IMG/VR virus record: IMGVR_UViG_3300033148_005667
Span: 1 to 33,245 of that record
Strand: one strand, 5' to 3'
Source of the DNA: a virus
DNA length: 33,245 bases
Shown: positions 1 through 33,245 of the stretch, piece by piece
Layout of the letters: every line of letters starts with the position of its first letter
Position numbering within the stretch: the first letter of the stretch is position 1
Made by a program: the position numbers and the translations under genes
The notes under the pieces: model-generated
Told to the model about the DNA's origin: nothing
The model's input: the letters and a program-made list of their open reading frames with translations, nothing else
Databases searched by the model: none

Positions 1-508
1 CACCTGATATTGAATAGCATTTTTGATTCCTAAAGGAAACAGGAAGAGGGACATCACATAAATAATATGAGTGAGATTTATTGTTTCTTTGAGAATGAAT
101 CTCACTACCAAGATTATAAAAAGTAGACCCTATAATAATTGGTTTCCCATAACTATCTATTTTAAAAACAGGTTTTCTGTTTTCAGAAAGATATTTATAG
201 ATAGTATTGTTCCCAGCTTCTTCCTCCCACATATTTATAATTGAAACAGCAAGAGACTTACAATATTTAAGAGTCTTATATTTTGTGGTTAAAACTGGTA
301 TCTCATTTGAATTAGAGGCAGTTAAACATTGGTAAATCTTAAGAATCCAGCCTTTAGTTTTTCCAGTTACTCCTGTTCTCCTGTGAAACTCAATATTGTA
401 ATTATGAATAGTTTTCCCGCCAGCACTAAAAGCCATCCACATAATTGAAGAAAGAGATTCCTCATTACCATTTCCGCATAAACTCTTTAGATCAGTAATT
501 TGTATCAT
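1..508 (-). CDS. Unknown protein, 3' part beyond the window edge
   Basis: An open frame of 169 codons runs from an ATG at 508 to the left edge without a stop, so the C-terminus is missing. AAAGGGG lies a few bases before the start and is a good ribosome-binding site. The visible part is basic and polar (starting MIQITDLKSLCGNGNEESLS) and has no signal peptide or membrane segment. I recognise no family. The gene follows the HNH and HTH genes on the same strand. It is separated from them by a gap of about 210 bases holding a long hairpin (528-622) that ends in a T-run just before the ribosome-binding site, so its expression may depend on read-through or on control at that hairpin. Confidence 0.7.
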   Translation of the reverse strand, partial: MIQITDLKSLCGNGNEESLSSIMWMAFSAGGKTIHNYNIEFHRRTGVTGKTKGWILKIYQCLTASNSNEIPVLTTKYKTLKYCKSLAVSIINMWEEEAGNNTIYKYLSENRKPVFKIDSYGKPIIIGSTFYNLGSEIHSQRNNKSHSYYLCDVPLPVSFRNQKCYSISG

Positions 509-527
509 AAACACCCCTTTAAACGCA

Positions 528-622
528 AAAGGTCCTCTAAGTTTTCCTAAAAACAATGGTGGCTACACTTAAGCACACGGATCAATGACGTGTACACATT
601 TTTTCAGAACCTAAAGGACCTT
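528..622 (-). promoter_or_regulatory. Long hairpin with T-run before the 508 gene (structured leader or terminator)
   Basis: Arms at about 528-545 and 605-622 pair over about 18 bp on the minus-strand transcript, allowing two G-U pairs and one mismatch. The loop contains an inner hairpin, CACG/CGTG around a nine-base loop. The 3' arm is followed by TTTTGCG and then the ribosome-binding site of the gene starting at 508. The layout and part of the loop (GCC.CCA, loop bases ..TGA.C) match the element at 8403-8489. It could be a terminator, an attenuator or an antitermination target. The rest of the gap (about 623-718) is AT-rich and I see nothing in it. Confidence 0.6.
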
Positions 623-718
623 TAAATTTTATAGTTGATCTTTTTAAATAATGCACGATAGCTATTCGTGAACAGAGTTAATATATAACTAAATTTATTG
701 TTTTGCTAATTTATATAA

Positions 719-1015
719 TTATCTGATATCATTAACATAAAATCCACTGTACAGAGTAGATAAATTAATCCCTAGCTTTTTAGATATCTGCTTATAGGAT
801 AGATCAAGATTATCGTTATGAACCTTAAGCCAGTACTCTTTACGCCTCACTGGAGCTTTTAACAACTTATATAGCCTGTGACGCTTTATCGCGGCGTGAA
901 CACCGTTCTTAGATATCTTTAGGATAATGGCAATCTCTTTTGCAGTTTTCCCGTGATTAGAGTTTAATATCTCTATCCATTCTAGTTTGGTTCTGCGTTT
1001 TGCTGGTTTAGACAT
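719..1015 (-). CDS. Double helix-turn-helix DNA-binding protein
   Basis: This 98-residue basic protein carries two HTH-like segments. One is around residues 21-47 (GKTAKEIAIILKISKNGVHA, typical of homeodomain-like resolvase or transposase HTHs). The other is around residues 72-92 (LSYKQISKKLGINLSTLYS). It begins a few bases after the HNH gene stop (TAACTATG), with GAGGCG as a possible ribosome-binding site, so the two genes are probably translated as a pair. Proteins of this layout are often small phage regulators. A role in late transcription or in recombination with the neighbouring nuclease is possible, but nothing in the sequence decides between them. Confidence 0.75.
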   Translation of the reverse strand: MSKPAKRRTKLEWIEILNSNHGKTAKEIAIILKISKNGVHAAIKRHRLYKLLKAPVRRKEYWLKVHNDNLDLSYKQISKKLGINLSTLYSGFYVNDIR

Positions 1016-1017
1016 AG

Positions 1018-1707
1018 TTACGCCTCGGCTTTCTTAGCCTTACTTTCAATAACAGAAGTATCTAACAAAGGTCCACACTTAGCAATAAACCGCCAGGCAC
1101 CCTCGGCCATCATTAATTCACTTCCAAGTTTACCCTTAAATCCTCTAGGGCCATTCGCCGGTATTCTTGCAATCTCAACACCATTTTTCCTAACGATAAA
1201 CGGGACTATTATACAGACCTTGCAAACTGCTTGACACTCATCAGTTCTGCCATTAGCTCCACACTCTCTTTTGCAGATACGTTTTTGATTGTTATACTCA
1301 AACTCGAATATCCCCTCGGTTCGTATTCTCTTAATAACGGATCTTTCTAGTAGATGGTTCTCAACTATCTGCCAGTTTTCAAAGTTGTTTTTTGGGGATT
1401 GTTTCGATTTTGCCTTAAGTACATCATAATCGATGTTGAAGTTTTTAAAGTATTCCCAAATAGCCATCTCAATATCATCATTCTTGCTATTGTGATACTC
1501 AGAGTGGTGTTCTCTACACATCGGGACACCATTGTCAGGATCATAGGCAGTCATAAAGCTACTAGAACCCTTTGAAAATACGTGATGAGGGTCGGTGGCT
1601 ATAATATCGCAAACAATGCAATTACCCCCATTTTTAGCCATTACTATTTTACTCCACTGTACGTGGAACTCTTTTTCTCTTTTTTCTGAAACTGCATTAG
1701 ATGCCAT
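1018..1707 (-). CDS. HNH endonuclease family protein (NinG/Ref-like position)
   Basis: The 229-residue protein has an HNH fold near the N-terminus: C30-x2-C33, H41-H42, N59, and C64-x2-H67-H68. This matches the zinc-stabilised beta-beta-alpha-metal nuclease. A second cysteine cluster around residues 145-165 (C-x3-C, then C-x3-C-x2-C) probably binds another zinc and is unusual for a plain homing HNH enzyme. It follows the replication genes and the cassette array, the same region where lambdoid phages carry ninG/rap-type recombination nucleases, so a role in DNA recombination or processing is plausible but inferred. The coding sequence starts at an ATG preceded by AT-rich sequence and a weak AAGGG further upstream. 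The HTH gene follows immediately. Confidence 0.8.
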   Translation of the reverse strand: MASNAVSEKREKEFHVQWSKIVMAKNGGNCIVCDIIATDPHHVFSKGSSSFMTAYDPDNGVPMCREHHSEYHNSKNDDIEMAIWEYFKNFNIDYDVLKAKSKQSPKNNFENWQIVENHLLERSVIKRIRTEGIFEFEYNNQKRICKRECGANGRTDECQAVCKVCIIVPFIVRKNGVEIARIPANGPRGFKGKLGSELMMAEGAWRFIAKCGPLLDTSVIESKAKKAEA

Positions 1708-1809
1708 TTTTTTATTTACCCTTTATTAAAATTCAATTTATTTTGAACTATTTTACCGCAAACTATAGACGGGCTGTTATGGGATGAGTACATTCTTTCT
1801 ATACCCTAT

Positions 1810-1863
1810 AATAACAACAGCGTGAGTGATGACCCGTGGGGCACACTACGCGCCATTTATATG
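1810..1863 (-). repeat. attC-like site 13 (last of the array, degenerate)
   Basis: On the minus strand the site starts with an ATATAAATGG-like left end and finishes with GTTGTTATT. Its arms GCGCGTAGTG and CACTCACGC pair as in the other sites. It lacks the clean TATAAC...GGTTATGA ends, so it may be inactive. It marks the leftward end of the cassette array. Between it and the HNH gene (1708-1809) there is AT-rich sequence with no gene. Confidence 0.55.
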
Positions 1864-1872
1864 TGATGATAC

Positions 1873-2313
1873 TTATTCCCATTCTGCTAGTCTAATAGCA
1901 TCAGCTTCTGTTTCTGCTATCAGATGCGGAACAATTAAACGACTGTCTTTAAACACCGTTTTTGTTAGTTTTTTCTGTATGAGATACCAAACTTTACAAA
2001 TATTATCCAGCACCCACACAAATTCATCTTCTGGAATATCTTCTACAGTAAACTCTTTCACTCTTAGATTTTCAAGTTCAATAACATATCCGTCACGGTT
2101 ACTGTCATCATCTCTAAGGTAACAAAATATCCAGCTTTTAGGTTTTGCAATAGATCCGCCAGAATGAGATGTTGTGGCAATCAATTTTTCTCTAAAATAA
2201 TCACCTTCCCCATCCCACGGTTCGTAATCATCGGCACAATCAAACCCAGTTATTCCACGATAATTAGGGTTGATAAATTCTGGTTTTAAGTATCCATTTT
2301 CAAATATTTCCAT
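1873..2313 (-). CDS. Cassette gene, unknown acidic protein
   Basis: The frame could extend further upstream, but that part would run through the preceding attC site. The ATG at 2313 has AGGAG eight bases before it and is chosen, giving 146 residues. The protein is acidic and soluble, with aromatic residues scattered through it (GFDCADDYEPWDGEGDYF near the N-terminus). It has no signal peptide or membrane segment. I recognise no family. It is the only gene in its cassette and its stop lies ten bases before the attC-like site at 1810-1863, the compact layout expected of an integron cassette. Confidence 0.75.
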   Translation of the reverse strand: MEIFENGYLKPEFINPNYRGITGFDCADDYEPWDGEGDYFREKLIATTSHSGGSIAKPKSWIFCYLRDDDSNRDGYVIELENLRVKEFTVEDIPEDEFVWVLDNICKVWYLIQKKLTKTVFKDSRLIVPHLIAETEADAIRLAEWE

Positions 2314-2335
2314 TTTGTACTCCTCTAAAATTATT

Positions 2336-2387
2336 TCATAACCAAGCGCGTTGTCGCGTCTTGGGCGCAACACGCAAGCGTTATATG
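2336..2387 (-). repeat. attC-like site 12
   Basis: Read on the minus strand: left end ATATAACGCTT, arm GCGTGTTG, short spacer, arm CAACGCGC, right end TTGGTTATGA. This is the R''-L''-L'-R' order of an attC site, with the arms pairing almost perfectly. At about 52 bases it is the shortest site of the set. The start of the next cassette follows the GTTATGA end. Confidence 0.85.
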
Positions 2388-2410
2388 TTGAATTTTCCCC
2401 GCCGTGAATT

Positions 2411-3118
2411 TTAGATAAAACTCAGTTGTGCGGTTTCTTCTTTAATTCGCTGTTGTGCTAAATTATAGTATTCTGTATCCAGCTCACAGCCTACCACTTT
2501 AAATCCTAAGTTGTGACAAGCGATCAAACTTGATGCACTACCAACCATAGTGTCTAAAATTTTGTCACCTTCTTTTGCATAATTCTGCAGTAGCCAAGCG
2601 TACAATTTTACCGGCTTTTGAGTTGGATGTATTCTTTTCTCGTTTAACGCCTTGTTTCCTTGTTGATAATTTGCCACGGTTGTATTTTTACTAGCACTAT
2701 TTCCTTGTATCATACCGCACCACATATAATTTACAACATCTGTTCTATTGTTAAACGAGCAATACGCAATCTCACACCCGTATTGGTCAGACTCTCCATT
2801 CATCTTATTCCATACTATGCGACCACCCTGCAGGTTTTTGAAATAGTTTACTCCCCAAATAATTTGATTTTTAGATACTCTCTTCAACTCTTCAAAATAC
2901 TCATCAGAAGGAATACTGTCATCCCAATCCTTTTGAGTATAGCTGTTCGTATTAGAAACCTGCAGGAATGTGCCGTTTTTCTGCTTACACATTTTAGGTT
3001 TTACGCTTTGCTTATCCGCACCTATTCCGTAAGGCGGATCAACTATTGCTAAATCAAAATGATTGTCGTCAAACTCTTTCATAAGTTCCATACAATCAAC
3101 ATTTCTAAAATCTATCAA
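2411..3118 (-). CDS. Cassette-borne DNA methyltransferase (N6-adenine/N4-cytosine type)
   Basis: This 235-residue protein transfers a methyl group from S-adenosylmethionine to an exocyclic amino group in DNA. Catalytic motif IV DPPY is at residues 27-30. HPTQKP is at 164-169, and an AdoMet-binding motif DTMVGSAS at 189-196 replaces the usual DPF-GSGT. Catalytic motif before AdoMet motif is the beta-class order. The start is a TTG at 3118 just after GGGGGAG; a later start would remove the conserved N-terminal strand. No restriction enzyme is adjacent, so it is a solitary methylase that could protect phage DNA or alter host methylation. It shares a cassette with the genes ending at 3141 and 3456. 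The recognition sequence cannot be read from the protein. Confidence 0.9.
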   Translation of the reverse strand: MIDFRNVDCMELMKEFDDNHFDLAIVDPPYGIGADKQSVKPKMCKQKNGTFLQVSNTNSYTQKDWDDSIPSDEYFEELKRVSKNQIIWGVNYFKNLQGGRIVWNKMNGESDQYGCEIAYCSFNNRTDVVNYMWCGMIQGNSASKNTTVANYQQGNKALNEKRIHPTQKPVKLYAWLLQNYAKEGDKILDTMVGSASSLIACHNLGFKVVGCELDTEYYNLAQQRIKEETAQLSFI

Positions 3119-3140
3119 ATCTCCCCCACTTTCCTAAATG

Positions 3141-3443
3141 TTATAGCGATATAACATTGTCACCATTTACATTATTTTGCACCAATGGGACATCTTTAGT
3201 AATTTGCAACAAATGCCGTATAGCATACCGCTCACCTGCATTTACAGCCCATCCCCAACCATAGCGAGCATATACCATAACTTCTGAAATGTGTTGACCT
3301 TTAATCGAGACAACCATTATTTCTTCTGGCACATCTTCCCTTTTTTGCTGCTCAGTAAAACCTTTAAAATCACCTTCTGGTTTAAATCTGAGAAGAGGTT
3401 CACCATAGTGTGCTACAATATCTTCATAAGTTTCTTTTTCCAT
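3141..3443 (-). CDS. Cassette gene, unknown 100-residue protein
   Basis: The start ATG has AGGAG upstream. The protein (MEKETYEDIVAHYGEPLLRF...) is soluble, with a central segment EEIMVVSIKGQHISEVMVYARYGWGWAVNAG rich in beta-forming residues. I recognise no family. It lies between the ribbon-helix-helix gene and the methyltransferase, with no attC site on either side, so the three genes travel as one cassette. Its last codons and stop form a perfect palindrome ATGTTATA-TCGC-TATAACAT, which resembles two attC core ends back to back. Confidence 0.7.
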   Translation of the reverse strand: MEKETYEDIVAHYGEPLLRFKPEGDFKGFTEQQKREDVPEEIMVVSIKGQHISEVMVYARYGWGWAVNAGERYAIRHLLQITKDVPLVQNNVNGDNVISL

Positions 3444-3455
3444 TTGTACTCCTAT

Positions 3456-3665
3456 TTAAAAAATCAACATCATCTGTTTTTTATTCCCTTTTTTATCCTC
3501 AATAAAAATAGAGCTACCTTTTTCTATCTCCGAACAAATAGTGTCAAGAATAGTAATTCCGCTAGTTACAATTCTTGTTCTATTTTCAACACCTGTATTC
3601 TTTTTAATATTTCCGATTTTATCTAGTGTTTCATCTGATAATCTCATTTGAACATTTTTACTCAT
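3456..3665 (-). CDS. Ribbon-helix-helix DNA-binding protein
   Basis: This 69-residue protein begins MSKNVQMRLSDETLDKIGNI, the pattern of an Arc/MetJ-type ribbon-helix-helix: a short strand, then a helix starting at SDETL. A second helix follows at about residues 27-46. Such proteins act as dimers and repress nearby promoters, often as antitoxins. AAGGT precedes the ATG. It is the first gene of a three-gene cassette ending with the methyltransferase, so it may regulate that cassette or be an antitoxin. The 100-residue partner does not resemble a toxin I know. Confidence 0.75.
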   Translation of the reverse strand: MSKNVQMRLSDETLDKIGNIKKNTGVENRTRIVTSGITILDTICSEIEKGSSIFIEDKKGNKKQMMLIF

Positions 3666-3677
3666 ACTTACCTTTCA

Positions 3678-3739
3678 TCATAACCGAGTGCGTTGGGCAG
3701 ACCACGATAAAGCTGTGGCTCCCCACTCAGTTGTTATTT
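3678..3739 (-). repeat. attC-like site 11
   Basis: On the minus strand it starts AAATAACAAC, has arms CTGAGTGGGG and CCAACGCACTC, and ends GGTTATGA. The centre AGACCACGATAAAGCTGTGG (plus strand) resembles that of site 2 at 7376. The following cassette starts directly after the GTTATGA end with its ribosome-binding site. Confidence 0.85.
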
Positions 3740-4115
3740 ACCACTTATTAATGATCTCGTTAATAGCACCAACCGCATTGCTTAAATTATCAATATCTTC
3801 ATCTGTTAATATTTTAATTTCGGGCAAATCTTTAAGCGGTAGAGTTTTCCCCGCCAAACCATCGGTTGAATCTCCAAGATGTTTACATTCTCCATCATTC
3901 AACCAAAAGTGAGAAACTGCAACAGTTGGGTGGTAGCTTGTCATCTTTATACTTGGTTTTAGGGTTGGCTTATCCCTGTCTCCATTCCAGCTCCAAGCAT
4001 TAGTATCTTTTCTAGCACCTTTTGTTATCACAGGCAATTCTATTGGTTGATCTTGTCCGTTCGGATGAAACTTTAAATAGGTTACACCGTTTTTCTCTCT
4101 AATTTCTGTTTTCAT
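3738..4115 (-). CDS. DUF6527-like cassette protein
   Basis: The 125-residue protein has WSWNGD (41-46), PTLKPSI (50-56), HFWL (69-72) and DSTDGLAG (82-89). This is the same series of motifs that characterises DUF6527 proteins, which are small, often phage- or plasmid-encoded and of unknown function. I name the family from memory of these motifs. The start ATG follows AGGAGG. The stop codon overlaps the left end of attC site 11, leaving almost no spare sequence. No signal peptide or membrane segment is seen. Confidence 0.8.
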   Translation of the reverse strand: MKTEIREKNGVTYLKFHPNGQDQPIELPVITKGARKDTNAWSWNGDRDKPTLKPSIKMTSYHPTVAVSHFWLNDGECKHLGDSTDGLAGKTLPLKDLPEIKILTDEDIDNLSNAVGAINEIINKW

Positions 4116-4131
4116 TTTGACCTCCTAAAAG

Positions 4132-4194
4132 TCATAACCAAATTGGTTTGGTGATGATGGCTGAAAAACGCCACCCACCAACAAACCGTTATAA
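4132..4194 (-). repeat. attC-like site 10
   Basis: On the minus strand it starts TTATAACGGTTTG, has arms TTGGTGGGTG and CATCATCACCAA, and ends TTTGGTTATGA. The plus-strand centre GATGATGGCTGAAAAACGCC resembles those of sites 4 and 7 (gatgatgg...aaaa...gcc). Confidence 0.9.
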
Positions 4195-4197
4195 AGA

Positions 4198-4665
4198 TTA
4201 ATCTATTTGTTCGTAGTTTTCATCACCGTCAACTTCCGGAGAACCAAAAGCAGAACACGGAGCGCACTTTTTTACTTCGCAACTAACTCCATCTTCACCA
4301 CACTTTTTGCAAGCGTCTTCCATTTCCTTAGTGCATTTTGGACAAGTCACTTCATTAAAATCTCCAGTGTCTGCAATAGCATCACCACCTGTACAATCTT
4401 TGCTTAATCCACGCCAACCGCAACTCGGACATTTTGCAGGCCAATAACCATTTAAATCTTCTTTAGTATACTTAACCGTCTCTTCTAAAGTGTCTGGTGC
4501 TATTTCACGATGGCAGCCGATTTCGTCCACAATCTTGTGTCTAACACAAGGCTTGTCAAAAACGGGCTCCCCTTTGCTCATATGGTAGCCATTTTCAGCA
4601 TAGTAATAACCAAACACTTCATTGCCAGTGTCAAGTTCTAAAGCTCTGTATTTCGATACATTCAT
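4198..4665 (-). CDS. Cysteine-rich zinc-ribbon cassette protein
   Basis: The protein is 155 residues from the ATG at 4665 (an ATG two codons earlier, at 4671, is also possible). The C-terminal half holds many CxxC pairs: CPSC, CPKC, CKKC and CAPC, plus isolated cysteines. This suggests two or three zinc ribbons. The N-terminal half (KYRALELDTGNEVFGYYYAE) looks like the small beta domain often seen in phage YopX-like proteins, but the match is weak. ACGAG precedes the start. It is the only gene in its cassette. A nucleic-acid or protein-binding role is possible. Confidence 0.75.
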   Translation of the reverse strand: MNVSKYRALELDTGNEVFGYYYAENGYHMSKGEPVFDKPCVRHKIVDEIGCHREIAPDTLEETVKYTKEDLNGYWPAKCPSCGWRGLSKDCTGGDAIADTGDFNEVTCPKCTKEMEDACKKCGEDGVSCEVKKCAPCSAFGSPEVDGDENYEQID

Positions 4666-4692
4666 AACCATTCTCGTTTCAATTTAAGTTTA

Positions 4693-4754
4693 TCATAACC
4701 ATAGCAGTTGGTGATGACCTCCCTACGGTCAGCACACCACTTAGGCTGTTATAA
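4693..4754 (-). repeat. attC-like site 9
   Basis: On the minus strand it starts CTTATAACAGCC, has arms TAAGTGGTGTG and TCATCACCAACTG, and ends TATGGTTATGA. The plus-strand centre GACCTCCCTACGGTCAGC resembles that of site 1 at 8117 (gacctccttcgtcagc). Confidence 0.9.
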
Positions 4755-4782
4755 GGGAGCTTTTTACACTCCCCGCCGTTAA

Positions 4783-5124
4783 TTATAGTCTTGAAAACTC
4801 AATGAAACAATCCACATCTTTATCATAATTATAATTTTCTCTAATGTCGTCTTGGTAGGACATAAAGTTATTTTCATTAATCCCCCCTAAAACATTAAGG
4901 GTACATCCCCTCATATAGTAACCACTACCAGTTTTATGTGGCACAGTAACCTTTACTTGATAAAGAATGTTTTTCTTTGGTATAAAAAATGTTAATATCC
5001 AAATAAGTTGAATCGCATTTATACTCATTGGAATTAATATATTTACCATTTGAAATAAAAACAGAGTCCAACAAAAAACACCTACAACAACTATCGCCAC
5101 ATTAAATACATTTCCTTTTTTCAT
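4783..5124 (-). CDS. Cassette-encoded membrane protein with two predicted helices
   Basis: This 113-residue protein has two hydrophobic stretches, at about residues 8-28 (NVAIVVVGVFCWTLFLFQMV) and 31-48. A hydrophilic C-terminal domain of about 65 residues follows, probably on one side of the inner membrane. I recognise no family. Its leader AGAAAGTAGAAAACAATG is nearly the same as that of the cassette starting at 6671, which also encodes a membrane protein. After the stop comes CGGCGGGG and then attC site 9. Confidence 0.75.
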   Translation of the reverse strand: MKKGNVFNVAIVVVGVFCWTLFLFQMVNILIPMSINAIQLIWILTFFIPKKNILYQVKVTVPHKTGSGYYMRGCTLNVLGGINENNFMSYQDDIRENYNYDKDVDCFIEFSRL

Positions 5125-5145
5125 TGTTTTCTACTTTCTACTATG

Positions 5146-5200
5146 GCATAACCACAGCAATTGGTGATGGCCTTGAGGCACACCATTTTTATGTTATATA
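5146..5200 (-). repeat. attC-like site 8
   Basis: On the minus strand it starts CTATATAACAT, has arms AATGGTGTG and CATCACCAATTG, and ends GTGGTTATGC. Together with the leader that follows it, the right half is almost identical to site 6 at 6693. Confidence 0.85.
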
Positions 5201-5219
5201 GAGCCTTTAAGCCCCGCCG

Positions 5220-5393
5220 TTATTTGCGACTTTTAAATTGTTCAAATGTAATTTCTTTTATATTTACTAAATATGTTTCAAAAGCTTTTATACATTCTTT
5301 TTTTGCTCTATCAAAACCTTCTTCGGATTTATCTGAAATAACATATCCACTAATCCACTCTCTTACATTTTCTGCATCATATCTACCCAGCAT
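5220..5393 (-). CDS. Small unknown cassette protein, third gene of the HTH cassette
   Basis: A 57-residue frame runs from the ATG at 5393 to the TAA at 5220. The protein (MLGRYDAENVREWISGYVIS...) is charged and helical in character. It overlaps the end of the HTH gene by 11 bases, and AAGGG within that gene's last codons serves as ribosome-binding site, so translation is coupled. The stop is followed at once by CGGCGGGG and then attC site 8. I recognise no family. As the partner of a small regulator it could be part of a toxin-antitoxin pair, but this is speculation. Confidence 0.7.
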   Translation of the reverse strand: MLGRYDAENVREWISGYVISDKSEEGFDRAKKECIKAFETYLVNIKEITFEQFKSRK

Positions 5394-5541
5394 CCCTTAC
5401 CACCTTTTCTATAATTGAATCAAATACAAATCGCTTTGAAACATACCAGATTTTTAAAGTACTAACTGGTATACCGCTTTTCTCAGAAAGTACAGTAAGG
5501 GATTTTACACCCTTACTCTTCACATATTTACTACAGTGCAT
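5383..5541 (-). CDS. Small helix-turn-helix cassette protein
   Basis: The ATG at 5541, two bases after the previous gene's stop (TAATATG) and with GAGG upstream, gives 52 residues. An upstream extension would overlap the previous gene and is not used. The segment SLTVLSEKSGIPVSTLKIWY has the shape of a classic HTH (helix, turn with SG, recognition helix with STLKIWY). The cassette has its own promoter with the palindrome ATATAGCTATAT over the -10 box, so this protein is the natural candidate for its regulator. It is flanked by two other small genes in the same cassette. Confidence 0.75.
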   Translation of the reverse strand: MHCSKYVKSKGVKSLTVLSEKSGIPVSTLKIWYVSKRFVFDSIIEKVVRDAG

Positions 5542-5542
5542 A

Positions 5543-5767
5543 TTAAGCCTCGTTTTTAGCCCTAAGAACAGGAGCCATTGAGTAATTGCCAAAAGGGAGA
5601 ATAAATTCTCCTTTATCGTCCGTTTTGACTCTACAGGATTTTACTTTTCCATCAAGCTCAATCTTCACGGTCTTTGCAGTTCTTCCAATAATTTCAATTG
5701 TGTTTTTACTATCAGAATTGTTTGCAAAGTAAAAAGAGTAGCTTTTGCTTGTTTCGAATAATTTCAT
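5543..5767 (-). CDS. Small cassette protein of a mobile-element type, unknown function
   Basis: This 74-residue protein has a central part IEIIGRTAKTVKIELDGKVKSCRVKTDDKG and a C-terminal part PFGNYSMAPVLRA. I recall short proteins with the pattern RTAKTVTI...GKVK...G.YSMAP..RA from many plasmids and prophages, without a known function. AAGGA precedes the ATG. It is first in a three-gene cassette and is preceded by a 109-base leader that holds a promoter. It could be an antirestriction-like or toxin-antitoxin component; the sequence does not tell. Confidence 0.75.
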   Translation of the reverse strand: MKLFETSKSYSFYFANNSDSKNTIEIIGRTAKTVKIELDGKVKSCRVKTDDKGEFILPFGNYSMAPVLRAKNEA

Positions 5768-5808
5768 TTTGTATCCTTTATTAGTAGTTTGTTTCTCTCA
5801 ACACTAAT

Positions 5809-5860
5809 AATATAGCTATATACGGGCTACAAAACAAGATAAAAGATGAAATATAGCTAT
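5809..5860 (-). promoter_or_regulatory. Cassette-borne promoter with operator-like palindromes
   Basis: On the minus strand TTGTTT (5837-5832), a 17-base spacer and TATATT (5814-5809) form a near-consensus sigma-70 promoter. The -10 box overlaps the perfect 12-bp palindrome ATATAGCTATAT (5810-5821). A second copy of AATATAGCTAT (5850-5860) lies just upstream of the -35 box. Two copies 41 bases apart, roughly four DNA turns, suit repression by a DNA-binding dimer, and the HTH protein in the same cassette is the obvious candidate. The other cassettes have short leaders and no visible promoter. Confidence 0.65.
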
Positions 5861-5876
5861 TTTTATTTAGAAGTGG

Positions 5877-5939
5877 CCATAACAAGGCGTTTGGTGATGA
5901 TGGGGAAAAGCACCCCACCCACCAACTTTGCGTTATATA
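5877..5939 (-). repeat. attC-like site 7
   Basis: On the minus strand it starts TATATAACGC, has arms TTGGTGGGTGGGG and CATCATCACCAA, and ends CCTTGTTATGG. The stop codon of the upstream gene lies inside the TATAAC left end. Confidence 0.9.
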
Positions 5940-6127
5940 GCATTATACTTTGGTTTCTGATAACCGTCTTGCTTCAATGCTGTTTTAAAGTTCTTCCTAG
6001 AACACTTAGAACAGCCATTTTTAATTGTAACTTTATTTAAAAACCCTTCACACCCCCAACAGAAGTGCTTAGTTGTTCCTGTGCGTTTAGATTTTTCCCT
6101 GTTTGAAGGGCTGTAGTCTTCATCCAT
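5933..6127 (-). CDS. Small zinc-finger-like cassette protein
   Basis: The 64-residue basic protein carries CWGC (residues 23-26) and CSKC (39-42), two CxxC knuckles about a dozen residues apart, as in small zinc ribbons. Its ATG directly follows the TAA of the previous gene (TAAATG) and has no clear ribosome-binding site, so it depends on translational coupling. Its stop codon is part of the left end of attC site 7. A nucleic-acid-binding role is likely but not shown. Confidence 0.75.
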   Translation of the reverse strand: MDEDYSPSNREKSKRTGTTKHFCWGCEGFLNKVTIKNGCSKCSRKNFKTALKQDGYQKPKYNAI

Positions 6128-6319
6128 TTACATATCCATATTATCACGGCTAACAGGTTGCCAAATAATCTCTCTAGTGTCAAGTCGAACTTGCTTTTGC
6201 ATATAAACAAGAGTTCCAATATTTGACTCAATAAAAACACCGTACTTTTCAGCCCAATCCATATCTTGTATAGTTGGTTTTCTAAATACTTTTTCTTTTA
6301 ATTCTACAGTGTAGCTCAT
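6128..6319 (-). CDS. Small unknown cassette protein
   Basis: This 63-residue protein (MSYTVELKEKVFRKPTIQDM...) has a good AAGGAG ribosome-binding site. It looks like a small beta-rich soluble protein and I recognise no family. It is the first of two genes in its cassette, directly abutting the zinc-finger gene. Confidence 0.7.
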   Translation of the reverse strand: MSYTVELKEKVFRKPTIQDMDWAEKYGVFIESNIGTLVYMQKQVRLDTREIIWQPVSRDNMDM

Positions 6320-6336
6320 ATCTATTCTCCTTTAAA

Positions 6337-6399
6337 ACATAACCAAACGGTTGGTGATGTCTTCGGCTTGAGCCTCGCTCACCACCTACACCGTTATAT
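6337..6399 (-). repeat. attC-like site 6b (between the cassettes starting at 6319 and 6671)
   Basis: On the minus strand it starts CATATAACGGTG, has arms TAGGTGGTGAGC and ACATCACCAACCG, and ends TTTGGTTATGT. Its centre CTTCGGCTTGAGCCTC (plus strand) is identical over 16 bases to the centre of the site at 6693, which points to a common ancestor. Confidence 0.9.
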
Positions 6400-6422
6400 G
6401 TGATACTGTCACACGGGTACCG

Positions 6423-6671
6423 TTATTTATCACACCAACATTTTTGTGAATGGCTAAAATTATAGGCACCAGTTCTTATATAGTCGTGTCCTTCAATAGT
6501 TTTGTGTTGTCTAAAAACTATGTAGATCATAACGACCACAAACGCTAAAAACAATGTTGCAGGAACAGCAACACACAACCAGTCAAAGAGGTTTTCGCCT
6601 ACAACACCAAGTCTCTGAAAGTAACCGCCTACTGTTTCTTTCTCGGTTAGTAATTTGTCCCAGTCTTTCAT
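6423..6671 (-). CDS. Cassette-encoded single-span membrane protein
   Basis: The 82-residue protein has a hydrophobic helix at about residues 33-53 (VAVPATLFLAFVVVMIYIVF) and a C-terminal tail ending in CWCDK. GGAG precedes the ATG. It is the sole gene of its cassette. The leader between the attC end and the start is nearly the same as in the 5124 cassette. I recognise no family; small membrane proteins from mobile elements can act in superinfection exclusion, but there is no direct sign of this here. Confidence 0.75.
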   Translation of the reverse strand: MKDWDKLLTEKETVGGYFQRLGVVGENLFDWLCVAVPATLFLAFVVVMIYIVFRQHKTIEGHDYIRTGAYNFSHSQKCWCDK

Positions 6672-6692
6672 GTCTCCTACTTTCTAGCTATG

Positions 6693-6754
6693 GCATAACC
6701 ACAGCAATTGGTGATGACTTCGGCTTGAGCCTCACCCACCATTTTATTGTTATT
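6693..6754 (-). repeat. attC-like site 6
   Basis: On the minus strand it starts AAATAACAATAA, has arms AATGGTGGGTGAGG and TCATCACCAATTG, and ends GTGGTTATGC. It shares its centre with the site at 6337 and its right half with the site at 5146. Confidence 0.9.
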
Positions 6755-7055
6755 TATTGAATGCCAATTTAAAGCACTCTTCTAGTTTTTTCTCTGATAG
6801 AGTTTTTAAACCTGTAAAAAGCCTAGTACTCCACTCTCTTTGATGTTTTTTAGTATCGACAACTGCAACTTTCACAGTGCCCTCGTCTAAATCTCTCGGA
6901 AAACCACAGTATGTTTCATTTTCCCAGTGGAAATTTAAAACGAGATTATCAATTCTGATAGAAAAACCCTCCGCAAAAGATGTTGACGGGTGGCGTTCCC
7001 CTTTTGAATATGGAAGTATTTGAAATTTAGTTCTTAAAAAACTTTGTCTTGTCAT
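6750..7055 (-). CDS. Unknown cassette protein, 101 residues
   Basis: The ATG has AGAGGTG upstream. The protein is soluble, basic at the N-terminus (MTRQSFLRTKFQILPY) and aromatic-rich in the middle (LVLNFHWENETYCGFPRDLD), and its C-terminus is helical. No known motif is seen. The stop codon overlaps the left end of the attC site at 6693. It is the only gene in its cassette. Confidence 0.7.
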   Translation of the reverse strand: MTRQSFLRTKFQILPYSKGERHPSTSFAEGFSIRIDNLVLNFHWENETYCGFPRDLDEGTVKVAVVDTKKHQREWSTRLFTGLKTLSEKKLEECFKLAFNK

Positions 7056-7076
7056 CTTACACCTCTCTAAAGTTTG

Positions 7077-7140
7077 TCATAACCGAATCAATTGGTGATG
7101 ATGGCAAAAAAGCACGCCACCCACCATTTCGGCATTATAT
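7077..7140 (-). repeat. attC-like site 4
   Basis: On the minus strand it starts ATATAATGCCG, has arms AATGGTGGGTGGC and CATCATCACCAATTG, and ends TTCGGTTATGA. The left core is TATAAT instead of TATAAC, as in the site at 8117. The upstream gene stops inside it. Confidence 0.9.
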
Positions 7141-7359
7141 CGCTTTTTCTATTATCGTATCAATTTTATCTTTTGTAATGCTCCCAAAATCGGTTAACTC
7201 TACCCATCCTTTATCATTTGAAAATTCTACAATATTTGCATCAACTTCATATCCACTACCAAAGCCATCAATCTCAACATTGTGTTTTACTAGCAACTCT
7301 TTTAAGTCCTCGAAAAACGGTTTTAGACTCTCGCTATTTGAAAAGTTAATTTCACTCAT
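7135..7359 (-). CDS. Small acidic cassette protein
   Basis: The ATG at 7359, preceded by AAGGAG, gives 74 residues. A longer frame exists, but its first 20 codons would come from the preceding attC site, so they are dropped. The protein (MSEINFSNSESLKPFFEDLK...) is acidic, with a helix, then a beta-rich centre, then a C-terminal helix. I recognise no family. Confidence 0.75.
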   Translation of the reverse strand: MSEINFSNSESLKPFFEDLKELLVKHNVEIDGFGSGYEVDANIVEFSNDKGWVELTDFGSITKDKIDTIIEKAI

Positions 7360-7375
7360 CTTTATCTCCTTAAAT

Positions 7376-7437
7376 TCATAACCGGGCGTGTGCATTTGGC
7401 AGCGATAAAGCTGCTGCAAACGACTCGGTTGTTAGTT
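7376..7437 (-). repeat. attC-like site 3
   Basis: On the minus strand it starts AACTAACAACCGAG, has arms TCGTTTGCAGC and GCCAAATGCAC, and ends CCCGGTTATGA. Here the left end CTAAC fits the classical RYYYAAC core better than the other sites do. The centre resembles that of the site at 3678. Confidence 0.85.
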
Positions 7438-7446
7438 CCCCGCCGA

Positions 7447-7671
7447 TTATTTTACGAATGAACCACTTTTATCTTGATTGAAATCTAAGTTGATTAACTC
7501 ATTTGCCAAATTTTTCAACTCATCTGGCGTAATTGATGCTGCTGGGTTTTCGCCTTCTTCTACCTCTGAATCAATAACCTCAACATCAATTTGATTATGT
7601 ATGTGGTTTATAAAAACCTTAAACCCATATTCATCATTTCCAATTGAAAAAACTTCTGATCTGTGTCTCAT
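7447..7671 (-). CDS. Small acidic cassette protein
   Basis: From the ATG at 7671 the product is 74 residues (MRHRSEVFSIGNDEYGFKVF...). An earlier in-frame ATG at 7704 lies within the GTTATG end of the attC site and has no ribosome-binding site, so the later start, behind ACGAGAG, is preferred. The protein is acidic (DSEVEEGE in the middle) and unrecognised. After its stop come CGGCGGGG and attC site 3. The leader resembles that of the 4665 cassette. Confidence 0.7.
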   Translation of the reverse strand: MRHRSEVFSIGNDEYGFKVFINHIHNQIDVEVIDSEVEEGENPAASITPDELKNLANELINLDFNQDKSGSFVK

Positions 7672-7700
7672 AATACTCTCGTTTCTTTGAATTAAGTTTG

Positions 7701-7763
7701 ACATAACCGAAGCAGTTGGTTATGTCTGCGCCTTGGGGATTGCAAACCATCTACAGCGTTACA
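7701..7763 (-). repeat. attC-like site 2
   Basis: On the minus strand it starts TTGTAACGCTG, has arms GATGGTTTGC and ACATAACCAACTGC, and ends TTCGGTTATGT. The ASCH gene's stop codon is part of the left core. Confidence 0.85.
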
Positions 7764-8094
7764 AGTTCACCCAAATCACCGCACCTTGAGGGTGATCATA
7801 CTTCTTTGGCTTTTTATATCTCTTTGCATCAGTAATAAACCAACCCCAGCACCATTTTTCAAGTAGAGATAAATCTTCCACTTTGTGAAACCTTTGAAAG
7901 TTTTTTCTCTCTTCTAGCGAGAATTTAATACTGTCACGAATGTTTACTTCACCAATAATCAATCCTGTTCCTGCTTCAATTACACCAACAGTTCCGCGAA
8001 TTTTGGTACTTGTCGATCTCATTTCAAAAGTTTTAATCCCATCAACGATCATTCCTGCATAAGGGATTCGAACTATTAGCGCCTTTTTAATCAC
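7759..8094 (-). CDS. ASCH-domain protein
   Basis: This 111-residue protein has the ASCH signature: a first strand ALIVRIPYAGMIVDG followed by GIKTFEMRS (19-27), the GxKxxExR pattern, then a beta-barrel strand GTVGVIEAGTGLIIGEV. ASCH domains share the PUA fold and are thought to bind RNA; some are amidohydrolases or nucleases acting on modified nucleosides. The start is GTG at 8094 with AAGGAA upstream. It is the sole gene of its cassette and its stop lies in the attC site at 7701. Confidence 0.88.
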   Translation of the reverse strand: MIKKALIVRIPYAGMIVDGIKTFEMRSTSTKIRGTVGVIEAGTGLIIGEVNIRDSIKFSLEERKNFQRFHKVEDLSLLEKWCWGWFITDAKRYKKPKKYDHPQGAVIWVNL

Positions 8095-8106
8095 CCTTGT
8101 TCCTTT

Positions 8107-8301
8107 CTAGTTTTGACCATAACCAATATGTTGGTTATGACCTCCTTCGTCAGCCCACCACATCGGCATTATATAGAATGTGCAATAAATGCACTTTGAG
8201 CCATAATCATTTAATACGTAGAACAAACTCCAACCCAGCCAAACCACAAAGAATAGATTTACTACTGCTACCCATAAAACCATATCCATTCTAGCGACCA
8301 C
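8107..8301 (-). CDS. Small membrane protein of the first cassette, frame runs through attC
   Basis: A strongly hydrophobic helix lies near the N-terminus (VLWVAVVNLFFVVWLGWSLF), followed by a short tail with a CIYC pair. The start is uncertain: GTG at 8301 or ATG at 8289, with no clear ribosome-binding site. The frame has no stop before the attC site at 8117-8174. It reads through the whole site and stops at 8107, in the leader of the next cassette, so the last 20 or so residues come from attC sequence. It may be a real small membrane protein with a neighbour-dependent C-terminus, or an accidental frame. Confidence 0.45.
   Translation of the reverse strand: MVARMDMVLWVAVVNLFFVVWLGWSLFYVLNDYGSKCIYCTFYIMPMWWADEGGHNQHIGYGQN
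8117..8174 (-). repeat. attC-like site 1 (first of the array)
   Basis: On the minus strand it starts TATATAATGCCG, has arms ATGTGGTGGGC and ATAACCAACATA, and ends TTGGTTATGG. It closes the first cassette after the replication genes. Confidence 0.85.
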
Positions 8302-8329
8302 TACAATTATCCGCAGGGCAATACTCCCC

Positions 8330-8377
8330 TTATAAATATTCTAAGGTTTTAATTGATGTTTTGAAATAATTATTCAT
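8330..8377 (-). CDS. Possible 15-codon leader peptide
   Basis: AAGGTGG followed nine bases later by ATG opens a 15-residue frame (MNNYFKTSIKTLEYL) that stops just before AAGGGGAG. It lies between the T-run of the large hairpin (8403-8489) and the first cassette gene. A short translated leader here could couple ribosomes to the cassette genes. The start codon lies inside GTTATGA (8380-8374), the same heptamer that ends the attC sites, so the spot may also be the leading recombination site of the array. With so short a frame, chance is possible. Confidence 0.35.
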   Translation of the reverse strand: MNNYFKTSIKTLEYL

Positions 8378-8402
8378 AACTTTTACCACCTTAAACGAAA
8401 AA

Positions 8403-8489
8403 AGACCATTGAGTTTATCAGAATGATACTGGAGGCAAATCCAACGCGGGTCATAATCGCGCTTTACATTCTGATAAACCTAATGGTCT
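8403..8489 (-). promoter_or_regulatory. Long 23-bp-stem hairpin with inner hairpin and T-run (terminator or structured leader)
   Basis: Arms 8403-8425 and 8467-8489 match as inverted repeats over 21 of 23 bases. Inside, CGCG (8445-8448) pairs with CGCG (8458-8461) around a nine-base loop, and TGGA/TCCA can form a second small hairpin, giving a three-way junction. On the minus strand the 3' arm runs into TTTTTTCG and then the ribosome-binding site of the short frame at 8377. It separates the replication genes from the cassette array and is the sister of the element at 528-622. Between it and the gene ending at 8576 there are about 85 AT-rich bases with no clear feature. Confidence 0.7.
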
Positions 8490-8575
8490 AATCGAGAGTT
8501 TTATTTTATGACCTAATTTCAAACAATCCACTTTTGCGAGTAGTAGACAGGTTTAATATACTATGATCCTGTTTG

Positions 8576-8962
8576 TTACGCTTGATTTTGTTTGATAAAG
8601 TTGTTTAAATCTTCATCACTCGAACTTGATAGGTGCTTACTCATCCCCGCCGCCATTCCTCCAATGGTTTCACGGTCGGATGGTGTTACTGGCTTATGCC
8701 TTAAGCCTCTTATCGCAGCCTTATCTAGAAATAAATGGTATGTAACCTTTCTCCAATCTTTTAGGCTCGGTTCGTCCGCTCCTGTAAATCTCCCCGCAGC
8801 AATACTTCTCTTAAACATATCAAAAACAGATCTTAATTCGGATTCATTCAGATAAAAATAAACATCAAAGAGCTTTTTCTGAAAATACTCGTTCGCCGGT
8901 GTAAATTTAATTACATCGGCTAAGAACCCCGTATACAGTGGTTTAAACTCTTCTTTGGTCAT
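8576..8962 (-). CDS. Probable helicase-loader-type replication protein
   Basis: This 128-residue protein looks all-helical (MTKEEFKPLYTGFLADVIKF...), with a basic centre and a polar C-terminus SSSSDEDLNNFIKQNQA. It follows the initiator-like gene by three bases, the position of lambda P-type helicase loaders next to O. The family is inferred from position and size; I see no motif that proves it. No clear ribosome-binding site precedes the ATG, so it is probably coupled to the upstream gene. Confidence 0.55.
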   Translation of the reverse strand: MTKEEFKPLYTGFLADVIKFTPANEYFQKKLFDVYFYLNESELRSVFDMFKRSIAAGRFTGADEPSLKDWRKVTYHLFLDKAAIRGLRHKPVTPSDRETIGGMAAGMSKHLSSSSDEDLNNFIKQNQA

Positions 8963-8965
8963 ATT

Positions 8966-9955
8966 CTACCAGCTAGCTACTTGTTGTTGATACATAGCAC
9001 CAAGATCTGCAAGAGTATTATCAATTTTTGGTTGAGATTCAAGCTCTTCTGCTTTTCGTTCGTTATATTCTTTAATGCGAGCAGCTTCTGCACGATCTTC
9101 TTCTTCGCGGTTTTTCTTTCTAAGTGATAAAAAACTTAAATTCTGTTGAGATGAAGGTTTCCCCCCGCCGACAGTTAGAGCAAGAGGTATTGGCTTATTA
9201 CAATCATCCTCAGACCCTAATCTACTCAATAATACTCCTAAACCAACGTTTTTGCCCTTTGCCATCTCATTTAGCAGTTCTTGGTGATAATATTTAATTG
9301 AGTGAACTGTGTGCTTATTAGAGAGCTTTCTTAGTTCATTAATCTTTTTAGGTGATTTTATTTTATTTAAAAGAGAGCGAAGCAAAATAAAACCCTCCTC
9401 CCCCTCATCTTTTTGTTTTTCTTCCTGGAGTTTTATAGGAGATTTTATAGAGGTTTTTACACAGGAGGTTTTCTTTTTAGTTTTAGGTTCTCTTATGGTG
9501 TCCGATTTTTCGGATAGTAAGGTGTCCGATTTTTCGGATAGTAATGTGTCCGATTTTTCGGATAGGAGTGTAAGCTGTTGAGGTTGAGGTGTTTTAACTC
9601 TTTTCATATTTTTTAAAGGAGATTTAGAGTGAGCGGAATGCTGACCAATTAAAGCAGCGGCTACAGTAGATATATTTATATCATAGGTGAACTTATACAC
9701 CATAGTGCTGTTAACCTTCCTACCTGTTGCTCTAATAAGCCCTATTTGCTCAATCCATTCTCGTGCAGCAATCACAACTTCTTTACTGAGACAAGTAGAC
9801 TCAGCAATTTGTTTGTAGGATCGCCAAAAAGTGTTATCGTCCATACTCGTATAGGCTGCCATATAAACAAGAACTGTTTTTACAGAAGCTTTATTTATCC
9901 CTTTTCTGGATGGGATTTTTAGGAGGTTTGCAAATTTCCAAGCGTTTGTGTTCAT
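8966..9955 (-). CDS. Replication initiator protein, lambda O-like layout
   Basis: The 329-residue protein starts with a winged-helix/HTH domain (about 1-95, including SYKQIAESTCLSKEVVIAAREWIEQIGLI), as in phage replication protein O-type initiators that bind the origin. A linker at about 129-153 contains LLSEKSDT three times in tandem, encoded by the 24-bp iterons. A basic stretch (EPKTKKKTSC...) and a charged C-terminal half follow, with a long helix near the end (SLRKKNREEEDRAEAARIKE). In phages of this kind the initiator binds repeats inside its own gene and recruits the helicase through a loader; the next gene is the candidate loader. AAAGG lies upstream of the ATG. Confidence 0.75.
   Translation of the reverse strand: MNTNAWKFANLLKIPSRKGINKASVKTVLVYMAAYTSMDDNTFWRSYKQIAESTCLSKEVVIAAREWIEQIGLIRATGRKVNSTMVYKFTYDINISTVAAALIGQHSAHSKSPLKNMKRVKTPQPQQLTLLSEKSDTLLSEKSDTLLSEKSDTIREPKTKKKTSCVKTSIKSPIKLQEEKQKDEGEEGFILLRSLLNKIKSPKKINELRKLSNKHTVHSIKYYHQELLNEMAKGKNVGLGVLLSRLGSEDDCNKPIPLALTVGGGKPSSQQNLSFLSLRKKNREEEDRAEAARIKEYNERKAEELESQPKIDNTLADLGAMYQQQVASW
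9497..9568. repeat. Three 24-bp iterons, putative replication origin inside the initiator gene
   Basis: The unit GGTGTCCGATTTTTCGGATA plus four bases occurs three times without gaps (9497-9520, 9521-9544, 9545-9568), with changes only at the ends. Each holds the palindrome TCCGA-TTTT-TCGGA. On the downstream side of the gene (about 9405-9490) the minus strand is AT-rich and strongly purine-biased, a suitable unwinding element. Palindromic iterons followed by AT-rich sequence within the initiator gene is the architecture of the lambda origin. Confidence 0.75.
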
Positions 9956-9957
9956 AG

Positions 9958-10092
9958 TTATGACCTTTTAGTTATTTTCTTTAAAATAAAAGGATGAAAG
10001 AAGAAGTAACTTTTACCGTCCTCTAAAATCCTATCTAATTTACATTTCCCACAATAACAATTATGGATATTACATTCTAGTTGTTTAGGCAT
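9958..10092 (-). CDS. Small cysteine-rich protein
   Basis: A 44-residue frame starts at the ATG at 10092 with AAGGA upstream. It overlaps the previous gene by eight bases and ends three bases before the initiator gene. The N-terminal part contains CNIHNCYCGKC, four cysteines and a histidine close together, which could bind one zinc. The rest is basic and hydrophobic. Position and coupling suggest a real member of the replication operon. I recognise no family. Confidence 0.65.
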   Translation of the reverse strand: MPKQLECNIHNCYCGKCKLDRILEDGKSYFFFHPFILKKITKRS

Positions 10093-10321
10093 CTATTTTT
10101 CCTTTGGATGCAAGATACTCAAGATTTTTATACCTTTTATCAGCCTTTATTTTGATTCTTGCCGAACACTTTAATCTCCACAAATGTTTTCTATACTTTT
10201 TCTCAATTTTCCACGCGAGATAATGAGATATCCATTTAGGACTACCAAATAAACTGATTATCCATACCAACAAATCATTACCAGCCTCATATTGAAGAAG
10301 TTGAATTTTTGTTATTTTCAT
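10085..10321 (-). CDS. Unknown basic protein, first gene of the replication operon
   Basis: The ATG at 10321 follows AAGGG and lies just downstream of a strong terminator; earlier in-frame starts would fall inside that hairpin. The product is 78 residues, basic and aromatic (PKWISHYLAWKIEKKYRKHL), with a hydrophobic patch at about residues 15-30 too short and mixed for a sure membrane helix. I recognise no family. It begins a run of four closely spaced genes that includes the initiator. Confidence 0.7.
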   Translation of the reverse strand: MKITKIQLLQYEAGNDLLVWIISLFGSPKWISHYLAWKIEKKYRKHLWRLKCSARIKIKADKRYKNLEYLASKGKIDA

Positions 10322-10342
10322 TACCAAACCCTTAACGAAAAA

Positions 10343-10370
10343 AGCCCCCAATAAGTAAATATCGGGGGCT
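10343..10370 (-). terminator. Strong intrinsic terminator before the replication operon
   Basis: AGCCCCC (10343-10349) pairs with GGGGGCT (10364-10370), and on the minus strand the hairpin is followed by TTTTTTCG. It lies only about 20 bases upstream of the start at 10321 and runs into its ribosome-binding site (CGTTAAGGG), so it may serve as an attenuator. The downstream sequence resembles those of the two large hairpins at 8403 and 528. Confidence 0.85.
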
Positions 10371-10640
10371 CTCAATTGAGAATAAATAGTCAGAATACCA
10401 AAAACTTGTAAACCTATTTGAAAAACAAGCAGCGGCCTACTTTTCTCAAAAAATGAATTGATAATTATATATCAACAACTAAGGTTTAAGTGGTCTTAAT
10501 GGTTCTGATACCAACCAACGATATTCCAATATAACTCTTTTAAACCTAATTATCCAAATTTTATCTTATCAAACAAAAAAGCAAATAAAAGATATGCGTG
10601 ATACGCTAAACGTTATACGCTCTACGCGAAACGCTATAAG
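10371..10640. other. Gene-free region with inverted repeats
   Basis: No credible gene is seen. It holds an 18-base inverted repeat TTGATA-6-TATCAA (10458-10475) and a wider inverted repeat AGGTTTAA (10482-10489) / TTAAACCT (10540-10547) enclosing two small hairpins. At its right end are the heptamer repeats listed separately. A weak promoter for the replication operon may be present on the minus strand (TTTACA-18-TATTTA, about 10425-10396), but it poorly matches consensus. Such a region could hold operators for early transcription. Confidence 0.5.
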
Positions 10641-10645
10641 CTAAC
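10597..10645. repeat. Degenerate 7-bp tandem repeat, seven units
   Basis: The units are CGTGATA, CGCTAAA, CGTTATA, CGCTCTA, CGCGAAA, CGCTATA and AGCTAAC, with consensus CGYTAWA. The last unit overlaps the stop codon of the exported-protein gene. Such heptamers occur between genes in several bacterial genomes. Their role here, whether spacing, protein binding or a decayed element, is unknown. Confidence 0.7.
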
Positions 10646-10943
10646 CAAAACAACTAATATTCCTGTAAGCCTCTACAATGTGCTCCGCCTTGCGTGGTGC
10701 TAAATATGCAAATGGGGCTGTGTGATTGGAATGGTTAAGCGTGAGCCACGTAAACCCACCGCTTTGATCTGCAAGAGCAACGGCATTAAGACCGCTCTCT
10801 ACATTTTGCAGAATTACACTAACACTATCAGCATCAAGTGAATCAAAGACTGGTTTTCCACCGTCTTTTTCTCCCTCATATGCGGTGATGTTAATCGATC
10901 CCACAAGTAGAATAAACAACGCTAGAAAAATAATTCTAAACAT
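10641..10943 (-). CDS. Small exported protein with its own promoter
   Basis: The 100-residue protein starts with a typical signal peptide (MFRIIFLALFILLVGSINITAYEG, cleavage likely near residue 21). A mature part of about 79 residues ends in a single cysteine (NISCFG). AAGGAGA precedes the ATG and a good promoter lies about 50 bases upstream. It is followed by heptamer repeats and a terminator. A gene with its own promoter between the lysis and replication modules is typical of a moron expressed from a prophage, so a role in changing the host surface is possible. No family is recognised. Confidence 0.75.
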   Translation of the reverse strand: MFRIIFLALFILLVGSINITAYEGEKDGGKPVFDSLDADSVSVILQNVESGLNAVALADQSGGFTWLTLNHSNHTAPFAYLAPRKAEHIVEAYRNISCFG

Positions 10944-10991
10944 TGGTTCTCCTTTGGTTAAATGTTAATAAAATGTTAACTATGAATAATT

Positions 10992-11020
10992 AATATAGTT
11001 ATTTATCAGTAAAAAAACAA
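10992..11020 (-). promoter_or_regulatory. Promoter for the exported-protein gene
   Basis: On the minus strand TTGTTT (11020-11015), 17 bases, then TATATT (10997-10992). It is the only clear promoter between the M15 gene and the 10943 start. It has exactly the same boxes and spacing as the promoters at 5809 and 28516. Confidence 0.65.
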
Positions 11021-11051
11021 ATGGTACACTGAATTATAAAACTGAATGCAC

Positions 11052-11390
11052 TCATCCTCTACAGTCAACCTTTTTAAAATCATACTCAATGTGAATACAG
11101 CGTTTACTCCGGACAACATCAAACCCTTTTGGCAAACCCTCTCTTAAGAGTTTTATAATCTCATCAATAACACCTTCACGCCAAAGCTCGGTTGCTGGAT
11201 CATCGTCTCTTATGCGAATATCTACCGCGTAACCTCTTAGGTGGATAGTAGTACGGTGTTTGCTATCCACAGCACTTGTAATTGTAGCCTCACGCCCTGC
11301 CACTTCCATAATCACTTTTTCAATTAATGAAAATTGAGAAGTAATCTCTGGTTTAATCCCAAAAAGGATAACATTGTCTTTATATTTCAT
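11052..11390 (-). CDS. Peptidase M15-like protein, probable endolysin
   Basis: The 112-residue protein has H50-LRGYA-V-D57, the HxxGxAxD motif of D-Ala-D-Ala carboxypeptidase/L-Ala-D-Glu peptidase (M15) enzymes, and a second zinc histidine in CIHIEYD (H100). H50, D57 and H100 would be the three zinc ligands. Such enzymes cut peptide cross-links of peptidoglycan. It is short, a bare catalytic domain without a wall-binding domain or signal peptide, so it needs a holin for release; none is obvious. The ATG lies behind the GC-rich octamer CGGCGGGG, whose GGGG may act as the ribosome-binding site. Confidence 0.8.
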   Translation of the reverse strand: MKYKDNVILFGIKPEITSQFSLIEKVIMEVAGREATITSAVDSKHRTTIHLRGYAVDIRIRDDDPATELWREGVIDEIIKLLREGLPKGFDVVRSKRCIHIEYDFKKVDCRG

Positions 11391-11415
11391 TTTCTACCCC
11401 GCCGTTTTTTTGTGA

Positions 11416-11437
11416 AGATGTTTCACGTGAAACATCT
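11416..11437. promoter_or_regulatory. parS: Perfect parS site (ParB-binding palindrome)
   Basis: TGTTTCACGTGAAACA (11419-11434) is identical to the chromosomal parS consensus known from Bacillus and many proteobacteria. It extends to a 22-bp perfect palindrome. It lies in the short gap between the M15 gene and the gene ending at 11448. It is not followed by a T-run on the minus strand, so it is not a normal terminator for the local genes. No parA or parB is in the window; the site could be read by host ParB or by one encoded elsewhere on the element. Confidence 0.85.
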
Positions 11438-11447
11438 AATCATATTA

Positions 11448-12137
11448 TTATAGCCCTTTACGCTCTAAATATAAGCCATAGCTAGTGTGAATAGCTTTAA
11501 TACCTTTTAGATTATCTAGGTTCAGTAAAAATATCGGTCTTGTTGGGATTAATTTTTTGCCATAAGCAGGACGATTTACAACCCAATCACCATCAACTGT
11601 AATTATCGTAACCTTAACGCCTAAACAAACCAACCTGTAAATTTCATCTACAAACTTTTGACCGCCTGTTTTCGGTATGCCGTAGCAGATTAGCTCATCA
11701 ACTTTACATCCATCGTTAATAAGCTTCAACATTTGCCCAAGCATCCAAACTCCACGAGAGTGCATTACTGCCTTTTTGGGTTGGTTAGATATTTTAGCAC
11801 CGATTAACCCATATTGTTCTTTTGGCTTTCTCCACAACCTCTTTTTAGGAGTTCTTGGAGTCTTATTTAGCTCCATAGAAACATTTGCATAGGAGTAGTA
11901 CATATTTTTAAGATATTCGGGTGGTCGCTTCCAAAAAAATACTTTTGCAGGAATGGCTATTAGGTTTTCCATAAACTCACGAAGCCTATTTGAGCCGTCA
12001 CCATACCAAACCTCAAACTCTCCCTCATCTACAAAATATCCCTCGTCCTTATCGGCTTTGAGATAGGTTGCATTTTTTGGGAGATTCTTTTTAGTTGGGA
12101 GGAGTTGCAGATTATCCCAATATTTCCAATACTTCAT
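11448..12137 (-). CDS. Unknown protein, 229 residues
   Basis: The ATG at 12137 begins MKYWKYWDNLQLLP. The protein is basic and rich in aromatic residues, with proline- and lysine-rich segments near 95-120 (NKTPRTPKKRLWRKPKEQYG). A C-terminal part with alternating strands and helices follows (VDELICYGIPKTGGQKF, LVCLGVKVTIITVDGDW), suggesting a Rossmann-like alpha/beta fold. I recognise no family. It lies between the small coiled-coil protein and the endolysin-like gene, so lysis or host takeover are both open. AGGGGAG lies a few bases before the start. Confidence 0.7.
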   Translation of the reverse strand: MKYWKYWDNLQLLPTKKNLPKNATYLKADKDEGYFVDEGEFEVWYGDGSNRLREFMENLIAIPAKVFFWKRPPEYLKNMYYSYANVSMELNKTPRTPKKRLWRKPKEQYGLIGAKISNQPKKAVMHSRGVWMLGQMLKLINDGCKVDELICYGIPKTGGQKFVDEIYRLVCLGVKVTIITVDGDWVVNRPAYGKKLIPTRPIFLLNLDNLKGIKAIHTSYGLYLERKGL

Positions 12138-12184
12138 TTAGCTCCCCTTTATTGGTGGTTTATTACTAATTTTAATTTTCAAAA

Positions 12185-12460
12185 TCAACCCCCCTGTTTA
12201 ATTCGAGCTACAAGTATTCCCAAATCACTATACTCTTTTTGATGATCTGATATCCTTTTTCTATTCGCTTCAACACCAGCTTTATTTTCATAAGCTACCA
12301 GGTTGATACTCTTTTGAACCTCTTCCATTCTCACAGCACTTTTCTCAAGCCGTAAAAGAGTTGAGTTGAGTCTGATTTTTGAATCAATTTTCATTCCTAA
12401 CATAATTAAGACAACTGTAAGGATTGATAGTAGAGTTGTTATTGATATTTTTTTAATCAT
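12185..12460 (-). CDS. Membrane-anchored coiled-coil protein, possible spanin-like lysis protein
   Basis: The 91-residue protein has one N-terminal membrane helix (about 5-23, ISITTLLSILTVVLIMLGM). A charged helical domain follows (LLRLEKSAVRMEEVQKSINL...RKRISDHQKEYSDLG), suited to a coiled coil in the periplasm. This is the layout of an inner-membrane spanin, but no outer-membrane partner is visible and spanins have no conserved motif, so the role stays tentative. It follows the tail fibre gene by 15 bases, in the usual place for lysis genes. Confidence 0.55.
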   Translation of the reverse strand: MIKKISITTLLSILTVVLIMLGMKIDSKIRLNSTLLRLEKSAVRMEEVQKSINLVAYENKAGVEANRKRISDHQKEYSDLGILVARIKQGG

Positions 12461-12475
12461 TTTGGTTTCCTTAAA

Positions 12476-15400
12476 TTAATTGCCTAAATATGTTGTTGCT
12501 CCTCTGTATTCACCCACGGGCAAGAGGTTATAATATACCTGTATGTTACCGTCTGTTTTTACCCTTATCATATACATAACATTAGTGCCGGTATTCATTA
12601 CAAAAAACGGATTATTGGCGTACTCAGGCCAAAAAGAGGTCTCAGAGATAGTTAATATCGTAGTAAGGTGAGAAGCCTCTGCTGTGACCTCAAAAGATAG
12701 ATCAAGAGCATTTGTCTTGTACCTCTTCTTAATGTAGGAATTTACACCCCCACTTGTCGGGGTAGCGTAGGAGGTACCTGCGACGGTTCCTGTTTTGAGA
12801 CTTAATAACCCCTCAACCGCTCGAACTGGAGTAAACGCATCTGGTTCGTCTAGGATGTCTTGTGTTAGGTCGGTTGTTGTTGCTCCTGTCATTGTTGGGT
12901 CGGTTAGGGTTTGGTTTGTAGAAGTTCCGTTGTCTTTCCTCAACCTCTCCCCGAACAGGTCGCCTTTTAAATCTCTAGTAACTAATTGAACGTGATCGTA
13001 ACGTGATGCAGATATAAAAGTAACATTTTCATTTGTAAGTATCTCAACCTGAATATTAGATATAACAACAGAGCGATGAATCCCAACACAAACATCGTTA
13101 ACTGCACCGTCTGTTTCTGCTGATCTATTATTAAAAACTGTATCAATGTATGGAGTTGCAGTATTTGTTGCAAGTCCACCAGACACAAAAGTCCAATAAG
13201 TATCACCAAACGGTGAATCATTAAGCGTTAGGACTGTTTCAGAAATTACACCGCTTGGTGCTGTCGCCTTAACCCGTACAATTACACTACCTACGCCTTT
13301 TAACCCATCACCGTTTGCAGGCATTTTAAATAGTGTCATATATTCATCTGCTAAACTTGCATCGGCAGAGGCGTTTATCCAAGAGCCATTATAAATAGTT
13401 TGCCAAGCATCTTCAATATTTGCTTTTGTTATGTCTTGTGGAGTTTTCCACCCAAACTCTTGAACTGCTGTAGCCCCATTTACCAATGTAATAGAGGATA
13501 GCTTCGTCAACTCTTCGTACGTTACATTAACATTGTCAAATGTAATATCTCCACTAATTTTTGATATATATATTTTTGGTGTAGTAACACCTGAAGACAC
13601 TAAAACACCATTCGTAGTATCAATCCTGTTAATCTCTGTCCACGCTCCACTTGCTCCTGCCCGCTCATCAATAGCGAGAATTTTGCCAGAACTAATAGAT
13701 ACATTATGTATGGATATAGAACCCAGATATCCAGTTCCTGCACCAAACATAAGGGAGGTGTCGTCAACAATACTAATGGGGCTGTCAGTGGTGTTTTTAG
13801 ACTGCATTATTAGATCCATCCCGTAAGGGATAGTTGTAATTCCACTAATTGTATTGTCAGGGGAGGCGTTCATTGTGGACTTACCAACTGCAACTCCAGC
13901 TTGCAATTCTGCTTGGTTTGAGAATGTTCCAACTGTCACGTCTGTTTTATCTGCTTTTAAATCAACTAAAACTTCTACTTGTCCAAGAGTTGCGGCACCT
14001 TGTGGAGTTGTTGCATCTCCTAAATTTGCGGGCTTTAATCCGCCTGCATCTGGATTAATTCCAAGAATATCGGCAAAACCTCCCGCAACAGCACCGCCCG
14101 CCGTTGAGCCGATTGACCCCCACATATCGGTTTGCCGTATTATTGCTTCGTCTAGGTTAGTTGCTCCCCCTCTAACAATAACAATGGCACACAGGGCTGT
14201 TATTCCGATTAGTGTAGGCATAACAGTAAAAGTATCATCACCATTGGAAAGTGCTTCTTTTGCCTCGGATACGCTACCCCACTCGTTTTGCGCTAACTGC
14301 CAAACAACAGGGAATATTTGGTTATTTGCATTGTCTGCAACTCCCGCAACAGGGATGAACACACGATAGTTATACCATTTCTGGGAACTAACGCCCGTTA
14401 TTACTCCGCTATTATCCCACTCTGTTTTATTAACAGTTGCGCTGTCAGCCGTTCCAAGCGTGGTGGTTCTGTCAGTAATTGTGTAGGCAAGCGACTCTGT
14501 AAGAGGGTGAATGGTTTTGATATCGGGGGCTTTTAGGTTTGAGTCCCCACTAATTCCGTTTGATAAAAACCTGCCTGAACTCACAGATAGGGTGTTTGAG
14601 TTTTCAACAGCATCGATAACAACACCCTCTTTAATAACATTAAAGAAATCAAGAAGTGTGCTGAGCCTTGTTGATGGATTTTGTCCAACCGTCACCCAAT
14701 TCTCAACGGCAGAAATTGTACCATCACCATAAGGATGTAACACAATAGCTACCCTGGGGTGAGTCATTTGGTGCTCTGGAGTGGTTATCAGATTTAGGTG
14801 TTGCTCCATCAGTTTAGTATCAGGGTTAAACCCAAGTATGGTAAAACCTTTTGTATTAAGCCCGTCAATAGTAATCCCCTCTTGACCACCATACCTAGAA
14901 GTAACACTAACAACAGGAGCATCAGGGTTATCAATACCGCATACACCAGCCTCAAAACTTACTTGTGTAGTATTATCCTGAGATATTTCAAAACCTTTTA
15001 AAATTGAGGTTGAGCGTGATAGAGCATCTTGTAACTTGTCTCTGGCATCTTGAAATATTTCATACTCATCACCAACTGCTTTAATCCAGAAACTCTCAGA
15101 CTGTCCATAAATAACTTGAGTTGTAAGCCCACCTATCTTCTGACCACTTACAGTTGTAACAACTACATCAGAGGTTAAGATTGAACTCTTTTTCAGAAAT
15201 TGGCACTCAAAAGGTGTTCCATCAACAGCATCAGGGACTACCACTGGTATATCTGCGCCACCCTCAGTGTTTACTATTGGATACGAAACCCTATTTTCAG
15301 CCGTAAACCCAGCTGTTTTTACAGGAGAAGTAGTCCAGCTTTGGATGAGATCAAGCTGTTCCTGAATATTACTATCAATCCCCTCAAGAGCACTTAAGTC

Positions 15401-15664
15401 AGTATCTGTAATTTCAGAAGCATCAGCTTTGCCACCGCTACTAGTAACCAACACCCGACCATCAGGAAGATTTGCAGAGGTAGAAGAATCAACCATAACC
15501 TTAAACTTCTCACCTAAATGGTTTGAGTAGAACATCCTTTTTAAGTTGTTCTCTAAAAGCAAAGAAAGAATAGGCATATCTGAAACCATAGTATTATAGT
15601 CATAGTTTCTAAGATAATAGCTAAACGGTTCGGTTCCTGCTACTTCGTGGGTATTAGCTGCCAT
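12476..15664 (-). CDS. Tail fibre / receptor-binding protein
   Basis: At 1062 residues this is the largest gene in the window, and the last of the tail genes. The N-terminal about 120 residues should attach to the tail tip. The rest is rich in S, T, G, N and V with short strand-like segments, typical of trimeric beta fibres. Around 560-600 the segment GDATTPQGAATLGQVEVL followed by KADKTDV resembles the repeats that join fibre shafts. The C-terminus (about 960-1062) probably holds the receptor-binding tip. The N-terminal part shares NRVSYP with the upstream hub-like protein. The start ATG has a ribosome-binding site (GGAGAGTA) in the end of the upstream gene. Confidence 0.8.
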   Translation of the reverse strand: MAANTHEVAGTEPFSYYLRNYDYNTMVSDMPILSLLLENNLKRMFYSNHLGEKFKVMVDSSTSANLPDGRVLVTSSGGKADASEITDTDLSALEGIDSNIQEQLDLIQSWTTSPVKTAGFTAENRVSYPIVNTEGGADIPVVVPDAVDGTPFECQFLKKSSILTSDVVVTTVSGQKIGGLTTQVIYGQSESFWIKAVGDEYEIFQDARDKLQDALSRSTSILKGFEISQDNTTQVSFEAGVCGIDNPDAPVVSVTSRYGGQEGITIDGLNTKGFTILGFNPDTKLMEQHLNLITTPEHQMTHPRVAIVLHPYGDGTISAVENWVTVGQNPSTRLSTLLDFFNVIKEGVVIDAVENSNTLSVSSGRFLSNGISGDSNLKAPDIKTIHPLTESLAYTITDRTTTLGTADSATVNKTEWDNSGVITGVSSQKWYNYRVFIPVAGVADNANNQIFPVVWQLAQNEWGSVSEAKEALSNGDDTFTVMPTLIGITALCAIVIVRGGATNLDEAIIRQTDMWGSIGSTAGGAVAGGFADILGINPDAGGLKPANLGDATTPQGAATLGQVEVLVDLKADKTDVTVGTFSNQAELQAGVAVGKSTMNASPDNTISGITTIPYGMDLIMQSKNTTDSPISIVDDTSLMFGAGTGYLGSISIHNVSISSGKILAIDERAGASGAWTEINRIDTTNGVLVSSGVTTPKIYISKISGDITFDNVNVTYEELTKLSSITLVNGATAVQEFGWKTPQDITKANIEDAWQTIYNGSWINASADASLADEYMTLFKMPANGDGLKGVGSVIVRVKATAPSGVISETVLTLNDSPFGDTYWTFVSGGLATNTATPYIDTVFNNRSAETDGAVNDVCVGIHRSVVISNIQVEILTNENVTFISASRYDHVQLVTRDLKGDLFGERLRKDNGTSTNQTLTDPTMTGATTTDLTQDILDEPDAFTPVRAVEGLLSLKTGTVAGTSYATPTSGGVNSYIKKRYKTNALDLSFEVTAEASHLTTILTISETSFWPEYANNPFFVMNTGTNVMYMIRVKTDGNIQVYYNLLPVGEYRGATTYLGN

Positions 15665-15667
15665 ATT

Positions 15668-17533
15668 TTACTCTCCTGTTGTGTCTTGATAATTTATAAT
15701 TGAATCGTCTGTATCTTGCAACTGTTCAACCGCTCCATCTGTATCTTGAACCATTGGAATCTCTTCTGGTCCTGCATCTTCAATAAGTTTTCTGCCACTA
15801 ACATCAATTCTCAACCCACCATCAAATTGAAGGCTGTTTTTTGTTATTGCAAAAACTCCACGCTTATCGATCCCGTTTTTCTGATACTCCGGTATCTCAA
15901 CCTGATCTGCAAGATTAAGCGTGATATCCCCAAATGTTTGTAGATCAATATTCCTCTTTGGGATTTTAAAGGAGGTCAAAAGAGAATTGGCAATTGATCT
16001 TGCTAGTTGCGGTGTTTGAATTAAATCACTACTCTCGTATTCAAAGTTCATTATTCCATATTCAGTAATGCTATCACTATCCTTTGCGGTCTCTTTCAAC
16101 TCAACATCATCCCACTTTTCGGGATCTTCTGGGTCTTGAGTGAACTCCTTATAGATAACATTAATTGTGTTTGCCATACTCTCGGTATCGGCGGGCTGCA
16201 TCTTTTCCAAGAAATCATCTTTAGTAATTACGATGGCATCTTCAGGGGGTGCAGTTGTAGGGAAAACCGTTTCCACCCTCTTCATTCTCATTATATCTTT
16301 GTTGAGAGTTCCGTTTTGTTCCTGTTCTTCCTCTGTTGGCAAATCCATATAAGCGTATGATAAACTGGCCGCCGCTAAATCTTTAATTACAGCGAAGTAA
16401 GTTTTATTCTTAAAAAATTCCGCCTCAAAATGAGGAACTAAATAATCATCTGTTAAATCTGAAATATCATAAAAAAAATCGTACATATAATCTGTAGCAG
16501 AAAACAGAACCGTTTCAATTATAGATTTTAAGCTGTTATAAGCGAGTATTTCGGGGAATACATCCTCCCAAGGGAAATCAACCCGCCGCAACATCTCAAA
16601 GCGATCTCTCGCGCTAGTTTGGGCTCCCGTGCCGTTATCGCTCACCGCCCAATCACCCGACCAAAAAAGCCCTTTTGCAATATACTCTTTGGTTCCATTT
16701 GCGTATTGGAACCCAATGAACGGCTCAATCTTTCTATTTCGCTTTATGAAAGTGTGAATATCAGAATCGGTATTCTCCGAGAAAAATCTATCCGTAATAT
16801 TCTGGAAACTAATATCCATCTCATTACAAGAGATATTCCCAACGGGGAGAGTCCCCTCAGATCCCTCAAACTCTTCTAAAATATTAAGGTACTCAATTTC
16901 ATCACTTTCAAATGTCTCTGTAATTGAGCTATAAAACTCAACTATCTTAACAATTTTACCAGGAGTGTTCCACTTCGATATTTTAAGCTCAATTTTTGCA
17001 GCGGTTAAATGAGGGTTATTAAATAGAGCCGTGTATTTAAGAAGAGTGTTGCCCGTAATCTCAAGAACCTCAACAGGGCTAAAACTTACACCCGATTTGG
17101 TGAAAACAGTAACGGTAAAATCAACTGGAAATTCATTTAGTGCGTTATCACCGGCTACGGTAAAACCGTAAACAGGCCGTTTTGTAAAACCAACGCTGAG
17201 AGTAGGGAGGTTAGGGGCTATAAACTCCCCCGCCGCACCCGCGCTTTGAGTTCCCCACCATCCTACTTGATACTTACGAGCCTCCAAAAGAGTAGAGGGC
17301 ATTGCAAAAAAAGTGCCGTCCAACAAAACATCGGGATCGTTGGTGTGAAACCATTTTTTAGGAACATCCGTTACAAGATCCGCAACCTGAGTTGGATATG
17401 AAACCCTGTTGTTTTCGGAGGTTGCAGTATTGATTGAAACATCGATTAAGGGATCAGACCAAGTTACATCAACTTTTATAATTGGTGTTCTACCGTTCCT
17501 CTTTGATTCATCTCTTAAGGTTGCTATGGTCAT
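15668..17533 (-). CDS. Tail hub/baseplate-like protein
   Basis: This 621-residue protein lies between a distal-tail-like gene and the fibre gene, where siphophages encode the central hub. It begins with a strand-rich region of about 230 residues (PIIKVDVTWSDPLIDVSINT...). Later parts such as GNISCNEMDISFQNITDRFF and IDLQTFGDITLNLADQVEIP resemble the repeated beta-domains of hub proteins. The C-terminal 40 residues repeat QDT (VQDTDGAVEQLQDTDDSIIN), a low-complexity tail. Its start overlaps the previous gene by four bases. The family assignment is from position and composition. Confidence 0.65.
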   Translation of the reverse strand: MTIATLRDESKRNGRTPIIKVDVTWSDPLIDVSINTATSENNRVSYPTQVADLVTDVPKKWFHTNDPDVLLDGTFFAMPSTLLEARKYQVGWWGTQSAGAAGEFIAPNLPTLSVGFTKRPVYGFTVAGDNALNEFPVDFTVTVFTKSGVSFSPVEVLEITGNTLLKYTALFNNPHLTAAKIELKISKWNTPGKIVKIVEFYSSITETFESDEIEYLNILEEFEGSEGTLPVGNISCNEMDISFQNITDRFFSENTDSDIHTFIKRNRKIEPFIGFQYANGTKEYIAKGLFWSGDWAVSDNGTGAQTSARDRFEMLRRVDFPWEDVFPEILAYNSLKSIIETVLFSATDYMYDFFYDISDLTDDYLVPHFEAEFFKNKTYFAVIKDLAAASLSYAYMDLPTEEEQEQNGTLNKDIMRMKRVETVFPTTAPPEDAIVITKDDFLEKMQPADTESMANTINVIYKEFTQDPEDPEKWDDVELKETAKDSDSITEYGIMNFEYESSDLIQTPQLARSIANSLLTSFKIPKRNIDLQTFGDITLNLADQVEIPEYQKNGIDKRGVFAITKNSLQFDGGLRIDVSGRKLIEDAGPEEIPMVQDTDGAVEQLQDTDDSIINYQDTTGE

Positions 17534-17901
17534 ACTTCTTCAAACTCCACAGATATCCCCTCCCAAAGTCCACCATAAACGGCAAGGAGTCTATCCGCGC
17601 TAAAAGGAGATCCCAATACTGTATATGATTTAGTTTCTAATAGATGAGTGACCTCAAGAGTAAACTCACCACCCAATTGAAACAGATAATCCATTCTATC
17701 TTTTAACTCTTGGTCACTAGTTTCGTAGGTTAAAAGAAAAGCTTTCTTGGTTGCAATATTATCTTCACGCAGTTTACCAGAAGCGGCACGAGCACGGCGT
17801 TTTAATCCATCAATCCACCGCTCGTTTAACTTTCTACCAAACATAGAGAGCTCTTGAACATCTCCCGGTGGCCCTAGTTTAATTAAATTTGGATTTGGCA
17901 T
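17530..17901 (-). CDS. Distal tail-type small protein
   Basis: The 123-residue protein directly follows the tape measure gene (start and stop overlap by one base). It looks like a beta-rich protein with a helix LNERWIDGLKRRARAASGKL in the N-terminal third. Position and size fit a small distal tail or tail-tip adaptor protein linking the tube end to the hub, as between H and the tip genes of lambdoid phages. No specific motif is seen. Confidence 0.6.
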   Translation of the reverse strand: MPNPNLIKLGPPGDVQELSMFGRKLNERWIDGLKRRARAASGKLREDNIATKKAFLLTYETSDQELKDRMDYLFQLGGEFTLEVTHLLETKSYTVLGSPFSADRLLAVYGGLWEGISVEFEEV

Positions 17902-20555
17902 TATGCAACTCCCGTTCTTTGATTATTTGATACAATATGCTTGTTTATCTCTTTAGCAAATTTTTTAACTCCCATATCATTTGCAATCATAATCCCTGTG
18001 TGAAAATGGTATTCTATAACGTTAGCAGCTCCACTAGATATCGAACCGCCACCAAGACCACCACCCATTGCGCTAATAATACCCTTTGCAATCTCTACAG
18101 CCCCTGTTTTCATTGGAAGAACGACCTCATCCTGTGTTCCCTCTCCAATTTGTGCAATTATTCCTTTACCGGGAGAACTTTTTACGAGTCCACCTTCAGC
18201 AAAGGGAATTGGAGTAGCAACAGCCATTGCAAGTTGAGCCGCTCCAAGAGCCCCCGTTATTGCACCCATAATAATACCCGCGGGTCCACCCATCGCAATA
18301 GATGCAGCAATTCCCTGTGCAATACTTAGTGTAATATTCATTATTGATAATAATTTTTCACGTTGTGCGTTCTCTTTTTGAAGCTCCAACTTCTTAGCAT
18401 CCATCTCTTCATCGATTGCAGCAATTTGAGTTGCCTTTTCTTCTTCAGAGAGGAGAGAGTTTTCAATGGCCTCTTTCTTGGCTTCTGTCTCAGTGTCGAG
18501 TTCTTGAATCCTTTTATTTAAACCATCTTGCCAAATAGAACTAATCCCATTTGCAACTGTAGAAATCTGTTGCATTATCTGTTGAGCAAGAGCAACCCTT
18601 TTATTTTTTACAGTTTGAGCAATCTTAATCTCTTTGACCGCTGAATCGGCATTTATTGTATCTTCTCTTGCTTTATAGAGAGCGGTGAGGGCTACAATAT
18701 CTAACCCTTTCTCATTTGCAATTCTTATTGCTTCTGTCTTCTCAAACTCATTTTGATCTAACTTTTGTTGAGTTATCATTTGGAGCTTTGCGAGTTGGCC
18801 TTCTTCTAATTCCGCTTGAGCTGTTATAAGTGATTGAGAATTTTTAAAGTTCTCATCAGCAACTTGTTTGTTTAGCTTGATCTCTTCGTTTGCATAAAAA
18901 TCTAATATCTTTTGTTTATCAGCTCCAAGTCTCTTAGCTTCCGCAAGTGCCGCTTGTTTTTCAGCTTCTAAAGCTTGTGTTCTTGTATTAATAGAATCTT
19001 CAAAAGTCTTAGTCCATTCGCCTTCAAACTTAGTACGCTCTTTTGCTAATTTTTTAGCATCCTCTATTTCCTGGAGAGTCAATGCCTTTTTCTTTTTTGC
19101 AGCTTTTTCTTTTTCGGCTAACTCTTTTTTACTAGCTTCAATTGATTCATCAGTGAGTTTCTTAGCCTCTTTTGCAGCTTCTGCCTCGTCTCTAGTGAGA
19201 TTTATAGCCGCGATCTGTTCTTTTCTCAGTGCTTTTCTTGCATCGGTTTGAGCTTCAAGAGCGTTAACACCCTTTTTAATGGTTCCAATTAGTAAAGAGA
19301 GCCCTTTGTTTAATCCAGGGATAAATTTTCCAATCTTATTTATTCCCTCAAGAATACCCAAATACATTTTTGCATAGAGGATAGCAATTTTAGTTGCTAT
19401 ATTTTTAAAGTGGAAGAATATAAAATCCCAAGTATCTACAAACTTCTCTTTTACTACACCCCAATTTTTCCACAAGAGAACTCCTGCGGCTATTAGGGCT
19501 GCAATACCTACTACTATTAATCCAATTGGATTTGCAGACATCGCAAGGTTTAAACTTACTTGAGCACCAGTAAGAACCTTGTAAAGTAGAACCGCACCTT
19601 TTATTAGAGGAAGGAATTTCGCAAATAGTAAAAGCATTGGTCCCATTATAGCAAGAGCCGTTCCGAATATCACCGCAAACTCTTTTACAGGAGTTGCTAG
19701 ATTATTAAACCAATCTGCAAGATCACCAACAACCCCAACAAGCCCCTTAATGATCGGGAAAACAGTATCTCTTAAAAGAGGAACCAAAGTTTCAGATATT
19801 ATTGGGATAACATTCATTGAGAGTTCTCTAAAGAAACCCCCAAACTCTCGCTTTAATTTCTCCATCATAACACGATAATCATTAGCTGATTTAATAGCAT
19901 CTTCTGACATAAACCCAGAAAGATTTTCGGCACTGCCTAAAAGCTCATTAAACCTATCTTTTGAGAGAGAGAGAACTGGTGCGATATCACCAAGAGATTT
20001 CCCAAACAACTGTTGAGATATTGCGTTTCTCTCTGTTATATCTTCCATCCCCTGTAATCTATTAATCATTTCAGGGAAAAGCTCGTTCATATCTTTTATT
20101 TTACCAGCACCATCAAAAGCACTTATACCTAACTGATCCATTGCATCGGAAGATGCACCTGTTCCTTTTGCGAGTTCTGGAATTTTACTGGTGAATTTTG
20201 CAATTGTATTTGTTAATCCTGTAAAACTAACACCAGCCTCTTCTGCGATTACTTCTAATCCCTGCAAATTATCGGTTGAGAGCCCTGTAATCTGCTGTAA
20301 ATCTAAAAGCTGGTCTGCATATTTACCAGTAGCATTGCTAAGAAGTACCATAGAAGAGGTTAAGGCCACAACAGGAGCTGTAATTCCCGTTGTGATAGTC
20401 TTACCCATCTTAGCCGCATCACGCCCCATCTTATTTAGAACCTTATTAGTGGCTCTTATATCTTTGTTGAGGGCGGTGATAGCTTTCTTACTATCTCCAA
20501 GCCCTTCGACAACTATCGATCCAAAGAGCTCAAATATTTTACGGCCTTTTCCCAT
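17901..20555 (-). CDS. Tail tape measure protein
   Basis: This 884-residue protein sets tail length and is threaded through the tube. The N-terminal about 220 residues have the features of TP901-type tape measures (SLKDRFNELLGSAENLSG, MDQLGISAFDG). Hydrophobic helices follow at about 290-315 and 345-365 (AMSANPIGLIVVGIAALIAAGVLLW). A long charged coiled coil spans about 430-700, and a hydrophobic C-terminal segment at about 745-790 (SIAQGIAASIAMGGPAGIIM). It overlaps the end of the chaperone extension by 17 bases. At about 1.5 Angstrom per residue, a rule of thumb, the tail would be near 130 nm. Confidence 0.92.
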   Translation of the reverse strand: MGKGRKIFELFGSIVVEGLGDSKKAITALNKDIRATNKVLNKMGRDAAKMGKTITTGITAPVVALTSSMVLLSNATGKYADQLLDLQQITGLSTDNLQGLEVIAEEAGVSFTGLTNTIAKFTSKIPELAKGTGASSDAMDQLGISAFDGAGKIKDMNELFPEMINRLQGMEDITERNAISQQLFGKSLGDIAPVLSLSKDRFNELLGSAENLSGFMSEDAIKSANDYRVMMEKLKREFGGFFRELSMNVIPIISETLVPLLRDTVFPIIKGLVGVVGDLADWFNNLATPVKEFAVIFGTALAIMGPMLLLFAKFLPLIKGAVLLYKVLTGAQVSLNLAMSANPIGLIVVGIAALIAAGVLLWKNWGVVKEKFVDTWDFIFFHFKNIATKIAILYAKMYLGILEGINKIGKFIPGLNKGLSLLIGTIKKGVNALEAQTDARKALRKEQIAAINLTRDEAEAAKEAKKLTDESIEASKKELAEKEKAAKKKKALTLQEIEDAKKLAKERTKFEGEWTKTFEDSINTRTQALEAEKQAALAEAKRLGADKQKILDFYANEEIKLNKQVADENFKNSQSLITAQAELEEGQLAKLQMITQQKLDQNEFEKTEAIRIANEKGLDIVALTALYKAREDTINADSAVKEIKIAQTVKNKRVALAQQIMQQISTVANGISSIWQDGLNKRIQELDTETEAKKEAIENSLLSEEEKATQIAAIDEEMDAKKLELQKENAQREKLLSIMNITLSIAQGIAASIAMGGPAGIIMGAITGALGAAQLAMAVATPIPFAEGGLVKSSPGKGIIAQIGEGTQDEVVLPMKTGAVEIAKGIISAMGGGLGGGSISSGAANVIEYHFHTGIMIANDMGVKKFAKEINKHIVSNNQRTGVA

Positions 20556-20934
20556 TACTCAACCTTTGCAATCTTTGAAGGATAGAGAAAGCAGTTTTCA
20601 CAGTGCTCTCTTTTTCTTGCTTATTAATTTTATTTGATTTAGGGTCACCTAATCCAAACGGTTTTATATACTTCTCAAAGCTTGTACCTTTTTTTATCAA
20701 GCCCTTTGCAGATAGTTGTTGCCAAGCATTAAAAGAGACCGCTGTCATTCGTCCACGATACTCTTTTGACTCCTCTTCTTGAATCATTTTATAGAGAAAA
20801 CTTATGTCAGAATAAGGTAAATCTAAGAACTCTTCTGTTGTTTTTCCGCTTTTTGCGCTAAAGAATCGTACCACTTTTTCAGAGCCTCTAACGGACTCTT
20901 TAACCCGTACATCAATTTGGCAGCTTGCCAACAC
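20539..20934 (-). CDS. Tail assembly chaperone, frameshift extension (T-like)
   Basis: This frame overlaps the end of the preceding chaperone gene in the -1 frame. It has no good start of its own: a GTG at 20934 without a ribosome-binding site. It is therefore probably made by -1 ribosomal frameshifting, giving a fusion of about 270 residues if the shift is at G-AAA-AAG (20880-20874). It contains EEFLDLPYSDISFLYKMIQE, echoing DEFLDLPINQESSIIVQI in the first frame. As in lambda gpGT, the fusion would bind tail tube and tape measure during assembly. The listed start is only the limit of the open frame. Confidence 0.75.
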   Translation of the reverse strand: MLASCQIDVRVKESVRGSEKVVRFFSAKSGKTTEEFLDLPYSDISFLYKMIQEEESKEYRGRMTAVSFNAWQQLSAKGLIKKGTSFEKYIKPFGLGDPKSNKINKQEKESTVKTAFSILQRLQRLSNGKRP

Positions 20935-21356
20935 TGCATAAAAAAATCAGCCCCTTCTGGGCTAGTCCTAATCTGTACAATTATTGAGCTCTCTTGATTG
21001 ATCGGTAAATCTAAAAACTCGTCTGGAGTTACACCCACTAGACTAGCATACCAAGCAATAACATCTCTATTATAAAGAGCCTTGCATTTTAAAAGAAGAT
21101 CAATAGAAACATCTGCGATTATTTTAGCCATTTCAAATGACTCATCATCTTTACTCTTCTTTTGCGGGGTGTTTTGTTTTCTTTTTTGCTCTGTTTGTTG
21201 AACAGAAGAAGATATCATTTTGTTGATAGACTCATCCTTTAGCTCAACAAGAGCTTTTACAAAAAGATCTGTAACAACTATTCTATCTCTTACTGATATG
21301 GTTCTAATCTGTTTTACTGTTGGCACTTCTTTGGTAGCTGACTCGTTATCTAGCAT
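20823..21356 (-). CDS. Tail assembly chaperone (G-like)
   Basis: The 177-residue protein lies between the tail tube and the tape measure, where siphophages encode the tail assembly chaperone. It is not in the virion in known cases. It is helical and charged, with a polar linker at about 52-72 (QQTEQKRKQNTPQKKSKDDE) and a C-terminal helical region. The end of the gene is rich in A-runs where a -1 shift into the T-like frame can occur. A terminator hairpin precedes it, so its level may be set lower than that of the tube protein. Confidence 0.8.
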   Translation of the reverse strand: MLDNESATKEVPTVKQIRTISVRDRIVVTDLFVKALVELKDESINKMISSSVQQTEQKRKQNTPQKKSKDDESFEMAKIIADVSIDLLLKCKALYNRDVIAWYASLVGVTPDEFLDLPINQESSIIVQIRTSPEGADFFMQCWQAAKLMYGLKSPLEALKKWYDSLAQKAEKQQKSS

Positions 21357-21400
21357 AAGTTTTTCCTAAGTTTTAATTTATCTGAATAATTTTAAAAATG

Positions 21401-21422
21401 CGGGGCTAAAAATTTAACCCCG
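21401..21422. terminator. Hairpin between tail tube and chaperone genes
   Basis: CGGGG at one end and CCCCG at the other close a stem with further A-T pairs inside. On the minus strand it is followed by CATTTTTAAAA, and on the plus strand by AAAAAATATT. It is a likely partial terminator that raises tube protein relative to the genes downstream. Confidence 0.7.
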
Positions 21423-21447
21423 AAAAAATATTTACAAATTCAATTAC

Positions 21448-22233
21448 CTATTCGGCAACAAAATTTGCAGTAACACTAAGATCACCACTTAGAGCCAAAT
21501 CAGTTCTAAACTGATCTGTTGAAGCATCACTCCAATCATCAAAAACAAAACCTGCATTTGGAGATGCAGCAACTTCAGTACCATCAGCACCATCAGCAAC
21601 AATCTGTGAAGCGATTCCTAGTATTGTTCCATTTACACCAGCAATGTAAGTGAGATTATGAGTAACCGCTGCAACTTCTTCAGGGTTAAACACTTCCCAA
21701 GGCTCTTCTGCCATATTAGCAGGGTCAAAATGGGCGGTCATTTCAAGAGGGAAGATGGCTTCTGCATCCTCTGAAGCTCCAAACTCAAAGTTTCCAAGAT
21801 TGAGACAATTTTTAACAGTCAAACCGATTAGCTCATCTGTTCCGCCCTTCATTACAAAGAGGGTAATATTGCCGACATAATCACCCTCTTTTATCTGGCA
21901 ATCTCTTGTAAATTTAGTGCCTGCTCCAAGTGTTTCCAGAGTTACACCTGGTAAAAACAGTTCAATATTATCATCTGTTATCTCTACGATATTGGCGAGT
22001 AATTTTGCAGTTGTACTAATTCTACGCTGTGAACCTTTTACGGGACCCGCGGAACCATCAACTTTCATTTCACGGTTTTCTACTTCAATTGTGAAAGTAT
22101 TACCTCCGCTGGTAGCACCAAGAAGCCGTTGACCGGGTAAACCCCAATCCTGAAAAACAATTCCCGAATCCATACCGACACGGTTCCACGTTGCCGCGGT
22201 TATACCGCTACTTAATTTTACTGGTCCACTCAT
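21448..22233 (-). CDS. Major tail tube protein with C-terminal InlB-repeat-like domain
   Basis: The first about 185 residues form the tube domain, with the strand-rich pattern of siphophage tube proteins (TTAKLLANIVEITDDNIELF, CLNLGNFEFGASEDAEAIFP). The last about 70 residues, from about 190, contain VNGTI...PNAGFVFDDWSD...DLSVTANFV. This is the Ig-like InlB B-repeat/Flg_new pattern found in bacterial surface proteins. Such a C-terminal Ig-like domain would stick out from the tail surface. GGAGG precedes the ATG. The gene is followed by a hairpin. Confidence 0.85.
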   Translation of the reverse strand: MSGPVKLSSGITAATWNRVGMDSGIVFQDWGLPGQRLLGATSGGNTFTIEVENREMKVDGSAGPVKGSQRRISTTAKLLANIVEITDDNIELFLPGVTLETLGAGTKFTRDCQIKEGDYVGNITLFVMKGGTDELIGLTVKNCLNLGNFEFGASEDAEAIFPLEMTAHFDPANMAEEPWEVFNPEEVAAVTHNLTYIAGVNGTILGIASQIVADGADGTEVAASPNAGFVFDDWSDASTDQFRTDLALSGDLSVTANFVAE

Positions 22234-22248
22234 AAGAATGGCCTCCTT

Positions 22249-22689
22249 TTATCTAGTTCTCTGCATCCAGCCCTTACGAGAAGCCCGTGCGCCGAATGTA
22301 GTGTTATAGTGAATAATTCTTGGATCAGATTGTGGAATATATCCATCATCTGACAATTTAAATCTAATATCGCTGTAATCTTCTGAATCCATTTTCATCA
22401 AATCCAGTAAATCTTCAACAGCCTTTGCAAATTGATCTGCTTTAAGTCTCGATACATTGTAGTCGTAATAATCAATCTTAACATCTGCAACCTTAATAAT
22501 ACTTGCAGGATCTTTTCTACTATCAATTGCAACTACGATATAAGGCAACTTAGCTTTCTCAGGTGCCAAATCCCGAAACACCGAAGGAATATTGCTAACA
22601 GTTTCACCCTCTGTAATCTCATAAGTAGAAACCGTTGCAGCAACAGCAGCATCCGATTGTAAACATAATAAAAGTTCAGGATAAAACAT
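22249..22689 (-). CDS. Tail completion protein, DUF3168-like
   Basis: From the ATG at 22689 the product has 146 residues (MFYPELLLCLQSDAAVAATV...). That ATG overlaps the previous stop as TAATG and has GGAGGAG upstream; a GTG two codons earlier is less likely. The opening helix, LL..DAAVAA, and the strand LPYIVVAI are typical of the DUF3168/gp12-like tail terminators that cap the tube at the head end. Its position, directly before the tail tube gene, fits. Confidence 0.8.
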   Translation of the reverse strand: MFYPELLLCLQSDAAVAATVSTYEITEGETVSNIPSVFRDLAPEKAKLPYIVVAIDSRKDPASIIKVADVKIDYYDYNVSRLKADQFAKAVEDLLDLMKMDSEDYSDIRFKLSDDGYIPQSDPRIIHYNTTFGARASRKGWMQRTR

Positions 22690-23090
22690 TACCACTCCTC
22701 CGACATTATGCCGATAACTTTTGAAGTTGTCATTCTAAACGCTGGCAACATATACGGTTTACCAGGAACAACTTTTAACGCTTTTGTTTTTCTGTTTTCA
22801 TCTGGGGAATATCCAGCTGGGAGAACAACAGCGTGTCCATACTCCACTATTAAAGCGTGAAAAGCAGGGGCAGCCATTCCAACTAGAATAAAATCCCTGT
22901 ATTTATCATCCTTAACACCTTTTAGTAGATTGCCCTCATCTACTAACCCCAAAGCCTTTATATTTGCTCTAGTCTGTCTCTTAACAACTCCAGAAGCTTT
23001 TGCAAGCTGTTTCTGTTGAGACTTGTTTAAATCTTTAAAAACATCATCCACAAAACTATTTAGAGTGAATGAGTTTTTTTTAAATGCCAC
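22689..23090 (-). CDS. HK97 gp10-like connector/tail protein
   Basis: The 133-residue protein has an N-terminal helix LNSFVDDVFKDLNKSQQKQL, a strand pair around NLLKGVKDDKYRDFILVGMA, then YIVEYGH-like VEYGHAVVLPAGYSP and PAFRMTTSKV near the C-terminus. This is the pattern of HK97 gp10 family proteins ("VEYGT...PF..PA"). These act in head-tail joining or tail completion. It starts directly at the end of the adaptor gene (23091), with no gap. Confidence 0.85.
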   Translation of the reverse strand: MAFKKNSFTLNSFVDDVFKDLNKSQQKQLAKASGVVKRQTRANIKALGLVDEGNLLKGVKDDKYRDFILVGMAAPAFHALIVEYGHAVVLPAGYSPDENRKTKALKVVPGKPYMLPAFRMTTSKVIGIMSEEW

Positions 23091-23474
23091 TTAATCCAAC
23101 CGCTCTTTAACAACAACCCAATTAACAATCCCACGACCTTGAATATCATCAACATATAATATTTCTAAGATTCTCAAAGGCTTTCCGCCTCCTGGATCAA
23201 CTGTAATTCTATTAAGCTGTGAAACTGGTATCTCAAATCTCATTTTTACGAGATGAGTTGCTCGTACATCAATTGTTTTCTGCTCCCAAACTTGTAGGGA
23301 GGCTTTTGGTATAAGCGCAAAAGCGTGAGGATTTGGAGAGGTGTTTATCCACTCATCCACTATGCTCCCACTCGCATCAGAAACCGACACACAGGATTGA
23401 ATAAACCCGTATGTGTTGCTTTCGGTTGTTAGCGATTTTCCTTTTCGGAATCTTGTAAGGTTATTTCCTCCCAT
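23091..23474 (-). CDS. Head-tail adaptor/stopper protein, SPP1 gp16-like
   Basis: From the ATG at 23474, which overlaps the connector's stop as TAATG, the product has 127 residues; a TTG two codons earlier is also possible. Strand-rich segments HLVKMRFEIPVSQLNRITVD and LRILEILYVDDIQGRGIVNW resemble the phage head-tail adaptor family, with the usual R(I/F)xxxG...L.I..I pattern. These proteins close the head after packaging. Position between the connector and gp10-like genes supports this. Confidence 0.8.
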   Translation of the reverse strand: MGGNNLTRFRKGKSLTTESNTYGFIQSCVSVSDASGSIVDEWINTSPNPHAFALIPKASLQVWEQKTIDVRATHLVKMRFEIPVSQLNRITVDPGGGKPLRILEILYVDDIQGRGIVNWVVVKERLD

Positions 23475-24055
23475 TACCAAGGCTCATCTGTGTGTATTCG
23501 AGTCGGGCTTAAAAGGGTGAAGAACGCAGGTGGGAAACTTGCCTCTTCAGCCGCACGGTTATCATCTGCAAACGATGCAAAAAGGATAATTGCGTGCTTT
23601 ACAGTTGCCGGAACTTTTACAGAATCAGCTCCATAACCTGCGATATACTCAATTTTAACTCCACCAACTTCACGAAGAGAAACGCTCGGCCAACTTCCAC
23701 TAGATTTTAAAACTAGTTTAGCCGGAACGTGATCTGTATCTATGTAGAAATTATCTAAATCTACAACCGTTTCATTGTTATCTTCATCATAAACTTTTAC
23801 TGAGACCAGACTTTGAACGGGTCCTCTCAAAAGTTTAAGAGGAGCAACCGGGTAACAATCCAATGTCAACCGCCAAGTTTGATTGATATAAGAAGATCTC
23901 TGATACTCTTCAGCCTTCAATCTACCCGCCAAAAGATACGATTGAAGTGTCGTATCTTGAATATCGTGAGTAATATGAGTCTGTAACTTCAGAGATTCCA
24001 AAGTTACAGGCTCAATAGTAGGAGCAGTTACTAATGTAATAGCCCAATTACTCAT
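23474..24055 (-). CDS. Head-tail connector protein, HK97 gp6-like
   Basis: The 193-residue protein opens with PVTLESLKLQTHITHDIQDTTLQSYLLAGRLKAEEYQRS, the "lee.K.hlRid...DD..l..li.aA...e.y" pattern of gp6-like (Phage_connect_1) adaptors. These form a ring under the portal. A strand-rich part follows (TWRLTLDCYPVAPLKLLRGP...VKIEYIAGYG...VPATVKHAI). It is longer than HK97 gp6 and matches the longer gp6-like family. Its ATG overlaps the previous stop. Confidence 0.88.
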   Translation of the reverse strand: MSNWAITLVTAPTIEPVTLESLKLQTHITHDIQDTTLQSYLLAGRLKAEEYQRSSYINQTWRLTLDCYPVAPLKLLRGPVQSLVSVKVYDEDNNETVVDLDNFYIDTDHVPAKLVLKSSGSWPSVSLREVGGVKIEYIAGYGADSVKVPATVKHAIILFASFADDNRAAEEASFPPAFFTLLSPTRIHTDEPW

Positions 24056-24321
24056 TATTCAGCCGCCATAATTCCAGCTAAAACAATAGCAGCTTTAAGC
24101 TCATTTACTGCAGCAATCACAGCATTATGATCCGCTTCGGCTGGTGCTCCAACAATATCAGCTAAATCAGCCTGAAAAGTTGCTTGAGTTTCAAGCTCAA
24201 GCGTAGCTACCAATACCTTTGCATCAGTCGCGCTTAAAGTCATTATAGGTGTTCCATCTTCTACCTTATAGAAAACGAGATCACCATCAACCCATTTAGA
24301 AGAAACATTCGATACTGCCAT
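24055..24321 (-). CDS. Small capsid-associated protein, unknown
   Basis: The 88-residue protein has an N-terminal strand region (SSKWVDGDLVFYKVEDGTPI) and a helical, alanine-rich C-terminal half (AEADHNAVIAAVNELKAAIV). The C-terminal pattern resembles head fibre or trimeric coiled-coil adaptor proteins of some phages. It lies between the decoration-like gene and the connector. No firm family. Confidence 0.7.
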   Translation of the reverse strand: MAVSNVSSKWVDGDLVFYKVEDGTPIMTLSATDAKVLVATLELETQATFQADLADIVGAPAEADHNAVIAAVNELKAAIVLAGIMAAE

Positions 24322-24347
24322 AACACAACCTACTTTCTAAAAAACGG

Positions 24348-24782
24348 TTAAGAGGCTGAACGAGTAGCCGTATTCTCGATAGCAAGAGTAGAAACCACAT
24401 TGGCAGCGTTAGAAATCGCAGTGTGTAATCCAATAAACTTTCCTTCAGGAATTAACCCCGGATCAACACAGAAATCTACAACAACATTTGCAGCATCATC
24501 GTCAACAACAAATGTTTTACCATCAGCTTGACGAACTCCATCTTTATAGATTGGGACATCAACAGTAAAATCAGTTGCATTCGTTCCAGTTGCATCATCA
24601 GCCGACTTGAGGGTAATTGTTAAATCAGCAGCATTTGCCATTTTAGCAACTAATCTCAAGTTTAGCCCCATTGAACCAGCTTCTGGTACAACATACGCTT
24701 GATGTGCAGCGGCTGTTGTGGTAGAAGGTGGTAAAAGAACAGTCGTGCTTGTGCTTTCAGCAATAAAAGTATGAGTACTCAT
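24348..24782 (-). CDS. Possible head decoration protein
   Basis: This 144-residue protein, directly downstream of the major capsid gene, is rich in T, A, V and S and strongly strand-forming (LNLRLVAKMANAADLTITLK, TFVVDDDAANVVVDFCVDPG), like a jelly-roll or Ig-like domain. Capsid-stabilising or decorating proteins often occupy this place. GGAGAG precedes the ATG. The role is inferred from position and composition. Confidence 0.65.
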   Translation of the reverse strand: MSTHTFIAESTSTTVLLPPSTTTAAAHQAYVVPEAGSMGLNLRLVAKMANAADLTITLKSADDATGTNATDFTVDVPIYKDGVRQADGKTFVVDDDAANVVVDFCVDPGLIPEGKFIGLHTAISNAANVVSTLAIENTATRSAS

Positions 24783-24824
24783 TTTCTCTCCTTGTTTATT
24801 TTTTATTTGATAAAATTGAAAACA

Positions 24825-24842
24825 GAGGGCTTTCTAACCCTC
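24825..24842 (-). terminator. Weak hairpin after the capsid gene
   Basis: GAGGG and CCCTC pair around an eight-base loop, followed on the minus strand by TGTTTTC. A partial terminator here would raise capsid expression relative to the downstream genes. Confidence 0.5.
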
Positions 24843-24866
24843 GTTTATTAATTGGTTAACTTAAAA

Positions 24867-26138
24867 CTAAGCTCTTGCCGCAAGAGTTACGTATCTAGCA
24901 CGCTTCTTGGTAGAGTTTGCAATTTTGAGTAGATGATTAGTTTTTGGACGACCATTTACACGGAAAATGAATCTAAAAGCGTTTTCAGCAGTTAAGAATT
25001 TAACGTGCATAGAAACATCCTTCTGAACCTCATTTTTAACCGGCATAAAGTAGTCGCTAAGATCCGCAAGAATGATATCACCAGGAGTTCCAAGAGCAGA
25101 ACACTGATCACTTGAAATAACAGGGAGACCACGAAGAGTGTCAACCGAACCAGTCATACTTGCAGGCTGATAGACAGGAACTCCACCAGTTCCAACAACA
25201 ACGCTCATCTTATCAAGTTGAGGATGTACATCTGGATGCACTAACCACGCATAACCACCAGAACGAGGCTCAATAGCAGTATGGTACATATCCACAATAT
25301 TATCCCAAACAACTGTTTCTTTTGCTTGACCGCCTGCTTTTGCAACAGTTTGAAGACCATCCCCACCAAGAATACCAGTCATTTGACCAACACCAGTTCC
25401 ACGAATAACACCCTTAACCATCATTCTACGAATTGCAAGAGTAAAACCTTTTGTGTAGAGTTCGTCAATAAAAGTGCTATCCTGGTCAAGCTCCATTGTA
25501 GCGTAACCTAAACCCATAAGCTTTTCAAGCTCAATTTTCTCTTCTTTAATAACTGGCTGTGATTTTGCAACAGCTTGAGCCTCAGCAGCCCAATATGCAA
25601 CTATACCACCAAAAACAGTTTCAGAAACATCACTCTCTGCAATATCAACCCAAGATACTGAATTAGATGCACCGCCAACAACGTACTCATCCACTAATGC
25701 AAGAATACCATCATCTTTTATAGCAGACTCAAAAATCATTCCTGCGAAATCAGTTTGGACAGCATACCCACCATCTGATCCAACACCTTCATTCATACCC
25801 ATTGTATTTTGCAACTCGGCAAGTTTAGCACTAACACCACCACCAGTGGCAGCATTACGAACATCAATTAACTGACTAGTTAAGTTGTTGTAAATTGGTT
25901 TTTTCTCTCCATTAACAAGAGGCTTTCCATCTGTATTTACAACAGTAGTAAGAGCCGTTTCAACATTAGCAACAGACTTCTCATTTTTGAGTTGCTGTTC
26001 ACAGTTGGAAATTTCTGAAACATTTGCATCAAATGTTTTCTGTTCGTCCTCAGTGAGAGCACGATTTTCTGCTTTCATTAATGCCACGAACTTTTGATTA
26101 GCTGCGTGAGCATCTTTCATTTTCTGGAGCCAGTTCAT
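24867..26138 (-). CDS. Major capsid protein, HK97 fold
   Basis: The 423-residue protein has an N-terminal charged helical segment (about 1-110) of the kind that acts as a built-in scaffold (delta domain) and is cut off during maturation. The segment LQNTMGMNEGVGSDGGYAVQTDFAG marks the start of the mature HK97-fold part. Later typical segments include GGIVAYWAAEAQAVAKSQPV (E-loop region), VKGVIRGTGVGQMTGIL, WLVHPDVHPQLDKM and GLPVISSDQCSALGTPGDII. The start overlaps the protease stop as ATGA. Confidence 0.93.
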   Translation of the reverse strand: MNWLQKMKDAHAANQKFVALMKAENRALTEDEQKTFDANVSEISNCEQQLKNEKSVANVETALTTVVNTDGKPLVNGEKKPIYNNLTSQLIDVRNAATGGGVSAKLAELQNTMGMNEGVGSDGGYAVQTDFAGMIFESAIKDDGILALVDEYVVGGASNSVSWVDIAESDVSETVFGGIVAYWAAEAQAVAKSQPVIKEEKIELEKLMGLGYATMELDQDSTFIDELYTKGFTLAIRRMMVKGVIRGTGVGQMTGILGGDGLQTVAKAGGQAKETVVWDNIVDMYHTAIEPRSGGYAWLVHPDVHPQLDKMSVVVGTGGVPVYQPASMTGSVDTLRGLPVISSDQCSALGTPGDIILADLSDYFMPVKNEVQKDVSMHVKFLTAENAFRFIFRVNGRPKTNHLLKIANSTKKRARYVTLAARA

Positions 26139-27001
26139 ACTGTACCCTCCTCTTCAATTATAGAGATACTACTTTCCATTAGTTTTAAACTATTCTCATA
26201 CTTTGAGAAATCAATTATTTCAGATTCATCTTCATCTTCTGTTTTTTCAACTTCCTCAGTGTTTTCACCATCTTCATTATCATCTTCACTCTCTTCAACA
26301 TCAAGAAAGTTTTTAGGGAAGTTTTTGAAGTTTTTAGTGTCAAAATCTACACCATTAACCACTTTGATATTTTTATCTTCTGGATTTGTTTCAGATTTGA
26401 GCTCTTTAAGCTCTCCAATCTCATCAATAATACCGTACTCTAAAGCTTTTTCAGCAGTGATATATGTTTCTGCACTCATAAGCTCTTCAATCTCATCACG
26501 AGAGAGGGCTAAACGAGCCTCAAATACATTTAAGATAGTCTCTTTAACTGGTGCGAGAATATTAATAATATCTTGGAGCTCTTTTGAGTTGTAATAACCA
26601 CAAATACCAAGAAGAGGGTCGTGAATCATTATTAGAGTATTTGACGGCATTATAATTTTATCGGCAACCATAATAATTACACCCGCAATAGATGCGGCGA
26701 TACCATCAATATGAGCGGTAATTGTGCAATTTTCAGCAAATCTATTGAGAATATTATAAATAGCCATTCCCGCATAAACACCACCACCAGGAGAATTAAC
26801 AAAAAGATTGATGTTTTCTACTCCTTCAAGCTCTGAAAGGGCTTCTGTAATATCCTGTGGAGTAACATCTGTTTCCCACCATTTATCTTCTGTAATTTCT
26901 CCGTAAATATAGAGATCACCACTGTTTTTCTCAGTGTCGATATTCTTAACAGATAAACCCGTAAGCTTCTTATTTGATACTACTATTTTTTTCTTCTTCA
27001 A
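26135..27001 (-). CDS. ClpP-type head maturation protease with acidic C-terminal tail
   Basis: The 288-residue protein has a ClpP-like S14 domain (about 27-200): VNSPGGGVYAGMAIYN, Ser104 in DGIAASIAG and His127 in IMIHDP. It would cut the capsid delta domain inside the prohead. After residue 205 a very acidic tail (EESEDDNEDGENTEEVEKTE) follows, probably a scaffolding extension. The start is a TTG overlapping the portal stop as TTGA, with AAGGGG upstream. Confidence 0.92.
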   Translation of the reverse strand: MKKKKIVVSNKKLTGLSVKNIDTEKNSGDLYIYGEITEDKWWETDVTPQDITEALSELEGVENINLFVNSPGGGVYAGMAIYNILNRFAENCTITAHIDGIAASIAGVIIMVADKIIMPSNTLIMIHDPLLGICGYYNSKELQDIINILAPVKETILNVFEARLALSRDEIEELMSAETYITAEKALEYGIIDEIGELKELKSETNPEDKNIKVVNGVDFDTKNFKNFPKNFLDVEESEDDNEDGENTEEVEKTEDEDESEIIDFSKYENSLKLMESSISIIEEEGTV

Positions 27002-28287
27002 GAGTTAGCCCCTTTCATAATATTAGTAATCTCTTTCGAGACTTTATTAGATATCTGAGTTGATAAATCGTCACCAGTTCCCGCCTCAATCATATTGAGA
27101 GGCTCCAGATAAACATCACCGTTTTCAATTTTATTCATATTTAACATTCTGCGAATATCGTTAACCGACAACCAACCCCATTGACGACCTTTTGCGAACG
27201 CCTCATACATTGATTTAGTGTCACCACGAAGAAGAGAGGCTATATTGTACTCAAAGTAGTAACCGTTGTCTCTCTGCTCCTTTGTGAGCAGTTGAGTATT
27301 TATTGCATCCTCTTGTCGCTTGAAGTGAGGAAGCATTGTGTACATCACAAACTCTAAACTCTGGTGCTCAATATTATTATTGGTAGACTTCTCTAAATCT
27401 TGTATTAAGTGAGGTTGCATTCTGTAATATCTGCAAATCTCCACAACTTGAAACTTCTTACTAGATAAAAGTTCAGCATCGATCAATTTTATTTGATTCT
27501 GCTGAAACATCATACCATCTTCAAGCAACATTGCTTTTCCGGTATTCCGCATTCCTGAATAATTTCTATCTAGTTGTTCTTTTAAGCGGGCAAAAGCATC
27601 ATCTGTAAGAGTTCCATCTTTATGGAAAACCCCAGAAGAGTGAACACCGTTTTTATAAAACTGTTTTCCGAAACGCTCATAAACAACTCCAAGCTCAATA
27701 GAACTTGCAGCAAACTCAATAGGACTCATTCCTATAATGCCATCGGTAGATGGACCAGCAATGTGAAACACCTGATCCCGTGAGTATACTTTTGTTTCGT
27801 TTGAGAGTTTTATAGTGTATTCGAGTTTTTGAGTCTCTTTATTTCGAGCAATCTTGACATTTTGCCACTTATGAGGAACGAGGCCGATAACATCGCCAAA
27901 AACATTGTATTGTCGAGTAAAAACAGCGTTTCCACCGAGATTGATTTGATACATAGCCATCTCTTTAGCAGAGAATGCCGACATTTCATCGTTGTATTTA
28001 TATTTAAGAAGATCTAAAAAACCAGTGTCGTTAGTTTTTGTCCTGTCACCATCTTTATCGGCTTTATACTCAGATATCCCAACAGTAGCAACAGTTTCAG
28101 CCAAAACACGACAACAAGCGAAAACAACAGAGTATTTAAGCGCATTTTCACCAGAAGTATCAATATTCATAGAAGAGGGTAAACCACCAGTAAAATCCAT
28201 TCCAGAAGTCCACTTTTTGAGGATATCGGAACTCGAATTAAGAAATGAGTTTGACCCAATTTTATTTGAGAGAAGCGAAGTAATCAT
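26998..28287 (-). CDS. Portal protein, HK97 family
   Basis: The 429-residue protein forms the dodecameric DNA gate of the capsid. Family segments visible are ALKYSVVFACCRVLAETVAT near residue 50, then MAMYQINLGGNAVFTRQYN, VFHIAGPSTDGIIGMSPIEF at about 170 and RYYRMQPHLIQDLEKSTNNN at about 295, the last matching the conserved P.h.l.d...st.sn.e motif. Its ATG overlaps the stop of a small membrane-protein gene. Confidence 0.93.
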   Translation of the reverse strand: MITSLLSNKIGSNSFLNSSSDILKKWTSGMDFTGGLPSSMNIDTSGENALKYSVVFACCRVLAETVATVGISEYKADKDGDRTKTNDTGFLDLLKYKYNDEMSAFSAKEMAMYQINLGGNAVFTRQYNVFGDVIGLVPHKWQNVKIARNKETQKLEYTIKLSNETKVYSRDQVFHIAGPSTDGIIGMSPIEFAASSIELGVVYERFGKQFYKNGVHSSGVFHKDGTLTDDAFARLKEQLDRNYSGMRNTGKAMLLEDGMMFQQNQIKLIDAELLSSKKFQVVEICRYYRMQPHLIQDLEKSTNNNIEHQSLEFVMYTMLPHFKRQEDAINTQLLTKEQRDNGYYFEYNIASLLRGDTKSMYEAFAKGRQWGWLSVNDIRRMLNMNKIENGDVYLEPLNMIEAGTGDDLSTQISNKVSKEITNIMKGANS

Positions 28288-28430
28288 TTATTAATACCGG
28301 GTAAACTAAGGTAAACTAAAAATATTCCCGATAAAATAAAAACGGTAGGTTCGTGTATCTGGTAAACACCATAATTCACGCTGACGAATCCAACAATTCC
28401 AAGAATTTCTCTAAAAAACTTTTTCATCAT
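28284..28430 (-). CDS. Small membrane protein upstream of portal
   Basis: A 48-residue frame starts at 28430 (or the next ATG, 28427) with AAGGG upstream, and ends in TGA overlapping the portal ATG. It begins MMKKFFREILGIVGFVSVNY and has a hydrophobic second half (TVFILSGIFLVYLSLPGINK), so one or two short membrane segments are likely. Tight coupling to portal supports a real gene. The function is unknown. Confidence 0.65.
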   Translation of the reverse strand: MMKKFFREILGIVGFVSVNYGVYQIHEPTVFILSGIFLVYLSLPGINK

Positions 28431-28515
28431 TACCCTTTTTGGTTGGTTCTCTGTTTTCAATATAATAAATAAAGAGAGGGGATTTAAGAGTTTTGGGGGA
28501 TTTTGTTAATTGTAT

Positions 28516-28544
28516 TTGTTTTGTATTTGTTTATTGGTTATATT
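28516..28544 (+). promoter_or_regulatory. Promoter of the plus-strand gene group
   Basis: TTGTTT (28516-28521), 17 bases, TATATT (28539-28544), about 30 bases before the first ATG. The AT-rich region around it and its direction, against all neighbouring genes, mark the six small genes as a separate unit. Confidence 0.7.
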
Positions 28545-28575
28545 AAGGGGAGTTGTTTAATTTATTGGAGGCAAG

Positions 28576-28965
28576 ATGGAAGAGAATGTTAATGTGATAA
28601 CGATTAAAGCGGAGTTGTTAAAATGGACTCGCTTTAGATTTCTATTTAAAAGTGAAGACCAGGGGTTTTATTATGATTTTTATGATGAAACTTGTGAAAT
28701 AGTATTTGCTGATAACCGAGAAAGCTGTTTTAGTTCTAATGTAGAAGTTATCGTAAACGCAAAAGATTATGAGAAGGCTGTAATCAATACGATTAGTAAT
28801 ATGCTTACTCTTCCAGTAAAAAAGATAGTAAAATCTTTTGTTGATGATGAACCTGAGAACACTTTTAGTTACATCACTGTTTATGATGAGGATGGTTGGG
28901 ATATCCAAATTGATGCAGATCCAAGACCACACGAAAAAGAGTATGTAATTGAGGTTGCTAAATGA
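28576..28965 (+). CDS. Unknown plus-strand moron gene 1
   Basis: The 129-residue acidic protein has GGAGG before its ATG. The segment TRFRFLFKSEDQGFYYDFYD and the C-terminal WDIQIDADPRPHEKEYVIEV suggest a beta-sandwich or a small alpha/beta domain. It is the first of six tightly packed genes read opposite to the structural genes. I recognise no family. Confidence 0.7.
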   Translation: MEENVNVITIKAELLKWTRFRFLFKSEDQGFYYDFYDETCEIVFADNRESCFSSNVEVIVNAKDYEKAVINTISNMLTLPVKKIVKSFVDDEPENTFSYITVYDEDGWDIQIDADPRPHEKEYVIEVAK

Positions 28966-29282
28966 TAAATCCTAGAAAATTGGTGTTTATTAATAATCTC
29001 AAAAAAACAAGTGGAGATGATAGTTATATCGAGGTATATGAGAAGTCTGATTATCAAATACAGGTGGAACTCTTACTGGATGATGCTATTGAATATTTTG
29101 GAGAGTTTACTAGTGCTATCATTTTCAATTATAATGGTTTAGATGTGTCATTTAAAATAGGTTGCCTCAATGTTCACAAGATTGATGTTTGTCAAAATAA
29201 TTCTTTGGAATATATAGTTAAAAATATTTGTAATCTTGAAAAACCACCTGGTTGTATTAAAGCTTTTATGGAGGCTAAGTAA
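28962..29282 (+). CDS. Unknown plus-strand moron gene 2
   Basis: This 106-residue acidic protein starts within the stop of the previous gene (ATGA). The composition alternates strands and helices (SDYQIQVELLLDDAIEYFGE). It is soluble and no known motif is seen. Confidence 0.68.
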   Translation: MINPRKLVFINNLKKTSGDDSYIEVYEKSDYQIQVELLLDDAIEYFGEFTSAIIFNYNGLDVSFKIGCLNVHKIDVCQNNSLEYIVKNICNLEKPPGCIKAFMEAK

Positions 29283-29284
29283 TT

Positions 29285-29557
29285 ATGATTCATAAAATTA
29301 AAAAAGCGATCGAAGATTTTTATATCAAAAAAGGGTTTATGCCAAACGCAATTGAGCTTACTGAAACTGAGTTTCATATGCTAGAAACTCAAACAAGATC
29401 AAACCAAAAAGAGGGTGAAAGGTTTTTTGAGGGGATGCTACTTACATTTGGTACTCTTTACTCACGACAAGGATTTTTCCAAGATAAAAACGGGAATGTT
29501 GGATATTTTGGAGTTGATTTGTGTAAAGATTTTTATTTGGAGGAGAAAAGTGAATAA
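29285..29557 (+). CDS. Unknown plus-strand moron gene 3
   Basis: This 90-residue protein begins with a basic helix (MIHKIKKAIEDFYIKKGFMP) and continues with ELTETEFHMLETQTR and short strands. It resembles small phage proteins of the "pxxielt..e...L" type that begin many modular host-interaction proteins, but no family name can be given. The ribosome-binding site GGAGGC lies a little far upstream. Confidence 0.68.
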   Translation: MIHKIKKAIEDFYIKKGFMPNAIELTETEFHMLETQTRSNQKEGERFFEGMLLTFGTLYSRQGFFQDKNGNVGYFGVDLCKDFYLEEKSE

Positions 29558-29801
29558 CGGTGAAATAATGAAACCTGTTTCAAAAGATGATAGTGTTGAT
29601 ATTATTTGTAAACCTACTGTTGTTGATGAGAGCTCTCTTTTTCTTGAAGGGTCTGGAGTGAAAATAAATCCTCAAAATTCAACTCTATCAAAATTTTTAA
29701 GATATGAAAAAGCTTTACAAGAGATAAAAAGCATTGGAGATAACGACTCTTTAAAACTTGCTAGTTGGGATATTGCAAGAGAAGCATTGGAGGAAAAATG
29801 A
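29550..29801 (+). CDS. Unknown plus-strand moron gene 4
   Basis: The start is taken as the GTG at 29550, six bases after GGAGGAG and overlapping the previous gene's end; upstream codons in this frame lie inside that gene. The product is 83 residues (starting MNNGEIMKPVSKDDSVDIIC), acidic, with a C-terminal helix ALQEIKSIGDNDSLKLASWD. An ATG at 29568 is the alternative start. No family is recognised. Confidence 0.6.
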   Translation: MNNGEIMKPVSKDDSVDIICKPTVVDESSLFLEGSGVKINPQNSTLSKFLRYEKALQEIKSIGDNDSLKLASWDIAREALEEK

Positions 29802-30001
29802 AAAGTATAGAAATTAAAAACATTAAAGTCACTGCAAAACTTTGGAAATCAATTGGTGAATGCCTTAAAGATTGTATTGAGCTTGCAGCAAAAGAATGGC
29901 AAAACGTAGAACTTTTTCACTGCGATAAAACTTATAAAATAAATGTAAATGATTTAGTTGCTTCAGTTAATGACGTAAAAAACGAAGAGGAGAGCAATTG
30001 A
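29798..30001 (+). CDS. Unknown plus-strand moron gene 5
   Basis: The ATG at 29798 overlaps the previous stop (ATGA) and has GGAGG upstream, giving 67 residues. The protein is helical, with KSIEIKNIKVTAKLWKSIGE at the N-terminus. A longer frame would overlap the previous gene. No family is recognised. Confidence 0.65.
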   Translation: MKSIEIKNIKVTAKLWKSIGECLKDCIELAAKEWQNVELFHCDKTYKINVNDLVASVNDVKNEEESN

Positions 30002-30204
30002 AAGAAGAGACACCATCTAAACACGCAAAACTCCGAGGCCTAACAATCTCTCTTAAAAAAGCTGGAGAGATAAACAAAATTCAAACCTACACCCCAGACG
30101 GGCTATACAAACTATTCAACAATCCAAACGATATCGATCATAAAAAATTCAATATGATAATCGATAACGCTCAGATTGTTTTTGAAGAGGGGATTAATCT
30201 TTAA
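29998..30204 (+). CDS. Unknown plus-strand moron gene 6
   Basis: The start is a TTG overlapping the previous stop as TTGA, with GAGGAG at good distance. It encodes 68 residues, basic, with LRGLTISLKKAGEINKIQTY. It is the last gene of the group; its end overlaps the end of the minus-strand gene at 30201 and a perfect hairpin covers the junction. No family is recognised. Confidence 0.65.
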   Translation: MKEETPSKHAKLRGLTISLKKAGEINKIQTYTPDGLYKLFNNPNDIDHKKFNMIIDNAQIVFEEGINL

Positions 30205-30210
30205 TCCCCT
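30188..30210. terminator. Bidirectional hairpin at convergent gene ends
   Basis: AGGGGATTAA and TTAATCCCCT form a perfect 10-bp stem with a three-base loop, just where the plus-strand group and the minus-strand gene at 30201 meet. There is no T-run on either side, so termination may be weak or the hairpin may mainly protect the mRNA ends. Confidence 0.55.
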
Positions 30211-30596
30211 ACGATATGTAATAGAGCTCTTAATTCTGATTCCAGTAACGAAACCTTATTATTCCCATTGTTTGGGTGATGCCTAATAGACTCTTCACAC
30301 GTTAATCCCAACCCCTTAAACCAACCTCTAACGTGGCTCTTAATGCTTTTATCTGATCCTTGAACAAAAGGAGCGAAATTAGATTTTTTAATAAGCTCTT
30401 CCGAAAGAAGCAATTTGTGTTCTAATACTTTTTTCTCAAATATTATATCCGTAAAATTCTTTGAAACCCAATTAGTAATCTCAGGACGAATAGCATCAAC
30501 TGCGTCACCGGGGAAAAGCCACTTTTCAGGCTCGTTAATTTCAGGCTTATGTTTGATAACTCTTAATATTTGAATAATTTCTTCAACTATTTCCAT
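30201..30596 (-). CDS. Unknown protein, 131 residues
   Basis: The protein is mostly helical, with KWLFPGDAVDAIRPEITNWV at about 25-44 and a C-terminal part SIRHHPNNGNNKVSLLESEL. The middle (KSHVRGWFKGLGLTCEESI) resembles a small DNA- or RNA-binding helical domain, but I recognise no family. It lies between TerL and portal, ends convergently with the plus-strand group, and starts next to the zinc-ribbon gene. Confidence 0.68.
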   Translation of the reverse strand: MEIVEEIIQILRVIKHKPEINEPEKWLFPGDAVDAIRPEITNWVSKNFTDIIFEKKVLEHKLLLSEELIKKSNFAPFVQGSDKSIKSHVRGWFKGLGLTCEESIRHHPNNGNNKVSLLESELRALLHIVGD

Positions 30597-30597
30597 T

Positions 30598-30909
30598 TCA
30601 ACATCCTTTAAAAAAGTTTAAAAATCCTTTAACAAATCCAACTTTATCTATTTTCAATTTATCATCAAGTAACTTCTTTTCTGCAGAAGCTTTTATATCC
30701 AACAAAGAAGCCTTTGCCCTGGTAATTTGCCAATCCTCTTTTTTGCCAAATTTAAGTTTAGCAGAGTCCGAAATTTTACGATCGCACTTTTCACATATGA
30801 TTTCTATACCATCAACTTGAAACCACTTTCTGAGAGTTCCACACCAAACATCTTTTTTGCCACAACATTGACAATTCCCCACACCAACAAAATCAATCTT
30901 ATCACTCAT
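30598..30909 (-). CDS. Small zinc-ribbon protein
   Basis: This 103-residue protein has CQCC at residues 13-16 and CEKC at 39-42, a zinc ribbon enclosing KDVWCGTLRKWFQVDGIEII. A basic helical region follows (WQITRAKASLLDIKASAEKK). It starts within the end of TerL (ATGA overlap). Small zinc proteins next to terminase genes are common in phages and may assist packaging or transcription. Confidence 0.72.
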   Translation of the reverse strand: MSDKIDFVGVGNCQCCGKKDVWCGTLRKWFQVDGIEIICEKCDRKISDSAKLKFGKKEDWQITRAKASLLDIKASAEKKLLDDKLKIDKVGFVKGFLNFFKGC

Positions 30910-32687
30910 AATTCCCTCATTCCTCGCTTCTCATAAATACTACCACTCTGCCCAGCAACCATAGCTCTAGTATGAGCATTAATCCCAGCCGCAACGGGAT
31001 CGATCCTCTGAACAGCCTTATCTTTATTGAGAATAATATTTTCATTGTGATCTTTTTTAGTAACAGCGTTACCCATAGCCCAAGTTATCACCGGATCATT
31101 GCCGTGAACCACTCTCTTTTCAGAAACCATATAACGAAAATCTTTAGTAGGTTCAGAGAGTACGTTTATTCTCTGCTGGATCTCAACAACTGTTGCACCA
31201 TCATCATCTAAATCAGAAGATATCTGAGTAGCACCCCACGGATCTATACACCACTCTTCAACATACCATCCGTTTTTCTCTGCAGTCTCTTGTGCATATT
31301 TCTTAACGTGTCTATAATCCACAACAGAACCTGCAGTAACTGATAAAAAACCCTGTTTTTCCCAAAGATCATAGGGCACTCTATCCTTTTTAATTTTAGC
31401 GTGGAAAACTTCTTCAGGAATAAATGAGTGACCGACTACGTAATACTTTTCATCATCACCAACAAACTCAAACCAAATAGAAGTTAAATCTTCACGAGCG
31501 GACAAATCCAAACCAACCCAACAAGTTTTATTCGTTTTCTCTGCAATGAGAGCGATTAAATCACCGTCATATCCACAAGCACCCCAACGGCCTAAATCCA
31601 TATATCCTAGTGCTCGCTGGTTCACCCAAATGTTCATATATTTAGTTAAGAATGTTCTCATTTTATCGGGAGCTGCTAAAGCTAATTCAAGTTTTGATTT
31701 AATATCATCAATACCAACTTGATACGTTGCTCTTATCGGGTTCGCTTTTTCCCATACTGCAGGATCTTTTATGTCGTCAATCGGATCACCTGGTGCAATT
31801 TTCTTGCCATCAACTACAATCGTTTCACTGGTGGTATTACAATCAAGCTCATTCACCATCACAAAGTATGATTCTATGTTGATCGGGTTTTCAGGGTCAA
31901 GTATTTGAGAGATTAAATGATACTCTACTCTGTAGCAAGGGTAGTGCAAATCTGCACCGGCGGTTGTGATTATACTAACGAGGGGTTCTGGACGTGCGCC
32001 CATTCCTTCAGCGAGGGCATCTAGGATGCCCGAATTAGGAGATTGGTGGTATTCGTCAATTAATCCTAAACTTGGGTTTAAACCGTCACCGCTCTTGTTA
32101 TCTTCTTTTGAAAGAGCTCTAAAAAATCCAGCGTTTGAAAGACTTGTTATTTTACCGTACGCAACTTTATAATGTTTCCCCTCAACAAGAAGTTTACATC
32201 TTGTTAGCATTGTTACGGCTTCGTCGTACGTGAGTTTCGCCTGTTCTTTTTTTGTGGCTGCTGCAAATATTTCAGGCTGTTCATCTCCTGCAACAACGAA
32301 TATAAAAAATAGGGCTATGAGAGCGTGAATTTGAGTCTTAACATTTTTACGAGCAACTTGCCAGTAAGAGTTTTTAAATCTCCTGTAACCCGTTTCTTTA
32401 TGAACCCACCCCAAAAGATTACCCATTATAAAATGAGTTATCGGCATAAGCTCAATTGGTTTTTTAGCAAGAATACCTTTTGTATGGCTGAATATTTTAC
32501 ACCACTCTTCAAACAGTACAGCATACTTATCATCAAACTTGTATGGAAAATCTTCACTGTTTTCTTCTGATCGCTTAAGGTCATTTAGGAAACGTAGGCA
32601 AGCCCATTTGTGCTTTTGGCAAGCCATAACTTTACCAGATAAAACATCATTGGAATAATCTATCATCTTTTGAAGATATTCGCTCAT
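30906..32687 (-). CDS. terL: Terminase large subunit
   Basis: The 593-residue protein is the packaging motor. The ATPase part has a Walker A-like motif VARKNVKTQ (111-119; the usual form is ARKNGKS/T, here with V instead of G), Walker B LGLIDE (207-212) and a coupling motif TTAG (241-244). The nuclease part begins with VGLDLSAREDL (about 391-401), has a further acidic site in CIDPWGA (about 487) and ends with HGNDPVITWAMGN. This is the Terminase_1/HK97-type family. Its start overlaps the TerS stop (ATGA). Confidence 0.94.
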   Translation of the reverse strand: MSEYLQKMIDYSNDVLSGKVMACQKHKWACLRFLNDLKRSEENSEDFPYKFDDKYAVLFEEWCKIFSHTKGILAKKPIELMPITHFIMGNLLGWVHKETGYRRFKNSYWQVARKNVKTQIHALIALFFIFVVAGDEQPEIFAAATKKEQAKLTYDEAVTMLTRCKLLVEGKHYKVAYGKITSLSNAGFFRALSKEDNKSGDGLNPSLGLIDEYHQSPNSGILDALAEGMGARPEPLVSIITTAGADLHYPCYRVEYHLISQILDPENPINIESYFVMVNELDCNTTSETIVVDGKKIAPGDPIDDIKDPAVWEKANPIRATYQVGIDDIKSKLELALAAPDKMRTFLTKYMNIWVNQRALGYMDLGRWGACGYDGDLIALIAEKTNKTCWVGLDLSAREDLTSIWFEFVGDDEKYYVVGHSFIPEEVFHAKIKKDRVPYDLWEKQGFLSVTAGSVVDYRHVKKYAQETAEKNGWYVEEWCIDPWGATQISSDLDDDGATVVEIQQRINVLSEPTKDFRYMVSEKRVVHGNDPVITWAMGNAVTKKDHNENIILNKDKAVQRIDPVAAGINAHTRAMVAGQSGSIYEKRGMREL

Positions 32688-33196
32688 TTTGCCATTCCGA
32701 ATTTAGAAAGTTCATCCTCTTCTGGTTCAGTTTTTTTTGATAATGGAACTGCACTAATCCGTGAACGTGGATCTAACATTAATTTTTCTCCGAGTTGCTT
32801 GAGAAGAGTACTTTTCTTATTAATCATTCCGTCAATTTTTAAAAGCATCATCATAACTTCATATGACTTCATTTTATCCAGACCACGCTTTTTTGCGTTA
32901 TCCTTTTTAAAGTCTTTCCGAGAACTGGTTAAATCTTGATACTCAGAATAAGCTGAACAGTATTGTTCAATTATTCCAGTATCTGCATTAGTAACATAGT
33001 CATTTTCTGCATTAATTTTGATAATGTGATTCCACATTTTCAACGCCACTTTGTCAGATTTCACCGAAGAGGGAGGAGTGAATTTTTTATCACCTAACTT
33101 CACTTCATTAGCGGCTCTAGATTTAAGATCATCTTTGGATCTCTTGCTCTTTCCACCTAAAATTAAATCAAAAGTAGCTTTGCGTTTTCTACCCAT
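32684..33196 (-). CDS. terS: Terminase small subunit, P27-like
   Basis: This 170-residue basic protein, directly before TerL, has the P27-family pattern: an N-terminal basic part, KVALKMWNHIIKINAENDYV and DTGIIEQYCSAYSEYQDL in the middle, and LGEKLMLDPRSRISAVPLSK near the C-terminus (compare L.L.P.sR..l). It recognises the packaging site on viral DNA. The start at 33196 overlaps the end of an upstream frame. Confidence 0.88.
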   Translation of the reverse strand: MGRKRKATFDLILGGKSKRSKDDLKSRAANEVKLGDKKFTPPSSVKSDKVALKMWNHIIKINAENDYVTNADTGIIEQYCSAYSEYQDLTSSRKDFKKDNAKKRGLDKMKSYEVMMMLLKIDGMINKKSTLLKQLGEKLMLDPRSRISAVPLSKKTEPEEDELSKFGMAK

Positions 33197-33245
33197 CAGT
33201 CACCCATAAAAAAGTTTCATTTAGCGGAGTTTGTGTCTTCTTGTG
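33189..33245 (-). CDS. End of an upstream gene, cut by the window edge
   Basis: A frame is open from the right edge and ends in TAG at 33189, overlapping the TerS start (ATGGGTAG). Only 18 residues are visible (ending TPLNETFLWVTDG). The tight overlap suggests a real gene, but so short a stretch could be open by chance. HNH genes often sit here in related phages; nothing visible supports that. Confidence 0.35.
   Translation of the reverse strand, partial: HKKTQTPLNETFLWVTDG

Follow-up and report, generated by a model that had tools for sequence, protein, structure and literature searches.

An array of attC-like sites in a siphophage-like genome

The window analyzed here is the entire IMG/VR virus record IMGVR_UViG_3300033148_005667 (33,245 bases; the record may be incomplete), a 33 kb contig of a siphophage-like uncultured phage with genes for portal, major head, major tail, tape-measure and O-like replication proteins. 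Its terminase is ~50% identical to terminases of Geobacillus phages; no nucleotide match to the window was found among 50,697 isolated phages, and no Rfam families were found within it. Between the genes for the O-like replication initiation protein (8966–9955, minus strand; PHROG 391, 4.2e-9) and an HNH endonuclease-like protein (1018–1707, minus strand; PHROG 1271, 1.1e-5) lies an array (1810–8173) of 13 attC-like sites of ~51–66 bases. The sites run from 8173 down to 1810 in the same orientation and separate small minus-strand genes. Single-protein queries with the replication protein and the HNH protein of the window retrieved no relatives.

To locate the sites we used two covariance models. 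R1 was built from 21 bacterial attC sites from gammaproteobacterial integron arrays, and R2 from 18 seed sites of the phage subtype, 11 of them from the window. Run unfiltered with full scoring at E<10, R1 yielded 13 matches in the 33-kb window, all 13 on nine of the array sites and none elsewhere. These scores are weak (7–17 bits, compared with ~20–70 for bacterial attC) and the single sites are not significant alone; the significance of the result lies in the placement of the matches. R2 scored sites 1–12 at about 35–61 bits; 11 of these 12 sites were in its seed alignment, and for these its scores are not independent evidence. A strict site pattern matched six window sites and none in 100 shuffles.

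Numbered from the replication gene and all on the minus strand, sites 1 (8116–8173, R2 39.6 bits) and 2 (7700–7763, 53.2 bits) have only short palindrome matches to R1. Sites 3 (7375–7436, 45.7 bits), 4 (7076–7139, 60.9 bits) and 5 (6692–6754, 60.9 bits) are matched by R2, and site 6 (6336–6398, 61.5 bits), which is 84% identical to a site at 32739 in the related record G008, carries the best R1 match (plus strand, 17.1 bits). Sites 7 (5876–5937) and 9 (4692–4753) are matched by both models. R1 matches on the plus strand accompany site 8 (5145–5198, R2 52.5 bits), site 10 (4131–4193, 52.9 bits), site 11 (3677–3738, 51.6 bits) and site 12 (2335–2385, 35.7 bits; R1 16.8 bits). The terminal site 13 (1810–1866), recognized from its sequence and from alignments, is degenerate at its TATAAC-end box. 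It occupies the end equivalent to attI, and its counterparts are kept at the array ends of G008 and G007, making it conserved in three phages.

The array is thus confirmed as real. The first-pass annotation had described about 13 like-oriented sites separating compact cassettes and had read them as an attC-type array without an integrase, flanked by the replication and nuclease genes of a phage. Both points are borne out, the first by R2 on 12 sites with a degenerate 13th and R1 on nine, the second by the models, the integron integrase search and the PHROG assignments of the flanks; a covariance-model check of the kind that it had proposed, run with R1, places bacterial-model matches on nine of the sites. 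Neither TIGR02249 nor PF00589 gave a match over the entire 33-kb record. The window has at least two tandem attC sites on one strand with no integron integrase in the record, as in a CALIN (cluster of attC sites lacking an integrase), and it lacks the intI gene of a complete integron.

Structure of the sites

From end to end, a site consists of TATAAC, 7 or 8 unpaired bases, TGGTG, one base, G, C/T, a variable center, G/A, a bulged base, C, two bases, CACCA, a spacer and GTTATG. Across the 18 R2 seed sites the arms pair in 95.8% of alignment cells, and the arm covariation score is reached in 0 of 500 shuffles. One G-C pair is invariant and the adjoining pair covaries (11 C-G, 6 U-A, 1 U-G). 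Between these two pairs a bulged column (column 43) is present in 18 of 18 seed sites, together with a 1x2 loop.

These features match those of attC in several respects. Inverted L''/L' arms with a variable loop are present over a length of 51–66 nt, and the bulge provides an extrahelical base; its spacing from the second extrahelical base is shorter than in classical attC. Compared with the consensus RYYYAAC...GTTRRRY, the AAC and GTT cores of the R boxes are near invariant and the outer bases (ATA, TATG) depart from strict RRRY.

Cassette genes

The cassette ORFs are encoded by the minus strand, and a ribosome-binding site lies a short distance past GTTATG, as the first-pass annotation had noted. 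Nearest the replication gene is an ASCH domain protein (7759–8094; PF04266, 4.3e-6), a 37% identical relative of which adjoins the array of G008. It is followed by ORFs of 85 aa (7447–7704), 94 aa (7135–7419, an open frame whose true start is probably a later ATG), 101 aa (6750–7055) and 82 aa (6423–6671), by two ORFs of 64 and 63 aa (5933–6319), and by three overlapping small ORFs with an AT-rich leader of ~110 bp (5220–5767). Beyond these lie ORFs of 113 aa (4783–5124) and 157 aa (4198–4671) with no assigned family and a DUF6527 protein (3738–4115; PF20137, 4.8e-9). The next cassette contains two small ORFs of 100 and 69 aa (3141–3665) and an N6/N4 DNA methyltransferase (2411–3118; PF01555, 2.8e-18), the sole PADLOC match in the window, with homologues in the array of G009 (52%) and in G008 (46%). 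The last ORF (1873–2373, 166 aa) has no assigned family and has distant relatives in G004 and G008. Judging from the family names, this cargo of methyltransferase, ASCH, DUF6527 and unassigned small genes probably comprises host-takeover or anti-restriction genes.

Distribution of the attC subtype

A pattern derived from the window sites matched ten viral contig stretches, and twenty when relaxed. Arrays of the same attC subtype occur in 13 further uncultured-virus records, giving 14 virus records including the window with 4–13 sites each, save one with a single site; overall, R2 detects ~100 sites in virus records. The window phage has structural relatives in G005 and G007 (the G005 terminase is 59% identical and tail proteins ~31–86% identical) and has its replication gene in common with G008. 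Alignment searches with replication and tail proteins retrieved only these known records, all of them array-bearing.

Among bacterial genomes of 85,000 species (GTDB scan), we found one true case of the subtype, the metagenome-assembled genome (MAG) bin_47 (L003). The other four of the five bacterial pattern matches (L001, L002, L004 and L005) were rejected as chance matches in coding DNA. No further R2 matches were found in 168 genomes of the bin_47 phylum, and in bacterial arrays R2 produced only two weak matches, both on the strand opposite the bacterial attC. In the best 80 IntI-bearing viral contigs (1.09 Mb) R1 detects 161 attC sites and R2 none, a set that more divergent IntI may escape.

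Cassette genes are inverted relative to attC

In bacterial attC sites the extrahelical bases lie on the arm adjoining R'', and this position beside R'' is also visible in our bacterial attC alignment A1. In the phage sites the bulged base beside the invariant G-C pair sits on the arm adjoining GTTATG, which would make GTTATG R'' and TATAAC R' and place the attC top strand on the plus strand, opposite the genes. The bacterial model points the same way, with seven full-length R1 matches in the window on the plus strand against one on the minus, and R1 matches at phage sites in other records fall on the strand opposite to R2. DNA folding energies did not discriminate between the strands of the sites. 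Given the extrahelical base, the model strand and the crossover point described below, the TATAAC end is the putative cleavage box (R').

We compared this strand with that of the genes by scoring the longest open frame between adjacent sites. This frame is on the R2 strand for 70 of the 74 viral intervals and for none of the 3 from MAG bin_47, which is therefore canonical, as is a second contig of the same MAG; bacterial control arrays scored by R1 are canonical at 42:8. A canonical cassette has attC at the 3′ end of its gene and the gene on the attC top strand, an arrangement that neither the intervals nor the breakpoints of the phage arrays show. The mobile unit is instead read as an attC site plus the gene or genes 3′ of it, that is, the site precedes the gene. 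Among previously described phage arrays, PH101 is likewise inverted (four of four attC matches on the plus strand, the genes annotated in that region on the minus) and TJE1 has canonical polarity.

Recombination at the TATAAC box

Comparison of sites flanking homologous proteins gave too few pairs, and junctions were instead mapped from the ends of nucleotide alignments between array-bearing records, within 6 nt of a box. Similarity of downstream flanks alone was not taken as proof of exchange because ribosome-binding sites raise it. Alignment ends fell at the TATAAC box 47 times, where shifted sites gave an expectation of 1.1 and a maximum of 9 in 300, the 47 counting both alignment partners and including many alignments barely longer than the site. 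At the GTTATG box there were 2 ends compared with 1.1 expected, which is chance level. Among alignments of at least 120 nt, counted by eye, ~11 junctions lie at TATAAC and one at GTTATG; a single strong junction, between G007 and G292, breaks at the GTTATG end.

A cassette common to G005 and G292 extends from one TATAAC to the next, the homology carrying on beyond the stop codon as far as the box. Window site 7 and its leader are common to G002 and G008 with homology from ATAAC onward, and at window site 9 the homology with G010 and G294 starts at the TATAAC box. We also find sites that are 97–98% identical in two phages with unrelated upstream flanks. The arrays of G009 and G292 diverge as far as the TATAAC box in the last site of each; immediately after it they are 99% identical.

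G009 and G292, which are 98–100% identical over long stretches, also differ by an inversion of ~13 kb. Positions 4226–7369 of G009 are collinear with 15530–18671 of G292, and from 7364 onward G009 matches G292 from 32554 downward. The junctions read GAATT-GTTAT-CTATC and CCGT-GTTAT-TCTCT in G292 and GAATT-GTTAT-TCTCT in G009, so that the crossover sequence common to the partners is GTTAT, which is the R' box in each of two sites facing opposite ways. This is as expected for what would be attC x attC recombination. One of the two ends of the inverted block is at attC sites; at the far end, GTTAT lies outside any recognized site. In these relatives crossover falls at R', as seen in the junction inside GTTAT and the 47 breaks, the exact phosphodiester being below the resolution of the comparison.

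The inversion with its junction in the GTTAT box indicates that the sites recombine in nature, and, as read from the breakpoints, the arrays show exchange of cassettes between phages. Few of the junctions come from the window phage, the inversion lies in more distant array-bearing phages, and the contigs are metagenomic. Across related phages the cassette content differs with breaks at the sites, and the comparison of relatives proposed in the first-pass annotation thus gave no fixed gene order.

These junctions bear on two other explanations. In the first, host-integron cassettes were captured in the canonical order of gene then attC with GTTATGA as R'; this was the view of the first-pass annotation, which implied that GTTATGA is the recombining end of a site lying after its gene. 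The R boxes do resemble Vibrio-like TATAAC...GTTATG ends with genes spanning box to box, a canonical phage CALIN is known in TJE1, and one common junction is at GTTATG. We nevertheless consider this arrangement very unlikely, as alignment ends number 47 at TATAAC and 2 at GTTATG, the inversion junction is inside the TATAAC box, and the bacterial model and the bulge indicate the opposite strand. The breaks, the bulge and the model strand reverse that assignment in favor of TATAAC and a site before the gene, and as a whole the earlier interpretation is partly supported.

In the second, the sites would be hairpins in leaders, of the RNA or terminator type, and genes would be exchanged through homologous or illegitimate recombination at these conserved leaders. 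The sites do form hairpins in 5′ leaders just ahead of ribosome-binding sites, and such leaders could give modular exchange. The breaks, however, are not scattered across the site but lie at most 6 nt from one box, and the inversion partners have only GTTAT in common at the junction. Together with an independent attC model that matches the sites and nothing else in 33 kb, an invariant bulge adjoining a covarying pair, and same-subtype sites that follow genes in the bacterial MAG, this makes leader hairpins a most improbable account of the array.

Candidate recombinases

No IntI was found in the nine array-bearing records searched or in the window, and we found no IntI or attI accompanying this attC subtype. 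G005, G007 and G008 each encode a ~390-aa tyrosine recombinase within or beside the array. Such an enzyme, rather than a host IntI, could act on the same sites with the same polarity, and the near absence of the subtype from bacterial genomes and its absence from the 80 IntI-bearing viral contigs would fit. We judge this improbable: the three enzymes are assigned to ordinary families of phage integrases (PF00589 with SAM-like N-domains) and match the IntI model weakly (26–31 bits; cut-off 265), and no such recombinase was detected in the majority of array-bearing records, among them G009 and G292, the pair with the inversion. A host IntI acting in trans is the recombinase that we favor, with some reserve.

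Overall, we consider it likely that the region is a phage-lineage CALIN with inverted genes, in which each unit combines an attC site with the gene or genes that it precedes, and that a host IntI probably acts on it in trans. The recombining single-strand hairpin is then predicted to form from the sense strand of the genes, which is the minus strand of the window, with cleavage at the TATAAC end (R') and the GTTATG end as R''. A host-supplied integron integrase would exchange cassettes in trans while the DNA is single-stranded, and phage transcription would read the cassettes as an operon. Inverted polarity predicts both the recombining strand and the box. The inverted cassettes may form a pool traded among phages, a possible route for rapid phage-phage exchange of host-takeover and anti-defence genes; on entering a host integron they would be oriented antisense to its promoter and be silent. 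A further proposal, which we regard as conceivable but unlikely, is that the phage lineage keeps its own cassette economy, with a phage-associated attC subtype, inverted genes, a non-IntI recombinase and pools separated by orientation.

Comparison with known integron systems

Phage-borne CALINs, including those of TJE1, PH101 and P12002L, were published by Qi et al. 2023 (PMC9892861), who found recombination with IntI1 and attI1 for five of the six phage attC sites that they tested. Those arrays resemble the one described here in being integrase-free attC clusters in phages with methyltransferase cargo. The window array differs from them in being longer (13 sites) and in its attC subtype, which is a different one and is found repeatedly among related uncultured phages. 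It further differs in the sequence evidence of natural phage-phage recombination and in inverted polarity, which PH101 shares and TJE1 does not; the part of that article drawn on here contains no comment on gene-versus-attC polarity. In the open-access literature searched we found no description of a variant common to related phages, recombining and with inverted genes. Integron sites in phages formerly appeared as scattered, possibly accidental captures, whereas in this group of related phages they are a regular component.

The sites share with those of bacterial sedentary chromosomal integrons and CALINs the R''/R' boxes, L''/L' arms, extrahelical base and variable terminal loop, and the cassettes are similarly compact with one to three genes. 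In the bacterial arrays the genes are on the attC top strand (42:8), whereas in these phages they are on the bottom strand (70:4), with no intI or attI found. The reverse integrons of Treponema (PMC3607928) are also an anomaly of integron orientation; there it is intI that is reversed relative to the array, whereas here it is the cassette genes that are reversed relative to attC.

Conserved elements at the array boundaries

The array ends at site 13, a terminal site that lies where attI would be. This site (window 1757-1862; G008 31599-31706; G007 about 8318-8372) is 86-97% conserved at the array ends of these three phages, which otherwise diverge. The window copy carries a degenerate box at its TATAAC end.

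A conserved non-coding element of 150 nt on the minus strand (window 8380-8530) separates the array from the replication genes and is also kept in the array-bearing records G005 and G008. Its predicted fold, at -40 kcal/mol (z -3.65), is a long hairpin with a T run after it; the element is possibly a terminator, an uncharacterised RNA or an origin element.

The block inverted between the close relatives G009 and G292 stops at its far end (G009 19745 / G292 19199; L028, L110) at AGGAGTTATG, a GTTAT that is not within any recognised site and is possibly a secondary recombination site.

Phage genomes, integrases and attC polarity

Terminal repeats, imperfect in G002 (230 bp) and exact in G004 (114 bp), suggest that these array-bearing records are near-complete phage genomes. 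After the tail genes of the window lies an ORF of 1062 aa (12476-15664) with no match in PHROG or Pfam; alignment with its relative in G005 is limited to 167 aa.

IntI relatives are encoded in 462 IMG/VR stretches (viral contigs), and many of the best 80 of these (L127-L206) contain attC arrays; complete integrons are therefore common in records classed as viral. Some of the IntI-encoding stretches may be misclassified bacterial contigs.

The sole bacterial genome found with the window's attC subtype is the metagenome-assembled genome bin_47 (L003/L126, L207), in which polarity is canonical. It gave no IntI match above the cut-off, and 168 genomes of its phylum yielded no further case of the subtype. 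In the CALIN of the published phage PH101 (KR534323, about 75.9-78.0 kb; L104 25919-27987), the attC sites are inverted relative to the annotated genes.
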